Source: Paenibacillus fonticola DSM 21315 (GTDB lineage: Bacteria; Bacillota; Bacilli; Paenibacillales; Paenibacillaceae). Taken from it: DNA of 64,000 nucleotides. This document shows, one piece after another, positions 1 to 64,000 of this stretch. The notes beneath the pieces are model-generated. The model was not told the origin of the DNA and did no database searches. It saw only the letters and a program-made list of their open reading frames with translations. Position numbers and translations under genes: made by a program. Numbering within the stretch: the first letter of the stretch is position 1; the number at the start of each line of letters is the position of its first letter. The stretch is taken from contig NZ_KB907250.1 of the NCBI RefSeq assembly GCF_000381905.1, positions 153,488-217,487 on the forward strand, in the 5' to 3' direction.

Positions 1-618
1 CAAAATGGCGGCGAGCTCTGGGATGGCAGCGATGTAGCCTACAACTCTCCTGAAGCGGTAGAAATGGTATCCTGGATGCGCAGTCTGGTCGATCAAGGTT
101 ATTCCCCAGGCAATGTTCAACAGGACGGAGAAAATACTTTGTTCCTGCAAGGCAAAAACGCAATTCAATTCAACGGTCCTTGGATGAAATCGCAATTTGA
201 TGAAGCAGGCTTGAATTATGGCGTGGCTCCGATTCCGCAAATCGGTAAAGTGAAAGCAGCAGCTTTTGCCGGCTCCCATGGTTTCGTCATTCCGAAAGCA
301 ATGACTGACGAAGCGAAGCTGGCCGGTATCGGCGATTTCCTGAAATACATGGCGGAGCACTCGATGGAATGGGCAGAGTCCGGTCAAGCGCTGGCCTCGA
401 AGAAAATGATCGAGAGCGAGGAGTTCAAGCAGCTGGAAGTTCAAAGCAGTATCGCCGCAGGCTTTCCAGATGTCCAATTTGCACCAAACGTGCTTAACTG
501 GGGAACGATCTCCGAGCCGATCTGGGGCGAGCTGAACAACGCGCTGCTAGGCAAGAAGGATCCGCAAAAAGCAATGGACGACGCTGTCGCGAAATCACGG
601 CAAGCGATGAAAAATTAA
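1..618 (+). CDS. Sugar ABC transporter solute-binding protein, C-terminal part (5' truncated by window)
   Basis: The reading frame is open from base 1 and ends at TAA 616-618, leaving the last 205 residues of an extracellular family 1 solute-binding protein. The visible part shows the usual C-terminal lobe: NGGELWDG near the start, a helix with VEMVSWM, the GPWMKSQF segment that lines the sugar cleft, AFAGSHGFVIPKA in the hinge region, and a C-terminal run of helices ending DDAVAKSRQAMKN. It should be a membrane-anchored lipoprotein, but the signal peptide lies outside the window. Two permease genes follow after a hairpin, so it is the binding component of that CUT1 importer. Substrate is inferred from the GH43 and GH2 neighbours to be an arabinose- or galactose-containing oligosaccharide. 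No ATPase gene is present; such importers commonly share an MsmX-type ATPase encoded elsewhere. Confidence 0.92.
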   Translation, partial: QNGGELWDGSDVAYNSPEAVEMVSWMRSLVDQGYSPGNVQQDGENTLFLQGKNAIQFNGPWMKSQFDEAGLNYGVAPIPQIGKVKAAAFAGSHGFVIPKAMTDEAKLAGIGDFLKYMAEHSMEWAESGQALASKKMIESEEFKQLEVQSSIAAGFPDVQFAPNVLNWGTISEPIWGELNNALLGKKDPQKAMDDAVAKSRQAMKN

Positions 619-640
619 CGGCCCGAAGTAATTTAATGCA

Positions 641-689
641 GAAGGAGACGGGAAATAGGCGGCAGCTGCTCTCTCGTCTCCTTCGATTT
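641..689 (+). terminator. Hairpin between SBP and permeases (attenuator-like terminator)
   Basis: GAAGGAGACG at 641-650 pairs perfectly with CGTCTCCTTC at 675-684 and is followed by GATTTTC. The position between a binding-protein gene and its permeases fits a partial terminator or mRNA stabiliser that keeps the binding protein in excess. Confidence 0.7.
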
Positions 690-735
690 TCTGACACACA
701 ATGAAGCAACGCCCCAGGGCGGGAGGGATAAATCT

Positions 736-1635
736 ATGGTGAAAAGCTGGCACTCCAAATTAACTTCATCATTGTTTGTGCTGCCTTATTTCATTTGTTT
801 TACCGCTTTCTTATTGTTTCCGATACTTTATGGCGTGTATATTAGCTTGCATAACTTTGAGCTTCTATCGCCAGATCATGATTTTGTAGGCTTGAAGCAT
901 TATATAACGATTTTTACGCCGGACACCTATTTGAACAGCCTGTTCTTCAACGGGCTGTGGAATACGATTCAGTTCGTCATCTATTCCGTACCGCTGCTGA
1001 TCGTGGTCGGGCTCGCGCTTGCCATGCTCATCCAGCATCTTCCAAGTAAAATCCGCGGCATGTTCCGCACGTTCTACTTTTTGCCGTATGCGTTATCCGC
1101 ATCGGTCATGTCCGTGATTTGGCTGATGATTTTCGATACGAACTCCGGATTTCTGAACAGCTTGCTGATGAAGCTGAATATCCCGGCTATTCCCTGGCTG
1201 ACCGACCAGCCGTGGGCCTGGGTGTCGCTCATTACGACGACCTTGTGGTGGACGATCGGCTTCAACATGATTATTTTCATCAATGCTCTGAATCAGGTGC
1301 CTGAGGATTTCTACGAGGCCGCCTCGCTGGACGGTGCAAATGCGTGGGATAAGTTTAGTCACATTACGCTTCCGACCATCAAACCAGTCATGTTGTTCGT
1401 AATGATCACATCCACGATCGCTTCGTTTAACGTCTTTGCCCAGCCGTTCCTGCTTACTCGCGGCGGCCCGGGGGACAGCACGAAGGTGCTGCTGATCAAC
1501 GTGCTCGATCAGGCGTTCATCCGCAAGGAGATCGGCTCCGCCTCGGCGATGGCGATTTTGATGGCGCTGCTCATTATGATCATATCGGTTGTGCAATTTA
1601 AACTGACTTACGGAAATAAGGGGGAAGAGTCATGA
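736..1635 (+). CDS. CUT1 sugar ABC transporter permease, MalF/UgpA type
   Basis: Membrane permease of 299 residues. The N-terminal helix (about residues 10-32, LPYFICFTAFLLFP) is followed by a periplasmic-side segment with VGLKHY, then four or five further hydrophobic helices. The permease inner-membrane signature EAASLDGANAWDKF, which docks the ATPase, is near residues 195-210. GGPGDST near residue 248 is typical of the MalF/UgpA/LacF branch. The start ATG 736 has GGGAGGGA upstream. The stop overlaps the next permease start by four bases (ATGA), so the two are translationally coupled as a heterodimer. It follows the truncated binding protein and should import its oligosaccharide into the cytoplasm. 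Confidence 0.95.
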   Translation: MVKSWHSKLTSSLFVLPYFICFTAFLLFPILYGVYISLHNFELLSPDHDFVGLKHYITIFTPDTYLNSLFFNGLWNTIQFVIYSVPLLIVVGLALAMLIQHLPSKIRGMFRTFYFLPYALSASVMSVIWLMIFDTNSGFLNSLLMKLNIPAIPWLTDQPWAWVSLITTTLWWTIGFNMIIFINALNQVPEDFYEAASLDGANAWDKFSHITLPTIKPVMLFVMITSTIASFNVFAQPFLLTRGGPGDSTKVLLINVLDQAFIRKEIGSASAMAILMALLIMIISVVQFKLTYGNKGEES

Positions 1636-2471
1636 GCATGAAACGGATCAAAACGCTGCTGCTCGTTCTTCTCGCTTCGGTGGTTGCCGTCGTTTTCCTG
1701 CTGCCGCTCGTATGGATGATATCGACGTCCTTTAAGAACGATTTTGAAGCATTGTCCGGGAAAATGAACTTTATTCCGCTCAAGCCGACCTTCGATAATT
1801 ATATCAAAGGGTTTAGCGGAGAATTGATGAACGTTCCGATCCTGCAATGGATCACGAACTCGCTGATGGTCGGCATCGCGGGGACGGCGATCGTCCTGCT
1901 CATCGCTTCTATGGCGGCGTTCGCCTTGGCCCGGTTGAAGGACCTCCCGCTGCGCAGAACGCTGCTGTCGATGTTCATCGCCTCGCTGATGATTCCAGGC
2001 GTGCTGACGTTTTTGCCGATGTACATGGAGTTCAACGCGCTTGGGCTGATCAATACGTACGCTGCACTTATCCTTCCTTATACCGCGGGAGCTTTCGGTG
2101 TGTTTTTATTGTATCAGTTCTTTATTTCCTTCCCGAAGGACATTGAGGAAGCCGCCCGGATCGACGGGGCGAACAAGTGGAAGCTGTATACCAGCATCAT
2201 GCTGCCGTCCTCAGTATCGATTATGGTCACACTGCTTATTTTCACATTTATGGGGATATACAATGATTTCGTTTGGCCGCTTTATGCTACGACTTCGCCG
2301 GAGATGCGCACGATTACGGCAGGGATCGCCATGATGGCCCAGGGCAGCTATACCCAGTCCTACGGCAAGCTGATGGCGATGACGGCGGCGGCGGCTATTC
2401 CGGTTGTTGTGATTTTCATTATCGGACAGCGTTCCTTCGTTAAGGCCATTACGCAATCTGCCATCAAGTGA
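1632..2471 (+). CDS. CUT1 sugar ABC transporter permease, MalG/UgpE type
   Basis: Second permease of the importer, 279 residues. It has an N-terminal helix at about 9-30 (LLLVLLASVVAVVFLLPLVW), the FKNDFEA stretch after helix 1, and the EAARIDGANKWKLY ATPase-docking signature near residue 170. The C-terminus ends with a short basic tail (GQRSFVKAITQSAIK), as usual for MalG-like subunits. The start overlaps the stop of the preceding permease (ATGA). Together they form the transmembrane channel for the binding protein that begins the window. Transcription probably continues into the downstream GH43 gene. Confidence 0.95.
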   Translation: MSMKRIKTLLLVLLASVVAVVFLLPLVWMISTSFKNDFEALSGKMNFIPLKPTFDNYIKGFSGELMNVPILQWITNSLMVGIAGTAIVLLIASMAAFALARLKDLPLRRTLLSMFIASLMIPGVLTFLPMYMEFNALGLINTYAALILPYTAGAFGVFLLYQFFISFPKDIEEAARIDGANKWKLYTSIMLPSSVSIMVTLLIFTFMGIYNDFVWPLYATTSPEMRTITAGIAMMAQGSYTQSYGKLMAMTAAAAIPVVVIFIIGQRSFVKAITQSAIK

Positions 2472-2472
2472 T

Positions 2473-2529
2473 TAAATCAACAAATCAAATCAACTGATCA
2501 ACCAATTATCAAGTAAATCAACAAATCAA
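2473..2529 (+). repeat. Two 16-bp direct repeats in the permease-GH43 gap
   Basis: TAAATCAACAAATCAA occurs at 2473-2488 and again at 2514-2529, separated by related A/T-rich AATCAA words. It is low-complexity sequence in a 92-bp spacer; no hairpin is evident. Confidence 0.6.
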
Positions 2530-2563
2530 TAGCATGTTCATATCTAGTCATGAGGTGAGGCTT

Positions 2564-4339
2564 GTGAGAGACAGGCGAATATTGCGCAAACGCAGGCTGA
2601 TGTATGCGGCAGCCTTGCTTCTTGGCATCGCCGTCATCGTTATAGTAGGAGTGATTGGGATGAAACAGACGAACAGCGGCGGAACTGGCGGCCCATACAA
2701 CGGACATGGGGGTACATTCAAAAATCCGTTGATCGATATGGATACCCCCGATCCGAGCGTGGTATACAAAGATGGATATTACTACATGACGTTCACCCAT
2801 AACGGAACGGACGTCATGGTCATGAAATCCCGAACGATCGATTTTAAGCAGGCGGAGAAGAAGGTGGTCTGGTATCCGCCGATTGATACGATGTACTCGG
2901 CCAACCTCTGGGCTCCGGAAATTCAATATATTCGCGGTAAATGGTATATCTATTTCGCGGCGGATGACGGACAGAACGAAAATCACCGGATGTACGCGCT
3001 GGAAGCGGCCGGTGATGACCCGTTTGGCGAGTACGAGTTCAAAGGGCAAATTACGGACGAGACGAATAAGTGGGCCATCGATGGTCTGGCAATGGAGCAT
3101 GAAGGGCAGCTCTATTTCGTCTGGTCCGGCTGGGAAGGGGACGTAAACATCCAGCAGAACACCTATATTGCGCCGATGAGCGACCCTTTGACGATCAGCG
3201 GACCGAGAGTGTTGTTGTCCTCGCCGGATCAGGAATGGGAAATGGCTGGCGGACCGCCTTACATTCAGGAAGGGCAAGCGATTCTATACCGGGATGGCCG
3301 TGTATTTATCGTCTATTCCGGGGCAGGGAGCTGGACTCCGTTCTACAGCCTTGGCCTGCTGGCTCTCAAGGAGGGCGGCGATCCGCTTCAGCCGGAGGAT
3401 TGGGAGAGAGCGGCTGAGCCTCTGATGACGATGGATGAGGAGGCCGGCGTGTATGGTCCGGGGCATAATTCCTTCGTTAAATCGCCGGACGGCACGGAGG
3501 ATTGGATCGTCTACCACGGCACGACCAGTCCTGCCGACGGCTGGAACAACCGCAAAGCCCGGGCGCAGCGTGTCACTTGGAATGAGCAGGGGCTGCCGGA
3601 GTTCGGAAAGCCGCTGTCCTTGGAAACGGCGATCCCATTACCATCGGGGTCGGGTGTCTATTTGGCCAAGCATGCCAATAGAGACGGAGACCGCCTCAGC
3701 TTCGGGAAATTTGCGGCAGCCGTTCCAACGGAGATACCGCTGCTTGTTCGCTACAAAAACGAGACGGGCGCCACCCGAACGCTCGAGGTGTGGGTGAACG
3801 ACACCGCAGCGGGGTCGATACTATTGCCGGTTACTGCGCAGGATGAGACCGGTTATGCCTACGGACGCATTCGGCTAGAAGCAGGAGGCGGCGAGCTGGC
3901 TCTGCGGATGGATGAAGACAGTGCCGCGAGCGACATTCTCGGCGGAATTCAAGCGATCGAAATGACGAGATATGAGGCGGAAACGGCATCCTCTGGTCTT
4001 GAAGAGGCAATGGGCGCGGACCTGTCGGCCTCAAGCGAAGGCGTGATGAAGCTGACGAATGAGGAGGGCTCCTCAGCGGCATTTCGGTCGGTACATGTAC
4101 CTGAAGCGGGCGAATATCGCCTGATCTTCGGTGTTTCCAACCCGGGCGATGAGGAAAGAACCTTTGAACTGGAGATCAATGGAAGCAAAGGTGCAAAGCT
4201 GACTGTTCCCGCAACGGGACGCAATGTTTTTACAGAAGTTGTGTTTGAAGGAAAGCTGCAGAGAGGTGATAATGAAATTATGATCAAAGAGGCTTCGGGA
4301 GATCTGAGCTTCGATTATATGGACATTATCGCTGACTAG
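2564..4339 (+). CDS. Membrane-anchored GH43 arabinosidase/arabinofuranosidase-like enzyme with C-terminal carbohydrate-binding domain
   Basis: I place the start at GTG 2564, preceded by GAGGTGAGG; an in-frame ATG at 2534 has no ribosome site. The N-terminus is RDRRILRKRRLMYAAALLLG, a basic stretch then one hydrophobic helix with no lipobox, so a signal anchor is likely. The catalytic five-bladed propeller covers roughly residues 40-360. DTPDPSVVYKDGYYY contains the catalytic base Asp, AIDGLAMEH the pKa-modulating Asp, and GGPPYIQEGQ probably the general acid. A beta-sandwich starting MTRYEAETASSG near residue 470 and ending DYMDI resembles CBM6/CBM35 domains. GH43 enzymes of this kind usually remove or cleave alpha-L-arabinofuranosyl residues. 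The location between importer and sensor genes suggests it trims oligosaccharides at the cell surface. Confidence 0.85.
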   Translation: MRDRRILRKRRLMYAAALLLGIAVIVIVGVIGMKQTNSGGTGGPYNGHGGTFKNPLIDMDTPDPSVVYKDGYYYMTFTHNGTDVMVMKSRTIDFKQAEKKVVWYPPIDTMYSANLWAPEIQYIRGKWYIYFAADDGQNENHRMYALEAAGDDPFGEYEFKGQITDETNKWAIDGLAMEHEGQLYFVWSGWEGDVNIQQNTYIAPMSDPLTISGPRVLLSSPDQEWEMAGGPPYIQEGQAILYRDGRVFIVYSGAGSWTPFYSLGLLALKEGGDPLQPEDWERAAEPLMTMDEEAGVYGPGHNSFVKSPDGTEDWIVYHGTTSPADGWNNRKARAQRVTWNEQGLPEFGKPLSLETAIPLPSGSGVYLAKHANRDGDRLSFGKFAAAVPTEIPLLVRYKNETGATRTLEVWVNDTAAGSILLPVTAQDETGYAYGRIRLEAGGGELALRMDEDSAASDILGGIQAIEMTRYEAETASSGLEEAMGADLSASSEGVMKLTNEEGSSAAFRSVHVPEAGEYRLIFGVSNPGDEERTFELEINGSKGAKLTVPATGRNVFTEVVFEGKLQRGDNEIMIKEASGDLSFDYMDIIAD

Positions 4340-4373
4340 ATTGTAACTTTCTGAGTCGTTAGGAGACGAGAAT

Positions 4374-5687
4374 ATGAAGAGACATCGCTGGAATCGATAC
4401 CGCAGCAGAGCAACGATCGGATTCATGTCATTAGCAGCACTACTGCTTCTGCTGCCCGGATGTACGGGGCAGGACTCGGGAGCAGCGCAGACTTCGAAGC
4501 CGCCTCATGTCGTGCGCCTGGAATACTGGACGCCCTTTAGCGGCGGGGATAACCAATTCATGACCGAGATGGTGGAGCGGTTCAACGAGGAGCATCCGGA
4601 AATCCAGGTTGTCCAGAAAAATTCACGTCTTGATGATTATTATTCTCGCTTGAAAACAGCCGTATTATCAGGCAATGCGCCGGACGTAGCTATCGTCCAT
4701 TCAACGATCATGCCCCAGTTCGTTCAGAACAATTACGTGGAGAAGCTGACGGCGGAGGCCAAAGATATCGGCATCGATTGGAAGCGCTTTAATCCGAATA
4801 TACTCCGCTCGGTATTATATGAGGAGGATTATTACGGGGTACCGCTCGACACGCATGCCTTGGTCATGTATTACAACAAAGACTGGCTGTCCAAGGCTGG
4901 TGTGCTGGACGAGGCGGGAAGACCTGTTATCCCCAAGGGAGCGGAAGGGTTCAAGTCCTTCTTAGAACAAATTCGGCGGACGGTTCCGCCCGATATCGCT
5001 CCGCTAGCCCAGCCCAGCACGCGGATCGATTCTGCCTGGCTGTGGTGGAGCCTGTACAACCAAATGATGGACGGCGGACAGTTCTACAGCGAAGACGGCA
5101 TGGAGGCCGTATTCAACAATACCGCTTCTTTGAAGGCGCTCAGCTTTGTGAACAGCCTATATAAGGATAAGCTGATCCCGCCCAACATCAACGATGCTTT
5201 CCAATTGTTCTATGACGGCAAAGCGGCAGTGCTGATTACGGGGATGTGGGGAACGGGCGCCTTCGAGAAGGCGGCGGGACTTCAGTTCGGCGTCGTCCCC
5301 GTGCCGACTTTATATGATCAACCCGCGGTCTGGGGGGATTCTCACAACCTATCTATTCCCAGAAAGCGTGGGATGACGGAGGAGAAGAGAGAGGCGATAC
5401 TGACCTTCGCGAATTGGATCGTAGGACATGGGGATATGTGGGCGAAGGCCGGGCATGTTCCCAGCATGACCGAGCTTACAAGTTCAGAGGTATTCAACCA
5501 GCTCGAATACCGGAGCGATTATGCCGCTACGGCCAACTACGTCGCTTACTGGCCGAGAAACGCCAAACAATGGAGCATCAACGAACGGATCATCAATGAA
5601 TTCGAAAGAATGATCTATGGTTACCAGACGCCGGAGGAAGCGCTGGATGCGGCCGTGAAGAAAATCAATGCGGATTTGCGCAAGTGA
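4374..5687 (+). CDS. Extracellular sugar-binding lipoprotein, probable co-sensor for adjacent histidine kinase
   Basis: Family 1 solute-binding protein of 437 residues with a type II signal peptide: basic N-terminus, hydrophobic core, lipobox LLPGC with the lipidated Cys at residue 30. The mature domain begins RLEYWTPFSGGDNQFM and shows VLSGNAPDVAIVH, the hinge segment GVPLDTHALVMYYN, and ITGMWGTGAFEKA lining the cleft. It is the second binding protein of the locus and is not next to the permeases. It ends nine bases before a YesM-type kinase and is followed by the response regulator. That order matches AraP-AraS-AraT of Geobacillus stearothermophilus, where the lipoprotein delivers sugar binding to the kinase. 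A transporter role with the upstream permeases remains possible. Confidence 0.9.
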   Translation: MKRHRWNRYRSRATIGFMSLAALLLLLPGCTGQDSGAAQTSKPPHVVRLEYWTPFSGGDNQFMTEMVERFNEEHPEIQVVQKNSRLDDYYSRLKTAVLSGNAPDVAIVHSTIMPQFVQNNYVEKLTAEAKDIGIDWKRFNPNILRSVLYEEDYYGVPLDTHALVMYYNKDWLSKAGVLDEAGRPVIPKGAEGFKSFLEQIRRTVPPDIAPLAQPSTRIDSAWLWWSLYNQMMDGGQFYSEDGMEAVFNNTASLKALSFVNSLYKDKLIPPNINDAFQLFYDGKAAVLITGMWGTGAFEKAAGLQFGVVPVPTLYDQPAVWGDSHNLSIPRKRGMTEEKREAILTFANWIVGHGDMWAKAGHVPSMTELTSSEVFNQLEYRSDYAATANYVAYWPRNAKQWSINERIINEFERMIYGYQTPEEALDAAVKKINADLRK

Positions 5688-5696
5688 GGGACAGCT

Positions 5697-7532
5697 ATGA
5701 TGACGATATTGCGACGAGGAATACATTGGCTGAGAAATTTGAAGCTGGCGCAAAAATTAATCCTCATTAACTCCGTTCTGATCGTAATTCCGCTCGGGGC
5801 GCTTGGCGTCTATGCGTTCACTAGCTTTCGGGGGACGATGGAAGCGAATGTCGGCGAGTCTCAGCTGCAGACGATGAAGCAGATCACGCTCAATATTGAC
5901 ACTTATATGGAGGAGTTGAACCGGCTCTCGCTGATGCCCTACCAGTACCATGATATCCTCGATTATTTGGCCTCGGAAAGAAAGCCCGGCGCTTCCTTGA
6001 GCCTGGAAGAGATTAGCCTGCTGAATAACTTCGTGTCCAAGGTGTTCCTGAATGGACGAATCGATATTATGGGCGTATCGCTCTATGGCTCCAAAGGAGC
6101 ATCCTATGTGGTCATGCCGGAAAGCCAGTACGTCACAAGCTATAAGCTGGATGAAGATGCGGAGTGGCTGAAGGAGGCCCAGGGCCATTTCGGAGAGCCG
6201 ATCTTTTTGACGACGCACGAGCTTAAACTAACGAGCGGCTCGGTCTACGAGGTGTTCTCCATCGTGAGGGAGCTGCGCAGTTTCGATACTGGACGGACGC
6301 TCGGCTACATCGTGCTTGACGTCGATCCGGCAGTAGTGGAGAAAATATTGGCGCAGGTACAACTTGGCCGGAGGGGGTCTCTTTATATAACGAATGCCAA
6401 GGGCGATCTCGTTATTCGCAAAGGCTCTGTCGTTCCGGGAGAGGACGGAGCCGCCGCATCGTTCCGCGGGGAAGGCGTGACCCATTTGGAATCGGACGGC
6501 GAACGGATGCTGGTCTCTTATGCCACATCAGAGCTGACGCAGTGGACCACCGTCGGAGCTGTCCCCGTTTCGGAATTGATGCTGGATAGCCTGCAGGTTC
6601 GTAATTCCATCACGATTATGGGAATTGTTTGCGTCGGTTCGGCGATGCTGTTCTCCGTATTTACAGCGTACCGGATTACGCTCCCCATCCGCAAACTGAG
6701 CCGACTGATGAAGAAGGTCGAGAAAGGCCAGTTGGAAGTAACGTTTCCCGTGAATCAATGGGATGAGGTAGGCCAGCTCGGTAGCGCCTTTAATAAAATG
6801 GTCTCCCGCCTAAGCGAGCTCGGCTATTTGCTCTATGAAACCGAGATTCGGGAGAAGGATGCGCAAATTGCTGCGCTGCAGAGCAAGATCAATCCACATT
6901 TTCTGTACAACACGCTTGGATCGATAAGTATGTACGCAGAGCTGGAAGGCAGCAAGGAAATTACGACGATGACAAACAATCTGAGCCGCATACTGAGGTA
7001 TTCCTTAAATGCCCACCAGTCAGGGGTCGTTCTCAAAGACGAGATCGAGCATATCCGCCGTTATATGGCGATTCAGAAGCTGCGTTACGATGAGCGGCTG
7101 CATTTCACCCTGGATATCGAGGAGGCGGCGATGGATTGTGAGGTTATTCCTCTCATGATCCAACCGATCGTTGAAAATTCCTTCAAGCATGGACTCGACA
7201 AGGGGGTAGGCGAGGGACGGATCTCCCTGACCGGGGGCATTCAGGACGGCCTGCTGCGGCTAACCGTGGAGGACGATGGAATCGGTCTTACTACCGCGCA
7301 GCTTGAGCAGATTCGGCACAAGCTGGCCTACTCTCGAAATCTTGGCGGAGCCACGGGCAACGGACTTCTTAACGTACACCGGCGCTTTGTGCTTTATTAT
7401 GGCGAAAGATACGGCCTTACGATCGATAGCATGCCTTACCGCGGGGTACGTGTCACCTTGACGGTTCCCGCTAAGCATATGCCGGCCCGTGAGGAGGATC
7501 GTGCACCGGCTGTGTTCCACTCCACATCATGA
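5697..7532 (+). CDS. YesM-type sensor histidine kinase
   Basis: Membrane sensor kinase of 611 residues. Transmembrane helix 1 is at about 18-38 (KLILINSVLIVIPLG), followed by an extracellular sensor domain of about 250 residues, helix 2 near 300-322 (ITIMGIVCVGSAMLFS), a HAMP domain (ITLPIRKLSRLMKKVEKG), the His_kinase box NPHFLYNTLGS with the phosphorylated His, and a HATPase domain with VENSFKHGLDKG (N box), VEDDGIGL (G1 box) and GNGLLNVHRR (G2 box). It should phosphorylate the response regulator encoded 22 bases downstream. The start ATG has GAGGG six bases upstream; a second ATG follows at once. The upstream lipoprotein is its likely ligand receptor. Confidence 0.95.
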   Translation: MMTILRRGIHWLRNLKLAQKLILINSVLIVIPLGALGVYAFTSFRGTMEANVGESQLQTMKQITLNIDTYMEELNRLSLMPYQYHDILDYLASERKPGASLSLEEISLLNNFVSKVFLNGRIDIMGVSLYGSKGASYVVMPESQYVTSYKLDEDAEWLKEAQGHFGEPIFLTTHELKLTSGSVYEVFSIVRELRSFDTGRTLGYIVLDVDPAVVEKILAQVQLGRRGSLYITNAKGDLVIRKGSVVPGEDGAAASFRGEGVTHLESDGERMLVSYATSELTQWTTVGAVPVSELMLDSLQVRNSITIMGIVCVGSAMLFSVFTAYRITLPIRKLSRLMKKVEKGQLEVTFPVNQWDEVGQLGSAFNKMVSRLSELGYLLYETEIREKDAQIAALQSKINPHFLYNTLGSISMYAELEGSKEITTMTNNLSRILRYSLNAHQSGVVLKDEIEHIRRYMAIQKLRYDERLHFTLDIEEAAMDCEVIPLMIQPIVENSFKHGLDKGVGEGRISLTGGIQDGLLRLTVEDDGIGLTTAQLEQIRHKLAYSRNLGGATGNGLLNVHRRFVLYYGERYGLTIDSMPYRGVRVTLTVPAKHMPAREEDRAPAVFHSTS

Positions 7533-7554
7533 CTTAACCAAGGAGGAGAATCTT

Positions 7555-9177
7555 ATGCCAAAAATTCTGATCGTCGATGATGAGAAGATATTTCGCAAGG
7601 GTCTGCGGGCCATGATTACGTCCTTGGATCCGGAATGGGAGGTCGTCGGTGATGCCTCGGACGGTTATGAGGCCCTGGACCGTGCGGAGGCGCTGCATCC
7701 CGATGTTATTTTAACCGATATCCGCATGCCGCGGATGGACGGTATCGCTTTGCAGCGCGTTGTGAAGGAGCGTTTTCCGCAAACGGAATGCGTCGTGGTC
7801 AGCGGCTACGAAGATTTTACTTACGCGCTTCAATCGATGAGATATGGCGCCAAGGATTATTTGATGAAGCCGGTGGAGCGGAGCGAACTCGGGCGGATTC
7901 TTGCCAAGCTGAAGGAGGAGACGGTAAAGCGGGGCAAGGCTTCCGCTCCGAAATTTGATCAGGAGGAGAACGAACTTATCCGCCGCCATGTGAGCGAGTC
8001 CGTCATTGCAGGGTTAATGCGCGGCATGGTGCAGCAGCATCATGTAGATCTGCTGCGCAAAATTGGCGTTGATTTTGATCAGCCTTATTATTGCTGCTTT
8101 CTGATCAAGCTCGATAAGGGTTCTATAGGCTCAGAGCGGTATTTCAAAGCCGATCCCTCGCTGTTCCAGCTCTATATCCGTCAATTCGTGCAGGAAATGG
8201 TCAACAAACGGATGATGAAAGGGTATAGCCTCGTCCTTTCTGATTCGGAGGTGGCGGGCATTGTCAATTTGAGCAGCAAGGACAACTGCGGCTTGGTCGA
8301 GCTGGCCGAGTCGATCCGCAGGCAGATCACCTCTTTATCGAATCTCACCGTAACGATCGGCGTCGGCCGGGTCGCCAAAGGGGTCGATTCCATCTCGGAT
8401 TCTTATCGTGATGCCGAAATCAGCTTGCTCTACCGGCTGATCGTCGGCGGCGACAAGGTGCTGCAATATGACACGATCCGCGGGGATCATGATTTATATC
8501 TCGAGGTCGATCCCGAATCCTGGGGAGCGATGGAGCGCGCCGTCCTGGAAGGACGGGTAGAGGAAGCGGCGAGCCGGGCGGAAGCGGAGATCGGCAGCCT
8601 GTGCCGGCAAGCGACGAGCCCCGAGCTCGTCTACCAGAAAATATGCAAGCTCCTAATCCATTTCTACGAATCGGCCGAGAAGCTGAATTTAACTAAGGCA
8701 TGGCTGGGCGAGAGGGATATTCGCAGCCTCATATTCGATATATGCTCGATTACATCGAGTGAAGAGCTCCTGATCGAGTGCCGGATGCTGCTGACGGCCC
8801 TGTCCCGCTGCATTGCCGATTCCAGGCTGGAAACCTGGCACGACCCGGTGGAGCAGGCGCTGCAGTACCTCGAATCCAATTTCCATAAGCAGATTACTTT
8901 GAACGAGGTGGCGGGGCAGGTACATCTGAACCCGGCTTATTTCAGCTCGCTGTTCAAACAGCGGACCGGCACGACCTTCGTGGAGCGGCTGACAACGATT
9001 CGCGTGGAAGAGGCCAAGCGGCGGCTGATGGACAGCGATGATAAAATCGCGGCGATCGCCGAGGAAACCGGGTTTCCGAATTTGCGCCATTTTTACCGCG
9101 TGTTCAAACGGGAGGCCAAGCTCTCTCCGAAGGATTACCGCCGCGAGTTTCGCAAAGATTGTACGGAGCGTTCTTGA
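7555..9177 (+). CDS. YesN-type response regulator with AraC-family DNA-binding domain
   Basis: Response regulator of 540 residues. ATG 7555 is chosen because AAGGAGGAGAA lies just upstream and the protein then starts MPKILIVDDEK. The receiver domain spans 1-120, with acidic pocket D8/D9 and phosphoacceptor D55 in LTDIRMPRMDG, and conserved Lys in YLMKPVER. A central region of about 300 residues of unclear fold is typical for YesN proteins. The C-terminal AraC/XylS double helix-turn-helix (about 435-535) includes NPAYFSSLFKQRTG and IAEETGFPNLRHFYRVFKR. It is the cognate partner of the kinase upstream and should control the operon and perhaps the GH2 gene. The stop codon falls inside a 14-bp tandem repeat. 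Confidence 0.95.
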   Translation: MPKILIVDDEKIFRKGLRAMITSLDPEWEVVGDASDGYEALDRAEALHPDVILTDIRMPRMDGIALQRVVKERFPQTECVVVSGYEDFTYALQSMRYGAKDYLMKPVERSELGRILAKLKEETVKRGKASAPKFDQEENELIRRHVSESVIAGLMRGMVQQHHVDLLRKIGVDFDQPYYCCFLIKLDKGSIGSERYFKADPSLFQLYIRQFVQEMVNKRMMKGYSLVLSDSEVAGIVNLSSKDNCGLVELAESIRRQITSLSNLTVTIGVGRVAKGVDSISDSYRDAEISLLYRLIVGGDKVLQYDTIRGDHDLYLEVDPESWGAMERAVLEGRVEEAASRAEAEIGSLCRQATSPELVYQKICKLLIHFYESAEKLNLTKAWLGERDIRSLIFDICSITSSEELLIECRMLLTALSRCIADSRLETWHDPVEQALQYLESNFHKQITLNEVAGQVHLNPAYFSSLFKQRTGTTFVERLTTIRVEEAKRRLMDSDDKIAAIAEETGFPNLRHFYRVFKREAKLSPKDYRREFRKDCTERS

Positions 9178-9231
9178 AGTTACATTTTTGAAGTTGCATT
9201 CTTGAATTTACGTTCTCTTGGAGCTGCATCT
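9174..9231 (+). repeat. Degenerate 14-bp tandem repeat overlapping the response-regulator stop codon
   Basis: Units TTGAAGTTACATTT (9174-9187), TTGAAGTTGCATTC (9188-9201), TTGAATTTACGTTC (9202-9215) and, after two extra bases, TTGGAGCTGCATCT (9218-9231). The TGA stop of the upstream gene (9175-9177) is part of unit 1. Confidence 0.75.
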
Positions 9232-9290
9232 TTCAGCGAACAGAGAGGTTCTCATTCATATGACTTGACACTAACAGGAGGTAAAGATCA

Positions 9291-11081
9291 GTGACTAACA
9301 TTCAGAACAATAAATCGATTCCGCGAGAGGAATATCCAAGACCACAATTCGTTCGTGCGGATTGGCTCAATTTGAACGGGGAGTGGGAGTTTGCCTTCGA
9401 TGATGACCGAATCGGGGAGCAGGAGAAATGGTACGGGAATGACTACCCGGCTCCATATCCGCAATCGATTACAGTTCCCTTCGTATTTCAGAGCAAGCTG
9501 AGCGGCATCGGGAATCCGGAGTTCCACGATGTGGTATGGTACCGCAAAAGCTTCGATCTGCCGGAGGCGTGGAACGGAAAGCGGATCGTGCTTCATTTCG
9601 GTGCGGTCGATTACCTGGCCAAAGTATGGATTAACGGCCAACTGGCCGCTGTCCATGAAGGCGGACACACGCCGTTTCAGGCCGATATCACGGATTTGCT
9701 CGTTCCAGGAAGCCAGACGATCACGGTTCGCGCAGAAGATTTCAGCCGGGACATTACCCTGCCGCGGGGCAAGCAATACTGGCTGGAAAACTCGGCGAGT
9801 ATTTTCTATACGCGGACCACAGGAATTTGGCAGACGGTATGGCTCGAGCCGGTGGATCAGACTTATCTGAAGCGGGTGGCCATGACTCCCGATATCGACC
9901 GGAACGAAATTCAACTGCATACTTTTGTGGAAGGCGTGCAGGGCGGCGCGACAGATCTGGAGCTTGAGGTGACGGTGTCTTTTCAGGGAGAACGGATCGC
10001 TTGCGATCGCTATAAAGTACTTCGCCCAGAGGAGCACCGCAGCGTTCATCTCCACGATTTTGCCGAGCATGGACTGGGCCGCCTGTGGTCACCGGAGCAT
10101 CCGAACCTGTACGATATTTCCTTCAAGCTTGTCGGCGATGGCCGCGTGCTGGATGAGGTGGACAGTTATTTCGGGATGCGCAAGGTATCCATTGAAAATG
10201 GGCGCTTATGCCTGAACAACCGTCCGTATTATCAGCGGCTTGTACTTGACCAAGGGTATTTCGAGGACGGCATCCTTACTGCTCCGAGTGATCAGGATTT
10301 GAAGCGGGATGTGGAGCTGGCTAAAGAGATGGGCTTTAACGGCGTGCGCAAGCATCAGAAGATGGAGGATCCGCGCTTCCTGTACTGGTGTGACCGGATC
10401 GGCATGCTCGTCTGGGGAGAAGCCGCGAATGCTTATGCCTACTCCGAAAATTACGTGCGGCAGTTTACCAGCGAGTGGCAGGAGGTGATTCAGCGGGATT
10501 ACAATCACCCCTGCATCGTGACATGGGTGCCGCTGAATGAGAGCTGGGGCGTCCCGAACGTGCAGATCGATGCCAAACAGCAGCAGCACGGCCTAGCCAT
10601 GTACCATTTAACGAAATCGCTCGATCAGACGCGTCCTGTCGTATATAACGACGGATGGGAGCATATGACGACGGATTTGGTGACCATTCACGATTATGAG
10701 AGCCGCCGCGAGGTGCTGGAGGCCAGATACGAAACGGTAGAATCCACGATAGAAGCCATGCCGGCGAATCGCCGTATTTTCGTCGGCGGGGCAGCTTATG
10801 CCGGCCAGCCCATCCTCGTGACGGAGTTCGGCGGAATTGCCTTCAAGGCGAGCGAGTGGGAAGGCTGGGGGTATTCCGGTGCGGATAATGAAGAGGATTA
10901 TTTACAGCGGCTGAAGGACGTCGTCGATCCGATGTACGCCTCCCCGGTCGTACAAGGATTCTGTTATACACAGCTTACGGACGTAGAGCAGGAGATCAAC
11001 GGGCTTTTGACGTACAACAGGCAGCCTAAGGCCCCGCTGGAGCAAATTCGGCAAATTATTACGGGCAGAAAGGCGAATTGA
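9291..11081 (+). CDS. GH2 family glycosidase (beta-galactosidase/beta-glucuronidase-like)
   Basis: Cytoplasmic GH2 enzyme of 596 residues with no signal peptide; start GTG 9291 follows AGGAGGTAAAG. The jelly-roll sugar-binding domain covers about 20-190 (GEWEFAFDDD, VVWYRKSFDLP, FGAVDYLAKVWINGQ). An immunoglobulin-like domain follows, then a TIM barrel from about 300. The acid/base is Glu417 in VPLNESWGVPN and the nucleophile Glu512 in LVTEFGGIAF. The length is that of the short beta-galactosidase/beta-glucuronidase group and far below LacZ (about 1000). It is the last gene of the operon, with an intrinsic terminator about 70 bases later. It probably removes a terminal beta-galactosyl, glucuronyl or arabinopyranosyl unit from imported oligosaccharides; the exact sugar cannot be read from sequence. 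Confidence 0.9.
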   Translation: MTNIQNNKSIPREEYPRPQFVRADWLNLNGEWEFAFDDDRIGEQEKWYGNDYPAPYPQSITVPFVFQSKLSGIGNPEFHDVVWYRKSFDLPEAWNGKRIVLHFGAVDYLAKVWINGQLAAVHEGGHTPFQADITDLLVPGSQTITVRAEDFSRDITLPRGKQYWLENSASIFYTRTTGIWQTVWLEPVDQTYLKRVAMTPDIDRNEIQLHTFVEGVQGGATDLELEVTVSFQGERIACDRYKVLRPEEHRSVHLHDFAEHGLGRLWSPEHPNLYDISFKLVGDGRVLDEVDSYFGMRKVSIENGRLCLNNRPYYQRLVLDQGYFEDGILTAPSDQDLKRDVELAKEMGFNGVRKHQKMEDPRFLYWCDRIGMLVWGEAANAYAYSENYVRQFTSEWQEVIQRDYNHPCIVTWVPLNESWGVPNVQIDAKQQQHGLAMYHLTKSLDQTRPVVYNDGWEHMTTDLVTIHDYESRREVLEARYETVESTIEAMPANRRIFVGGAAYAGQPILVTEFGGIAFKASEWEGWGYSGADNEEDYLQRLKDVVDPMYASPVVQGFCYTQLTDVEQEINGLLTYNRQPKAPLEQIRQIITGRKAN

Positions 11082-11151
11082 TCAAGCCAGTTTCTTTTAA
11101 TTTGGCTTTAGGCGGGTACGCGTTTGTTAATATCGTTCTATAAAAGAAATA

Positions 11152-11183
11152 AGCTGAACCACTGCGGTTCAGCTCTTTTTTTT
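11152..11183 (+). terminator. Intrinsic terminator after GH2 gene
   Basis: AGCTGAACC (11152-11160) and GGTTCAGCT (11166-11174) form a 9-bp stem with a 5-base loop, followed by C and nine T. Confidence 0.93.
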
Positions 11184-11239
11184 ATCGGATTAAATGCAGC
11201 TTGTCCATTAGAAAACTTTTTGTTGGCAAAGTCATACAC

Positions 11240-11270
11240 GATCACACTTATAAGTGATCTGATTTTTTTT
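11240..11270 (+). terminator. Possible second terminator hairpin
   Basis: GATCACACTTA at 11240-11250 can pair with TAAGTGATC at 11251-11259 through a small bulge, followed shortly by eight T (11263-11270). With the terminator above, this is all I see in the 345-bp gap before the HTH gene. Confidence 0.45.
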
Positions 11271-11426
11271 GCACCACTTAAATTCAGTTCCTATTTGAGG
11301 CCGATAGTCATCAGGCTTTTATTTTTTTCACAACAGGAAGGATAAGGCTGGAAAAATGATTAGTTATTTTGAGTATAATTGAGTATAATTGAATACAAAC
11401 CAATGTTCTATAGAGGAGATTGTTCT

Positions 11427-11615
11427 ATGGATGCGGATATGGAGATCATGACGATAGCTCAGGTTGCGAGTTATTTGCAGCTTAGCGAGGTAACGACCTA
11501 TAAGCTGGTGAACGAGGGAGTCATACCGGCTTTTAAAATTGGAAGACATTGGCGAATTAAGAAGGACGATCTGTTCGATCTGATAGAGCGTTTGAAACAT
11601 GGTGAAAGAATATAG
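11427..11615 (+). CDS. Small excisionase/MerR-like helix-turn-helix protein
   Basis: 62 residues from ATG 11427, which has GAGGAG (11413-11418) at good spacing; a TTG at 11379 in the same frame has none. The whole protein is a winged HTH of the excisionase type (HTH_17): MTIAQVASYLQLSEVTTYKLV, then EGVIPAFKIGRHWRIKKDDLFDLIERL. The signature PAFKIGRHWRI is the wing that contacts DNA. Such stand-alone proteins are found both as phage excisionases and as chromosomal regulators. No integrase or att site is visible nearby, so a small chromosomal regulator is more likely. It precedes the RNase J gene by about 80 bases on the same strand. Confidence 0.85.
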   Translation: MDADMEIMTIAQVASYLQLSEVTTYKLVNEGVIPAFKIGRHWRIKKDDLFDLIERLKHGERI

Positions 11616-11697
11616 AAGTCATGATTATCATACTAAACATAGTAGCCCCGGTCTCTATTAGGTGACCGGTATTTTGCAGGAGAGGATCAAGCACATA

Positions 11698-13404
11698 ATG
11701 AATGAAGAAGCTAGTAAAACAGTGAAGACCCAGCGACGCCCCAAATCATCTCCCCCTCCGGTTCGGATTTTTGCACTCGGCGGACTTGGTGAAATCGGGA
11801 AAAATATGTATGCCGTCGAATACAAAAATGAACTTGTCATTATTGATGCGGGCTTAAAGTTCCCGGACTCCCGTTTATCCGGAATCGATTATATTATTCC
11901 TGATATGAGTTATTTGGTTAACAACAAGCACAAAATCAAAGGCCTATTTCTTACACATGGTCATGAGGATCATATCGGAGCCATACCGTTCCTGCTCCGT
12001 CAGCTGCAGATCCCGATCTATGGAGGACCGCTTACCATTGGCTTAGTTCGTGCCAAGTTAGAGGAGTATCGTCTGCTTGGGCAGGCCGAGCTGCATGTAT
12101 TTCATGAAAATGACCGGTATGCGTTTCAGCATTTGGCTGTACATTTCTTTCGTACGACACATAGCATTCCCGATGCTTTCGGTGTCGTTGTAGACACACC
12201 ATACGGTCCGGTTGTGCATACGGGGGATTTTAAGTTTGATTTCACGCCAGAGGACAAGCCGGCTGACCTGTCCAAAATGGCCAGCGTTGGAGGAGAGGGT
12301 GTTCTTGCCCTGCTGGCAGACAGTACGAATAGTGAGCGGGAAGGGTTTACTCCTTCTGAGCGAAAGGTCGGCGATGCGATTCTTGAATCTTTTCGGCAAT
12401 GTGAAGGACGGATTTTGTTCGCAACGTTCGCTTCAAACGTGCATCGTTTGCAGCAGGTAGTAGAGGCGGCGATGCAATGCGACCGTAAGATCGCTGTAAT
12501 CGGCCGGAGTATGGAGAAGGTATTTACAATCGGGCAGGAGCTGGGATATATTCGTGTTCCAGATGGCATGCTGATCGATGTGAAGCATATTGACCGTTAT
12601 GAGGATAACCGGGTACTGATCGTTTGTACGGGCAGTCAGGGAGAACCTAATGCAGCGCTGAGCCGGATCGCTTCCGGGGCGCACCGCTCCGTGCAAGTTT
12701 ACCCGGGAGACTCCGTTATTTTCTCCTCCTCTCCGATACCGGGGAACGAGCAAAATATTAACCGGAGCATCGATATGCTCATGCGGGCAGGCGCCAACGT
12801 TATTTACGGCTCCATTATCGATATCCATACATCAGGCCACGGTAACCGGGAGGACTTGAAGCTCATGCTAAGCATGATCCGTCCTAAATATTTCATCCCG
12901 ATCCACGGGGAATACCGCATGCTGCTCGCCCATAGCAAGCTGGCGCTGCAGACCGGCCTGCCGGAAGACCGCGTCTTCGTGATGAATGTCGGAGATACGC
13001 TGTCCATCTATCGCAACCGTGCCAAGAAAGGCCGCTCCGTTCCTTCCGGTGACGTCTATATTACGAACGGTGAGATGAGGTCATTTGAAGATGAGCTTGT
13101 TGAAGAGCGGGGAGAACTGGCAAGAGAGGGCATTGTCATTGTCGTGATGACGATTGATAAAGATACCGGGCAAATTCTCGCCGGGCCTGATATCGTTACG
13201 CGAGGCTTTGTCTACATGCAGGATGCCCGTCCACTGCTGCGGAGGGCGGAAATGACTCTGAAGCGAAACCTGTCCAAACAGGGAGAGCGCCAGGAGTACA
13301 ACCGCTCGGACTGGGTACGTTCGACGCACCGGATTATGCGCAGGTTTTTCATGAAAGAAGTGGGCCGATCGCCGCACATTATGCCTTCTATTTTAGAAGT
13401 TTAA
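11698..13404 (+). CDS. rnj: Ribonuclease J
   Basis: Metallo-beta-lactamase/beta-CASP ribonuclease of 568 residues from ATG 11698 (CAGGAGAGG upstream; an in-frame GTG at 11662 is less well supported). Motifs: ALGGLGEIGKNMY at the start of the core, the zinc-binding motif FLTHGHEDHIGAIPF, HTGDFKFDFTP, ADSTNSEREG, the beta-CASP domain with STEKVF-like GRSMEKVFTIG and CTGSQGEPNAAL, then IHTSGHGNREDLKLM and FIPIHGEYRML, followed by the C-terminal domain with GDVYITNGEM. RNase J has endonuclease and 5'-3' exonuclease activity in mRNA decay and rRNA maturation in Firmicutes. An N-terminal extension of about 20 basic residues precedes the core. It may be one of two paralogues in the genome. A hairpin follows the stop. 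Confidence 0.95.
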   Translation: MNEEASKTVKTQRRPKSSPPPVRIFALGGLGEIGKNMYAVEYKNELVIIDAGLKFPDSRLSGIDYIIPDMSYLVNNKHKIKGLFLTHGHEDHIGAIPFLLRQLQIPIYGGPLTIGLVRAKLEEYRLLGQAELHVFHENDRYAFQHLAVHFFRTTHSIPDAFGVVVDTPYGPVVHTGDFKFDFTPEDKPADLSKMASVGGEGVLALLADSTNSEREGFTPSERKVGDAILESFRQCEGRILFATFASNVHRLQQVVEAAMQCDRKIAVIGRSMEKVFTIGQELGYIRVPDGMLIDVKHIDRYEDNRVLIVCTGSQGEPNAALSRIASGAHRSVQVYPGDSVIFSSSPIPGNEQNINRSIDMLMRAGANVIYGSIIDIHTSGHGNREDLKLMLSMIRPKYFIPIHGEYRMLLAHSKLALQTGLPEDRVFVMNVGDTLSIYRNRAKKGRSVPSGDVYITNGEMRSFEDELVEERGELAREGIVIVVMTIDKDTGQILAGPDIVTRGFVYMQDARPLLRRAEMTLKRNLSKQGERQEYNRSDWVRSTHRIMRRFFMKEVGRSPHIMPSILEV

Positions 13405-13415
13405 TATTAGTTTTT

Positions 13416-13448
13416 AAACAGAGCCTTCCTACCGGGGAGGCTCTGTTT
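13416..13448 (+). terminator. Hairpin after RNase J gene
   Basis: AAACAGAGCCTTCC (13416-13429) pairs with the segment ending AGGCTCTGTTT (13448). The T-tract is short, so terminator strength is uncertain. Confidence 0.65.
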
Positions 13449-13589
13449 GTCGTTGAATGATGACGCAAAATTTCCTTCTTTTTGTCCTGTGAGTTGAAAA
13501 AAGAGAATGAAGATGACAACAATCAGGGAGAATATAAACATTGAATAATGCTTACACTTCCTGACAGGATAACGAAGGAGGGATTTAAG

Positions 13590-14777
13590 ATGAAAGAGCA
13601 ATTATTTCAAAAACTGCGTGAAAAGAATGGCCGGATGATCGAGATCAGGCGTTATCTGCATGCCCATCCTGAGTTATCTTTTCATGAAGAGAAGACAGCT
13701 AAATATATCGCTGATTTTTATACCGGTAAGGATTGTGAAGTGCATATCAATGTTGGCGGAAATGGAGTCGTCGTTACGATCGATAGCGGTAAACCTGGGA
13801 AGACCATAGCTATTCGCGCCGATTTTGATGCACTTCCGATTACAGAGGAGACAGGCCTTCCCTTCGCTTCGGAGAATCCGGGCGTTATGCATGCCTGCGG
13901 CCATGATGGGCATACTGCATACATGCTAATTCTGGGCGAAACTTTGATCGAAATGAAGGATCAGCTCCAGGGGAAGGTTGTTATTTTGCATCAGCATGCG
14001 GAAGAAAAGCCTCCAGGCGGAGCGGTACAAATGATCAAGGACGGCTGCCTGGATGGCGTCGACAATGTGTTTGGCATCCATGTTATGTCCACGATGGAGA
14101 CGGGCAAAATATATTATCGCGAAGGGAACATACAAACCGGACGGGCTTACTTCAAAGTAAAAATAAAAGGCAAAGGCGGTCACGGATCCTCGCCTCACCT
14201 GGCCAATGATGCGATCGTAGCCGGCAGCTATTTTGTCCAGGCTGTTCAGACGATTATAAGCCGCCGATTGAATCCGTTTGATGTAGCATCGATTACGATC
14301 GGATCCTTCGACGGCAAGGGGAGCTTTAATGTCATTAAAGATTCCGTTGAGCTGGAAGGTGATGTGCGGGTGATGACGGAGGAAACCAGAGAACTGGTTG
14401 AACGGGAAATTCGCCGTAAGCTGGATGGATTACAGGAGACATTCGGAATTACGTATGAACTGGATTATCTGAATGATTATCCGGTGCTTTACAACGATCC
14501 AGAGTTGACCGAATTTGTAGCGGAGTCGTTAAAGAACAGCTCGCTTCCCGAAGTAAAGGGAGTTGAACGCTGCGAGCCGCAGCCGCCATCGGAGGATTTC
14601 GCGTATTATGCTAAGGAGCGTCCAAGTGTATTTTTCTATGTTGGGGCGATGCCGGCAGACGGCAAATATTACCCTCATCACCATCCGAAATTCGATATTA
14701 ATGAGGACAGCTTGCTTATTGCCGCGGAAGCGATGGGCGCTGTAGTTATAGACTACCTAAGAGAGGACGACAAATAA
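13590..14777 (+). CDS. M20-family amidohydrolase (N-acyl-amino-acid / hippurate hydrolase type)
   Basis: 395 residues from ATG 13590 with GAAGGAGGGA upstream. It is a dinuclear metal peptidase-fold hydrolase: RRYLHAHPELSFHE near the N-terminus, RADFDALPITEETGLPF, the metal-ligand motif HACGHDGHTAYM, HQHAEEKPPGGA with the catalytic Glu, the lid/dimerisation segment GKGGHGSSPHLANDA, and a C-terminal His in HHHPKFDINE. The family cleaves N-acyl or N-aromatic acyl groups from amino acids, or indole-amino-acid conjugates. An MFS transporter starts at the next base and a close paralogue follows it, so the three act as one uptake/hydrolysis unit. Substrate is unknown. Confidence 0.93.
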   Translation: MKEQLFQKLREKNGRMIEIRRYLHAHPELSFHEEKTAKYIADFYTGKDCEVHINVGGNGVVVTIDSGKPGKTIAIRADFDALPITEETGLPFASENPGVMHACGHDGHTAYMLILGETLIEMKDQLQGKVVILHQHAEEKPPGGAVQMIKDGCLDGVDNVFGIHVMSTMETGKIYYREGNIQTGRAYFKVKIKGKGGHGSSPHLANDAIVAGSYFVQAVQTIISRRLNPFDVASITIGSFDGKGSFNVIKDSVELEGDVRVMTEETRELVEREIRRKLDGLQETFGITYELDYLNDYPVLYNDPELTEFVAESLKNSSLPEVKGVERCEPQPPSEDFAYYAKERPSVFFYVGAMPADGKYYPHHHPKFDINEDSLLIAAEAMGAVVIDYLREDDK

Positions 14778-16196
14778 ATGGACACTCCATACCATGGCAC
14801 AAATAAGCTAATCATCGGGATCGTATTCGGGGTAGTTACATTCTGGCTATTTGCTCAATCGATGGTTAATGTTGTGCCTGCCGTGCAGGCCGATCTCGGG
14901 ATTTCCCTCGATATCATTAACATCGCGATCAGTTTGACCGCTTTGTTCTCTGGAATTTTTATCGTCGTTGCCGGCGGGCTAGCGGACAAGTATGGGCGCA
15001 TGAAGCTGACTTATGTCGGAATGGTGCTTAGCATCGTCGGCTCTTTATGCCTTGTACTTGCCCAAGGGGCTGGGCTGTTAATCATTGGCCGGATCATTCA
15101 AGGGCTGTCTGGAGCCTGTATTATGCCGGCTACGATGGCTCTCGTGAAAGCCTACTATGATGGGGCGGACCGCCAGCGGGCGCTCAGCTATTGGTCAATC
15201 GGCTCTTGGGGAGGCTCGGGCGTATGTTCGTTTGCCGGGGGCGCAATAGCTACTTACATGGGATGGCGCTGGATTTTCATATTCTCTATTGTGATTGCCA
15301 TACTTGGGATTTTCCTGATAAAGGGGACTCCTGAAAGCAAGGTTGAACAAAGCGGAAGCTCCAGATTTGACACCAGTGGTCTGCTTACCTTCATCGTTGC
15401 CATGGTCTCTCTGAATCTGCTCATTACGCAGGGTGCTTCGTTTGGATGGACTAGTGTAGTCACAATAGCTTTAATGGTTGGCTTCCTGCTGTTCACCTTT
15501 ATTTTCTTTAGGATTGAAATGCATAAAGCTGGCAAAGGCTTTATCGATTTCTCTTTGTTCAAAAATAAAGCCTACTCGGGTGCGACGATCTCCAATTTCC
15601 TGTTGAATGCGGTCGCCGGTACGCTTGTCGTCACCAATACGTATATTCAGGTCGGCCGAGGTTTTACGGCTTTTACTACCGGGATGTTATCCCTCGGGTA
15701 TTTGGTCAGTGTGCTGGCTATGATTCGGGTAGGGGAGAAGATTTTGCAGAAAATTGGCGCCCGTAAACCGATGCTGATTGGCACGCTGATCACGGGGATC
15801 GGGATTGCCTTGGCAGCCTGCACGTTTATTCAAGGATTCCTCTATTCCATCGCAGTGTTTGTCGGTTTTATGCTGTTTGGGATCGGCCTTGGCATGTATG
15901 CGACGCCTTCGACCGATACAGCTGTAACTAATGCGCCATCCGATAAGGTTGGAATTGCATCGGGTATCTACAAGATGGCCAGTTCTCTCGGCGGGGCTTT
16001 CGGCGTAGCGATTTCCGCAGCCGTGTATGGAGCGATTGCAGCTACTGGCAACCTAGAATTGGCGGCATCTACAGGTTTATTTGTCAATGTCGGTTTCTGT
16101 GTACTATCCATACTCGCTGTTCTGGCCATGATCCCCGGCGGCATGAAGGCAGGGGAACAGAGGAAGCCACGATTGATTAAACCACAAAAAGTTTAA
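14778..16196 (+). CDS. MFS transporter, DHA2-like (about 14 transmembrane segments)
   Basis: Major facilitator protein of 472 residues; ATG 14778 directly follows the stop of the amidohydrolase gene. Transmembrane helices are evident throughout, starting with LIIGIVFGVVTFWLFAQS. Motif A is GGLADKYGRMKL between helices 2 and 3, and helix 4 carries GRIIQGLSGACIMP, the pattern seen in the 14-helix DHA2 drug/proton antiporter branch. Flanked by two M20 amidohydrolases in the same direction, it could import the acylated substrate or export the released acid or amino acid. It could also be a general drug exporter; context favours a dedicated role. Confidence 0.9.
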   Translation: MDTPYHGTNKLIIGIVFGVVTFWLFAQSMVNVVPAVQADLGISLDIINIAISLTALFSGIFIVVAGGLADKYGRMKLTYVGMVLSIVGSLCLVLAQGAGLLIIGRIIQGLSGACIMPATMALVKAYYDGADRQRALSYWSIGSWGGSGVCSFAGGAIATYMGWRWIFIFSIVIAILGIFLIKGTPESKVEQSGSSRFDTSGLLTFIVAMVSLNLLITQGASFGWTSVVTIALMVGFLLFTFIFFRIEMHKAGKGFIDFSLFKNKAYSGATISNFLLNAVAGTLVVTNTYIQVGRGFTAFTTGMLSLGYLVSVLAMIRVGEKILQKIGARKPMLIGTLITGIGIALAACTFIQGFLYSIAVFVGFMLFGIGLGMYATPSTDTAVTNAPSDKVGIASGIYKMASSLGGAFGVAISAAVYGAIAATGNLELAASTGLFVNVGFCVLSILAVLAMIPGGMKAGEQRKPRLIKPQKV

Positions 16197-16243
16197 ATTA
16201 TCACGATTTAGTTGAAACAAGTGAACTGGGGGACGATCGATAT

Positions 16244-17437
16244 ATGCGTAAAAAATTACTAAGCATGCTTGAAGCCCGAAAAGCAGAGATGGTTAATATA
16301 CGGAGACATTTGCATGCCCATCCCGAGCTCTCTTTCCATGAAAAAGAGACATCACAATATATTGCCGATTTTTATCAAGGCAAAGATGTGGAGATTCAAA
16401 GGGGGTGGGACGGCTACGGCATGATCGTAACGATTCGTGGGGGGAAGCCCGGCAAGACGATCGCGCTTCGCGCCGATTTCGATGCTCTGCCGATAACGGA
16501 GCAGACGGGCCTGCCGTTTGCTTCTGAGAATCCCGGTGTGATGCATGCCTGCGGTCATGATGGTCATACCGCCTATTTGATGGTGCTCGCCGATTGCCTG
16601 ATTCAATTGAAGGAGGATATCCCGGGAACAATTAAGATTATCCATCAGCATGCCGAAGAGACCCCTCCAGGCGGAGCAAAGTCCATTGTTGAATCGGGAC
16701 TGCTGGACGATGTGGATCAAATCTTCGGCATTCATTTGTTCCCAACCTCACCGGCAGGGACAGTAAGCTATCGCAGCGGTTATGCGATGGCGGGTAGAAC
16801 TTACTTCAAACTAACCATTCATGGCAAAGGGGGGCACGGGTCTTCCCCGCATATGGCGAATGACGCCATTGTCGCTGCCAGTCATTTCGTTACCGCTGTA
16901 CAGACGATTGTAAGCCGCCGGCTAAACCCGTTCGAGACCGGGGTAGTCACTATTGGCTCTTTTGACGGCAAAGGGAGCTTTAATGTCATTAAGGATTCGG
17001 TTGAACTGGAAGGCGATGTCCGTTATATGAACAAAGATACGCAGCAGCTGATTGACAAGGAAGTTCATCGGATCGTGAAGGGTGTCGAGGGCATGTTCGG
17101 CATTACGGCCGAGCTGACATATACGGCGGATTATCCTCCCCTCTATAACAATCCTGAAATTACCGCCAATGTAGTCAAGTATCTGAACCAGGGAGTAGGC
17201 GATTATCTGACTGCAGTTTCGGAGGCGGATATGCTGTCAGGATCGGAAGACTTTGCTTATTATCTGGAGAAAATTCCGGGCTGCTTCTTCTATATTGGCT
17301 GCAAGCCTAAAAATACGGATGAGGTCTATTTCAACCACCATCCGAAGTTCGATATCGACGAAGACGCTTTGCTTGTCGCAGCTAAGTCTGTCGGCGAAGT
17401 TGTATGCGGATATTACGGTCTGGGGCAGCAGCCATAG
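16244..17437 (+). CDS. M20-family amidohydrolase, paralogue of the gene at 13590
   Basis: 397 residues. It repeats nearly every motif of the first amidohydrolase: RRHLHAHPELSFHE, RADFDALPITEQTGLPF, HACGHDGHTAYL, HQHAEETPPGGAKS, GKGGHGSSPHMANDA, SFDGKGSFNVIKDSVELEG and HHPKFDIDEDAL. The copies diverge in the C-terminal third (GSEDFAYYLEKIPGCFF here). The pair probably arose by duplication around the transporter gene and may hydrolyse related acyl conjugates. Start ATG 16244 follows CTGGGGGAC. A strong hairpin with T-run follows the stop. Confidence 0.93.
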   Translation: MRKKLLSMLEARKAEMVNIRRHLHAHPELSFHEKETSQYIADFYQGKDVEIQRGWDGYGMIVTIRGGKPGKTIALRADFDALPITEQTGLPFASENPGVMHACGHDGHTAYLMVLADCLIQLKEDIPGTIKIIHQHAEETPPGGAKSIVESGLLDDVDQIFGIHLFPTSPAGTVSYRSGYAMAGRTYFKLTIHGKGGHGSSPHMANDAIVAASHFVTAVQTIVSRRLNPFETGVVTIGSFDGKGSFNVIKDSVELEGDVRYMNKDTQQLIDKEVHRIVKGVEGMFGITAELTYTADYPPLYNNPEITANVVKYLNQGVGDYLTAVSEADMLSGSEDFAYYLEKIPGCFFYIGCKPKNTDEVYFNHHPKFDIDEDALLVAAKSVGEVVCGYYGLGQQP

Positions 17438-17459
17438 AGGCCATAAGCCGTAACATACA

Positions 17460-17510
17460 GGGCTGTTCCAATAGTCATCGGTTGATGATTGTTCGGGACG
17501 GCCTTTTTTT
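17460..17510 (+). terminator. Intrinsic terminator after second amidohydrolase
   Basis: Long imperfect stem from GGGCTGTTCC (17460) to GGGACGGCC (about 17503) around a GATGATT/ AGTCATC core, followed by seven T. Confidence 0.88.
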
Positions 17511-17537
17511 CAATTAGCTAACGGTAGTGGCGGCTAG

Positions 17538-17606
17538 GAATTCAATAAAATATGAAACAAATAAAAAATTTAACTGACCACTAGTTCATTTTTTCGTATG
17601 TAAAAA
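17538..17606 (+). repeat. Degenerate copy of the AloR-like promoter region
   Basis: This stretch matches 24067-24140 almost base for base (TTCAATAAAATATGAAAC, GACCACTAGTTCATTTTTTC), but a short deletion turns the -10 region from TATAAT to TATGTA. It heads the pseudogene fragment that follows. Confidence 0.8.
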
Positions 17607-17607
17607 A

Positions 17608-17691
17608 GTGGGGGAGAACTCCTTTAAGCCCTTTGCTATAAGCCAGCTGGATTTAATAACAGAGGAGGTTGAAGTGTGCCGGAGATCGTAA
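17608..17691 (+). pseudogene. Relic of an AloR-like regulator gene
   Basis: A 28-codon open stretch (GTG to TAA) reads NSFKPFAISQLDLITEEVE. It corresponds to NPPKPIAIRQLDLITEAME at residues 43-61 of the intact regulator at 24212. The bases also match over about 70 positions. Upstream lies a matching promoter region, but the first 40 or so codons and everything after residue 63 are missing. This is therefore a deleted copy of a second locus of the same family. It can make at most a 27-residue peptide without a complete HTH or TPR repeats. Confidence 0.75.
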
Positions 17692-17730
17692 ATCCCAGCA
17701 GGAGACCGCAACACGCATTTATTGCTAAAT

Positions 17731-17770
17731 CAAACTCCCCTTCGTCGAGATCGCGGAGGGGAGTTTGTTT
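17731..17770. terminator. Terminator hairpin usable from both strands
   Basis: CAAACTCCCC (17731-17740) pairs with GGGGAGTTTG (17757-17766), extended inward by TTCG/CGGA. It sits 46 bases past the end of the minus-strand transporter operon. Confidence 0.8.
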
Positions 17771-17816
17771 AAGGTGCGACCAGTATGGGCGATAACTTGC
17801 GGTGCTGGATTTCAAA

Positions 17817-18653
17817 TTACTTTACAGATCCGCTAGTTAACCCAGATATAAAATAACGCTGCAGGAAAGCAAATAGAATAATGATAGGAATAAAGCTGAT
17901 AATAGATCCAGAGGACAGCAATCCCCAGTTTGTGCCGTATTCCCCTACAGCTAGGTTTGTAAGACCTACATTTAGAGTTTTAAGGTCGTTTGAATTGGCG
18001 AAGATTAAAGCGATTATAAAATCATTCCATGTGGTATACGCGGAAAAAATAGCTACAGTGGCCAGCCCAGGCCATACTAAGGGTAGGAACACCCTGACAA
18101 AGGTTCGCAATTCACTAGCTCCATCAATTAATGCAGATTCTCTTATACTGGTAGGAACAGAATCAAAGGAATTTTTCATCATATAAATGGTAAATGGCAG
18201 CTGAAATGTTACATATATAATGATCAATGCAATATGTGTATTTAAGAGATTTAAGCTCTTGATTATGGAGAATAAAGGTATTAGCAACCCATGGAAAGGA
18301 ATCATCATAGCCGCTAGAATTAACATCAGCACCCCATTTTTAAAAGGAATGTCTAATTTTGAAAAACCATATCCGGCTAATGAACTAACAATAATGACAA
18401 AAAATACAGTACTGATCGTTAGTAAACCACTATTCGTAAAATAAGTGCTAAAAATGCCCTCTTGGAAAGTAAATATTGTTCTATAATTATCCAATGTTAC
18501 ATTCGCTGGAAGCCATTTTGGCGGGTATTTTGCAATCTCACCAGGCTTTTTTAACGAGGTACTAACGATCCAAACGAAGGGTAGCAAAAATAAAAACGCG
18601 ATGAAACCATTGAGGATGTAAAATTTTATTCTATTTGAACCTTTTGCATTCAC
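17817..18653 (-). CDS. CUT1 sugar ABC transporter permease, MalG type
   Basis: 278 residues from GTG 18653, preceded by AGGAGG nine bases upstream; this start also removes the overlap with the preceding permease that an upstream ATG would create. The first helix is FYILNGFIAFLFLLPF, and further helices include VIIVSSLAGYGF and MLILAAMMIPF. The ATPase-docking signature is ESALIDGASELRTF. The C-terminus ends QRYFISGLTSGSVK. It pairs with the permease at 18670-19560 and the lipoprotein at 19631-20920 as an importer whose substrate should be released or processed by the GH127 enzyme at the head of the operon. Base composition is visibly more AT-rich than the flanking amidohydrolase genes. Confidence 0.93.
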   Translation of the reverse strand: MNAKGSNRIKFYILNGFIAFLFLLPFVWIVSTSLKKPGEIAKYPPKWLPANVTLDNYRTIFTFQEGIFSTYFTNSGLLTISTVFFVIIVSSLAGYGFSKLDIPFKNGVLMLILAAMMIPFHGLLIPLFSIIKSLNLLNTHIALIIIYVTFQLPFTIYMMKNSFDSVPTSIRESALIDGASELRTFVRVFLPLVWPGLATVAIFSAYTTWNDFIIALIFANSNDLKTLNVGLTNLAVGEYGTNWGLLSSGSIISFIPIIILFAFLQRYFISGLTSGSVK

Positions 18654-18669
18654 TTTGAAGCACCTCCTG

Positions 18670-19560
18670 CTATTCAACTGGATCCTTTAGGACTTTAAAC
18701 TGAACAAAACTTAGAGCGATGAGTACAACTAACAAAATAATAGTCATAGCAGAACCATATCCTAAGTTGAAATATTTAAATGAAGTATTGTATATATGAT
18801 GAACAGCAGTAGTTGTTGTCGCAGAAGGTCCACCGTTGGTCATGATTAGAAATTGTTCAAACGCTAATACAGACCCTATTACGGAGACTACTAAAGATAA
18901 ACCGATGGATGGCAATAATAAGGGAATCGTAATATATAACGTTTGCCGCCATTTGTTAGCTCCATCGATATTCGAAGCTTCATACACTTCCTCGGATATT
19001 CCTTGAAGTCCCGCAAGCAGAATCACCATCGTAAAGCCGGCCATTTTCCAAGTGATCATAAAAGAAATCGCTGGTAGCGATGTATTGGCTTGTCCCATCC
19101 AGTTCATAGGTTCCTGTACGATGTTAAAGAGCATTAAATAATAATTAAGCACTCCATAAAGATCATTATAAATCCATAACCACATTAAACTTGAGGCAAC
19201 CATGGAAATAACCACAGGCATGAAATATATCGATCTAAAAAAGGTGACTCCAGGCAGTTGGTTATTAATAAGCAACGCTAATATAAAGGCAACTATAAGT
19301 ATGGCTGGTGTAACGAGCAACGTATATTTTAATGTAAACCACATGGTATTCCAGAAGGTGATATCTTGAAACAACCTGAAATAATTGTCTAGTCCGATAA
19401 ATAATTTATCTCCTAGGACAGGCCAATTATAAAAAGACATAGCTAAGGATTGAAACAAGGGATAAATGAAAAAAACGATGTTTAGCAACAAGGCCGGTAA
19501 TATAAATGCTAGATGACTAAATTTTAGCTTTCTATTAAAAATATATTTTTTTACCTGCAC
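18670..19560 (-). CDS. CUT1 sugar ABC transporter permease, MalF type
   Basis: 296 residues from GTG 19560, with GGAGGGG eight bases upstream; an ATG six codons earlier overlaps that ribosome site and is less likely. N-terminal helix HLAFILPALLLNIVFFIYPLF, then VGLDNYF-like GLDNYFRLF, and the docking signature EASNIDGANKWRQTL. NGGPSATTTTAVHHIY near the C-terminus is typical of MalF/UgpA-type subunits. It is encoded between the binding protein and the second permease. AT-rich codon use matches the other genes in this block. Confidence 0.94.
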   Translation of the reverse strand: MQVKKYIFNRKLKFSHLAFILPALLLNIVFFIYPLFQSLAMSFYNWPVLGDKLFIGLDNYFRLFQDITFWNTMWFTLKYTLLVTPAILIVAFILALLINNQLPGVTFFRSIYFMPVVISMVASSLMWLWIYNDLYGVLNYYLMLFNIVQEPMNWMGQANTSLPAISFMITWKMAGFTMVILLAGLQGISEEVYEASNIDGANKWRQTLYITIPLLLPSIGLSLVVSVIGSVLAFEQFLIMTNGGPSATTTTAVHHIYNTSFKYFNLGYGSAMTIILLVVLIALSFVQFKVLKDPVE

Positions 19561-19630
19561 TCGACTGTCCCCTCCCATGAAGAATGAAGGAGAGAACAGA
19601 ACTCCCCTTCATTCCTATTATTTGCTTTCT

Positions 19631-20920
19631 TTAGCGGCTTAATATTTCAATGATGTTCTTTTCAGCATTTTTAAATGCTTCTTGGGGTGAAAGTTCTCCA
19701 TTTAGGGAAAGCTGCATAAATCCAAGAACCGGCTGACTAAATATTTCGTTATATTTTAAGGAATAAGGCGTATGCCCCAATTTTAAAGACTCTGCAAACA
19801 CTTGATAATGGGGTGAGTTTTTAAAATACTTATTGTCCAGTAGATCTTCCCGCACAGGAATTGCACCATTTTTGGCAAATGTCTCAACTTGGACCTCTTC
19901 ACTCAAGGCATACTGTAAAAACTCTAGCGCTTCTTCTGAATGCTTTGATTCTGTTGGAATCGCTATCAAATCTCCTCCAGCAAAGGAAGCATGATTTTTA
20001 CCTTCATTCCGTGGAATTAAGGCAATCCCGTAGTCGATATCCGGATAATCTGTATCAAATACATTTACAATAAAGTTGCCTGTAACAAACATACTTGCCT
20101 TCCCCGAAGTAAACGCGTCCTGCGCTTGAGCCCAGCTGTAGTTTGTTACTCCTTCCGGGGTTACTTTATCCTTCTGGGTTAAATCCGTATAAAACTGCAG
20201 GGCTTCAATGGTTTCTGGAGAATTGATCTTTGCTTCTGTTCCATTTTCATTTAAAATATCTCCTCCATTTCCCCAAATATAGGGCAGAAACGTAAATGCT
20301 TGTCCTCCAACATCCGCTCCAGCGTAAACATAAGCAAACCGATCTGTTGTTGTTAATTTACGAGCGTACTCCCTTAAATCTTCCCAGGTTTCTGGCGGGG
20401 AATCAGGATCTAATCCAGCTTCTTTAAAATGTTCTTTGTTGTAGGCTAATGCAGATACTTCGCCGCTGAACGGGAGGGCATACTGCTTACCGTTATAAGC
20501 CCCCTGGGTAGCCATGGCTTGAATTAAATGCTCTTTAAAATCCAAAGAGTTATAGTAATCTGTTAAATCTTGAAACGCACCAATAGAAGCGAAATACGGA
20601 GCGTAAACCAAGTCAATCGAAATAATGTCAGGAGCTGCCCCAGAAGCCAAGGCCGTGGAAAATTGCTCTGTAAAGTTTGCATTGGGAAAAGAGGTCAGCT
20701 CGACCTTGAAGCCCCGGTTCTCAGAATTGAATTTATCCACGGCTTCTTTAACATTTGGAGCACTTGCTTCCCGCGTCCAAAGCTGCAGTATCTTTTCTTT
20801 ATTACTTCCGGAATCCTTCTTGCTCGCAGCGGTATCCGATGATGAATTACTGCTGCAGCCAACAACCAGCAACGATAGGGTAAGCATTGAAACGAATAAC
20901 CACTTCAAAGATTTGAACAT
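19631..20920 (-). CDS. Sugar ABC transporter solute-binding lipoprotein
   Basis: Family 1 binding protein of 429 residues. Signal peptide MFKSLKWLFVSMLTLS leads to lipobox LVVGC, lipidated Cys22, then a Ser/Asp/Lys-rich linker. The mature part shows LQLWTREASAPNVKEAV, ALASGAAPDIISIDLVYA, the hinge stretch LPFSGEVSALAYN, and FVTGNFIVN at the cleft. ATG has GGGGAGAAAG upstream. It should capture an arabinose-containing oligosaccharide, judging by the GH127 gene directly upstream in the same operon (33-base gap). A permease pair follows. No dedicated ATPase is encoded. Confidence 0.94.
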   Translation of the reverse strand: MFKSLKWLFVSMLTLSLLVVGCSSNSSSDTAASKKDSGSNKEKILQLWTREASAPNVKEAVDKFNSENRGFKVELTSFPNANFTEQFSTALASGAAPDIISIDLVYAPYFASIGAFQDLTDYYNSLDFKEHLIQAMATQGAYNGKQYALPFSGEVSALAYNKEHFKEAGLDPDSPPETWEDLREYARKLTTTDRFAYVYAGADVGGQAFTFLPYIWGNGGDILNENGTEAKINSPETIEALQFYTDLTQKDKVTPEGVTNYSWAQAQDAFTSGKASMFVTGNFIVNVFDTDYPDIDYGIALIPRNEGKNHASFAGGDLIAIPTESKHSEEALEFLQYALSEEVQVETFAKNGAIPVREDLLDNKYFKNSPHYQVFAESLKLGHTPYSLKYNEIFSQPVLGFMQLSLNGELSPQEAFKNAEKNIIEILSR

Positions 20921-20952
20921 TTCTTTCTCCCCTTTTTTAATTTATGAAAAAA

Positions 20953-22848
20953 CTATATGAATAGTTTTTTATCCACGATTGGAAAGTAAACGGAATACCT
21001 TTGATCCATCACCTCATATAGCGGAATAAAGCGAATGCCCTCAGGCTGATTTTTCGTTCTGTAATAACCGGGATTCCACCAGCTATGCTGTCTTTCATGG
21101 TCGGGAAGCAGTATCGATTCAGGTTCATCCAGGTTCCCGGACAACTGACGCTCCTCTGCGACTAATCCGGCCAGTACGATCGGCCCATCCAGAAAAGCAA
21201 CCGTACCAGGCTGACCTGGCAGCGTCTCTGTGGTTAACGTCTTGGGAAATTCTACGTCAATGACGGTATTCTCTTTCCAGGTTCTCTTTATTTCAATAAA
21301 TGAGGAGGGAGTAAACTTCCCTTCAATCGGCACGCCATTTATCTTCATTGTCGGAGTACCGTGTAACCACCAAGGTAAACGGAGCTTCAATCCGAACTCC
21401 AACTTATTATCACAGGAGATAGTCAGTCGATAGACAAACCGATTTGGGCGTGACGTAGGGATCGGAGGAATATCAACCCTGGTAATCGCCTCCATTCCCG
21501 AGACCGACCATTCATTTAGTGGATAAAGACCGAATTGAGCATCCTGACTAAGCTGAATTTTTACTTTTTGCTTATCATGCTCAAACTCCAATATGGAAGG
21601 AATCCATTGACATACAGCAATTCCTTCTTCGTATCTCATAAATATTTCCTCTTGATATGCAGAATTAGCTTGCATCAAGGTACCGTGACAGCACCAAAAA
21701 TCTTTAGTCGGGGTTCCCCATTTTTTCTGACTTCCGGCACCTATACCGAGGAAATAGGAGACCATTCCATCTTCTCCATTTTGGTGAGCTAGCACGCCGT
21801 TGATAAATCTTCGCTCCCAGTAGTCCGCATACTCCGCATCACCTGTCCAACGCAATAAAACATTAGCCAAGCGCATCATATTGTAATTGCAGCAGTGTTC
21901 CTGACCTACTCCTAATCGATCTGAGAGTTTACCGGGCGGGATCCATAATTCCCCATCGTCTGCTGCGCCTGTAGCTCCGTAGCCCCGATCTGTTACAGCA
22001 CATTTCCAGAACGCTTCAACTACATCTCTCCATCTACGGTCTCCCGTAACCTCCCAGGCTCTGGCGGCACCTAAGATTTCAGGTATTTGCGTATTGGCAT
22101 GTTTATTAGTCAGCACATCTTCCCCGCGAAGAAGGGCATCAAAGAAACGGCGACGGTCATAACGATATATTAATTCGCGGTGCTGCTCATGCCCTGTAAC
22201 CCCATAGAGCTGCGACCAAACCTCAAGCATTCCTCCCGTTTCCAGATCCAATAAATCATCCATTTCTTCTTGAGAGAATTGACCTGTCCATTTATAAAAC
22301 CAGGAGGCGATATTGCTCATCATATCCAAAGCCTGCTGATTTCCTAGCAATTCGTACATATCATACAAGCCCATTAATAGCTTATGAATCGTATAGTGTG
22401 GTGCCCAAACCCACTTTCCCTTAGCGATCCTGTACATGTACGATTCTGGAAAAGCGGCTAGCCATTCGCCTCCGTTCTCCACTTGGCATTTTGCTAGTTC
22501 AGCCACAATAAAATCCGCCTTAGCCTTGACTAATTGATCATTCGTTTGGGCAAAAATTTTTGCTGCAGCTGACAGCCAGTGTCCCGTAATATGGCCACGC
22601 AGTTCACAGGTGGGGGATTCCCATCCCCAGTGCCAATTTTCTGGGATATCCATATTTGCGGATGACGCTGTTGTAGTTCCACCCTGCCCGCTGTAACTCC
22701 AAAGTCCTGCTTCCAAATAAAAATTACGCAAAAGATTTTCACTCGTCAGTCTCATTACATAGCTTGTATTCAATTGGAACCGTTTTTTTAAAGCTCCCGG
22801 AGCCAATTTGACTTTATCGCAACCAAATTCGTTCATTGCCATAAGCAT
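20953..22848 (-). CDS. GH127-type beta-L-arabinofuranosidase (DUF1680 fold)
   Basis: 631 residues from ATG 22848, which has GGGTGAG upstream; earlier in-frame ATGs (to 22917) lack a ribosome site. The catalytic domain is an (alpha/alpha)6 barrel: CELRGHITGHWLSA, WAPHYTIHKLLMGL, NKHANTQIPEILGA. Zinc/cysteine chemistry of the family is conserved: QEHCCNYNMMR places Glu317 and Cys319 where HypBA1 of Bifidobacterium longum has Glu338/Cys340, and DFWCCHGT gives Cys386-Cys387 matching the nucleophile pair Cys417/Cys418. A beta-sandwich C-terminal domain follows (LKLRLPWWLHG). No signal peptide, so it acts inside the cell on imported beta-L-arabinofuranosides. First gene of the minus-strand operon with the SBP and permeases; AraC is divergent. 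Confidence 0.9.
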   Translation of the reverse strand: MLMAMNEFGCDKVKLAPGALKKRFQLNTSYVMRLTSENLLRNFYLEAGLWSYSGQGGTTTASSANMDIPENWHWGWESPTCELRGHITGHWLSAAAKIFAQTNDQLVKAKADFIVAELAKCQVENGGEWLAAFPESYMYRIAKGKWVWAPHYTIHKLLMGLYDMYELLGNQQALDMMSNIASWFYKWTGQFSQEEMDDLLDLETGGMLEVWSQLYGVTGHEQHRELIYRYDRRRFFDALLRGEDVLTNKHANTQIPEILGAARAWEVTGDRRWRDVVEAFWKCAVTDRGYGATGAADDGELWIPPGKLSDRLGVGQEHCCNYNMMRLANVLLRWTGDAEYADYWERRFINGVLAHQNGEDGMVSYFLGIGAGSQKKWGTPTKDFWCCHGTLMQANSAYQEEIFMRYEEGIAVCQWIPSILEFEHDKQKVKIQLSQDAQFGLYPLNEWSVSGMEAITRVDIPPIPTSRPNRFVYRLTISCDNKLEFGLKLRLPWWLHGTPTMKINGVPIEGKFTPSSFIEIKRTWKENTVIDVEFPKTLTTETLPGQPGTVAFLDGPIVLAGLVAEERQLSGNLDEPESILLPDHERQHSWWNPGYYRTKNQPEGIRFIPLYEVMDQRYSVYFPIVDKKLFI

Positions 22849-23001
22849 AATCTCACCCATCGATATATTTTTTTTGTATTTCATTTTCATTTTATATAGC
22901 AGTATATAAACAGACAATGCACTATATTTTTATTTACATATACTTTTTTTAGTTTTATACTCGAATAAACCTGTACTTTTTATGTAAAAGAGGTGTTTGA
23001 A

Positions 23002-23877
23002 TTGGAAACTAATATTTATTTGACGGGAGATCGTTTTCCACTAATTAGGGATATAGGCAAAAATCAAATTACCGGCATTTATACTCATCCAGATCGTATT
23101 CAGGATTTTGATGTTTTCCTGTTTGTTACCCAGGGGGAAATGCAGGTCATTGAGGAAGGAACCGAATATATCGTAAAGGAAAAGGAGCATTTATTTCTGA
23201 AGAAGGGACTGCATCACTGGGGACTGCCACGCAAAACCATGCCGGAGACGTCCTGGTATTGGATTCACTTTAATACCATGGCTGACGATCATACAACATA
23301 CAAAGAATACTCGATTTTACCTGAATTGGATTATTTCTCGCCTTCTGATTATCAATATCGATTTATGCTGCCTAAATATGGATACTGGCCGCAACATGAG
23401 ACCATTGAGCATCGCCTAAATTCATTATTGGAAGATTATTATCAAGTTAGGGAACATCGCATGACGCACATATGTATTCAATCTTATCTTTTATTCATGG
23501 ATTTACATCGAGCTTCATTGAAGCCCTTCTTGGGGAATGCTGGTGGTAGATCCGATACGATTGCGGAACGAGTTATGAGGTATTTAATGAAAAATACGGA
23601 GAGAGATTTCGATGCCCAGGCTTTAAGCAAACACTTGAATTTAAACTATAGCTACATCTCGTCCGCTTTTAAGAAGCAGACTGGCCAAAGTGTTATCGAA
23701 GCCCATACGAAGCTGAGAATAAATAAAGCTATCGAGTTGATGAAAAATAGCTCGTTGATCGTTTCTGAAATTAGTGACAAGCTAGGCTTTCCGAATCCCT
23801 ACTACTTCAGTAGGGTATTTAAAAAAGTGCTGGGAGAATCGCCGACGTCTTACATGAAACAAATTTATAAAACATAA
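23002..23877 (+). CDS. AraC-family transcriptional regulator
   Basis: 291 residues from TTG 23002, which has AAGAGGTG six bases upstream; GTG 22993 lies within that site. N-terminal cupin-like sugar-sensing domain (FLFVTQGEMQVIEEGTEY, LFLKKGLHHWGLPR). The C-terminal AraC double HTH spans about the last 100 residues (LNLNYSYISSAFKKQTGQSV, ISDKLGFPNPYYFSRVFKK, ending GESPTSYMKQ). It is divergent from the GH127-transporter operon, 153 bases away, and is its likely activator with arabinose or an arabino-oligosaccharide as ligand. Its AT content matches that operon. Confidence 0.92.
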   Translation: METNIYLTGDRFPLIRDIGKNQITGIYTHPDRIQDFDVFLFVTQGEMQVIEEGTEYIVKEKEHLFLKKGLHHWGLPRKTMPETSWYWIHFNTMADDHTTYKEYSILPELDYFSPSDYQYRFMLPKYGYWPQHETIEHRLNSLLEDYYQVREHRMTHICIQSYLLFMDLHRASLKPFLGNAGGRSDTIAERVMRYLMKNTERDFDAQALSKHLNLNYSYISSAFKKQTGQSVIEAHTKLRINKAIELMKNSSLIVSEISDKLGFPNPYYFSRVFKKVLGESPTSYMKQIYKT

Positions 23878-23881
23878 AGCA

Positions 23882-24010
23882 GAGAAGGGGCAAGGTTTGA
23901 TACCCCTTACATTTGAAAGATTTGCAGATGATGCTTTTATCTATGCTATCTCCGATGGTAAGAAGAGGGTACAACTACTTCACGAAATGCAATCTATCAG
24001 CAGAGCCTGA
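23882..24010 (+). pseudogene. Fragment resembling a reverse transcriptase (group II intron type)
   Basis: An open frame without a sensible start, ending at TGA 24008-24010, reads GLIPLTFERFADDAFIYAIS followed by DGKKRVQLLHEMQ. The FERFADDAFIY stretch looks like the palm motif (F/Y)xDD of group II intron maturases, where FERYADDAxxHC is common. Only about 40 residues remain and no intron RNA domain V is recognisable to me. Together with the promoter copy at 24067 this accounts for the 334-bp gap between AraC and the AloR-like gene. Confidence 0.45.
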
Positions 24011-24066
24011 AGGTGAAACTACTCGCTTGTGAGGTCAGCTACTCAACTAATGGGTAACTATTAGGA

Positions 24067-24140
24067 GAATTTCAATAAAATATGAAACAAATAAAAAAAT
24101 TAATTGACCACTAGTTCATTTTTTCGTATAATATGTAAAA
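24067..24140 (+). repeat. Second copy of the AloR-like promoter region
   Basis: Near-identical to 17538-17606. The two copies flank the AT-rich arabinoside operon in direct orientation about 6.5 kb apart. Confidence 0.8.
24104..24132 (+). promoter_or_regulatory. Sigma-A promoter of the AloR-like gene
   Basis: TTGACC at 24104-24109 and TATAAT at 24127-24132 with a 17-bp spacer. This leaves an 80-base leader before the start codon. Confidence 0.8.
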
Positions 24141-24211
24141 ATATAGGAGAATAAATAGTTAAGCTATATTTTTTGTAATAATTCGTTAATGCATAGGAAG
24201 GAGGAATCGGA

Positions 24212-25609
24212 ATGACGAATGAACCTACGATTCGTTCTATATTAGAGAAAGAACTTGAGCGCAAGGGTTACTCTTTGACCAGCTTTTCCAACCGTTCGGG
24301 GATTAATCGCGGGACACTCAGCGCCATTCTGAACGGAAACCCTCCTAAACCCATTGCCATCCGGCAGCTGGATTTAATAACGGAAGCAATGGAACTGCCG
24401 GAAGGCTACTATTATCCGTTATACGTCAACGAGTGCGTGGACTCAGTCCAGCCCAACAGACGCAGGCTGAAAGCCTTCCTGCTGCGCTGCGCGGAAATTG
24501 GCCAAACAGATTGTATCGAGAAGGTGCTGGAACGAATCGTAGATGATCTGAATAATATTCCGATGATTTTTGACATTGGTGAGGAACTCTACGAGAAAGG
24601 ACTGCGTGAGGAATCTCGCTTATTTTACAATGTCGTGATTGAGAGTGAGAAGTATCAGCATTCGGAGCGACTGGCTATCAGCCATTACCGGATTTTTCGG
24701 TTATCGTTGGGGGATGACGCAGAAGCTAATCTGATTGCGGCTACACGCTTTGAGCTTTACTTGAATCGATTGCCCGAAGGTTATCAAATGGAAGGCTTCA
24801 TGCAATTAACGAGTGTTTACCTTACCTTACAGAAGTATGATCAGGCTGAAATATATGCTGATGAATTAAGAAGACTAGCAAAAACTGTCTATGCAAATTA
24901 TGAAAGAGCATATAAGCAGTCTAGGGAGTTTTATTTTGGCGCTGAAAGAGAGCTTGTCGTATATTATGGCCAAGGATATTTGCTTAAGGGGGTTGCGTTA
25001 CAGTTTCAGAGAAGATACGAGGAAATGAAAGAGTACATAGATGGGTATGCTGACCTAAGCTGGTTTGTTGGACTAAATGATACTGGGAAGCAGGAGGTAG
25101 AGAAATTCAAGTTATTTGCTGAATTGAATATGTATAACTTGAAGGTACTACTTGGAGATAAATCCATTATCCCCGAATATATCGATAAGGTTAAAAAACA
25201 TCCCTATGAAATCTTGCCTACTTTACGTGTTATCGTTGAGGCGGCTAATATCCATGGTTTTTTTATAGACGAATTACTAGGTCAATTTGATATTGATACA
25301 GAGCTATTTAACCAGAATGGTAATTACTATAATAAAGTTGTAAGTAAGGATAGATACTTAAGGTTAAGTTACCAGTTATCGGTGTATTATTTCAGAAAAA
25401 AGGATTTTAAGGAAGGAATAGAGAAAACATTATATGCACTTAATTATGCTATTATTCTTAATAATAATAATTATTTTATGAAATTAGTACCATTATTTGA
25501 GCGATTCAGACCTTATGCTACGAATGAACAACTTATGGAGTATGGAAGTTTAATTAAGGGGGTGTTAAAGGATGCGGAAATGGATTACGGCATTAGTACT
25601 TGTTATTAG
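24212..25609 (+). CDS. AloR/RNPP-like peptide-sensing transcriptional regulator (HTH + TPR repeats)
   Basis: 465 residues from ATG 24212 with GGAAGGAGG upstream. Residues 5-65 form a Cro/XRE-type HTH: RSILEKELERKGYSLTSF, then SGINRGTLSAILNG and IRQLDLITEAM. The remaining 390 residues are helical and rich in Tyr, Leu and Glu with TPR-like repeats (LYEKGLREESRLFYNVVI, QLTSVYLTLQKYDQAEIYADEL, YFRKKDFKEGIEKTLYALN). This architecture is that of the RNPP receptors (PlcR, NprR, PrgX, AimR) and of AloR proteins of Paenibacillus. A peptide gene overlaps its 3' end, as expected for a receptor/pheromone pair. It is expected to bind the processed peptide in the cytoplasm and change DNA binding. The 3' half is much more AT-rich than the HTH-coding part. 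A decayed copy lies at 17538-17691. Confidence 0.85.
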   Translation: MTNEPTIRSILEKELERKGYSLTSFSNRSGINRGTLSAILNGNPPKPIAIRQLDLITEAMELPEGYYYPLYVNECVDSVQPNRRRLKAFLLRCAEIGQTDCIEKVLERIVDDLNNIPMIFDIGEELYEKGLREESRLFYNVVIESEKYQHSERLAISHYRIFRLSLGDDAEANLIAATRFELYLNRLPEGYQMEGFMQLTSVYLTLQKYDQAEIYADELRRLAKTVYANYERAYKQSREFYFGAERELVVYYGQGYLLKGVALQFQRRYEEMKEYIDGYADLSWFVGLNDTGKQEVEKFKLFAELNMYNLKVLLGDKSIIPEYIDKVKKHPYEILPTLRVIVEAANIHGFFIDELLGQFDIDTELFNQNGNYYNKVVSKDRYLRLSYQLSVYYFRKKDFKEGIEKTLYALNYAIILNNNNYFMKLVPLFERFRPYATNEQLMEYGSLIKGVLKDAEMDYGISTCY

Positions 25610-25685
25610 TTTGGGCTCTACTCTGCTAGGTGGAATTCAAAATCCTTCTAATCCAATGAAACCATTAGAACACGGATGGAACTAA
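25572..25685 (+). CDS. Secreted signalling pre-peptide, Alo/Phr-like
   Basis: A 37-residue gene overlapping the last 38 bases of the upstream regulator in another frame. ATG 25572 has AAGGGGGTG at ideal spacing, so translation is real and coupled. The product starts MRKWITALVLVISLGSTLL: a basic N-terminus and one hydrophobic helix, hence a Sec signal. It ends with a polar 16-residue tail IQNPSNPMKPLEHGWN, which would be exported and trimmed to a short C-terminal pheromone. Size, layout and overlap match Alo, Phr, PapR and NprX peptides. The exact mature form cannot be read from sequence. A hairpin terminator follows at 25716. Confidence 0.8.
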   Translation: MRKWITALVLVISLGSTLLGGIQNPSNPMKPLEHGWN

Positions 25686-25715
25686 TCCCCAATTTATTAT
25701 ATATTACATATCAAG

Positions 25716-25758
25716 ATGCCGACAATTGGGGTAGAATACCCGTATAGTCGGCATTTTG
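25716..25758. terminator. Convergent terminator after peptide gene and AraC gene
   Basis: ATGCCGAC (25716-25723) pairs with GTCGGCAT (25747-25754); the loop itself contains GGGTA/TACCC. TTTTGTTTT follows on the plus strand. The minus-strand AraC gene ends at 25771 and could use the same hairpin. Confidence 0.88.
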
Positions 25759-25770
25759 TTTTATCGTTCA

Positions 25771-26628
25771 TCACTTATAAAACAACAGCCGATTCGCGTA
25801 CGCGTTCCGGTATTCCGTCGGGGTAAGACCCGTCATTTGCTTGAAGGATTTCATAAAGTGATGGCTGTCGTGGTAGTTGAGCCGAATTGCAATTTCGTTG
25901 ATCGTTTGATTCGTGTCCGTAAGCAGGAAGGAGGCGGCTGCAATTTTTTGTTGTAAAATAAACTGCTTCAATGATACTCCGGCTATGCTGGAGAACAGAT
26001 GAGACAAATATTTCACGTTGTAGCCGAAATGATCGGCGATTTGGGATACCTTAAGCGGCTCGTAACGATGCCACTGGATATAATCGACGATGTCGTTATA
26101 GAGCTGATGCTGCTTCAGTTTGCGATCCGGGCTGATTTCATGCCGGAATAACTGGTTGTACAGCTCGCAGAGAATCGTCGTTGTCATGTAATTGCTCAGC
26201 GTCTGTTCCCGGTAGTTGCGGACGGCATCCTGCAGTTGCTTCATCAGAACAATTATTTTGTCCGTGCTCCGCAGCGTTCCTTTAGACGGAATGACGATGC
26301 TTCCGGCCTGGTGTTCATGTCTGGCCATATCAATGGCCTGGACATCGGCTCCGCCATCGGACGGGATAAAATGCAGCCAATAGAAGCTGCAGTCCGAGGA
26401 GCGGTATCCATGCTGCCTGGCGCGGGGAGGCATCAGCAGGAAGTCGCCTTCCTCTAGCACGTAACGCTCCTTTTCATCCGCAATATATAATACTCCCTTC
26501 GTCTGCACAAACAATTCGTAATCCATAAGCACCCTGCTCAAATGTATCCAATCCGGTGAGGGGGAAACGAACTTGCCCGTCATCGTCATATGCAGCGGTT
26601 GATCCACGTTAAACAGATAGCCGTTCAT
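25771..26628 (-). CDS. AraC-family transcriptional regulator
   Basis: 285 residues. N-terminal cupin domain binds the sugar signal (VLYIADEKERYVLEEGDFLL, PPRARQHGY). The C-terminal AraC double HTH contains FGYNVKYLSHLFSSIAG and IAIRLNYHDSHHFMKSFKQ, ending GLTPTEYRNA. ATG has GAGGAGGAA upstream. It is divergent from the GH127 gene at 26872 with a 243-bp shared control region, which makes that gene its probable target. Base composition returns here to the GC-richer style of the rest of the window. Confidence 0.93.
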   Translation of the reverse strand: MNGYLFNVDQPLHMTMTGKFVSPSPDWIHLSRVLMDYELFVQTKGVLYIADEKERYVLEEGDFLLMPPRARQHGYRSSDCSFYWLHFIPSDGGADVQAIDMARHEHQAGSIVIPSKGTLRSTDKIIVLMKQLQDAVRNYREQTLSNYMTTTILCELYNQLFRHEISPDRKLKQHQLYNDIVDYIQWHRYEPLKVSQIADHFGYNVKYLSHLFSSIAGVSLKQFILQQKIAAASFLLTDTNQTINEIAIRLNYHDSHHFMKSFKQMTGLTPTEYRNAYANRLLFYK

Positions 26629-26820
26629 GCGGGAGTTCCTCCTCTAATTATGACTTTTTAACACTTGACGTTAAGCTGTTCCAAGCGAATTTGAATGATT
26701 AGATGGTGATAAGCAACTATTTTAACGATATCATTTCTCATGGATTATTCCTACAGTAAAAATAATAATCTAACCTTTTTACACTGATTCGAACGTTTCG
26801 CTATTTTCCAGCCTATTCTC

Positions 26821-26850
26821 AACCGCTAATCTGATATTAGCGGTTATTTT
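26821..26850 (+). promoter_or_regulatory. Perfect inverted repeat just upstream of GH127 ribosome site
   Basis: AACCGCTAAT (26821-26830) and ATTAGCGGTT (26836-26845) with a 5-base loop, then ATTTT, 14 bases before the ribosome site. It could be an attenuator-type hairpin in the leader or a protein operator. Confidence 0.55.
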
Positions 26851-26871
26851 GAGGTGAAAGAGGGTTGAAAG

Positions 26872-29166
26872 ATGAAGATGAAGACCATCGTACGGAGCAG
26901 TGCACTGCAGGATTTTCGGCTGGAGCAGGTCGTATTGACTGGGGACTATCATGTTAACGCCTTCGCGAAAGAGCTGCAATATTTGCACAGCTATGACGTA
27001 GATCGGCTGCTGGCCGGCTTCCGCGAGAACCGGGGCTTGCAGCCGAAGGCGCAGAAATATCCAGGCTGGGAAGACACCGAGATTCGCGGCCATACACTGG
27101 GCCATTTCCTGACGGCCTGCTCGCAAGCCTACGAGAATACGAAGAACCCAGCCCTGCAGCAGAAGCTGGAATATATGATGACTGAGCTGGCGGAATGTCA
27201 ATTCGAGAGCGGGTACTTGTCGGCGTTCCCCGAGGGGCTGATCGACAATATCGAGCAGCGGCAGCCCGCTTGGGTTCCCTGGTATACGATGCACAAAATC
27301 ATCGCTGGACTGATCTCTGTATATCGCGCTACCGGTTCAAGGATCGCTTACGATACGGTATTCAAGCTGGGGGACTGGGTGGCCTCGCGAACATCCCGCT
27401 GGACCGATGAGCTTCAGGCTACTGTGCTTGCCGTAGAATATGGGGGCATGAACGATTGCTTATATGATCTCTATAAAATTTCCGGAGAAAAGAGGCATCT
27501 GGACGCGGCCCATAAATTCGACGAGCTTCCGCTATTCGAAGCGATCCAGCAGGGACGGGACATACTGCGGGGCAAGCATGCCAATACGACGATTCCGAAG
27601 TTCCTCGGTGCGTTGAACCGGTATCTCGTTTTGGGCGAAAGCGAGCGCTTCTACCTGGAGGCTGCGCAGAGTTTCTGGGACATGGTGGTGTATCATCACA
27701 GCTACATTACCGGCGGCAATAGCGAAAGCGAGCACTTCGGAGAGCCGGACATTCTGAACAGCAAACGTTCCGATGTTACCTGCGAGACCTGCAACAGCTA
27801 TAACATGCTCAAGCTGACGCGCGAGCTGTTCAAGCTGACAGGCGATGTGAAATACAGCGATTTCTACGAGCGGAATTACGTGAATGCGATTTTGTCCTCG
27901 CAAAATCCAGAGACAGGAATGACGATGTATTTTCAGCCAATGGCGACCGGGTATTTCAAAATATACAGCTCTCCCTTCGAGCATTTCTGGTGCTGCACGG
28001 GCACGGGGATGGAGAGCTTCACGAAGCTGAACGACAGCATTTATTTTCATAGCGGAGACACGCTGTATGTCAATCAATATTTCAGCTCTACGCTAGATTG
28101 GGCTGAGCAAGGGATCAAACTGGTCCAGCATGCGAAACTCCCGGAGTCCGAGGAGGTTTCGTTCGCCTTGGAAATCGAGCATGGACGCAGGAAGCGGCTG
28201 GATTTGCATTTGCGGATTCCGTATTGGGTATCGGGCCAGGTTGAGGTGAAGTTGAATGGAGCTGCGGTGGAGTGGAATTCTGAGCAGCAGTATATTGTCA
28301 TCGACCGGGAGTGGGACCATGGCGACGTGCTGACGTTGACACTGCCCATGAAGGTACTCGTCTCCAGATTGCCGGACAACGAGCATGCTGTCGGCTTCCA
28401 ATACGGTCCTGTCGTATTGAGCGCAGGGCTAGGTATGGAGGATATGACGCAGGCGGCAACCGGGATCATGGTGAGTGTGCCGACCCGTAAAATGCTCGTG
28501 AAGGACTTCATTATTCCTCAGGGGATGACGCCGGAGCAGTGGCTGATCGATCTCGAGCACCATCTGGTAAGGCGGGGCGATGAGCTCGCATTCGAGCTGA
28601 GGAACACGGATGAAGACGAGCGCCTTGTATTTACGCCGCATTACAGGCAGCACCGCGAGCGGTACGGCATCTATTGGAACATCGTGGCAACGGACTCGGA
28701 CGAATTGAAGCAGCATTTGGAGCGGGGACGCCGGGAGCAGTTGATCAAGGAAGCGACCATTGACAGCGTGCAGGTCGGCAACGATCAATACGAGCTGGAG
28801 CATGGGATTAAGGGAGAGGAGACCTTCGGCGGCGCATGGGACGGCCTCAACGGACGGCTGGCGCATGCGGGCGGCTGGTTCAGCTATAAGCTTGGCGTTG
28901 ATCCCGAAGCTGACAATTTGCTCCAGGTTACGTATTTCTCCATCAACCATAACCGGCTCATGAATATTTACGCTAACGGCACGCTGCTGGCCATTGAGAG
29001 AACGCCGCTAGAGCGCAAACGTGAATTTTTCACGAAACAGTATCCGATCCCTTCAGAGCTTCTTCTTCAGGGGCAGCGGGAAATTGAATTCAAGTTCGTG
29101 CCGGAAGGCGACTTAAACGGAATTTACGGCGTGCTTCGGACGATGAGACCGATCGAAGATGAATAG
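26872..29166 (+). CDS. GH127/GH146-type beta-L-arabinofuranosidase (DUF1680), long form
   Basis: 764 residues from ATG 26872 (GAGGG upstream), no signal peptide. The (alpha/alpha)6 catalytic domain shows EIRGHTLGHFLTA, WVPWYTMHKIIAGL and GKHANTTIPKFLGA. The cysteine glycosidase residues are present: CETCNSYNML gives Glu305 and Cys307, and HFWCCTGTGMES gives Cys374-Cys375, the first being the expected nucleophile. After the usual beta-sandwich (LHLRIPYWVSG) there is an extra C-terminal module of about 150 residues (TFGGAWDGLNGRLAHAGGWFSY) absent from the 20953 enzyme; this resembles the C-terminal domain of larger DUF1680 proteins. It removes beta-L-arabinofuranosyl residues, perhaps from a different linkage than the other GH127. 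Divergent AraC at 25771 is the likely regulator. Confidence 0.9.
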   Translation: MKMKTIVRSSALQDFRLEQVVLTGDYHVNAFAKELQYLHSYDVDRLLAGFRENRGLQPKAQKYPGWEDTEIRGHTLGHFLTACSQAYENTKNPALQQKLEYMMTELAECQFESGYLSAFPEGLIDNIEQRQPAWVPWYTMHKIIAGLISVYRATGSRIAYDTVFKLGDWVASRTSRWTDELQATVLAVEYGGMNDCLYDLYKISGEKRHLDAAHKFDELPLFEAIQQGRDILRGKHANTTIPKFLGALNRYLVLGESERFYLEAAQSFWDMVVYHHSYITGGNSESEHFGEPDILNSKRSDVTCETCNSYNMLKLTRELFKLTGDVKYSDFYERNYVNAILSSQNPETGMTMYFQPMATGYFKIYSSPFEHFWCCTGTGMESFTKLNDSIYFHSGDTLYVNQYFSSTLDWAEQGIKLVQHAKLPESEEVSFALEIEHGRRKRLDLHLRIPYWVSGQVEVKLNGAAVEWNSEQQYIVIDREWDHGDVLTLTLPMKVLVSRLPDNEHAVGFQYGPVVLSAGLGMEDMTQAATGIMVSVPTRKMLVKDFIIPQGMTPEQWLIDLEHHLVRRGDELAFELRNTDEDERLVFTPHYRQHRERYGIYWNIVATDSDELKQHLERGRREQLIKEATIDSVQVGNDQYELEHGIKGEETFGGAWDGLNGRLAHAGGWFSYKLGVDPEADNLLQVTYFSINHNRLMNIYANGTLLAIERTPLERKREFFTKQYPIPSELLLQGQREIEFKFVPEGDLNGIYGVLRTMRPIEDE

Positions 29167-29175
29167 TTAAGTTTT

Positions 29176-29224
29176 AAGCGATTTTAGGGAGCAGAGGTCA
29201 GCTCGGCCCTAGAATCGCTTTTTT
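29176..29224 (+). terminator. Intrinsic terminator after GH127 gene
   Basis: AAGCGATTTTAGGG (29176-29189) pairs with CCCTAGAATCGCTT (29207-29220), followed by TTTTTT. Confidence 0.9.
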
Positions 29225-29260
29225 ATTTGGTGAGAAGGGGATTAAACGGAGAGTGACATT

Positions 29261-29345
29261 CCAATCAAGCTAGGTTATATCGCCCCAATCAAGCAAGCTG
29301 TGGTAAATCGATCCAATTAAGCTGCGTTAAAATAAACCCGGTTTA
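29261..29345 (+). repeat. Three degenerate tandem units of about 27-30 bp
   Basis: Each unit begins with CCAATCAAGC or CCAATTAAGC and continues with a GGTTA/GGTAA/GTTAA...ATCG-like segment. No gene is seen in 29167-29993; this and the entries around it describe the gap. Confidence 0.5.
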
Positions 29346-29508
29346 AGTAGGGGACAGCTAGCCATTTATTCACGGGAAGAACTGTTTATATATGCACATA
29401 TGCACAGGGCGAGCTGGTTCACGGGGAAATGAGTCAGTAGCATTTGGGGAATAGTAGCTGCTGAGTAAATTAGCTGTATTTGCTGTATTAAATTAGGTAA
29501 GTCTGACG

Positions 29509-29654
29509 CTGGATGTACAATTAACTGGATTTCTTACAGTAGAATCAAAATTATTGGCTGGGGAGGCGAAAATGCTATGTTTTAAATGCATGACATCCAG
29601 TAATTTCTTCAAATCAACTGCATTGATCATAAATAGATGCATGAGATCCAGTTA
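29509..29654. repeat. Dispersed CTGGAT/ATCCAG words in both orientations
   Basis: CTGGATGT (29509-29516) and ACTGGAT (29524-29530) face CATCCAGT (29594-29601) and GATCCAGTTA (29645-29654). The pattern looks like a decayed intergenic repeat rather than a gene. Confidence 0.4.
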
Positions 29655-29763
29655 GGGGTTAGGTGGTTACCGCGTGAGCAAGCGCCTAAAAATAATATCG
29701 TTCAACTCAACCTTCATAAATTTGTCCAGTAAGGGATGGATGGGTTAGCAGTATGTTCATTTA

Positions 29764-29790
29764 CAAGCATCGATTGATGCTTGCTTTTTT
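29764..29790 (+). terminator. Orphan terminator-like hairpin
   Basis: CAAGCATCGA / TTGATGCTTG (29764-29783) followed by C and six T, with no recognisable gene ending just upstream. Confidence 0.7.
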
Positions 29791-29900
29791 ATCGGTAAAT
29801 TTATCGTTAAATAATGTGCTAGAAGCATGCTGCAGATATCAGATGAATTACATTGGATCGAAAATGGGGCAGCTGACCTGTCTGCAGATTTTAGCATACG

Positions 29901-29937
29901 CAACCGGTTGACGAATGAATCAGAACATGCCTATAAT
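29901..29937 (+). promoter_or_regulatory. GH51 promoter with palindrome over the -35
   Basis: TTGACG (29908-29913) and TATAAT (29932-29937) with an 18-bp spacer. The perfect palindrome CAACCGGTTG (29901-29910) overlaps the -35 and may be an operator. A second possible promoter, TTGTGT (29940) / TATAAT (29963) with 17 bp, lies just downstream. Confidence 0.65.
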
Positions 29938-29993
29938 GTTTGTGTAAGTATTAATTGATTAATATAATTATTAACTGAAAGGCGGTTGTTTTC

Positions 29994-31490
29994 ATGGCAA
30001 ACCGGGCAATTCTTAACGTCGACCTCCGTAGAGGCACTATTAACCGCAATATTTATGGTCATTTCTCCGAGCATTTGGGTCGCTGCATTTACGAAGGGAT
30101 TTGGGTCGGCGAGGATTCCCCGATTCCGAATACGAACGGAATTAGAAACGATGTCGTGCAAGCGCTAAAGCAGATTAACATTCCCGTGCTCCGCTGGCCG
30201 GGCGGCTGTTTTGCCGATGAATATCATTGGAAGGATGGAATCGGCCCGCGGGAAGAACGCAAAAGAATGATCAATACGCACTGGGGCGGTGTGGTTGAGA
30301 ATAACCATTTCGGCACGCATGAGTTCATGATGCTGTGCGATATGCTCGGATGTGAGCCTTATATCAATGGAAATGTGGGTAGCGGTACTGTCCAGGAGAT
30401 GTCCGAATGGGTGGAGTATTTGACCTTTGGCGGAGTGTCTCCGATGTCCGAGCTGCGTCAGGCCAACGGACAACAGGAGCCTTGGAAGGTAACCTACTTC
30501 GGCGTCGGCAACGAGAACTGGGGCTGCGGCGGAAACATGCGCCCTGAATACTATGCGGATCTATATCGCCGTTACCAGACGTACGTGCGTAACTATGACG
30601 ATAATAAAATCCATCGTATCGCCTGCGGGCCAAACGTAGACGATTATAACTGGATGGAAGTTCTGATGCGGGAAGCTTCCCGGTTCATGGACTCTATAAC
30701 ATTGCACTATTATACGGTTCCAGGCGACACATGGGAGGATAAAGGACCAGCTACTGGCTTTGAGACGAGCGAGTGGTTCACGACACTGGAGAAGGCGCTG
30801 CGGATGGATGAACTCATTACGAAGCATAGCGTCATTATGGATAAATACGATCCTGAGAAGCGCGTAGGCCTGATCGTCGATGAATGGGGAACCTGGTACA
30901 ACGTTGAGCCGGGCACGAATCCTGGTTTCCTGTATCAGCAAAATTCGATTCGCGATGCATTGGTCGCCGGTCTGACGTTCAATATTTTCCACAAACATAA
31001 CGAACGGGTTCGCATGGCGAATATCGCTCAGACGGTGAATGTGCTCCAATCCGTCATTTTGACCGAAGGGGAAAAAATGGTGCTTACACCTACATATCAT
31101 GTGTTTGATATGTTCAAGGTTCACCAGGATGCCGAACGGATCGATCTGGAGGTGGACGGCGGAACGTACAGCTACAACGGACGGGAGATTCCGGCCGTGA
31201 CCGGCTCGGCTTCAATCAATGCCGACGGAGTGGTTCATATCAGCCTCTGTAACACGAACCATGCCGAGAAGGCGGTTGTTCCGGTAGATGTACGCGGCTG
31301 GGGCGGGCAATCCTTTGAGGTAACGGGAACGGTACTGGCGGGGGATACGATTGACGCTCACAATACGTTCGATGCCCCGGATACGGTAGCACCGCAGGCA
31401 TTCCATAGCTTTACGGTTGAGGGCGGAGTGGTGACAGCCGAGCTGCCTCCGATGTCCGTTGCCGTGCTGGCATTGACTCCTAAGGCTTAA
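29994..31490 (+). CDS. abfA: Alpha-L-arabinofuranosidase, GH51
   Basis: 498 residues, cytoplasmic, start ATG 29994 after AAAGGCGG. Family signatures: [17 protein letters not shown] at the N-terminus, [26 protein letters not shown] with acid/base Glu174 and [14 protein letters not shown] with nucleophile Glu297. These positions nearly coincide with Glu175 and Glu294 of the Geobacillus stearothermophilus enzyme. TIM barrel to about residue 380, then a beta-sandwich ([19 protein letters not shown]). It hydrolyses terminal alpha-L-arabinofuranosyl groups from arabinan and arabinoxylan oligosaccharides imported by the surrounding transporters. A small Cys-rich gene follows after five bases. Confidence 0.96.
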
Positions 31491-31495
31491 GTGAT

Positions 31496-31783
31496 ATGGC
31501 GACGTCATCCTGTAAAGGCTGCCGGGAGGAGTATAAGGTAACGGAGGAGCAAATTAGTCGCATTCTGGCCTCTTCCGCTTTTGCACCAGAACACTGCGTT
31601 CCAGATGAAATTTATGAGCAGCGGCTGGAGCTGTGCCGCTCCTGCCCCAAGCTGCAGGATGGAACGACCTGCCTCGTCTGCGGCTGCATCATTCCCGTTG
31701 TGGCCAAGCTGAAGGAGCGGGAATGCGCCTTGCCGGGTCAAAGCCGATGGGGAGCTTATCGTGAGGGAACGGCGTTAAGTTAA
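31496..31783 (+). CDS. Small Cys-rich protein, DUF6171-like
   Basis: 95 residues starting five bases after the GH51 stop. Cysteines are arranged as CKGC near the N-terminus, then RLELCRSCPKLQDGTTCLVCGC and a final REC. This four-Cys knuckle pattern suggests a structural zinc site and fits the DUF6171 family as I remember it. No enzymatic motif is seen. No clear ribosome site lies in the five-base gap, so translation probably depends on coupling to the arabinofuranosidase gene. Function unknown. A terminator follows at 31842. Confidence 0.8.
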   Translation: MATSSCKGCREEYKVTEEQISRILASSAFAPEHCVPDEIYEQRLELCRSCPKLQDGTTCLVCGCIIPVVAKLKERECALPGQSRWGAYREGTALS

Positions 31784-31841
31784 TAAATCAGCCTGTTATA
31801 TGACGACTCTAGGTAAGTGTGCTTTTTAGAACAAAATATGG

Positions 31842-31872
31842 AAATCCCCGATCTCATGATCGGGGATTTTTT
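31842..31872 (+). terminator. Intrinsic terminator
   Basis: AAATCCCCGATC (31842-31853) and GATCGGGGATTT (31858-31869) with a 4-base loop and following T-run. Also usable by the minus-strand gene ending at 31924. Confidence 0.93.
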
Positions 31873-31923
31873 CTAATACTTTGATAGCTGTTAAAAAGCA
31901 AGCTTATGAATACAATCCAGACA

Positions 31924-32826
31924 TCAGCGATAGTACAGCTCAAAGATCAGATGCTCGTTATAATTGCCGAAGCCCTTGCCGAAAAGGGTCAAACCACCAA
32001 CATGTTCGGCATCATCCTCGACGGACAGTTTGAACGTCCATTGCTTATGATGGATATGAACATCGGCTAATGTAACATCGGATATTTTCAATCCATCCAT
32101 GTATGTTCCTTCATGCGTAATGCGCAGCTTCTTAAGCAGTCCATATTGGTTGGTCTGATGATGCCACCAGCCAGGCGTATATTTGCCTCTGCTGTCTCCA
32201 TAATCGCCCGGGCTTGTCCAATATCCCAGCTGGACTCCGTTCAGGTTGAACGTAATATCGGATGGCCAATTATTGTTCGTGCTTGGGGCTTCAGAAGCGA
32301 TTTCCATCGTAATGACAAGCTCTTCGGGCTGCTGACTAGACAATAAGAAGTTGGGGATTTTATATTCGATGAAGCCTTTGCCGAACCACAGAATGCCCGC
32401 ATTAATCCGTTCTTGATCCCAGAAATGCCTTGGATCGTCAAAGCTTCCGATGATATGGTCGACCGTAGCGAGACCGCATGTCGGTTCAATTATGAAGTCG
32501 GAGTAATGGCCGACAGGGATTTCGGTGCGGTGGCATTTGTATTCTTTGTCCTCCATGCGGGGAATGACTATTTCGATGCTGTCGACGGCGAGTGAGCATA
32601 TTTTTTGCAATCCGTTTCTTCCCGGGGCCATTACGCTGGCAATGAGGCCTGCGGCTTCTAGTTTGCGGACGTGCATCGTCATAATGGCACTGCTTAACTG
32701 CAGCGCTTCTGCAAGTTCTTTTATGTTCATCGGCCGCTCGGCCAGCAGGGTCATGACATTCAGCCGGACAGCACTGGACAGTGCTTCATATACAGGCAGC
32801 GATTGCTCTGTAAGATTTAGTTTCAT
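31924..32826 (-). CDS. ArsR-type transcriptional regulator with large C-terminal domain
   Basis: 300 residues. Residues 1-90 are an ArsR winged HTH (AVRLNVMTLLAERPMNIKEL, SSAIMTMHVRKLEAAGL). The remaining 200 residues are unlike standard ArsR proteins (about 100 aa). They contain aromatic-rich beta segments (FGKGFIEYKIPNFLL, FNLNGVQLGYWTSPGDYGD, PGWWHHQTNQYGLL), which suggest a ligand-binding beta-sandwich, possibly for a glycan. No metal-binding Cys motif (ELCVCDL) is present, so it is not a classic arsenic or metal sensor. Convergent with the GH51 pair and upstream of AraC and GH4 genes, it probably senses a sugar. GGTGGAGG precedes the start. Confidence 0.85.
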   Translation of the reverse strand: MKLNLTEQSLPVYEALSSAVRLNVMTLLAERPMNIKELAEALQLSSAIMTMHVRKLEAAGLIASVMAPGRNGLQKICSLAVDSIEIVIPRMEDKEYKCHRTEIPVGHYSDFIIEPTCGLATVDHIIGSFDDPRHFWDQERINAGILWFGKGFIEYKIPNFLLSSQQPEELVITMEIASEAPSTNNNWPSDITFNLNGVQLGYWTSPGDYGDSRGKYTPGWWHHQTNQYGLLKKLRITHEGTYMDGLKISDVTLADVHIHHKQWTFKLSVEDDAEHVGGLTLFGKGFGNYNEHLIFELYYR

Positions 32827-33178
32827 TCAAATTAAGCCTCCACCTTATTTTATTTATACTAATGTTATGCGATTAATGAATTTATTATTTAAACACGCTA
32901 TATTTATTGTAGTTGATGCTGCTCAATTTGGAAAGCCTGCCTAGACGCTGTTCTTCCACTGAATTTTTTTCGCCAATATTACCTTGCGAAAGTGCCTGTG
33001 GCAGCCAGGTTCAAGATGGGACTCGCCGAGCATAAAAATTTTCGTTCCGGTATATGACTGTGGAGGAGCATGAAGGGGCGGCCATTGCCGGGAAGAATAG
33101 TCCATCGGGTATTCCAGCAGCCCGTGCAGGGGCGCATGAATGCAGGAATGCTGCCGAAAGGCTTTGAATTGCAATATA
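32827..33178. other. Intergenic stretch without a credible gene
   Basis: I find no gene here. A short minus-strand open frame runs into the end of the AraC gene but has no ribosome site and no recognisable motif. Confidence 0.6.
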
Positions 33179-33216
33179 GCTGTCAGAGGACATGTATGTC
33201 CTCTGACAGCTTTTTT
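33179..33216 (+). terminator. Long perfect hairpin with T-run
   Basis: GCTGTCAGAGGACAT and ATGTCCTCTGACAGC form a perfect 15-bp stem with a 2-base loop, followed by six T on the plus strand. It directly abuts the stop of the minus-strand AraC gene, for which it can also act, although the T-run favours plus-strand termination. Confidence 0.85.
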
Positions 33217-34066
33217 AATCAAATTTGGAGGGGGGAACGTTATAGTATTTTTTAAAAGCCTTCGAAAACGTAAAAGGATCGGGGTAGCCAAGAAGGCTGG
33301 CGATTTCCTGAATCGTATATTTCTTTAAGTTCAGGTAATCTCTCGCCCGGTTCATCTTAACCTGGTAAATATATTGTCCCGGAGTAATGCCCAATGTCTT
33401 TTTAAAATAAGTGATGAAGTATTTCTCGGATATGCCGACAAGCTGGGCGAGCTCACTCATTTTAATCGATTTGTGCAGGTGGTTGTGAATATAACCGAAT
33501 ACCGGCTGCAGCACGTCCAGATTCCGCTCGGTTGTTCGTGGCCTTCTCCCGCTCAAAAATGTGCCGGTATACCGGTCTTGTCCATAGAGCTCAATGATTT
33601 TGGCGATGACAGCCGTTAGACAAGCTTTTAAATATAGACGGTTCCCTGGCAAGCTGCTTAACTGATTCGATTGCGTAAAGGCTTTGCCAAACAGGATGGT
33701 TTCCTCCCGAATCAGCTCTTCCGGTATAATTCCCGAGAGTGGAAAATCGCTCAGAATTCGCTGCTGCTTGCCGATTTCGAAGTCGAAATGCACGTAAATA
33801 AACTGACAGCCCTGATCGGTAGTAGAAGCCATATAAGGAATTCCTGGATAAAAAAAGACCACATCTCCCGGCCTGGCCTGATGTTCGATTCCATCGATTC
33901 GAATCGTAACGATTCCGGATTGTATGAACCAAAGATCGTAGTCGATGTGCGCCTTATGCTCGACCCACTTCCCGTCATGGGCAAGCTCAAAAACAGACTT
34001 CATTCGCAGCGAGATCAATTCCGATAACTCATTGAGAATTCCCATGTCCTTCATTTTCGTATTCAT
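33215..34066 (-). CDS. AraC-family transcriptional regulator
   Basis: 283 residues from ATG 34066, with GAGGG eight bases upstream; an in-frame ATG at 34090 lacks one. N-terminal cupin (WFIQSGIVTIRIDGIEHQAR, PGDVVFFYPGIPYMAST). The C-terminal AraC domain carries GISEKYFITYFKKTLGITP and IASLLGYPDPFTFSKAFKK. Divergent from the GH4 gene across 166 bp; that promoter has TATAAT at 34197-34202 without a good -35, as expected for activator dependence. Likely activates the GH4-GH88 pair in response to a uronide. Confidence 0.93.
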   Translation of the reverse strand: MNTKMKDMGILNELSELISLRMKSVFELAHDGKWVEHKAHIDYDLWFIQSGIVTIRIDGIEHQARPGDVVFFYPGIPYMASTTDQGCQFIYVHFDFEIGKQQRILSDFPLSGIIPEELIREETILFGKAFTQSNQLSSLPGNRLYLKACLTAVIAKIIELYGQDRYTGTFLSGRRPRTTERNLDVLQPVFGYIHNHLHKSIKMSELAQLVGISEKYFITYFKKTLGITPGQYIYQVKMNRARDYLNLKKYTIQEIASLLGYPDPFTFSKAFKKYYNVPPSKFD

Positions 34067-34232
34067 TGTCATCCCTCTACCGTAAGACATATTCCAAATA
34101 ATCTTAGTATACCATTGAAGTTGATGATACTATAACATCGTACTATTTGACATGAACGTAAAACTATCTCATATTCTACTCTTGGAATCAGTCTCCTATA
34201 ATGGGGTCATCACCCATTAGGAGGGCTTGATC

Positions 34233-35621
34233 ATGACAGATTCGAAAATGCCGCAACCGAAAGTTGTTGTCATCGGGGCGGGAAGTTTATTTTTTGGCCG
34301 CCAATCGATTTGGCAAATGGTCGACTCTAAATATTTGAATCAAGGGACACTTGCTTTGGTGGATACGGACGAAGAAAAGCTGTCCAAGATGGTGAGGCTT
34401 GCTGAAATGGTTGCCAAGGAGAACCATGTGCCCCTTAAAGTGGAGGGCTCGACGAATTGGAGAGAGGTACTGAAGGGTGCTGATTTCGTCGTCCTCAGCT
34501 TTGCTGAAGATACTGTAAAATATCGCGGTATCGATTGCCAGGTAGCTTTAAAATACGGAATTCGCATGTGCTCCGGGGATACGATCGGCCCAGGCGGGAT
34601 TTTCAGGGCCATGAGAGAGCTGCCGGTCATTATGGAATGCGCTAAAGACATCGAGGAGCTTTGTCCCGATGCGTGGGTCATTAATTATATCAATCCGTCT
34701 GCCGTCCATGGCATCGCTTTAAGCCGATATGCGCCGCAGCTGAAAACCTTCGCCCTTTGCGATAGCCACCACATGCCGCATAAGAAAGCTTATTATGCCA
34801 TTCGGGCAGGCATCATTGAGGATATTAGTGAGTTCAATGAGGAAATCGATCGGAAATTTGATTTCCGCATAGCTGGCGTCAATCATTTCACCTGGCTGCT
34901 TAAGGCCGAGTATGATGGGAAGGATGTCATGCCCCAGGTAGCTGAGTCGATGAGAATATCGGCGGGAACGGAAAACGATGGCGGGGATACAGGCGCAAAG
35001 GCGCTTTATAACGATGCCATCACCTATGAGCTCTATCACATTTTCGGATATATTCCGACATGTACGGCCCACACGAAAGAATACGTTCGCTATTGGCAGG
35101 GACTCGGCAAGTCAAAGGACGTCATTCCTCCTTTATCGATCTGGGAAACGGAAGATCGGTATCAACGCCATGAGGAGATGTGGGAGCAAGTGGATGACTT
35201 CCTTTCCTGCAAACGTCCTACTGCGGACTACATGAAATCATTCGGGCCCGACCACGCCACGGATATTATCGAAAATATGGTGGGTAACTTGGGCAAGCGG
35301 TTTTTTATTAATACGCTCAATAACGGGGCTGTAACGAACATGAATGACGACGCTTTCCTTGAATTGCTATGCGAAGTGAATATGGACGGAATCAAACCCC
35401 TTCACGTGGGTGAGATGCCGCGGGGAATCCGGGGCATGCAGGAGCTCGTGCTGGATACGCACGAACTGACTGCAGAGGCTGTTGTGGAACGAAGCTTCAC
35501 GAAATTGAGAAGAGCGATGCTGACTGATCCGCTGACAAATTCCATACACGATACGGATTTGATGATAAAAGAACTGCTGGAGTTGGAGAGAGAGATTATC
35601 CCGGGATATTGGTACGAGTAA
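34233..35621 (+). CDS. GH4 family NAD-dependent glycosidase, alpha-galacturonidase (LplD)-like
   Basis: 462 residues from ATG 34233 with AGGAGGG seven bases upstream. N-terminal Rossmann fold VVVIGAGSLFFGRQS binds NAD. GH4 motifs follow: CSGDTIGPGGIFRAMRELP, INYINPSAVHG and GVNHFTW, supplying the Mn ligands (Cys and His). GH4 enzymes oxidise C3 then eliminate, so they need NAD and Mn. Length and the GVNHFTWLLKAEYDG stretch resemble Bacillus subtilis LplD, an alpha-galacturonidase, more than phospho-glucosidases of the family. Next to a GH88 unsaturated uronyl hydrolase this fits release of galacturonate inside the cell. Alpha-galactosidase activity (MelA-type) cannot be excluded. Confidence 0.87.
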   Translation: MTDSKMPQPKVVVIGAGSLFFGRQSIWQMVDSKYLNQGTLALVDTDEEKLSKMVRLAEMVAKENHVPLKVEGSTNWREVLKGADFVVLSFAEDTVKYRGIDCQVALKYGIRMCSGDTIGPGGIFRAMRELPVIMECAKDIEELCPDAWVINYINPSAVHGIALSRYAPQLKTFALCDSHHMPHKKAYYAIRAGIIEDISEFNEEIDRKFDFRIAGVNHFTWLLKAEYDGKDVMPQVAESMRISAGTENDGGDTGAKALYNDAITYELYHIFGYIPTCTAHTKEYVRYWQGLGKSKDVIPPLSIWETEDRYQRHEEMWEQVDDFLSCKRPTADYMKSFGPDHATDIIENMVGNLGKRFFINTLNNGAVTNMNDDAFLELLCEVNMDGIKPLHVGEMPRGIRGMQELVLDTHELTAEAVVERSFTKLRRAMLTDPLTNSIHDTDLMIKELLELEREIIPGYWYE

Positions 35622-35774
35622 TTAGAGTAACGTGGGATGTTCCTAAAATACCTGCATAAGCGGCTTAAAAAACTTCATTCAATTCCTGAAGCCGCGATGG
35701 TACGCTTGGAACAAGTTGTTGAAAAACGGATACCGTTTAGAAACGATTCCATGACGAAAGGCAGGAACAATCCC

Positions 35775-36929
35775 ATGTTGAACGATACAGAGCAGCAATG
35801 GCTGGATGGCGTCATCAGAAAACTGACACAGAAAATGGACGTGGTCAGCGAGCGTTCCCGGAACAAGATTCCTTATACGACGATTAACGGTGTGCACGAC
35901 GATCGGAGCGCCCACAATCCTTCGGGCGATAACACGGACGGCATTTGCTGGTGGACCAACGGTTTCTGGGGAGGCATGCTGTGGCTTATGCACCATGAAA
36001 CCGGCAACGAGAAGTACAAGGAGATCGCACAAATCTCCGAAGCCAAGCTGGATCGGTGCTTTCAAGAATTTTACGGTCTGCATCATGACGTTGGATTTAT
36101 GTGGCTGCCAACCAGCGTGGCGAATTACAAAGTGACGGGAAACGCGGAATCTCGGAAGCGGGCGCTCCATGCTGCAAATCTGCTGGCAGGCCGCTTCAAT
36201 TTGGCAGGGGGCTTCATCCGAGCATGGAATGACCTGGAGGAAGGCGATACGAGGGGCTGGGCGATCATCGATTGCATGCTCAATATACCGCTCCTGTATT
36301 GGGCCACTGAAGAGACGGGGGATCCACGTTTCAAACAAATCGCAATGAGGCACGCGGATACGTCCATGCAGGCCTTCGTTCGCCCTGATGGCTCTGTCAA
36401 TCACATTGTCGAGTTCGACCCTTTTAATGGAGGAGTCGTGAGGACGCACGGCGGTCAAGGCTACGGGGAAGGCTCTTCCTGGACGCGCGGGCAGACCTGG
36501 GCTTTGTACGGCTTCATGATGAGTTATAATCATACCGGAAAGGACGAGTATTTGCAGACGGCCAAGCGGGTTGGCCATTATTTTATGGCCAATATTCCTG
36601 AGGATGGCATCATCCCGGCTGATTTCAGACAGCCGGAGGAGCCAAGGCTGATGGACGATACGGCAGCAGCCATTGCGGCATGCGGATTCATCGAAATCGC
36701 CAAGGCCGTCGGCGGGCATGAAAGCCGCTCCTTTGTGGCGGCGGCGCTGAAGCTGCTGCGAACGCTCGACGAATCGCGGATCGATTGGTCGGCCGATACC
36801 GACCACTTCCTGCTAAACGGTACCGGAGCCTATCATAGCGATACACATCATCAGGCGATTATTTACGGTGATTTTTACTTCATGGAAGCAATATTTAAGC
36901 TCAAGGGCAACGATCTTTATTTGTGGTAG
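35775..36929 (+). CDS. GH88 unsaturated uronyl hydrolase
   Basis: 384 residues from ATG 35775 (GGCAGG upstream, protein starts MLNDTEQQWLDGVI), close to the 377 residues of Bacillus sp. GL1 UGL. In-frame ATGs at 35637 and 35751 would add up to 46 residues. The (alpha/alpha)6 barrel shows NTDGICWWTNGFWGGMLW with the first catalytic Asp, GWAIIDCMLNIPLLYW with the second, and GSSWTRGQTWALYGFMM plus HHQAIIYGDFYFMEA near the C-terminus. The enzyme hydrates the double bond of unsaturated glucuronyl or galacturonyl residues left by lyases, releasing the keto-uronate used by KduI and KduD, which are encoded at 60653-63065. Probably co-transcribed with GH4. Confidence 0.9.
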   Translation: MLNDTEQQWLDGVIRKLTQKMDVVSERSRNKIPYTTINGVHDDRSAHNPSGDNTDGICWWTNGFWGGMLWLMHHETGNEKYKEIAQISEAKLDRCFQEFYGLHHDVGFMWLPTSVANYKVTGNAESRKRALHAANLLAGRFNLAGGFIRAWNDLEEGDTRGWAIIDCMLNIPLLYWATEETGDPRFKQIAMRHADTSMQAFVRPDGSVNHIVEFDPFNGGVVRTHGGQGYGEGSSWTRGQTWALYGFMMSYNHTGKDEYLQTAKRVGHYFMANIPEDGIIPADFRQPEEPRLMDDTAAAIAACGFIEIAKAVGGHESRSFVAAALKLLRTLDESRIDWSADTDHFLLNGTGAYHSDTHHQAIIYGDFYFMEAIFKLKGNDLYLW

Positions 36930-37013
36930 ATAAAATGTTGAAGCTATGCCGAGGTGCTGGCCCGGCAACGATAGCGGTAAGCGGATAAACGGATAACTGG
37001 ATTGTTAAGCTTA

Positions 37014-37615
37014 AGAAGGAGGGGCTGCCCAGAAAGTCAGTTTTTACTGACTTTTCGGACAGCCCCTTGATCTTCATAGGGGAGCCTGGGGTTAGTGGAT
37101 TTGGTGAGAGTGAAATGATGAAACTGACGAGACTGATGGGGGTGATGGAAAGAATTGGCTGAACTCGTGGGACTGGTTACCCGCTTACGGACAGGAGATT
37201 CGCTATTTGTTGAATTAGGCCCTCTTTCGCTATGCTCGCGGACACTGGTTCCGTTATTCGACCAAATTGACTGCAATAAACAGGTTTTTGGGAGCAATAG
37301 CGGAACGTAGGTCCGTTAGCTCTCAAAATTCCTCGTTATTTCACAAATAGCGTTCCCTGTGTCCGCTGCTGGGTTCGCATATGACCAACCAGTTGCTCAT
37401 CCAGCCATCCAAGCTACACAGCCATCCAAGCTACAGCCGGGAATCAATTACCTCATACCAGTAATGGCAGATGTGTAAAAAAGTTGGACGGAAAAACGGT
37501 GCTGCACCCCAAAAGTTAGATTTTATACTCTAATTTTATGGGGGAACTACCAACGAGATGTTTTCCGTCCAACTTTTATTTTAGGGACTTATTGAACAGC
37601 CCCTCTTGTACGTTG
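37014..37615 (-). repeat. Long intergenic repeat, copy 1 (inverted relative to copy 2 at 60022)
   Basis: Read on the minus strand, this region matches 60022-60566: the outer end with CAATAAG-CCCTAAAATA, the core AGAGCTAACGGACCTACGTT, TGTTTATTGCAGTC, AAATAACGGAACCAG, AACAAATAGCG, GTTCAGTCA-like sequence, CATCA/CGTCAG degenerate 9-mers, and a terminal hairpin AAAGTCAG-TTTTT-CTGACTTT bounded by GGGGCTGCCC/GGACAGCCCC (37021-37066). About 200 bp (37373-37577) interrupt it relative to copy 2. No gene lies in 36930-37699. Confidence 0.85.
37479..37577. mobile_element. MITE-like palindromic element nested in repeat copy 1
   Basis: Perfect 17-bp inverted ends: AAAAGTTGGACGGAAAA (37479-37495) and TTTTCCGTCCAACTTTT (37561-37577), enclosing a second imperfect palindrome CCCCAAAAGTTAGA / TCTAATTTTATGGGG. 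99 bp in all, no coding capacity. It lies exactly where copy 1 departs from copy 2. Confidence 0.65.
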
Positions 37616-37699
37616 ATTTTCACCTTCGAGTTTTATATGGAAACCCAGAGGCTGCCTGTACGGGATACCCTATCAGGAGAGATCCCCGGCTATCCAATG

Positions 37700-38737
37700 C
37701 TATTCAGTTCGGCTCGATGACCCGCGCGGAATAAACTGGGTATCCACCTTTACTTTCGTCTTCACCGGCTGGGGGGATTCGATCGATTGAATCATCAGGT
37801 CGACGGCGAGTTGTGCCATCCGTTCCTTCTCGACATGGACGGTGGACAGTTCCGGCGAGACGATCCGCGCTTCCGAGATATTATCGAATCCGACGACCGA
37901 TACATCCTCCGGAATCCGGTAGTTAAGCTCTCCTAAAGTCTTGATGGCGCTGATAGCAATATAGTCGCACTCGCAGAAGAAGGCTGTCGGCATAGGTTTG
38001 CCAGAGGCCAGGTAGGCGGACAGCTGACTTTTTAATTCCTCCTGGGAGGATAGGATCGTGGGAGCTACGGCAAAGAAGCCGTCCTCGGCCACCTCCAGCT
38101 GATGATCGCGAAGAGCGGCGAGAAAACCTCGTTTGCGGTCTTCGAAATTATGAATCTTCACGTTCGAAGCGATGTAGCCGATATTGCGATGTCCTAACTC
38201 CGCCAGATGAGCGCCTGCCTGATAAGCGCCCATGACATTATTGATTTCGATGAAGTGAACCGGAAGCGTCTCGTAGCAGGTATCGAGCACGACGAGCGGA
38301 GCAGTCAACTCATTCGCGATTGCTGCTATTTGTGTTTGACTCAGATTCGTTCCAAGCAGGATGACGCCGTCGCTTCTTTTTTCCTCCACGATGGTTTTAA
38401 TTTCCTCGACATAATGCTCCGGCTCTACCGAAGAGAACATGAGCGAATAACCGTAGCTCCGGCATCGTTCCTCGATGTATTGAATCAGCTCGCGAAAAAA
38501 AGGCTGTTGATAATATTGTTCAAGCACGATGCCGGAATTGGCGAATGCCAAAAAGAGTAACGTTTTGAGCGCCTGCTCGGGCGCTGCCGACTTGGATTTA
38601 GGGGAATATCCGTGCTCTTTGGCGATTTGCAATATCCGCTCGCGTGTTTCCGCGCTGATGCCCTGCTTTCCGCTTAGCGCAAATGATACGGCCGCTTTGG
38701 AAACCCCGGCGATTTTGGCGATATCCTCCATTCTCAC
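37700..38737 (-). CDS. LacI-family transcriptional regulator
   Basis: 345 residues; start GTG 38737 (ATG two codons later is possible). The N-terminal LacI HTH reads MEDIAKIAGVSKAAVSFALSG and the hinge ISAETRERILQIAKEHGYSP. The periplasmic-binding-protein-like effector domain covers about 60-340 (KRSDGVILLGTNLSQTQ, PLVVLDTCYETLPVHFIEINN, DVSVVGFDNISEARIVSPELSTV). Divergent from the isomerase-transketolase-kinase operon at 39016 with a 278-bp control region that holds repeated TTTAGT words, so it is the likely repressor of that pathway with a pentose or pentulose as inducer. Confidence 0.94.
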   Translation of the reverse strand: MRMEDIAKIAGVSKAAVSFALSGKQGISAETRERILQIAKEHGYSPKSKSAAPEQALKTLLFLAFANSGIVLEQYYQQPFFRELIQYIEERCRSYGYSLMFSSVEPEHYVEEIKTIVEEKRSDGVILLGTNLSQTQIAAIANELTAPLVVLDTCYETLPVHFIEINNVMGAYQAGAHLAELGHRNIGYIASNVKIHNFEDRKRGFLAALRDHQLEVAEDGFFAVAPTILSSQEELKSQLSAYLASGKPMPTAFFCECDYIAISAIKTLGELNYRIPEDVSVVGFDNISEARIVSPELSTVHVEKERMAQLAVDLMIQSIESPQPVKTKVKVDTQFIPRGSSSRTE

Positions 38738-38765
38738 AGTTCAGAATCTCTCCATTCCCATTCAA

Positions 38766-38990
38766 TTGTTTAGTAGGTTTAGTTTACACATCTCTAAAAA
38801 AATTATCAAGGACAGGATGAAACTCAACTTAATTATTTAGTTAAAATCACTTAATATATGCTAAAAAACAGTGAATATCGTTGACTAATTCCTAAACTGG
38901 TGGTAATTTTAACTCATAACGATGGAATTGACTAAACTTTATCTATTTTAATTTAGTCAATAATCTTAAATTTGTTTAGTTGGTTTAGTT
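38766..38990. promoter_or_regulatory. Candidate operators between LacI gene and isomerase operon
   Basis: A 19-bp word TTGTTTAGTTGGTTTAGTT (38972-38990) recurs with one mismatch at 38766-38784. Between them lies an inverted repeat TTGACTAAA (38928-38936) / TTTAGTCAA (38952-38960). The duplicated sites near both divergent genes fit looping repression. Confidence 0.55.
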
Positions 38991-39015
38991 CGACAATACC
39001 TGAGGAGTGTGCCGG

Positions 39016-40449
39016 ATGAAGAAATTGAAATTGGGATATGCCCCTACACGTCGTTTTACGTTCAGTGCGGAGGATGCGTTCAAGTACAAAGTAATGATTA
39101 AGGAGAAGATCCAAAGCTTCGGAATGGACTTCGAGCTTGTAGATCTTGAAGGAATCAATGAGGAAGGGCTGCTGTATGACGATCACATCGCTGCGGACAA
39201 AATTGCAGAGCGGTTCAAACGCGAAAATGTCGATGCCGTCTTTTTTCCGCATTGTAATTTCGGGACGGAGGATACGGTGGCGAGGGTAGGCAAAGCGCTG
39301 GGCAAGCCAGTGCTGCTGTGGGGGCCGCGCGACGAAGCGCCGCTGGAGGACGGCATGCGCCTGCGCGATACGCAATGCGGGCTGTTTGCGACAGGAAAGG
39401 TTCTGCGTCGTTTTAATGTGCCGTTTACGTATGTGACGAACAGCCGGGTAGATTCTCCGGTATTTGAGCGGGGATTTACGAATTTCGTAGCCGCGGCGAA
39501 CGTGGTGAAGCAGTTCCGCAGTCTGCGAATTTTACAGATTGGCCCTAGACCGACATCGTTCTGGACGATGATGTGCAATGAAGGCGAATTGCTGGAACGG
39601 TTCGGCATTGAGCTTCATCCGATCACTTTGATCGACATTCAAAGAGCTTCAAAGCAGATCGAGAAAGGCAGCAGCTCCGAGCTGGCAGAGGCGATCGATT
39701 ATATTAAAGCAAAGCTGGATTGGTCGGAGGTCACCGAGGAAGACGTTCGGCGCATTGCCGCTTTGAAGGTAGCGATGAAGCAGTACGCCGTGCAGAACGG
39801 ATGCTCAGCTATTGCCATCCAATGCTGGTCGGCCTTGCAGGAGGCGATGGGCATCATGCCGTGCCTTGCCAATGCGATTCTGACCGATGAGCAAATTCCG
39901 GTGACGTGCGAGACCGATATCCACGGGGCGATCACCTCGGTGATGGTGCAGGCTGCAACGATGAATCAGCTGCCGACTTTTTTTGCCGACCTGACGGTTC
40001 GTCATCCAGAGAATGAAAATGGGGAGCTATTGTTCCATTGCGGCAATTTTCCGGTATCGCTGTCTGTGGAGGAGCGGCCGAAGCTATCCCGTCATTTTCT
40101 GTTTGACGATCATGCCCCGGGGACGCATGAAGGCGAAATCAAAGGCGGCGGCATGACGCTGGCCAGATTCGATGGGGATCACGGGGAATATCAATTGTTC
40201 CTCGGCAAGGCTCGCGGCATTCAAGGGCCGTATACGCGCGGTTCTTACGTTTGGGTGGAAGTGAACGATTGGCCGTTATGGGAAGAAAAGCTGGTCAAAG
40301 GCCCTTATGTGCATCATTCGGTAGGTATACATGCCAACGTTATCCCGGCTTTATATGAGGCATGCAACTATATTCCCGGCTTGACGGCGGATCCCGTCGA
40401 TCCGACAGAACAGCAAATCCAAGCCTGGCTGCGCGGTTCGAATTTATAA
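39016..40449 (+). CDS. L-fucose/L-arabinose isomerase-family protein
   Basis: 477 residues from ATG 39016 with GAGGAG upstream. The fold is that of the FucI/AraA superfamily: N-terminal KLGYAPTRRFTFSAEDAF, VDAVFFPHCNFGTEDTVARV, central AIAIQCWSALQEAMGIMPC, then VTCETDIHGAITSVM, where Glu and Asp match metal ligands of FucI, and C-terminal VHHSVGIHANVIPALYEA with a possible ligand His. Such enzymes interconvert aldoses and ketoses. It heads an operon with a two-subunit transketolase and an FGGY kinase, so the expected product is a ketopentose that is phosphorylated and cleaved. It is divergent from LacI. Too diverged for me to name the sugar; D-apiose, L-arabinose and related pentoses are candidates. 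Confidence 0.85.
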   Translation: MKKLKLGYAPTRRFTFSAEDAFKYKVMIKEKIQSFGMDFELVDLEGINEEGLLYDDHIAADKIAERFKRENVDAVFFPHCNFGTEDTVARVGKALGKPVLLWGPRDEAPLEDGMRLRDTQCGLFATGKVLRRFNVPFTYVTNSRVDSPVFERGFTNFVAAANVVKQFRSLRILQIGPRPTSFWTMMCNEGELLERFGIELHPITLIDIQRASKQIEKGSSSELAEAIDYIKAKLDWSEVTEEDVRRIAALKVAMKQYAVQNGCSAIAIQCWSALQEAMGIMPCLANAILTDEQIPVTCETDIHGAITSVMVQAATMNQLPTFFADLTVRHPENENGELLFHCGNFPVSLSVEERPKLSRHFLFDDHAPGTHEGEIKGGGMTLARFDGDHGEYQLFLGKARGIQGPYTRGSYVWVEVNDWPLWEEKLVKGPYVHHSVGIHANVIPALYEACNYIPGLTADPVDPTEQQIQAWLRGSNL

Positions 40450-40473
40450 AACATCATGAACAAGGAGGCGGCG

Positions 40474-41325
40474 GTGAAGATGGAAATTATTGAATTGAAA
40501 GCGAAGGCGGCGCAAATACGCATGGATCTGCTCCAGATGATTCATAGAGCCAAGGCGGGACATACCGGCGGATCGCTAAGCAACGCTGATATTTTGACGG
40601 CACTTTATTATCGAGTCATGAACCTCGACCCGGCTCGTCCGAAATGGGAGGATCGCGATCGTTTTATAGCGAGCAAAGGTCATGCGGTGGAATCCTTGTG
40701 GTGTATTTTGGCGGATAGAGGATTTTTCCCAAAAGAAGAATTAGAGACATTCTCACAGTTTGGAACGCGGTTAATCGGTCACCCGAATAATAAAGTGCCC
40801 GGGATTGAGATGAATACGGGAGCCCTGGGGCATGGCCTGGCGATCTCGGTGGGCATGGCGCTGGCCTCCAAGCGGGACGGACGCGGCTACCGGGTATTCT
40901 GCCTGATGGGCGATGGGGAGCAAGCGGAAGGCTCCGTCTGGGAAGCGGCAATGGCGGGAGCTCATTACAAGCTCGATAATTTGGTTGGCATCATTGACCG
41001 GAACGGGCTGCAGATTAGCGGCTCCACGGAAGAGGTAATGGGACTCGATCCGCTGGACGAGAAATGGGCGGCATTTGGCTGGAACGTCGTTACGATCGAC
41101 GGCAATGATATGGAGCAGCTCGTGGATACATTGGAGGCAGCTCCGACCGTTCCAGGGAAGCCGACGCTCATTATTGCCAATACCGTGAAGGCGAAAGGCA
41201 TCTCCTTTGCCGAAAATGTGCCGCATTGGCATCATCACGTACCTAACGACGAGGAGCTTGCGCAGGCGTTGGCCGAGTTGTCCGCGGTTTTGGCCGGCTA
41301 TCAACAGGAAGGGCAGGTTCGATAA
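40474..41325 (+). CDS. Transketolase, N-terminal (ThDP-binding) subunit
   Basis: 283 residues from GTG 40474, with AAGGAGG five bases upstream; ATG 40480 is the alternative. It is the N-terminal half of transketolase as a separate chain: MIHRAKAGHTGGSLSNADIL, ASKGHAVESLW, FSQFGTRLIGHPN, NTGALGHGLAISVGMAL, and the ThDP motif MGDGEQAEGSVWEAAM (GDGE) with DRNGLQISGSTEE. The partner subunit starts three bases downstream. Split transketolases transfer a two-carbon unit; in this operon the donor is probably the phosphorylated ketose made by the neighbouring kinase. Confidence 0.95.
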   Translation: MKMEIIELKAKAAQIRMDLLQMIHRAKAGHTGGSLSNADILTALYYRVMNLDPARPKWEDRDRFIASKGHAVESLWCILADRGFFPKEELETFSQFGTRLIGHPNNKVPGIEMNTGALGHGLAISVGMALASKRDGRGYRVFCLMGDGEQAEGSVWEAAMAGAHYKLDNLVGIIDRNGLQISGSTEEVMGLDPLDEKWAAFGWNVVTIDGNDMEQLVDTLEAAPTVPGKPTLIIANTVKAKGISFAENVPHWHHHVPNDEELAQALAELSAVLAGYQQEGQVR

Positions 41326-41327
41326 CA

Positions 41328-42266
41328 ATGGGGAATAAAATTGCTAATCGTCAAGTTATTTGCGATACGCTGCTGGAGCTGGCGGAGACGGATCGCGACA
41401 TTATGGTGCTGGCTAGCGATTCCAGGGGATCGGCGGCAATGGGACCGTTCGCGCAGGCCTATCCGGAGCAATTCGTAGAGGTCGGCATCGCGGAGCAGAA
41501 CATCGTCGGCATATCGGCGGGGCTGGCGCACAGCGGGAAAAAGCCGTTCGTTACTTCGCCCGCCTGCTTCCTCTCGATGCGAAGCATCGAGCAGATTAAA
41601 GTGGACGTGGCTTATTCAGCTACGAATGTGAAGCTGATCGGAATCAGCGGCGGCATTAGCTACGGGGCGCTCGGGATGTCCCACCATTCCGTGCAGGATT
41701 TGGCGGTAACGCGAGCGATCCCCGGCCTTGCGGTCATTCTTCCGGCGGATCGTCATGAGACGAAACGGATGACCGAGGCGCTCGTGAATTATGAGGGCGG
41801 CGTCTATGTTCGCATAGGGCGAAATCCGGTAGAGGATGTTTACGAATCCGCGGATTATGATTTCGTCATCGGCAAAGCCGTTACGATGCGCGACGGCTCG
41901 GACATTACGCTGATCGCCGCAGGGGAGACGGTCCGGATTGCGCTGGATGCCGAAGCGAAGCTGAAGGAAGCTGGAGTTTCCTGCCGGGTGATCAATATGC
42001 ATACGATCAAGCCGCTGGATGAAGAGGCGATCATTAAGGCAGCGAGGGAGACAGGCCGTATTATTACGGTGGAGGAGCATAGCGTACACGGCGGTCTTGG
42101 GGCTGCGGTAGCAGAGGTCGTCGTGCAGCATCATCCGGTGCCGCTTCGTCTGCTGGGCATTCCGGATGAACCGGCGATTGCTGGAAAAACGAAGGAAGTA
42201 TTCGAACATTACGGGATCAGTGCGGAGAACATCAAGAACTTGGCGCTGGATATGCTGGGACAATAG
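41328..42266 (+). CDS. Transketolase, C-terminal subunit
   Basis: 312 residues; pyrimidine-binding and C-terminal domains of transketolase. Motifs: VLASDSRGSAAMGPFAQ, FVEVGIAEQNIVGISAGLA with the ThDP-activating Glu, SGGISYGALGMSHHSVQDLA, PADRHETKRM, and the C-terminal domain VINMHTIKPLDEEAIIKAA with HSVHGGLGAAVAE. It starts three bases after the partner gene and must assemble with it. The pair resembles AptA/AptB-type apulose-4-phosphate transketolases in organisation, but sequence alone does not separate them from other split transketolases. Confidence 0.95.
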   Translation: MGNKIANRQVICDTLLELAETDRDIMVLASDSRGSAAMGPFAQAYPEQFVEVGIAEQNIVGISAGLAHSGKKPFVTSPACFLSMRSIEQIKVDVAYSATNVKLIGISGGISYGALGMSHHSVQDLAVTRAIPGLAVILPADRHETKRMTEALVNYEGGVYVRIGRNPVEDVYESADYDFVIGKAVTMRDGSDITLIAAGETVRIALDAEAKLKEAGVSCRVINMHTIKPLDEEAIIKAARETGRIITVEEHSVHGGLGAAVAEVVVQHHPVPLRLLGIPDEPAIAGKTKEVFEHYGISAENIKNLALDMLGQ

Positions 42267-42278
42267 GAGCCAGGGGCG

Positions 42279-43853
42279 ATGACGAACAAACAAGGATATT
42301 TGCTTACTATAGATCAGAGTACATCGGGAACGAAGGCGCTCATCATTGACTCGGCGGGGGTCATCATTGCGAAAAGCTCGATAGAGCATACGCAATATTA
42401 CCCCTCCCCCGGGTGGGTGGAGCATGATCCTATTGAAATTTACGAAAATGTGCTGCGCGCTTCCGAGGCCGTGCTTCAGCAGGCTGGCATCGAACCGAGC
42501 CGGCTTGCAGCCCTCACCCTGACGAATCAACGCGAAACGGCGGTGATGTGGGATCGGGCTACGGGGCTTCCGGTATGCAATGCCATCGTCTGGCAATGCC
42601 AGCGCACGGCAGAACGCTGCGAGACGTTAAAGGCAGCGGGTTATGAAGAGGTCGTAAGAGCGAAGACAGGGCTGATGCTTGATCCTTATTTCTCGGCAGC
42701 AAAATGGCGCTGGATGCTGGAGCAGGTGCCTTATATCGACCGCCTGCTGGAAGAGGGACGTTTGCTGGCAGGCACGATGGACAGCTGGCTGCTCTGGAAG
42801 CTGAGCGGCGGAGCGGTTCATGCCACGGATTACACGAATGCGAGCCGAACGTCGCTGTTCAACATCCACGAGCTGCGCTGGGACACCGAGCTGTGCGAAC
42901 TGTTCGGCGTGCCGATAGAGCTTTTGCCTGAGGTGAAGTCATCCGATGCGGTATTCGGGATAACGAATGCGAAGGATTCACAGCTGTTGTCCTACCCGAT
43001 ACCGATTGCCGGGATTATCGGCGATTCGCAGGCCGCTTTATTCGGACAGCACTGCTTCGAGACAGGCATGGCCAAAGCGACCTATGGCACGGGGACATCC
43101 GTGCTGATGAATATCGGCGAGCAGCCAGTCGCCGCAGAGAATGGCCTGGTGCTCGCGATCGGCTGGAGCATCGGCGGGAAAATAACCTATGCCCTGGAAG
43201 CTGTCATTCGTACATCGGGGGACACGATCAAGTGGGTTCGCGATAACTTGGGCTTGTTCCATACTTTTGCCGAGCTGGAGGAGCTGCTGCTTCAGACGCA
43301 TCATAATGAAGGCGTTTACCTTGTTCCTGCCTTTGTCGGGCTGGGCGCGCCATACTGGGAGCCGCAGGCCAGGGCGATGATATCCGGGATGAGCCGGGGG
43401 ACGGGCAGACCCCATATTATTCGGGCCGCGCTAGAGAGCATTGCTTACCAGGTTCGGGACGCCATTGAGCTTATTGAAGAGGGGACGGGAATACCTCTTA
43501 AGATGCTCCGCACCGACGGGGGAGCTTCCGACAACGCTACTCTCATGCAATTTCAGGCGGACATGCTGGGCTGCGGAGTATCCAAGTCGGATGTTGCTGA
43601 ACTATCGGCTTTGGGCTCGGCTTATATGGGCGGGCTTGGCATTGGAATTTGGGATTCACTCAGTGAAATTGCCAAGCAAATGCGAAAATACGAGATTTAC
43701 ATGCCTTTAATGGATCAGACGCACCGGGCGCAAAATTACGAGGGATGGAAGAGGGCGGTGGGAGTTGTGCTGCAAGACAGTGCCGCAGCCGATCATTCGC
43801 CTATCGCCGAAGCTTCTGAAGCCGGTTCTAAAAAAAGCATACAATGCTCTTAA
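42279..43853 (+). CDS. FGGY-family carbohydrate kinase
   Basis: 524 residues with the two-domain actin-like FGGY fold. The phosphate-binding loop is LLTIDQSTSGTKALIID. TNQRETAVMWDRATGLPVCNAIVWQ resembles glycerol kinases and MDSWLLWKLSGG xylulokinases. The C-terminal half has ATYGTGTSVLMNIG, YLVPAFVGLGAPYW and LRTDGGASDNATLMQFQADML. It starts 12 bases after the transketolase subunit, with GGAGC upstream. It should phosphorylate the ketose formed by the isomerase, giving the transketolase substrate. Glycerol or xylulose specificity is possible but the operon argues for a dedicated ketopentose kinase. Confidence 0.92.
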   Translation: MTNKQGYLLTIDQSTSGTKALIIDSAGVIIAKSSIEHTQYYPSPGWVEHDPIEIYENVLRASEAVLQQAGIEPSRLAALTLTNQRETAVMWDRATGLPVCNAIVWQCQRTAERCETLKAAGYEEVVRAKTGLMLDPYFSAAKWRWMLEQVPYIDRLLEEGRLLAGTMDSWLLWKLSGGAVHATDYTNASRTSLFNIHELRWDTELCELFGVPIELLPEVKSSDAVFGITNAKDSQLLSYPIPIAGIIGDSQAALFGQHCFETGMAKATYGTGTSVLMNIGEQPVAAENGLVLAIGWSIGGKITYALEAVIRTSGDTIKWVRDNLGLFHTFAELEELLLQTHHNEGVYLVPAFVGLGAPYWEPQARAMISGMSRGTGRPHIIRAALESIAYQVRDAIELIEEGTGIPLKMLRTDGGASDNATLMQFQADMLGCGVSKSDVAELSALGSAYMGGLGIGIWDSLSEIAKQMRKYEIYMPLMDQTHRAQNYEGWKRAVGVVLQDSAAADHSPIAEASEAGSKKSIQCS

Positions 43854-43889
43854 AAAGCAGCATACCTCCGCCCATTGCTCCATGATACA

Positions 43890-43939
43890 GTGAAACCAAG
43901 TGACATGAAGAGTGACTTCATGTTTCAAAGTGGGTTCAC
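43890..43939 (+). promoter_or_regulatory. Inverted repeat between kinase and GH43 genes
   Basis: GTGAAACC (43890-43897) mirrors GGGTTCAC (43932-43939) with one mismatch, around ATGAAG-AGTGA-CTTCAT (43905-43921). No T-run follows, so it is more like an operator or processing hairpin than a terminator. Confidence 0.5.
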
Positions 43940-43955
43940 TGAAAGGAGCAAGCAA

Positions 43956-45536
43956 ATGACAAGCATTATCAATCCTGTGATCCGGGGATTTAATCCGGAC
44001 GCATCGATGATTCGCGTGGGGGAGGATTACTATCTTGCCACCTCTACCTTCGAGTGGTTTCCGGGTGTGCAAATTCATCATTCCAAAGATCTGGTGCATT
44101 GGCGGCCTTTGACGCGTCCGCTAAGCCGCGTGTCTCAATTGGATCTGCTTGGAGCACCAAGCTCTGGAGGGATATGGGCGCCGGCGCTCACTTATGATCA
44201 GGGAACGTATTATTTGATGATTACGGACGTAAAGAGCCGTAAGGGCGTATTTAAGGATCTTCATAATTATTTATTGACGGCTACGGACATTATGGGCCCC
44301 TGGTCCGAACCGATTTATTTGAATAGCAGCGGATTTGACCCGTATTTATTCCACGATGATGACGGGCGAAAATGGCTGCTCAATATGAAATGGGATTTTC
44401 GCAAGGGAAAGGAACGGTTTGCCGGCGTAGTCATGCAGGAGTATTCGCCTGAAGAAGAGCGCCTTGTCGGTCCGGTTCACACCATAGCGACAGGTACGGA
44501 TATCGGCGTCAGCGAAGGGCCGAATATGTTCAAACGAGACGGCTGGTATTACCTTCTGCTTGCCGAAGGAGGCACAGGCTGGAACCACGCAGCGACCCTG
44601 GCTCGTTCCCGCCGTATCGAAGGGCCTTACGAGTATGATCCAGAATATCCACTCATCACAACGGTGAACGCTCCGGATTATCCGCTGCAAAAGGCCGGGC
44701 ATGCCGCGATTGTGGAGACGCAAAATGGAGAATGGTATATGTCCTTCATTTGCGCACGCACCCTGCCGGGACGCAGGCTGTGCCCGCTTGGCCGGGAGAC
44801 AGGCATGCAGAAGCTGGAATGGACGGAGGATGGCTGGCTGCGGATCGCCGGAGGCGGACGTTTGCCGCAGCTCGAGGTTGAGCCCCCCGATCTTCCGCTT
44901 CATCCATTCCCGTCGCTTCCCGAGACGGATCATTTTGAGGCATCAGAGCTCGGCATTCAATACCATACGCTTAGAGTTCCGGCGGATGAAGAATGGCTTA
45001 GTCTCACAGAGCGTCCGGGGTATTTGCGGATGCGCGGCCGCGAATCGCTATACTCCTGGTTCAGGCAGAGTATGGTGGCGAGACGGCTGGAGCACTTCGT
45101 ATGCGAGGTGGAGACCTGTGTCGAGTTCGAGCCGGAGCATTTCAATCAGATGTCCGGATTGACCTTATACTACGATGACCGCGATCATTTCTATTTGCGG
45201 GTCAGTCATGATGAAGCGATTGGCAAGCATGTGGCGCTGACATTATCAGATCAAGGTAATTATGATGAGCCGAAAGGCGCTGTCGTCTCGGCGGAGGGCT
45301 GGGATCGGGTATATTTGAGAGCGAATATCGAATATGATGCGATTCAGTTCAGTTGTTCCCCTGACGGCATAAATTGGATCTATGTCGGCAGCCCGCAGGA
45401 TCTGGGGCAATTGGCCGATGAATATGAGGGAAAGCTTGGGTTCACGGGTACCTTCATCGGATTATGTGCTCAGGATTTGTCGGGTACGCAGCGGCATGCA
45501 GACTTCGATTACTTGCGCTATACGGGCAGGGAGTAG
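43956..45536 (+). CDS. GH43 beta-xylosidase/arabinofuranosidase (XynB-like)
   Basis: 526 residues from ATG 43956 with GAAAGGAGC upstream, no signal peptide. Start of the propeller is NPVIRGFNPDASMIRVGEDYYLATSTFEWFPG (read in two parts: NPVIRGFNPDAS and EDYYLATSTFEWFPG), with the catalytic Asp in NPDAS. SSGFDPYLFHDDDG carries the second Asp and DIGVSEGPNMF the acid Glu. The C-terminal beta-sandwich (about 325-520) has FNQMSGLTLYYDDRDHFYLRV, the XynB C-terminal module that closes the active site. Length matches intracellular beta-xylosidases of about 535 residues. It releases xylose from imported xylo-oligosaccharides. Confidence 0.93.
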   Translation: MTSIINPVIRGFNPDASMIRVGEDYYLATSTFEWFPGVQIHHSKDLVHWRPLTRPLSRVSQLDLLGAPSSGGIWAPALTYDQGTYYLMITDVKSRKGVFKDLHNYLLTATDIMGPWSEPIYLNSSGFDPYLFHDDDGRKWLLNMKWDFRKGKERFAGVVMQEYSPEEERLVGPVHTIATGTDIGVSEGPNMFKRDGWYYLLLAEGGTGWNHAATLARSRRIEGPYEYDPEYPLITTVNAPDYPLQKAGHAAIVETQNGEWYMSFICARTLPGRRLCPLGRETGMQKLEWTEDGWLRIAGGGRLPQLEVEPPDLPLHPFPSLPETDHFEASELGIQYHTLRVPADEEWLSLTERPGYLRMRGRESLYSWFRQSMVARRLEHFVCEVETCVEFEPEHFNQMSGLTLYYDDRDHFYLRVSHDEAIGKHVALTLSDQGNYDEPKGAVVSAEGWDRVYLRANIEYDAIQFSCSPDGINWIYVGSPQDLGQLADEYEGKLGFTGTFIGLCAQDLSGTQRHADFDYLRYTGRE

Positions 45537-45606
45537 TCCGCCGAGGGCAAGGGGTTATGGATAAACAAGGCTAGCATGAAATCAAAATCCAGGTTAGGGA
45601 GATGAG

Positions 45607-46524
45607 ATGAACATGAGTATGCCTTATGATGTGCCAGAACAGAAAAAGATTAGACTGATCATAAACACCGATACCAAATGTGAAGCTGATGACCAGTATG
45701 CCATCGTGCATGCGGTGCTGACGCCAAGATTTAAAATCAAAGGAATCATAGGCGCCCACTTCGGCACCCGCAGAGAGACGACGATGGAGGAATCTTATGC
45801 AGAAATTCGTTATGTACTGAGTCTCATGGGATTGCAAGACCAGTTCGAGGTATATAAAGGAGCCCCGGTAAAAATTCCGGACACAAGCACGCCTGTACCT
45901 TCCGAGGGAGCGGAGATCATTATACGCGAGGCGATGAAAGAGGATGAGCCGCCGTTATATGTCATTTTCCTCGGCCCTTTGACGGATTTGGCTTCGGCTT
46001 ATTTAATGGAGCCGGCCATCGCTGGCCGTCTTACCGCGATTTGGATTGGCGGCGGCGCCTATCCCGAAGGAAGCCGGGAGTTCAACCTTAGCAACGATAT
46101 CGATGCCGCTAACGTTGTGCTTCAATCCCCCATTCCGCTCTGGCAGGTGCCCAAAAACGTATACGACATGGTGCGTGTCGGCCTAGCCGAGCTTGCGGTA
46201 AGAGTGAGGCCGCAGGGGGAGATCGGCAAATATTTGTACGAGCAGTTAATTCAGCACAACATGGATCACGGACATCAGGCGCATTGGCCAAAAGGCGAAA
46301 TGTGGGTGCTGGGCGATTCTCCCGCGGTTGCGCTTCTGCTGGATGAGCATATGTTCGAGTACGATAACGTTGCTGCACCAAGGATCGATTCGCAGATGAG
46401 ATATGTCCCCGGTCAAGAGGGGCGAACGATTCGCGTATATCGCAGCATCGATGCCCGGTTTACATTGGAGGATTTCTACGCCAAGCTGGCTTTATTTGCA
46501 TTAGCCGAGTCCGGTAAAAAATAG
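45607..46524 (+). CDS. Nucleoside-hydrolase (IunH) family protein, EADD variant
   Basis: 305 residues. The IunH-type Ca-binding motif appears as INTDTKCEADDQYAIVHA, with three residues more between the Asp and the Asp pair than the classic DTDPGxDD. VIFLGPLTDLASAY matches the conserved LGPLTNxA segment and REFNLSNDIDAANVV the NxxxDxxA segment. These enzymes cleave N-ribosides, but the EADD subgroup often sits with glycosidase genes and its substrate is unknown. It follows the xylosidase gene by 70 bases with TTAGGGAGATGAG upstream, and a bidirectional terminator ends the operon. Possible role: hydrolysis of a pentofuranoside other than a nucleoside. Confidence 0.85.
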   Translation: MNMSMPYDVPEQKKIRLIINTDTKCEADDQYAIVHAVLTPRFKIKGIIGAHFGTRRETTMEESYAEIRYVLSLMGLQDQFEVYKGAPVKIPDTSTPVPSEGAEIIIREAMKEDEPPLYVIFLGPLTDLASAYLMEPAIAGRLTAIWIGGGAYPEGSREFNLSNDIDAANVVLQSPIPLWQVPKNVYDMVRVGLAELAVRVRPQGEIGKYLYEQLIQHNMDHGHQAHWPKGEMWVLGDSPAVALLLDEHMFEYDNVAAPRIDSQMRYVPGQEGRTIRVYRSIDARFTLEDFYAKLALFALAESGKK

Positions 46525-46535
46525 GATGCTAAAGT

Positions 46536-46586
46536 AAAAAGCTGCCCCAAGTCTATCCAAACTCTATAGACGAGGAGCAGCTTTTT
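46536..46586. terminator. Bidirectional terminator between convergent genes
   Basis: AAAAAGCTGC (46536-46545) pairs with GCAGCTTTTT (46577-46586), with inner GTCTAT/ATAGAC pairing. A-run on one side and T-run on the other allow use from both strands. Confidence 0.92.
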
Positions 46587-46590
46587 CGTG

Positions 46591-47625
46591 TTAAAACAGC
46601 TCTACGGTTTGCCTGCAATGACGCCTAGAAGAAGCATAAATGGCATCAAGCAAGCCCATGGAATAGGCGGTTTCCTGCAGCGGGACGTAGCTGCCATCAC
46701 CGTAGGCAAGCTTCCGATAGAATTGGCCGATCAGCCTGGCATGGCCTTGCCCCCAATAGGATTTGCCGACGGCTGGCTGTTGATTCGTGCTGAGCACATC
46801 GCTTTCCAGCCATTGAACATCCCCGCCGCTGACCAGCATAAGCTGGTTATCCATGTAGCGCAGCAAGCCTTTCTCCATATGCATTTCAATAAAAAAGGGA
46901 CTGTTCTCGGAATGCCCGTTCGTAGCATAGAACATTCCGGCCTTGCCGTCCTTGTAATATAAAGTGGCTTCGGCGGTATCCTCGACCTCAATGATGTCCT
47001 GCAACACCCGCGTGTCGATATTTCCTTGAACCGCTTCAATCTCACCTCCGAGATAGTACAGTAAATCCAGCATATGCACGGCTTGATTGATCAAGAGGCC
47101 GCCACCTTCGGTTGCCCATTTGCCGCGCCAGGAGTCGGATCGGTAGTAGTCCGCCGTTCGCCTCCAGGTTAGGAACCCTTTAATGCCGAGCATTCGTCCA
47201 AGCGTTCCCTCCGCAATTAGCTCCCTCGCTTTTTCGATGGACGGGTTCAACCGATTTTGCAAAATCGCGCAGCAGGCCACGCCGGAAGCCTTCACTGCAT
47301 CCGCTACCTTGCGTGCTTCCGCCACGTTCATGGCAACCGGCTTTTCCAGCACGATATGCTTTCCGGCCTCGGCCGCCTGAATGGCCATTTCCGCATGCAA
47401 ATGATGCGGGGTGCATATATGCAGGCTGTGAACCGCCGGATCGGACAAAACCTGCTCAAAATCGGTGTATATCCGGCAATCCTCCTTGCCAGCAAGCGTC
47501 TCGGCACGCTCCTTCACAATATCGCATGCGCCGAATAGCTCGGAGGCCTCCGATTGCCTGAGCGCTGCAGCATGAATCGGGCCGATCGCTCCGCAGCCGA
47601 CAATGACGGCATTCAACCGATTCAT
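46591..47625 (-). CDS. Gfo/Idh/MocA-family oxidoreductase
   Basis: 344 residues. N-terminal NAD(P)-binding Rossmann fold AVIVGCGAIGPIHAAAL; HICTPHHLHAEMAIQAAEAG and VLEKPVAMNVAEAR (EKP motif with catalytic Lys); C-terminal domain with GLLINQAVHMLDLLYYLGG, which carries the conserved His. It starts one base after the stop of the epimerase-like gene upstream and has no strong ribosome site, so coupling is likely. Last gene of a four-gene minus-strand operon. The family oxidises or reduces sugar carbons with NAD(P). Confidence 0.93.
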   Translation of the reverse strand: MNRLNAVIVGCGAIGPIHAAALRQSEASELFGACDIVKERAETLAGKEDCRIYTDFEQVLSDPAVHSLHICTPHHLHAEMAIQAAEAGKHIVLEKPVAMNVAEARKVADAVKASGVACCAILQNRLNPSIEKARELIAEGTLGRMLGIKGFLTWRRTADYYRSDSWRGKWATEGGGLLINQAVHMLDLLYYLGGEIEAVQGNIDTRVLQDIIEVEDTAEATLYYKDGKAGMFYATNGHSENSPFFIEMHMEKGLLRYMDNQLMLVSGGDVQWLESDVLSTNQQPAVGKSYWGQGHARLIGQFYRKLAYGDGSYVPLQETAYSMGLLDAIYASSRRHCRQTVELF

Positions 47626-47626
47626 T

Positions 47627-48388
47627 TTAGGAGAACCCGAACTTTTGCAAATTGTTATAACTGATATTCAAGCTTTCGAACGCGTCCGTCGGCCCGTCAT
47701 CCCGTTCGATCAAATACCACTTGACTCCAGCATCCTCGCAAGCTTGCAAAATTTCCGGCCAATTGAGATTGCCTTCCATAATCTCGGCCATGATCTGCTG
47801 CGAGTCGATGATCGTCAAGTCCTTCAGGTGAATGGCCTCGATGCGGTTTTTCAGCCTGCTGATCCAGGCGCTGGGGTCGCCGCCGCCTATCTGTACCCAG
47901 TAGGTGTCCAGCGTAAACAGGAAGTTCTCCGGATTCGTCTGTTCGACGAGCACATCCATACCAAGCTTTCCGTTATAGTTTTGAAATTCCCAATGATGGT
48001 TATGATAGCTGAACTTTAGTCCGTTTTGCGCCAATTCATCGGCGATCGCCGAGAATTTCTTGGCGAAGGCGATGTAGCCCTCGGCGCTATGATACTCGGC
48101 AGGTAATCCGCCCAGCCCCGCCAGCCCGCAGCCCAGCGTATGATGATCACGGATCACGCCATCCAGATCGTTGATGAATCGGTCATAAGGGATATGGGTG
48201 ACCACAACTTTCAAACCATGGCCGCGGGCGATCGCCGCCAGCTCATCGACAGGGATATGCCAAATCGCGGATAACTGAATCGTCGTATAGCCCATTTCTT
48301 TAATTTTTCGCAGTGACTCATCAAGCTCATTTGGCGTTCCGGCAAAATTCCGAACTGTATATAATTGCGCGCCTAGAATTTTCGTCAT
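47627..48388 (-). CDS. Sugar phosphate isomerase/epimerase-like TIM-barrel protein
   Basis: 253 residues, xylose-isomerase-like/AP-endonuclease 2 fold. LGAQLYTVRNFAGTPNELDE starts the barrel; NGLKFSYHNHHWEFQNY gives metal-ligand His; FLFTLDTYWVQIGGGDP, IEAIHLKDL and WYLIERDD supply the remaining acidic and His ligands. ATG has AAGGAGG upstream. Members act as epimerases, isomerases, or 3-keto-sugar processing enzymes next to Gfo/Idh/MocA dehydrogenases. It is paired here with the oxidoreductase at 46591. Confidence 0.9.
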   Translation of the reverse strand: MTKILGAQLYTVRNFAGTPNELDESLRKIKEMGYTTIQLSAIWHIPVDELAAIARGHGLKVVVTHIPYDRFINDLDGVIRDHHTLGCGLAGLGGLPAEYHSAEGYIAFAKKFSAIADELAQNGLKFSYHNHHWEFQNYNGKLGMDVLVEQTNPENFLFTLDTYWVQIGGGDPSAWISRLKNRIEAIHLKDLTIIDSQQIMAEIMEGNLNWPEILQACEDAGVKWYLIERDDGPTDAFESLNISYNNLQKFGFS

Positions 48389-48433
48389 TTACGAAACCTC
48401 CTTTAATGTGCTGCCTTCAGTTTCCTATCCCGA

Positions 48434-49597
48434 CTAATGCGTTCCCGACACGTCGACGACCTTTTGGACGACGTTTTTCGTTACCGTGGAGCTTTTAATT
48501 CTCTCCTGCAGGAGCTCATAGAAATGCTCGTGATCAAAGCGGTCAAGCTCTGCCCAGTCATCCGTCCAGGTTGAATAATGGATCGCATTCGAAATGAGCA
48601 GGCCGTGAACGCCATCCTCCCCTGGTGCTAGCAGCTTTTCGCCCTGCAAAATCGCCTTTGCGAAGTTTTTCATAATGCCGATGTGCTGTTCACCGCCGTC
48701 CCCCGAGACGGGAATTTCGCAGCGCCAGCATTCCGGCTTCCGGAACGGGTCTACGTTCATCCGATTGTGCTCCCGTTCCGAAATGCGGTTCCGGTCAAAC
48801 GTGATGCGATTGTTCTCGACGACGATTTTGCCCATATCTCCGGAAATCTCCAGCCGATTTGTGCCTGGTGCCTCGCCCGTTGACGTAATATAGACGCCTG
48901 TTGCACCGTTTGAATATTCCAGATAAGCGGTCACATCATCCTCCACCTCGATGTCGTAATATTTGCCGAAGCTGCAGAAGGAGCGGATTTTGCTGGGCAT
49001 GCCGAGCATCCACTGGAGCAAATCCAGGTTATGCGGGTTTTGGTTGATCAGCGTGCCGCCGCCCTCGCCCTCCCAAGTAGAGCGCCAGGAGCCGGAATCA
49101 TGATAGGCCTGCGGACGGTACCAGTCCGTAATGATCCAGACGACTCGCTTAAGCTCGCCCAATTCGCCGCTTTGCACGAGTTCCCTTACTTTTTGATACA
49201 CGGGATTCGTCCGCTGATTATACATGATGCCAAAAACTTTATCCGACTGTTTCGCGGCCGCGTTCATCTCCAGCACCTGCTTCGTGTATACGCCGGCTGG
49301 CTTCTCAACAAGCACATGCAGGCCGCTGGCAAAGGCCTCGATCGCAAGCGAGGGATGATCATAGTGGGGAACGGCGATTAAGACGGCATCGATCAGACCG
49401 CTTGCATACATGTCTCTTGCATGTTCGAATATGGCCACTCCCGGTAGGTTATTTTGCGCCCATGCTCTGCGCTCTGAGCTAATATCGCATACTGCGCCAA
49501 GCGTCATGCCCGGTACCTTATGCTCCTTATGAATTTGCAAACTGTGGGACATGCCCATATTGCCGATGCCGATGATGCCGAGGCGTACATTTTCCAT
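48434..49597 (-). CDS. Gfo/Idh/MocA-family oxidoreductase
   Basis: 387 residues. LGIIGIGNMGMSHSLQIH is the dinucleotide-binding loop; AVLIAVPHYDHPSLAIEAF and VLVEKPAGVYTKQVLEM contain the EKP motif; GGGTLINQNPHNLDLLQWMLG carries the conserved His. AAAGGAGG precedes ATG. It is longer than the paralogue at 46591 by 43 residues, largely in the C-terminal half (SEREHNRMNVDPFRKPE). Encoded between two epimerase-like genes, 14 bases after the first. Substrate unknown; a 3-keto-glycoside or inositol-like compound is plausible. Confidence 0.93.
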   Translation of the reverse strand: MENVRLGIIGIGNMGMSHSLQIHKEHKVPGMTLGAVCDISSERRAWAQNNLPGVAIFEHARDMYASGLIDAVLIAVPHYDHPSLAIEAFASGLHVLVEKPAGVYTKQVLEMNAAAKQSDKVFGIMYNQRTNPVYQKVRELVQSGELGELKRVVWIITDWYRPQAYHDSGSWRSTWEGEGGGTLINQNPHNLDLLQWMLGMPSKIRSFCSFGKYYDIEVEDDVTAYLEYSNGATGVYITSTGEAPGTNRLEISGDMGKIVVENNRITFDRNRISEREHNRMNVDPFRKPECWRCEIPVSGDGGEQHIGIMKNFAKAILQGEKLLAPGEDGVHGLLISNAIHYSTWTDDWAELDRFDHEHFYELLQERIKSSTVTKNVVQKVVDVSGTH

Positions 49598-49611
49598 GAG
49601 GGTATCCTCCT

Positions 49612-50460
49612 TTAAATATTGTTCAGAATCGATATTAAGGATGAATGCGCTAATCTGAAGGTGTGAAGCCCGCTAGCTTCAAGCGTATCGGCCAGCGGAG
49701 CTTGCTCCAGCTCGGCCAAGCCTGTAAAGCTGCCCAAATGCGGCTCCAGCGACAGGAAGCCTTCATATCCGCCAGCCTTCAAGCTTCTTAGCACATCCTC
49801 AACCCGCCCGTCTCCCATGCCTGCGGGAACATTGCAGCCGTCCTCTAGAGCATCCTTGATGTGCACATACCGGATATAAGGCTCCAGGGGCTCGAAGGCT
49901 GCCGGGTATACCTCACAGCCGCATTGCACAAAGTTGGCTGGATCGAAGGCGCTGGCGAAATACGGCGACCGGCACGTTTGCATTAGGTCAAGGCAGCGCT
50001 CTGGACTGTCGCCGTAAATATCCTTTTCATTCTCATGAAGGATCGTTAAGCCGCTGCCTTCGGCAGCTTCCAGAATAGCGCCGATGCGGTCGATAACCTC
50101 GTTCCGGTATAGGGCGGAATCGCTTCCTTCCGGCATATAAAAGCTGAAAATGCGCACATATGGACTGTTCAAGGTGTGAGCGGTTTCAAAAATTGTTTTG
50201 GCCATATCCAAATGAGCGCTAAAGTCATCCGAAATGTTAATTTTACCGATGGGAGAGCCGATGGAAGATACTTTAACGCCGTAATGCTCAAGCTTTTTTT
50301 GAACTTCAGCAATTTCCTCGCGTGACAGAACGGAAATGTTCTTCCCATTTACCCCCCTGATTTCGATAAAATCGATACCAAGCGAATTTAATCCCCGCAA
50401 CTGTGTCTGAAAATCTGCATCGATTTCATCGGCAAAGCCCGAAATATAAAACTTGGACAC
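49612..50460 (-). CDS. Sugar phosphate isomerase/epimerase-like TIM-barrel protein
   Basis: 282 residues from GTG 50460 with GAGGTGATC upstream; an in-frame ATG at 50496 lacks a site. The protein begins VSKFYISGFADEIDADF. Barrel motifs: GIDFIEIRGVNGKN, GLTILHENEKDIYGD, SAFDPANFVQCG, IRYVHIKDA and GFLSLEPHLG, supplying Glu/His/Asp metal ligands. It is the first gene of the minus-strand operon and is divergent from AraC at 50583. Distinct from the 47627 protein in length and motifs, so not a recent duplicate. Confidence 0.9.
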   Translation of the reverse strand: MSKFYISGFADEIDADFQTQLRGLNSLGIDFIEIRGVNGKNISVLSREEIAEVQKKLEHYGVKVSSIGSPIGKINISDDFSAHLDMAKTIFETAHTLNSPYVRIFSFYMPEGSDSALYRNEVIDRIGAILEAAEGSGLTILHENEKDIYGDSPERCLDLMQTCRSPYFASAFDPANFVQCGCEVYPAAFEPLEPYIRYVHIKDALEDGCNVPAGMGDGRVEDVLRSLKAGGYEGFLSLEPHLGSFTGLAELEQAPLADTLEASGLHTFRLAHSSLISILNNI

Positions 50461-50582
50461 CCGTGGATCACCTCTTCTATGGATATTCCTCTTCAATTTA
50501 TCATTAATATTTTCTAAGTTCTTCCCGATAATTGTTTGAAACTATGCGAATCTTGCTATATGTTTAGGGTGAGGTGATTTCG

Positions 50583-51434
50583 ATGGAAGCAGGTCAGCAA
50601 CGGAAATTTCATTATGCGGCTGCGGACAGCTCATTTTTTTATCACCATGCCAGAGATGAGCAGCCCAATCCGCTGGATTATAAGCTCCATTATGAGAAGG
50701 GTTACGAAATATTTATGTTTATCAACGGAGCAGGCAGCTTTACGATTGAGGGCAGTAAATACGACTTGGAGCCATACTCGATTCTGATGATGAATTCGAA
50801 TGAGCTTCATGTCGTTAATATCGCTGAACATCTGCCGTATGAGCGGATCGTTTTAAGCATGGATGCCAATTTTTTGCCGCCCTTTATGGCTGGTGGTATT
50901 GATTTTTTCCGCACAATCAAATTCCGCAAGCTAGGGGAGGATAATCAGTTAAGCGCAGACATCGTTAAAGCAAGCGGCCTGCTTGAATTGTTCGGTAAAC
51001 TGCGGCAGGCATTGGAGCAGAGGAGTACCGAGCATGAATTGGTCGCGAAATGCATCATCGTGCAGATTTTATCGGTCATCAATGATCTGGCTAAAGCGGA
51101 GCTGCCAAGCAGCAGCAAGCTGGAAGATGCCAAGGTCAGGGCGGTGTTGGAATATATTAATGCGAATTTGGAGGAGCAGCTTACGCTGGATGCGTTGTCG
51201 GAGAGATTTTTTGTCACGAAATATCATTTGTGCCGCATTTTCAAGGAAACGACCGGATTTACGATCAATCAATATATTACTTATAAAAGAATTCATTTGG
51301 CCGACCGGTTGATGACGCAAGGATTTACGCCTACCCAAGCCTGCTTCATGTCTGGATTTAACGGCTATTCGAGCTTTTTCAAGGCCTACCGCAAGCTGAC
51401 CGGAGGGACGCCGAGAAGCGGGAAGCCGCAATGA
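50583..51434 (+). CDS. AraC-family transcriptional regulator
   Basis: 283 residues from ATG 50583 with GGTGAGGTG upstream. N-terminal cupin domain (YEIFMFINGAGSFTIEGSKYDL, YSILMMNSNELHVVN). C-terminal AraC domain: LSERFFVTKYHLCRIFKETTG and ACFMSGFNGYSSFFKAYRK. Divergent from the epimerase/oxidoreductase operon across 122 bp and its probable activator. The next 250 bp up to the response regulator contain no credible gene. Confidence 0.93.
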   Translation: MEAGQQRKFHYAAADSSFFYHHARDEQPNPLDYKLHYEKGYEIFMFINGAGSFTIEGSKYDLEPYSILMMNSNELHVVNIAEHLPYERIVLSMDANFLPPFMAGGIDFFRTIKFRKLGEDNQLSADIVKASGLLELFGKLRQALEQRSTEHELVAKCIIVQILSVINDLAKAELPSSSKLEDAKVRAVLEYINANLEEQLTLDALSERFFVTKYHLCRIFKETTGFTINQYITYKRIHLADRLMTQGFTPTQACFMSGFNGYSSFFKAYRKLTGGTPRSGKPQ

Positions 51435-51685
51435 TGAGAAGCGAAAATGATATAGATGGCCCAAACTGCAAAAACTGCACATTGGTCTTAAAAAACTGCG
51501 ATCAGACCTTGAACCATCGTGTTAAAGTAGATTTAACGAGGTTTGAGCGTATTGCTTTCCTGAAATTGTACATTGCCAAATTATACAGAACCTTCGCTGT
51601 CATAGCGTACCGGAACAGCTTGTTGTTATATAATTAAAGTGCGCTTTAGCGACCTCTTAGCCCGTGCAGAAGGAGGAAGATGACA

Positions 51686-53308
51686 ATGAACATTAGGGTG
51701 TTGTTGGCCGATGATGAACCGGTTATTTTGCGGGGATTGAAGAAGCTGATTTCATGGGAAGAGCTTGGGCTGATGATCGTTGGGGAGGCCAATGACGGAA
51801 ACGAGCTAAGACAGCTCATCCAGACATGTGACCCGGATTTAATCATTAGCGACATTAGTATGCCTGGCTGCAGCGGGATCGATATCATTCGGGAAGTCCA
51901 CGAAAAGAACCTGCAGGTCAAAGTCGTATTTATTAGCGCTTATCAAGAGTTTGCCTATGCTAAGCAGGCGATTCAATACGGGGCGCTCGAATATTTGGTC
52001 AAGCCGGTGATTAAGTCTCATTTGGAAGAAGTTGTTACGAGAGCAGCAGCGTTAATTCGTGAGGAGACAGAGGGCGAGCGGGCAAAGGAAATGCTTGATC
52101 ATTATGAACGGAAGAATCGCACCGTAACGATCGAGGAGCTGCTCGATAGCTTGACAGATGGTAATCGGAAAGCCGCCGCCGAGTTGATCCATTTGGGGGC
52201 TATCGCCATAAGTCGGTATACAACGGTATGTTTGCTGGAGACGGATACGGACACGAATACGGATGCGGATGCGGTAATGAGCGGGGCTTCGCACTGGGAG
52301 GAACGGGAGCGCAAGCTGGTTCATTTCGCATTGAACAATATTATTAAGGAAACGATAGAAGCTGCTGGAAATGCACTTATGTTTCATAAAGAAGGTCAAT
52401 TTGGCATTCTGGTTCAGCACGAAACCCTTGGGGAGCCAGCACAGCTGGCGGAGGATTTGCATGGGAAGATTAATAACTATTTGAAGCTTAAAGTATCTAT
52501 CGGAGTCGGGAACGCGGTTTCCGGCGCCGAAGAAGCAGAGCATTCGTACCGTACTGCCTTGAAAGCGCTTAGAAGAAAGTATTTCGTCGGCTTGAACCGG
52601 GTTATTGCAAACGAAGGGGCGGATTTTGAAACAACTGAATCCTCCAGCCATACCCTAAACGAGCTGCAAGCGTCGTTGGTCAAGGCTTTGACCTCTCAGC
52701 AGAGAGAGCAGATTCCCGAGATGACGCAGCAATTGCTCAGTTTGATTAAGCAGCAGGCTGGCGGCAGCAAGAACGTGGCGGTTTCGAATATTTATAACAC
52801 GATTCTGGTGCTGGAACAGGAGATGTCCCATATCGGGGTTTCGATAGATCGAATTCATCAGGAGCCTTCCTCGCTGCTTGATCGGCTATCCGGCTATTGC
52901 ACATACGAAGGCGTGGAAAGGGAAGTCGAAGCCATCGCGCAGCAGATTTATGAGCAAATCGCCCATAAACTGACGAATAAGGAAGCCGTGCAGTTGGGCG
53001 AGATCAAAGCGTACATCGAGGAGCATTACGCGGAGAACATTACGTTGGACTCCATGGCCGCGTTAATCTATATGAACCCCTACTATTTCAGCAGCTTTTT
53101 TAAGAAGCATACGGGGCAGAATTTCAAACAGTATTTGACGGAGGTGCGCATGAAGCATGCTGTTCGCCTGCTGCTTGAGACCGATATGATGATTTACGAA
53201 ATCTCCGATCGCGTAGGATATAACAATGCCAGACATTTCAGCGACATGTTCAAGAAGATGTACGGCAAGCTGCCGCAGGAGTACAAGCAATCTGCTAAAG
53301 TCGAATAG
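51686..53308 (+). CDS. YesN-type response regulator with AraC-family DNA-binding domain
   Basis: 540 residues; ATG 51686 fits AAGGAGG spacing better than ATG 51680. Receiver domain MNIRVLLADDEPVILRG with D9/D10 acidic pair, phosphoacceptor D56 in IISDISMPGCSG, and Lys in YLVKPVIK. A central YesN-type region of about 300 residues includes KVSIGVGNAVSGAEEAE. The C-terminal AraC HTH pair is NPYYFSSFFKKHTGQNF and ISDRVGYNNARHFSDMFKK, ending GKLPQEYKQ. The cognate kinase starts 11 bases downstream. Probably activates the transporter operon at 55280 and the GH28 gene. Confidence 0.95.
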   Translation: MNIRVLLADDEPVILRGLKKLISWEELGLMIVGEANDGNELRQLIQTCDPDLIISDISMPGCSGIDIIREVHEKNLQVKVVFISAYQEFAYAKQAIQYGALEYLVKPVIKSHLEEVVTRAAALIREETEGERAKEMLDHYERKNRTVTIEELLDSLTDGNRKAAAELIHLGAIAISRYTTVCLLETDTDTNTDADAVMSGASHWEERERKLVHFALNNIIKETIEAAGNALMFHKEGQFGILVQHETLGEPAQLAEDLHGKINNYLKLKVSIGVGNAVSGAEEAEHSYRTALKALRRKYFVGLNRVIANEGADFETTESSSHTLNELQASLVKALTSQQREQIPEMTQQLLSLIKQQAGGSKNVAVSNIYNTILVLEQEMSHIGVSIDRIHQEPSSLLDRLSGYCTYEGVEREVEAIAQQIYEQIAHKLTNKEAVQLGEIKAYIEEHYAENITLDSMAALIYMNPYYFSSFFKKHTGQNFKQYLTEVRMKHAVRLLLETDMMIYEISDRVGYNNARHFSDMFKKMYGKLPQEYKQSAKVE

Positions 53309-53319
53309 GAGAACTGCGT

Positions 53320-55080
53320 ATGCGCTTATGGGATCGCAAGTTTACTAGCATATTCGTTAAATTTTCAGCATCCTTTATTTTAGTTGGGCTTATTCCGTTG
53401 TTTGCCCTCAGTTTGTTTTCGGTGAACAAATTTACTGGATATGTAGAGCGGTATACGACCGGCAATTTGCAGCAGATGGTACTGTATATGAGCTACAATC
53501 TGAATTCGGCATTTAACCAATACAACGAAGTGTCCAAACTAATGTACACCGGAAAGTATGAGGGATACGTCGAGAGCTCGAGTCAAAACCAGACCTACAA
53601 TGTCAACGAGCTGGAGCAAATTAATAAAATTCCGATAGACTCGTTCTTGAAGACCGTGCTGTATAGCGATTCTTATATTAGCAGTGTTTATTTTGTCCGC
53701 GAAAGCGACGGAAAGCTGTACTATCAAGAGAAGGAAAACAAAGGGCTGACCGCAGAGGTGCTTCCTCATAAAGAATGGAGGCAGCATATGAGCAGCAATC
53801 CTTCGAAAGTCGCAATATTTCCTACGCACTCCGATAGCTACTATCCGACCTCCAATCGGAAAGTATTCACGATTGGCCGTAATTTAATAGATATTTCCGG
53901 CCGGGTTACGGCCGAACCCAAAGTCGTAGGTACTTTATTCCTCGATGTAGACACGGTTATTTTCGATCAGTTCCTTAAGGAGCTGAACTTAGGGGAGAAT
54001 GACGAATTATATTTGTTAGATGGAGAAGGCAATGTATATTTCAGCAATAAAGAGCTTTCTTCTGTGGATGGAAAACGGCTAGCAGCCGGGTCGGATCAAG
54101 GAATGATGGTCATGTCGGAGCCGATCCCGTTTCTTGACGGAAGCTTGACGGCCCGCATTCATCGCGAATCGCTGTTTGAGCAGCTGTTATCCGTGCGCAT
54201 GACGATCTTTATCGCCATCGCTCTGTGCTCCATAGCCCTCATTATTATGGGAACCTGGTTCTCCAGGCGGCTGTCGGCTCCGATCCTTACTCTGATGAGG
54301 CAAATGAGCAAGGTCGAGTCCGGAAACCTGAATACTCAGGTCGAAATTCAGAGCAATGACGAGTTTGGCAGGCTCAGCTATAGCTTTAATCGAATGGTCG
54401 AGCGCCTGAAGGCGTATATCGATGAGGCTTACGTAGCCCAGATCAAGCAGAAGCAGACGGAACTGAATGCGCTGAAGAGCCAGATCCGTCCGCATTACCT
54501 GTATAACACGCTTGAAGTCATCCGAATGAATGCGGTAGATAAGGATCAGGATGAGGTGGCGGATATGATCCTGTCCCTGTCCAATCAATTGAAATACGTC
54601 ATCGATTACGGCGAAGAGAAGGTTAGCCTTCATAGCGAGTTGGAGCATTTGAAGGATTATTTCTACATTATTTCGGTTCGGTATGATCAGCGCTTCGAGC
54701 TTCATTGCAGCATAGCGCCCGAGGTCAATTTGAATTGGCAAATCTTGAAGCTGTCTCTGCAGCCTCTCGTGGAGAATGCCATTCAGCATGGGCTCAAGCA
54801 AAAAGGCAAAGGCACGGTAGGGCTGACGGTGGAGAAGCGCGACGACACGCTTGTGGTCACCGTTTATGATGATGGGATCGGGATGGAGCAGGATAAGTTG
54901 GACAGCATTTATAGGGCGTTAAATGATCCCGAGGCACCGGGGAAGAACGTCGGTTTGAAAAATGTGCATGAACGGATCAAATCGGTATTCGGAGAGCAAT
55001 ACGGCCTGACAATTAACAGCAGGGAGCATGTAGGAACATCCGTGCTTCTTACTTTTCCGATTACCGAGGAAACAGTATAG
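53320..55080 (+). CDS. YesM-type sensor histidine kinase
   Basis: 586 residues. Transmembrane helix 1 FSASFILVGLIPLFALSLF (about 14-33), extracellular sensor domain of about 260 residues with Asn/Tyr-rich loops, helix 2 near 290-310 (MTIFIAIALCSIALIIMG), HAMP (SAPILTLMRQMSKVESG), phospho-His box RPHYLYNTLEVIRM (Tyr in place of the usual Phe), and HATPase with VENAIQHGLKQ, YDDGIGME and GLKNVHERIKS. Preceded by its response regulator and followed by a sugar transporter, it should sense a sugar outside the cell. Confidence 0.95.
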   Translation: MRLWDRKFTSIFVKFSASFILVGLIPLFALSLFSVNKFTGYVERYTTGNLQQMVLYMSYNLNSAFNQYNEVSKLMYTGKYEGYVESSSQNQTYNVNELEQINKIPIDSFLKTVLYSDSYISSVYFVRESDGKLYYQEKENKGLTAEVLPHKEWRQHMSSNPSKVAIFPTHSDSYYPTSNRKVFTIGRNLIDISGRVTAEPKVVGTLFLDVDTVIFDQFLKELNLGENDELYLLDGEGNVYFSNKELSSVDGKRLAAGSDQGMMVMSEPIPFLDGSLTARIHRESLFEQLLSVRMTIFIAIALCSIALIIMGTWFSRRLSAPILTLMRQMSKVESGNLNTQVEIQSNDEFGRLSYSFNRMVERLKAYIDEAYVAQIKQKQTELNALKSQIRPHYLYNTLEVIRMNAVDKDQDEVADMILSLSNQLKYVIDYGEEKVSLHSELEHLKDYFYIISVRYDQRFELHCSIAPEVNLNWQILKLSLQPLVENAIQHGLKQKGKGTVGLTVEKRDDTLVVTVYDDGIGMEQDKLDSIYRALNDPEAPGKNVGLKNVHERIKSVFGEQYGLTINSREHVGTSVLLTFPITEETV

Positions 55081-55204
55081 CGCCCTTGGCGGACGGGGGG
55101 ACAACCCTCTCGTTCGCTTTTGTTTTCTCATCTTAAATTTGCGCATATGGCGCTTAAAAAAGTTCATTCTAATCCAAAAATGGGGATGCTATGCTGTTAT
55201 CAAG

Positions 55205-55217
55205 GGAAACGCTTACA
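55205..55217. promoter_or_regulatory. Candidate CcpA (cre) site upstream of transporter operon
   Basis: GGAAACGCTTACA (reverse TGTAAGCGTTTCC) fits the cre core TGNAANCGNTTNC. It lies 63 bp before the binding-protein start, in the 199-bp gap after the kinase gene, and would give glucose repression. Confidence 0.55.
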
Positions 55218-55279
55218 GATGATGCGCACATCCGTGACCCGTTTCCGTTTAGAGGCAAAAAGGGAGGTTATCTCAAACT

Positions 55280-56611
55280 ATGTTTAGAAAAACATTGCTG
55301 AAACTATCCGTACTATTATTGGTGGCGACCACAATACTGACCGCTTGCGGCAGCAACAATGCAGGAGGCAATACCGCTAACACGCCGGAAAATGGCGCTG
55401 CTGAGGGTGTTAAGAAGGAAGTTACATTTACGATAGGCTATGCTTCGGGTGATCCTGCTGGAAAAAAAGCGATAGCTGATTCGATCAAGAGGTTCATGGA
55501 AGCGAATCCTCATATCAAAATAAAAGATTTGAGCGAAACGACGTCATCTGCCTACCTGGATTGGCTAAAAACAAAAGATGCCGTAGGCGAATTCCCTGAT
55601 TTGGTGGAAATGCGAGATACGGAAGTTTTTGCTGACGCAGGCAAAATCGTAGAGCTGCCTGAGGACTTGCGGGACATATTCAGCACTCTTCCTGATGTAG
55701 GTGGAAAAATTTACAATGCCCCTCTTACGCTGACTTCACCGCAGGGTATTATTTATAGTAAAAAAGCGTACGAAGAGGCCGGGATTACTGAATTACCCAA
55801 AAATTGGGATGAGTTTATCGAAATTCAAGAAAAACTAAAAACCAGTGGTATTTCGCCAATTGTCGTTGGCGGCAAAGATATATTCCACATGGGCTTCTGG
55901 ATTAACAAGTTCCTAATTGACCAAGTCTACGCCAACGATCCGGATTGGAACTCCAAGCGTACAGCGAAGGAAGTAAGTTTCACAGATCCAAATGTGGTTC
56001 AGGCTATGACTGATTACAAGGAATTGTTCCAAAATTATATCGACAAGGGCTGGGTAAGCACAGGCGATAATCAAACGGCCTCCTTCCTGGTTACCGGAAA
56101 AGCGGCGCAGCTGTTTTCTGGACCGTGGATGTTCACGCAAATCGCCGAAGCTGATCCGAATTTTGAATTCGGTTTCTACGCTATCCCCGACCGGGAAGGT
56201 AAAGTGAGCGTAGTGGGGCTGCCGACTCTAGCAGGCTGGTCTCTCTCGACCGAAGCTTCCAAGGATTCTGAAAAGACGGAAGCGATTAAGGAGTTCATTC
56301 GTTTCTTCTTCCAGGCTGACAACTATTCCAAATATTTAGAGACTACAAATGGAATCCCTTCGACAAAGGAAAATATTAATTATGAAGCGACGGAGCAAAT
56401 GCAAGAGGTGCTCAAGATTATGGCCGATCAGAATGTGACTAAATCACTAATGATCAACAACTGGTGGGGTGACAACCTAATCCCTCCGCAATTCCGCAAC
56501 TGGTATTACAAGCTAATGCAGGAGCTTGTTCTAAAGGACGGAGATGTAACTGATTATATGAAGCAGGCAGACACGGAATACGACAATCAAGTGAAAGCGA
56601 ATGCCATGTAA
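55280..56611 (+). CDS. Sugar ABC transporter solute-binding lipoprotein
   Basis: 443 residues. Signal peptide MFRKTLLKLSVLLLVATTI, lipobox LTAC, lipidated Cys23, then a Gly/Asn/Ala linker. The mature lobe begins VTFTIGYASGDPAGKKAIA; it shows GEFPDLVEMRDTEVFADAG, NAPLTLTSPQGIIYSKKAYEEAG in the hinge (as two adjoining stretches), VTGKAAQLFSGPWMF in the cleft and ETTNGIPSTKENI near the C-terminus. First gene of a complete CUT1 importer controlled by the adjacent two-component pair. A hairpin separates it from the permeases. With the GH28-like gene downstream, galacturonide oligosaccharides are a reasonable substrate. Confidence 0.94.
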   Translation: MFRKTLLKLSVLLLVATTILTACGSNNAGGNTANTPENGAAEGVKKEVTFTIGYASGDPAGKKAIADSIKRFMEANPHIKIKDLSETTSSAYLDWLKTKDAVGEFPDLVEMRDTEVFADAGKIVELPEDLRDIFSTLPDVGGKIYNAPLTLTSPQGIIYSKKAYEEAGITELPKNWDEFIEIQEKLKTSGISPIVVGGKDIFHMGFWINKFLIDQVYANDPDWNSKRTAKEVSFTDPNVVQAMTDYKELFQNYIDKGWVSTGDNQTASFLVTGKAAQLFSGPWMFTQIAEADPNFEFGFYAIPDREGKVSVVGLPTLAGWSLSTEASKDSEKTEAIKEFIRFFFQADNYSKYLETTNGIPSTKENINYEATEQMQEVLKIMADQNVTKSLMINNWWGDNLIPPQFRNWYYKLMQELVLKDGDVTDYMKQADTEYDNQVKANAM

Positions 56612-56625
56612 AAGCAAGCATGCTG

Positions 56626-56660
56626 AGGAGCGGAACCTCTTCGGGGGTTCCCTCTCTTTT
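56626..56660 (+). terminator. Hairpin between SBP and permeases (attenuator-like)
   Basis: GAGCGGAACC (56628-56637) pairs with GGGTTCCCTC (56644-56653) over a CTCTTCGG loop, followed by TCTTTT. Same layout as the hairpin at 641-689. Confidence 0.7.
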
Positions 56661-56691
56661 CATACGAGCGATTGAGGGAGGGAGAGGAACT

Positions 56692-57618
56692 ATGGCTACA
56701 CCTAAAGTAACCGCAGAGGCATCGTTCGTCGCCATTAATAAAAAGAAAAAGTGGCAGCCTTACGCATTATATTTCATACTACCATCATTTATATTGTACA
56801 CCCTCTTCGTGATTGTTCCGACGCTAGGAAGTGTATATTACAGCTTCACCTCTTGGGATGGCATCAGCTCCGATGTTCGATTCATCGGATTAGCCAACTT
56901 CGTGGAAATTTGGAACAGTCCCAGGGTTCACAATGCATTAAAAAATACGATGGTATTAACGATCAGTCTTGTTATTCTTGAAAATATCGTCGCCATTCTC
57001 TTGGCGGTTCTCGTCGATAAAGTACGCTGGCTGAGCAAAGTATTCAGAAGCATATTTTATTTTCCGACCTTGCTAAGCGGCATCGTTATGGGATTCGTAT
57101 GGGCCATGATGCTCAACTACAACTTCGGTGTCGTCAATCAATTACTGGACAAACTCGGACTGGGCGCATTTGCCATAGACTGGCTGGGTGATCCCAAATA
57201 TGCCATGCTGGCCGTCATATTGTCTACCGTATGGAAGGGCGCAGGGTATTATATGATTATTTATCTCGCAGGCTTGCAGGGAATCCCGCAAGAGCTCAAT
57301 GAGGCGGCAAGCATCGATGGAGCCAACGGCTGGCAGCAATTCCGTCATATCACCTTCCCGCTTCTGGCTGGATCGGTTACGGTTTGTATGGTTTTAGCCA
57401 TGATTAGCGCGCTGAAAATATTCGATCAAATTGCAGTCATGACCGACGGAGGCCCTGGTTTTGAGACCGAAACATTGACGTATCTCATCTATAAAGTAGG
57501 CTTCGGCGAATTGCGGCAAGGGTTTGGCACCGCACTGGCGCTGGTACTGTTCTTCATCATATTGATCATTACCGTGTTCCAGGTGAAAGTCCTCCAGAAG
57601 AGGGAGGTTGAGATGTAA
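56692..57618 (+). CDS. CUT1 sugar ABC transporter permease, MalF type
   Basis: 308 residues from ATG 56692, with GGGAGGGAGAGG upstream; an in-frame ATG at 56620 would read through the attenuator hairpin and is rejected. First helix YALYFILPSFILYTLFVIVP; VRFIGLANFVEIW follows; ATPase-docking signature EAASIDGANGWQQF; TDGGPGFETETLTYLIY near the C-terminus. The C-terminal VKVLQKREVEM overlaps nothing; the next permease starts one base after the stop. Functions with the lipoprotein at 55280. Confidence 0.95.
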   Translation: MATPKVTAEASFVAINKKKKWQPYALYFILPSFILYTLFVIVPTLGSVYYSFTSWDGISSDVRFIGLANFVEIWNSPRVHNALKNTMVLTISLVILENIVAILLAVLVDKVRWLSKVFRSIFYFPTLLSGIVMGFVWAMMLNYNFGVVNQLLDKLGLGAFAIDWLGDPKYAMLAVILSTVWKGAGYYMIIYLAGLQGIPQELNEAASIDGANGWQQFRHITFPLLAGSVTVCMVLAMISALKIFDQIAVMTDGGPGFETETLTYLIYKVGFGELRQGFGTALALVLFFIILIITVFQVKVLQKREVEM

Positions 57619-57619
57619 T

Positions 57620-58456
57620 ATGACACTGAAAACACGAAAAACACTTATAGATCTGAGTCTATTCCTGATCACGCTGGTGATCGCTGTTATTTTCTTCTTT
57701 CCGATCTTTTTTAATATTATGTCGGCCTTTAAGAGCAATGCTGAAATATTGCGCGACGCGATCTCCTTGCCGAAGTCGCTATACTTGGGCAGCTTTAAAT
57801 ATTTGCTGACGGAAACGAACTATCCTTTAGCTATCGTAAACAGCTTGATTCTGACCGTCGTATCCATCCTGTTCCAGGTGATCATTATTCCTATGGCAGG
57901 CTACGCGATCCAGCGCAGAAATACGAGATGGACAAGATTTATGTTCGTCTACTTCTTGGCCGGGATGATGATTCCGTTCCAGGCCTATATGATCCCTTTG
58001 TTCAAGGAGCTGAAAATGCTCGGACTGTATGGCAGTCTAGCAGGTCCTATCATGATTTACATCGCTGGGGCGGTTGGTTTCGGCAGCCTGCTGTACTCCA
58101 GCTTCGTCAAAGGCATTCCGCTTGAAATCGAAGAGGCGGCTGAAATCGATGGCTGCTCGAAAGTAAGGACGTTCTGGATGATCGTTTTCCCGCTATTGGG
58201 GCCCGTCACGGCGAGTATGGTTGTGCTGAACGGACTTGGAATATGGAATGACTTCCTCATGCCGATGCTGGTGCTTCCGTCCGGTCAGCCGAAGACGATG
58301 GTTGTGGAAATCTATCGTTATATCGGTGAATTCTCCTCCCGCTGGGATATGATTTTTGCGGGGACGACGATGTCGGTTGTGCCGGTGCTCCTTGCGTTTA
58401 TTTTTCTGCAAAAGTATTTCGTCAAAGGCATTGCCGCAGGGGCAACAAAAGGATAG
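57620..58456 (+). CDS. CUT1 sugar ABC transporter permease, MalG type
   Basis: 278 residues from ATG 57620, starting one base after the upstream stop, so it is translationally coupled. Helices include LIDLSLFLITLVIAVIFFFP and FMFVYFLAGMMIPFQ; docking signature EAAEIDGCSKVRTFWM, with Cys where Ala is usual (IDGAS/IDGAN). C-terminus LQKYFVKGIAAGATKG. A terminator hairpin follows 28 bases after the stop, before the GH28-like gene. Confidence 0.94.
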   Translation: MTLKTRKTLIDLSLFLITLVIAVIFFFPIFFNIMSAFKSNAEILRDAISLPKSLYLGSFKYLLTETNYPLAIVNSLILTVVSILFQVIIIPMAGYAIQRRNTRWTRFMFVYFLAGMMIPFQAYMIPLFKELKMLGLYGSLAGPIMIYIAGAVGFGSLLYSSFVKGIPLEIEEAAEIDGCSKVRTFWMIVFPLLGPVTASMVVLNGLGIWNDFLMPMLVLPSGQPKTMVVEIYRYIGEFSSRWDMIFAGTTMSVVPVLLAFIFLQKYFVKGIAAGATKG

Positions 58457-58484
58457 GGGCGGGAATCATAGAATCATCGTTTAT

Positions 58485-58519
58485 ATACAGCCGGGGGATT
58501 TCTTCTCCGGCTGTATTTC
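58485..58519 (+). terminator. Intrinsic terminator between transporter and GH28 gene
   Basis: ATACAGCCGG (58485-58494) pairs with CCGGCTGTAT (58507-58516), followed by TTCTT. Probably partial, as the GH28-like gene begins 40 bases later. Confidence 0.85.
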
Positions 58520-58558
58520 TTAAGTATGTAAATAATTATAAATTATTGGGGGATACAA

Positions 58559-60052
58559 ATGAATAAAACCATCATATATTCAGCTCCAGAGGGAGCCGTT
58601 GGTTCGAAGGATTATCGCGTTCGTGTGCGGGCTAAGGATGGAGATTGGCAGGAGCTGTTTCTTTATGAGGTAAAAGTGGACATGCATCACGTTCGCCAGG
58701 CATCGATGGCTTATTTTGATCGCGAAGGCATCGTTGAAGTCGAGATTGAATGTTTGTTTGCCAAAATTAATTCCGTGGTCATTCGTCCGCTCTCTACGCA
58801 AATAAGGGCAGGCCATGAGGGCGGGATCCTCCGTTTTGTGATCGATCGGCCCGTGAAATTATCGGTGGAAATCAATGGCGAGCGGTTCCGCAACCTGCAT
58901 CTGTTTGCTGGAGAACCGGAACAGGACGCTCCCCAGCCGGACGATCCCGGCGTAGTCGTATTAGAGCGGCCGGGAAAAACGGCCATTCATCGTGCCGCGG
59001 ATATTTTGAGATTGCTTAAGACGCCGCTAGACAGCTCGGGGCAGGAGCCAGATACCCTATATTTTGCTCCAGGGCTGCATTATATCGAAGAGACGATACT
59101 ACGGATTCCGTCCGGGAAAACGGTCTATATTGCAGGCGGTGCTATCGTTGTGGGCTCGCTGGTTTGCGAACATGTACAGGATGTAACTATTAAAGGAAGA
59201 GGCGTTCTGTATTTATCCGAGTATCATAGATACTCTGCCTTCCGCGGCATCCGCATCGGGTTCTCGCACAATATCGAGGTTGAAGGATTAATTCTCATAG
59301 ACCCTCCTCACTACAGTATTTATATCGGGAAGTCGAGCCAGATCCGGATCCGAAATTTTAAATCATTCAGCACAAGAGGCTGGTCGGATGGCATCGACAT
59401 GATGGCCAGTTCGGATATTGAGATCGATGATGTGTTCCTTCGTACCTCGGATGATTGTATTGCCATCTACGGAACCCGCTGGGATTATCGTGGAGGCACA
59501 AGCCGCGTAAAGGTCCGCAATTCAGTATTATGGGCTGATGTCGCGCACCCGTTAATGATTGGCACACATGGCGATTACAATAAGGACGGGGATACGATCG
59601 AAGATATCGTGTTCGAAAATTTGGATATTCTTGAACACCACGAGCCTCAAGAGAACTATTGGGGAGCGATGGCGATCAATGCGGGCGATAAGAATACTGT
59701 CCGCAACGTTCGATATGATGATATTCGCGTGGAGCCTTTTGAATTGGGACAATTGATCGATATTCGCGTGGTGCATAATCCCGATTATAACCCTGCGCCG
59801 GGCACACGCATTGAGAATATTACATTTCGCAATGTCAGCTACACAGGGGATAACGCCAAGCCGAACCGGATTTACGGATTCGATCAAGACAGAGTTGTCA
59901 TGGAGTCACATTCATTCGGTTACAAATCAACGGGCGGACGATACTTCAGGCGGAAGAGGAGCATTTTCATATCAATGAGCATGCTCGAAACATTAAGTTT
60001 TTGGCTGAAGGATGATATTAGAAAATCAAGGGGATGTCCAATAAGCCCCTAA
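58559..60052 (+). CDS. GH28-like polygalacturonase / beta-helix glycosidase with frameshifted 3' end
   Basis: 497 residues as read, no signal peptide, start after TTGGGGG. An N-terminal beta-domain of about 120 residues precedes a right-handed parallel beta-helix (VYIAGGAIVVGSLVCEHVQD, VTIKGRGVLYLSEY). The catalytic Asp pattern of GH28-type enzymes appears as GWSDGIDMM and RTSDDCIAIYG. The last 50 residues after GFDQDRVV are abnormal (basic, ending SRGCPISP, inside a repeat). From about base 59902 another frame continues naturally: GVTFIRLQINGRTILQ, then HFHINEHARNIKFLAEG and TGA at 60013-60015. One missing G in what should read ATGGGAGTC explains this. The intact protein would have about 485 residues. 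It probably trims galacturonides imported by the adjacent transporter, if the lesion is a sequencing error or tolerated. Confidence 0.82.
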   Translation: MNKTIIYSAPEGAVGSKDYRVRVRAKDGDWQELFLYEVKVDMHHVRQASMAYFDREGIVEVEIECLFAKINSVVIRPLSTQIRAGHEGGILRFVIDRPVKLSVEINGERFRNLHLFAGEPEQDAPQPDDPGVVVLERPGKTAIHRAADILRLLKTPLDSSGQEPDTLYFAPGLHYIEETILRIPSGKTVYIAGGAIVVGSLVCEHVQDVTIKGRGVLYLSEYHRYSAFRGIRIGFSHNIEVEGLILIDPPHYSIYIGKSSQIRIRNFKSFSTRGWSDGIDMMASSDIEIDDVFLRTSDDCIAIYGTRWDYRGGTSRVKVRNSVLWADVAHPLMIGTHGDYNKDGDTIEDIVFENLDILEHHEPQENYWGAMAINAGDKNTVRNVRYDDIRVEPFELGQLIDIRVVHNPDYNPAPGTRIENITFRNVSYTGDNAKPNRIYGFDQDRVVMESHSFGYKSTGGRYFRRKRSIFISMSMLETLSFWLKDDIRKSRGCPISP

Positions 60053-60311
60053 AATACAAGGAACGGACACAGGGTACGCTATTTGTAAAATAACGGGGCA
60101 TCTTGAGAGCTAACGGACCTACGTTCCGCTATTGACTCCAAAAGCCTGTTTATTGCAGTCCTTTTGGTTAAATAACGGAACCAGGGTCCGTAAGAATGGA
60201 GAAAGAGGGCTGTTTCAACAAATAGCGGATCGACTGTCCGTTAGCGGGTGCCCAATCCCGCGAGTTCAGTCAATTCCATCAATTTCGTCATTCTCATCAC
60301 GCTAATCAATT

Positions 60312-60428
60312 GCATCAGACGCATCAGACGCATCAGACGCATCAGAGGCATCAGACACACCAGACAGATCATGCACATCATGCACATCATGCACATCAGA
60401 CGCATCAGACACATCAGACGTGTCAATC
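60312..60428 (+). repeat. 9-bp minisatellite (GCATCAGAC)n
   Basis: About 13 tandem units: GCATCAGAC repeated, then variants ACACCAGAC, AGATCATGC, ACATCATGC (twice), ACATCAGAC. Copy 1 of the host repeat has only a few degenerate units at the same place. Confidence 0.9.
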
Positions 60429-60512
60429 TCATCTACCTCATATCAATTCAGTCTGACCATTCTCACCAATTCCACTAACCTCCAAATCTCCAAGCCATTC
60501 TCTCTGAAAATC

Positions 60513-60566
60513 AAGGGTGTGCCCCAAAAGTCAGTTTTTTCTGACTTTCTGGGCACCCCCTCTTTT
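60513..60566. terminator. Strong hairpin at the end of repeat copy 2
   Basis: AAGGGTGTGCCC...AAGTCAG (60513-60534) pairs with CTGACTT...GGGCACCCCCTCTT, with TTTTTT in the loop and TCTTTT after. Could end minus-strand kduD transcripts as well. Confidence 0.75.
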
Positions 60567-60652
60567 AGATGGATACTGTTATAACTTTCTTACTGTATGC
60601 TAGGTTTATTTCATTTAATTAAATGTATTGTCTTGTCTGGTAATTAAATTTA

Positions 60653-61405
60653 TTATCTGGCCATCCAGCCGCCGTCTACGCAGAGAACGTGTCCATTCAA
60701 GTAATCGGATGCCGAAGATGCCAGGAACACTGCTGGGCCTTTCAGATCTTCTGGTGTTCCCCAGCGGGCGGCAGGAATCCGATCCGTGATTGATGCGAAA
60801 CGATTCTCGTCTGCACGGATTTGCGCCGTGTTATCCGTCGCCATGTAGCCGGGAGCAATTCCGTTGATTTGCAGCCCGCTGTTGGCCCACTCGTTGGCAA
60901 ATGCTTTAGTTAGCCCGGCTACACCGTGCTTACTGGCTGTATAGCCCGGTACGTTAATTCCGCCTTGGTAGGAGAGCATGGAGCAAATGTTAATGATTTT
61001 ACCGCTTCCTCTTTCCAGCATATGACGGCCTGCGATTTGGGACAGCAGGAATACCGTGTTCAGGTTCAGGTTAATGACATCGAACCAATCCTTCTCACTG
61101 TGGTCTTTGGCTGGCGTTCGGCGAATAATGCCGGCATTATTAACGAGAATGTCAATGTGGCCCGTAAGTTTAAGTGCTTCATCAAAGGTCTCCTGCAGCT
61201 TGCTGTGATCACTCAAGTCGACTTCGATGGCTGAAGCTTTTCTGCCCAAGCTCTCGATTTGCTTTACTGTCTCGTGACTGGAGCTTACGGAGGCGCAGAC
61301 CACATCTGCTCCTGCCTCGGCGAAGCCGATGGCGATGCCTTGACCCAATCCGCCGGTAGTTCCTGTCACTAGAGCCGTTTTGCCTGTTAAATCGAACAAT
61401 TTCAT
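60653..61405 (-). CDS. kduD: 2-dehydro-3-deoxy-D-gluconate 5-dehydrogenase (KduD)
   Basis: 250 residues from ATG 61405 with AAGGAGAG upstream; a longer frame to 61507 would run into the regulator gene. Short-chain dehydrogenase: cofactor loop GKTALVTGTTGGLGQGIA, NNAGIIRR (NNAG), catalytic Ser in ICSMLSYQGG and YTASK (Tyr and Lys), then GIAPGYMATDNT and YLNGHVLCVDGGWMAR, which is the KduD C-terminal signature. It reduces the diketo product of KduI to 2-keto-3-deoxygluconate using NADH in unsaturated-uronate breakdown. Third gene after kduI and a DeoR regulator. KdgK and KdgA for the following steps are not in the window. Confidence 0.95.
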   Translation of the reverse strand: MKLFDLTGKTALVTGTTGGLGQGIAIGFAEAGADVVCASVSSSHETVKQIESLGRKASAIEVDLSDHSKLQETFDEALKLTGHIDILVNNAGIIRRTPAKDHSEKDWFDVINLNLNTVFLLSQIAGRHMLERGSGKIINICSMLSYQGGINVPGYTASKHGVAGLTKAFANEWANSGLQINGIAPGYMATDNTAQIRADENRFASITDRIPAARWGTPEDLKGPAVFLASSASDYLNGHVLCVDGGWMAR

Positions 61406-61424
61406 CGGTTGGACTCTCCTTTTA

Positions 61425-62198
61425 TCATTTAGAATTCTGATCTTTGCCACACTCAATCGAGACTCCTGCGTTACTGTACTGCTGTGCAATCTCGGCTGGG
61501 AGTCCACTGTCGGTAATTATGCAGGTCAGCTCGCTTAGGGAAGCGAACGTTCGCAGTGCGGTTTGCCCGAATTTATGATGGTTAATGACGGCGATGACTT
61601 CACGGGCCGTCTCGATCAAGGCCCGCTTGAAGTCAATCAGATCCCCTGTGTAAATCGATAAACCATGCTCGGGATGAATGCCTGTCGCCGAAATAAAAGC
61701 TTTCTGAATGTTCAACTGCTGAATATATGAAGTTGCTTCCGGCCCGGCCAGCATATTACGAACCCGATAGCCGCCGGGAACGACGAGACGTATGTTGTCC
61801 TTTGCGGCCAGTTCGCTGATAATGTACACATCGTTCGTAATGACGGTAAGCGGCTCGTTATTCAAACGGCGCGCGATCTCCAGAGTCGTGCTCCCTCCGT
61901 CCAGTGCTATGATGTCATTGGGCTCGATATGCTGCACGGCTCTGTTTGCTATGTCGGCTTTCTCGTCCGCGTGCTTCGTAAGAGGCTCCTTGGACGGGAG
62001 TATTCCGAATTGATCGCTTTGCGCAAGTATGGCACCGCCGTGAACGCGGACGATTAATCCCTGCTCCTCAAGCCGGGTCAAATCCTCCCGAATCGTCTTG
62101 CCGGTAACGCCCAGCTTGTCGCTTAACTCCGCCACCGTAACCTCTTTGTTCGTCAGCAGAACCTCCATGATTCTCTCGTGCCGTCTAATCGGACTCAT
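61425..62198 (-). CDS. DeoR-family transcriptional regulator
   Basis: 257 residues. DeoR winged HTH RHERIMEVLLTNKEVTVAEL / LGVTGKTIREDLTRLEEQGL at the N-terminus, then the sugar-phosphate-binding domain: IIALDGGSTTLEIARRL, LTVITNDVYIISEL, FISATGIHPEHGLS and AVINHHKFGQTAL. It lies between kduI and kduD in one operon and so probably represses it, with a keto-deoxy sugar or its phosphate as inducer. The canonical pectin regulator KdgR is IclR- or LacI-type in other bacteria, so a DeoR member here is a variation. Confidence 0.94.
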   Translation of the reverse strand: MSPIRRHERIMEVLLTNKEVTVAELSDKLGVTGKTIREDLTRLEEQGLIVRVHGGAILAQSDQFGILPSKEPLTKHADEKADIANRAVQHIEPNDIIALDGGSTTLEIARRLNNEPLTVITNDVYIISELAAKDNIRLVVPGGYRVRNMLAGPEATSYIQQLNIQKAFISATGIHPEHGLSIYTGDLIDFKRALIETAREVIAVINHHKFGQTALRTFASLSELTCIITDSGLPAEIAQQYSNAGVSIECGKDQNSK

Positions 62199-62231
62199 AC
62201 CATCTCAACTCTTCCGTAAATATTTATCTCT

Positions 62232-63065
62232 CTATCTTAAATCCTTCATGGCTACGGCGTCCATATCGCTGTAGATTTTGTTGTCGCCGGCCATGCCCCA
62301 GATGAACGTATAATTGCTCGTTCCTACACCGCTATGAATGGACCAGCTAGGAGAGATGACTGCCTCTTCGTTTCTCATCACGATATGGCGGGTTTCCGTC
62401 GGTTCGCCCATCAAATGAATAACGACAGCATCTTCAGGAAGATCAAAGTACATATAAGCTTCCATACGGCGCGGGTGAACGTGCGCTGGCATTGTATTCC
62501 ACATGTTGCCTGTTTTAAGCTGCGTCATACCCATAACGAGTTGGGAACTTTGAATACCGTCCGCATGGATAAAGCGGTGGATCGTGCGGTCGTTGGAGTT
62601 TTGAATCGAGCCAAGTGCGCTGGAATCAGCCTCGCCGAGAGTTGTCTTCGCTACTGGGAACTCTTTGTGAGCCGGTGCTGAATTCAGATAGAATTTGGCT
62701 GGCTTGTTGGCATCTTTACTTCTGAAAATAACCTCTTTGGAGCCCATTCCAACGTATAAGCAGTCTTTCGTGTTCAGATCGTACTCCGTGCCGTCTACGA
62801 TAATCGTACCAGGGCCGCCTACGTTGATCGCTCCAATTTCGCGGCGTTCTAGGAAGAAGGATACGCCCAGCTCCTTCAGGTCGGTCTCCAGCTTCACATC
62901 TTGCTTTACAGGATAAGCGCCGCCGATAATCAGGCGATCCTCATGAGTTAGGACAAGCTCCAGCTTGTCGGCAGTAAACAGGGTCGGGATGTGGAATTCC
63001 TTCCGAAGCCGATCCGTGTCGAACTGTTTTACTTCATTGGGGTGAGATGCATAACGTCTTTCCAT
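62232..63065 (-). CDS. kduI: 5-keto-4-deoxyuronate isomerase (KduI)
   Basis: 277 residues, the normal length of KduI; GAGGAGG precedes ATG. Cupin fold with N-terminal RRYASHPNEVKQFDTDRLR, RLIIGGAYP, and the zinc-binding region NTMPAHVHPRRMEAYMYFD (two His and Glu), plus WSIHSGVGTSNYTFIWGMAGDN with the last His. It converts 4-deoxy-L-threo-5-hexosulose uronate to the diketo acid used by KduD. The unsaturated uronyl hydrolase at 35775 would supply substrate. First gene of the operon; direct GTTCAT repeats lie upstream. Confidence 0.97.
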   Translation of the reverse strand: MERRYASHPNEVKQFDTDRLRKEFHIPTLFTADKLELVLTHEDRLIIGGAYPVKQDVKLETDLKELGVSFFLERREIGAINVGGPGTIIVDGTEYDLNTKDCLYVGMGSKEVIFRSKDANKPAKFYLNSAPAHKEFPVAKTTLGEADSSALGSIQNSNDRTIHRFIHADGIQSSQLVMGMTQLKTGNMWNTMPAHVHPRRMEAYMYFDLPEDAVVIHLMGEPTETRHIVMRNEEAVISPSWSIHSGVGTSNYTFIWGMAGDNKIYSDMDAVAMKDLR

Positions 63066-63087
63066 TTTAAAAAAGCCTCCTCTTTTC

Positions 63088-63122
63088 GTTCATTTTGGTT
63101 TAAAATGTTCATATAGGTTCAT
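63088..63122 (-). promoter_or_regulatory. GTTCAT direct repeats upstream of kduI
   Basis: GTTCAT occurs at 63088, 63107 and 63117 (ATGAAC on the coding strand), the last two 10 bp apart. Direct repeats on one helix face are usual for DeoR-family operators. Confidence 0.45.
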
Positions 63123-63314
63123 ATTAATCCGTTTGTGTGTATATTGCAAGCCATTTAATTATTTTGCTTCAAGAGGACAGGAGGGCAGGGCAAGACCTTA
63201 AAAATCTGCTGAAAAGCCTTTAAAAACCCACCTTTAGCGGCAGATTGCCCATGTTATGATGAGAGGATGAAGAAGAGTAATCCAGGTAAACTAGAGACCG
63301 GAAGGGAGTTACAT

Positions 63315-64000
63315 ATGAGTCCGTATAAAAGAAGAATGAACGAAATCGTACGAAGCGTTGCGGGAAAAGCATGGAACGAGCCTTTATTAAATAGCGGTTT
63401 ATGGTTCCATGGTGATATTCGCGATAATTATTATTACGCATCTTACTTGTTCGCGGCTGCCGTTAGTTCAGAAGAGGCGCCCTTGTTTAACCGTCAGGAG
63501 GGTAAACAGCTGGCTGAAGATGTACTGGAACGGGTGCTTCAATTGCAGGAGATGGACCGGAATAGCTCTATGTATGGGCATTGGCCGCTTAACTTAGATC
63601 CAGTTCCCGAGCAGGCTCCCCCTCATGAGCTGCCTGTTGAATTAATGGGCAGCCTGATGGCCTATTTCTATCACAATTATGCCCAGCAAATGAGCGGTAA
63701 ACTAGCAGATCGTTTTGAAAAGGCGCTCGTGAATGTGTATCGCGGCAATTTTTATCGCAAACCGCTGGAGCACTACGGTCACCACGAAGCGAAGTACACG
63801 GCGGCTAAGCTGATTTTTGGCCAACAATTTAGTGATCATGAACTGCTGGAGGAGGGAAGACATTGCCTGCGGCGTACTTTGCAAGTGTTGCGGAAGGAAG
63901 GGATGGCCGAATACGGTTCGCTTCCTTGGTTCTGGCACTGGGTTCAGTCATTCACTTGCGCTTGGGAGCTTATAGAGGACGAATCGATCAAAGGTGAAAT
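63315..64000 (+). CDS. Unrecognised protein, 3' truncated by window
   Basis: Open from ATG 63315 (GGAAGGGAG upstream) to the last base, 228 codons without a stop. It begins MSPYKRRMNEIVRSVAGKAW and has no signal peptide or membrane helix. Aromatic-rich helices recur: LWFHGDIRDNYYYASYLFAA, MYGHWPLNLD, LMAYFYHNYAQQM, HHEAKYTAAKLIFGQQF, GSLPWFWHWVQSFTCAWELI. Regular helix pairs with Trp/Tyr/His lining suggest an (alpha/alpha) toroid of the kind used by glycosidases and lyases, but no family is recognised. Divergent from kduI, sharing a 249-bp control region, so a role in uronide metabolism is likely. TATGAT at about 63256 could be a -10 box. Confidence 0.8.
   Translation, partial: MSPYKRRMNEIVRSVAGKAWNEPLLNSGLWFHGDIRDNYYYASYLFAAAVSSEEAPLFNRQEGKQLAEDVLERVLQLQEMDRNSSMYGHWPLNLDPVPEQAPPHELPVELMGSLMAYFYHNYAQQMSGKLADRFEKALVNVYRGNFYRKPLEHYGHHEAKYTAAKLIFGQQFSDHELLEEGRHCLRRTLQVLRKEGMAEYGSLPWFWHWVQSFTCAWELIEDESIKGE

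Follow-up and report, generated by a model that had tools for sequence, protein, structure and literature searches.

A conserved gene pair in Paenibacillus fonticola DSM 21315 that very likely belongs to the AloR-AloP family of receptor-peptide systems

In the AimR-AimP (arbitrium), PlcR-PapR and NprR-NprX systems, an HTH-TPR transcription regulator is paired with its own exported C-terminal peptide. The Rap proteins of Bacillus have no HTH domain, and their targets are response regulators. For AloR-AloP, the published account describes 16 loci in P. polymyxa ATCC 842 and relatives throughout the Paenibacillaceae (Voichek et al. 2020, PMC7425212). Fragments of nine AloP peptides were detected in the medium, and AloP13, with a predicted mature form of SHGRGG, was shown to act via AloR13 on a downstream spo0E-like gene (PMC7425212). 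The methods of that paper already include a search for aloP frames that partly overlap the 3' end of aloR, so that an overlapping aloP does not amount to a novel layout.

We analyzed a stretch of 64,000 nucleotides of the P. fonticola genome, referred to here as the window, whose relevant features are listed in Table 1. The sequence-only reading had described an HTH and TPR-type gene overlapped over 38 bases by a 37-codon gene with a Sec signal and a 16-residue polar tail, and both open reading frames were located as it stated. It had also called the ribosome site of the small gene near-ideal; a site is present in front of the ATG, and is good rather than ideal. Compared with what is published of Alo13 (PMC7425212), the window likewise contains a homologous HTH and TPR receptor, and its AloP shares the hydrophobic N-terminus and an HG-type C-terminal hexapeptide region. 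As is typical of AloR-AloP loci, the short peptide gene (32–50 aa in PMC7425212, 37 codons here) lies directly after aloR or overlaps it. The layout and inferred mode of action also resemble those of AimR-AimP, PlcR-PapR and NprR-NprX, a parallel drawn partly in the introduction of PMC7425212, and the predicted HTH domain of the receptor sets it apart from Rap-Phr of Bacillus. Two differences from Alo13, as far as it is described there, are evident. The tail is HGWN instead of HGRGG, and no Spo0E-like gene follows aloP, the next features being a hairpin and a convergent AraC-type regulator gene beside arabinofuranosidase genes. A Spo0E-like gene occurs at some AloR-AloP loci and does not define the family.

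Table 1. Positions of the aloR-aloP features and of neighboring glycan-related genes in the window.
Feature	Position	Strand	Remarks
GH127 gene	20953-22917
Sigma-A-type promoter of aloR	24104-24132	+	TTGACC-17-TATAAT; 11/12 consensus matches
Conserved element over -10 box and start region	24122-24149	+	TTTCGTATAATATGTAAAAATATAGGAG; candidate autoregulatory site
aloR-like receptor gene	24212-25609	+	465 aa; N-terminal HTH (predicted), C-terminal TPR-type superhelix
Ribosome-binding site of aloP, within aloR	25556-25564	+	AAGGGGGTG; 7 bases before ATG
aloP-like pro-peptide gene	25572-25685	+	37 codons, product MRKWITALVLVISLGSTLLGGIQNPSNPMKPLEHGWN; overlaps aloR by its first 38 bases
Codons of EHGWN, predicted mature signal (EHGWN, or LEHGWN with the preceding Leu)	25668-25682	+	Aligned with ortholog [DET][HN]GxGx; compared with AloP13 SHGRGG
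Terminator-like hairpin, T-rich 3' side	25712-25758	+	TTTTGTTTT; between aloP and convergent AraC-type gene
GH127 gene	26872-29166
alpha-L-arabinofuranosidase gene	29994-31490		Presumably GH51
GH28 gene	58559-60052
KduD, DeoR-type regulator and KduI genes	60653-63065

Judged by sequence, the N-terminal HTH domain of the window AloR is a weak call: HTH_26 scored 19.9 bits (E 0.0009), under the Pfam curated cut-off of 22, and TPR_8 scored 17.8 bits, under its cut-off of 25.7. The AlphaFold model, at a mean pLDDT of 88, consists of helices throughout: an HTH-like start, in which residues 7-75 form five helices, leads into a superhelix. Like AloR proteins, the receptor has a TPR or TPR-like C-terminal domain. 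When the model was compared with the PDB by Foldseek, the top matches were general TPR proteins (LGN), with RapF at rank 30 (E 0.008), and a sequence search of the PDB gave a single match, weak and irrelevant.

AloR-like genes (E<=1e-20) were found in all 40 genomes of the genus that were searched, including that of P. fonticola. The window receptor is 46% identical, over nearly its full length, to a receptor of P. brasilensis (L053), which we take by inference to be the Alo13 ortholog because its peptide ends SHGRGG and a Spo0E-like gene comes next (Pfam, 48.7 bits against 23); the link between the window AloR and AloR13 is drawn through this protein. A FastTree tree of 79 AloR-like proteins (midpoint root, identical sequences merged, grouping given without support values) placed the window receptor and 13 orthologs in one group inside the family. 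The alignment scan of genome contigs for relatives found 23 loci, and the single-sequence scan of the contigs found none. In a wider search, close orthologs (E<=1e-130) were present in 10 of 118 family genomes, P. fonticola included, and in 2 of 19 genera; four further homologues from this search, at 47-48% identity, each had a peptide frame. The family homology and the conserved small frame, considered below, support the proposal of an AloR-like receptor with an overlapping pheromone gene. The pair is therefore very likely a further, conserved member of the published AloR-AloP family and, judged by that conservation, very likely functional.

Six AloR genes are present in the genome of P. fonticola, and five of them, the window gene included, have a candidate peptide (L006 has none). 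A second AloR-like gene of this genome (L002, contig C6:58418-59770) shows an Alo13-type arrangement: its peptide ends AHGVGH, and a Spo0E-like gene (38.1 bits against 23) comes after it.

We consider it highly probable that aloR and aloP form an AloR-AloP (RRNPP-type) quorum-sensing pair that is self-contained. By analogy with AloP13 and RRNPP systems, both genes would be transcribed together from the promoter at 24104, and translation of aloP would begin inside the 3' end of aloR. The product, a pro-peptide of 37 aa, would then be exported via its hydrophobic N-terminus, trimmed outside the cell to a C-terminal signal of five or six residues (EHGWN or LEHGWN), and returned through an oligopeptide permease to sit in the TPR groove of AloR, altering the action of AloR at DNA. 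The first target would most likely be AloR's own conserved promoter. The N-terminus of AloP has a best 10-residue mean hydropathy of 2.9, hydrophobicity being the basis on which the export signal is predicted, and its C-terminal tail is polar; the genome encodes 10 SBP_bac_5 (oligopeptide-permease-type) binding proteins. The only Pfam match of AloP, a KxYKxGKxW signal, was rejected at 14.6 bits against a cut-off of 23.6. The locus adds a well-conserved pair to the Alo systems, and its predicted signal, EHGWN or LEHGWN, is suited to the published Bacillus subtilis reporter method.

The block containing the aloR promoter is conserved in alignments of six and of nine loci, one from each of the two clades into which the window and its 14 orthologs fall: five orthologs at 75-77% receptor identity (L007-L011), which together with the window we call the 76% clade, and nine at 55-60% (L012-L020), the 60% clade. 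For promoter-like sites in general, the density there is that of chance, with 13 sites against 12.4 expected. A 26-base core of the element upstream of aloR is matched at 22-26 bases in the window and all 14 orthologs. When up to three mismatches were allowed, the extended element occurred once in the 6.3-Mb genome (reversed-pattern control, 0), with no second near-identical copy at this threshold, which a more degenerate operator would escape. The element may be aloR's own operator. A palindromic operator, ATATTTT/AAAATAT around the -10 box, had been seen by eye and was dropped, its left arm being broken in several sequences of the 60% clade. On the other side of the pair, the hairpin after the window aloP has a folding energy of -25.7 kcal/mol (z -5.1 against 200 shuffles), although a simple terminator scan with a loop limit of 8 does not list it. 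Hairpins follow aloP in all 15 loci, with energies of -16.4 to -34.9 kcal/mol, the shuffle control applying to the window. Bounded by a conserved promoter block before aloR and a hairpin after aloP, the two genes seem to make up a transcription unit of their own.

The genes around aloRP raise the question of what the pair controls. One alternative is that it constitutes a quorum-sensing switch for the use of plant-cell-wall sugars, in which AloR directly controls the adjacent arabinofuranosidase or pectin genes. Consistent with this, aloRP is followed in the window and in all five close orthologs by a convergent AraC-type gene and by GH127 and arabinofuranosidase genes. Six of the nine 60%-clade loci have a KDG-kinase-like gene downstream and in the same orientation, in L064 with another ORF in between, the family call having been made for L065, at 189.7 bits against a cut-off of 400. 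Of the 12 genomes checked out of 15 (P. fonticola, the five close ones and six of the nine distant ones), 11 carry the pectin gene kduI on the opposite strand at 4-46 kb downstream; in the twelfth it is on another contig. Neighbors nevertheless differ between relatives. The KDG-kinase-like gene was not seen downstream in three of the nine loci of the 60% clade, where other genes are found, and an RNase J gene directly precedes aloR in eight of the nine, with one extra ORF between them in L067. In four of the five close orthologs an amidohydrolase gene directly precedes aloR, while in the window a block at 17817-23877 (sugar ABC transporter, GH127, AraC-type regulator) stands between these two genes; this block was thus gained in the window or lost elsewhere, and L061 retains a piece of its AraC gene. 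The neighborhood is therefore old, but its contents vary between relatives. Furthermore, the hairpin closes the aloRP unit, the glycan genes adjoin AraC- or DeoR-type regulator genes, and the promoter element is single-copy within the mismatch limit given above. The earlier suggestion that population density gates pectin or arabinan use is consequently not supported in the form in which it was made, and we regard the direct switch as unlikely. Density control of pectin or arabinan use by AloR-AloP is suggested as a lead by the neighboring genes; direct control of these glycan operons by AloR is possible but unsupported, given the hairpin, the adjacent regulators and the single promoter element. 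If the output did prove to be pectin or arabinan use, the pair would represent a density-controlled carbohydrate system in plant-associated Paenibacillus. Among the papers listed by a keyword search of the literature, none joined Alo with pectin, a result that does not prove absence.

A broader evolutionary scenario can be drawn from the same neighborhood, although we hold it to be decidedly unlikely. It proposes that an Alo branch, in an old neighborhood with the RNase J1 gene on one side and a region for pectin catabolism on the other, became a density switch for plant-cell-wall sugar use, replacing the sporulation (Spo0E) output of Alo13. The signals of the window branch would have split into five variants in six genomes (HGWN, HGIGY, HGGGF, HGAGT, HGGGY), and the sister branch would have kept NGVGG (9/9).

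For the quorum-sensing pair itself, the peptide tail is the part from which the signal is predicted. All 14 orthologous peptides end [DET][HN]GxGx, resembling the proven signal SHGRGG, and the window peptide ends LEHGWN. The window tail had appeared to be locus-specific but is not, since it closes with a variant of the [HN]GxGx motif of the family. Within the 76% clade the tails are LEHGIGY, FDHGGGF, FEHGAGT, LEHGGGY (twice) and, in the window, LEHGWN, giving five different tails in six loci; the 60% clade has ENGVGG in eight loci and TNGVGG in one, with NGVGG common to all nine. One clade with a single shared signal and a sister clade with several amount to a natural experiment. It is also conceivable that the window signal has decayed or been orphaned, AloR now answering other AloP peptides of the same cell while the window aloP loses its function. 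Among the 15 orthologous loci the window peptide is the only one that is one codon shorter at its end and has no GxGx, and four paralogous HG-tailed peptides are encoded in the same genome, AHGVGH and IHGLGG being among the paralogous tails. Against such decay, the frame, start, ribosome site and EHG of the window gene are all intact, and the five different tails in the 76% clade are what would be expected of diverging pherotypes. We consider decay quite improbable.

Across the family, AloR-like genes were scored by one rule, which was fixed after peptides had been seen and so was not blind, and which misses at least one visible peptide (L002). By this rule 46 of 84 AloR-like genes have a candidate peptide; 45 of the 46 carry an [HN]G tail and 43 overlap aloR. 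Applied to 282 other ORFs of 150 aa or longer, all called mechanically, the same rule gave a candidate in 5 and an [HN]G tail in none. For the remaining 38 of the 84 AloR-like genes it yielded no candidate, so it is common for such a receptor to have no detectable peptide. Unannotated aloP genes can be located with the help of the family motif [HN]GxGx. In two AloP-like pro-peptides, L058 (about 9358-9516) and L075 (about 2852-3010), SNGSGG is present twice; the doubling fits a hexapeptide as the signal unit, and suggests that in these cases the signal is released twice from a single precursor. Two consecutive AloP-like frames follow a single aloR in L045 (near 9364 and 9506) and L074 (near 2861 and 3004), with the ends LEHGIGIKK and TTLEHGMG. 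L045, L050 and L052 each hold several AloR-like genes, for many of which the rule gave no candidate peptide.

Conservation of the small frame at homologous loci had been put forward as a check on the pheromone gene, and the outcome was favorable. The frame is present in all 14 orthologous loci besides the window, at an identical start position and with 37-38 codons, and it shows a coding-type codon pattern. In 11 of the 14 orthologs the frame opens 38 bases before aloR ends; in the other three (L009, L010, L011) this distance is 8 bases. The ribosome site is GGAGGTG in 8 of the 14. In the part beyond aloR, peptide-frame differences at the first, second and third codon positions numbered 77/56/156 in the 76% clade (pN/pS 0.38; five of six loci used, one near-identical locus omitted) and 160/136/333 in the 60% clade (pN/pS 0.45; eight of nine loci, L020 omitted). 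Within the aloR overlap, pN/pS of the peptide frame was 0.52 and 0.44, respectively. The final NGVGG codons vary only synonymously across all nine loci of the 60% clade. That the small frame is a mere by-product of a conserved aloR 3' end, and no gene, is hardly credible: the 38-base overlap with coding sequence would itself help to conserve the start region, and seven of the 14 orthologs begin the frame with GTG or TTG (the other seven with ATG), but about 25 codons beyond aloR vary at the third position of the peptide frame and close with a conserved motif, candidates are rare among the control ORFs (5/282), and the peptide is kept where the aloR tail is cut. Such cutting is seen in L009, L010 and L011, in which a TAA in the receptor frame removes the last ten aloR codons and the overlapping peptide frame is open and conserved; these ten codons of the receptor therefore look dispensable.
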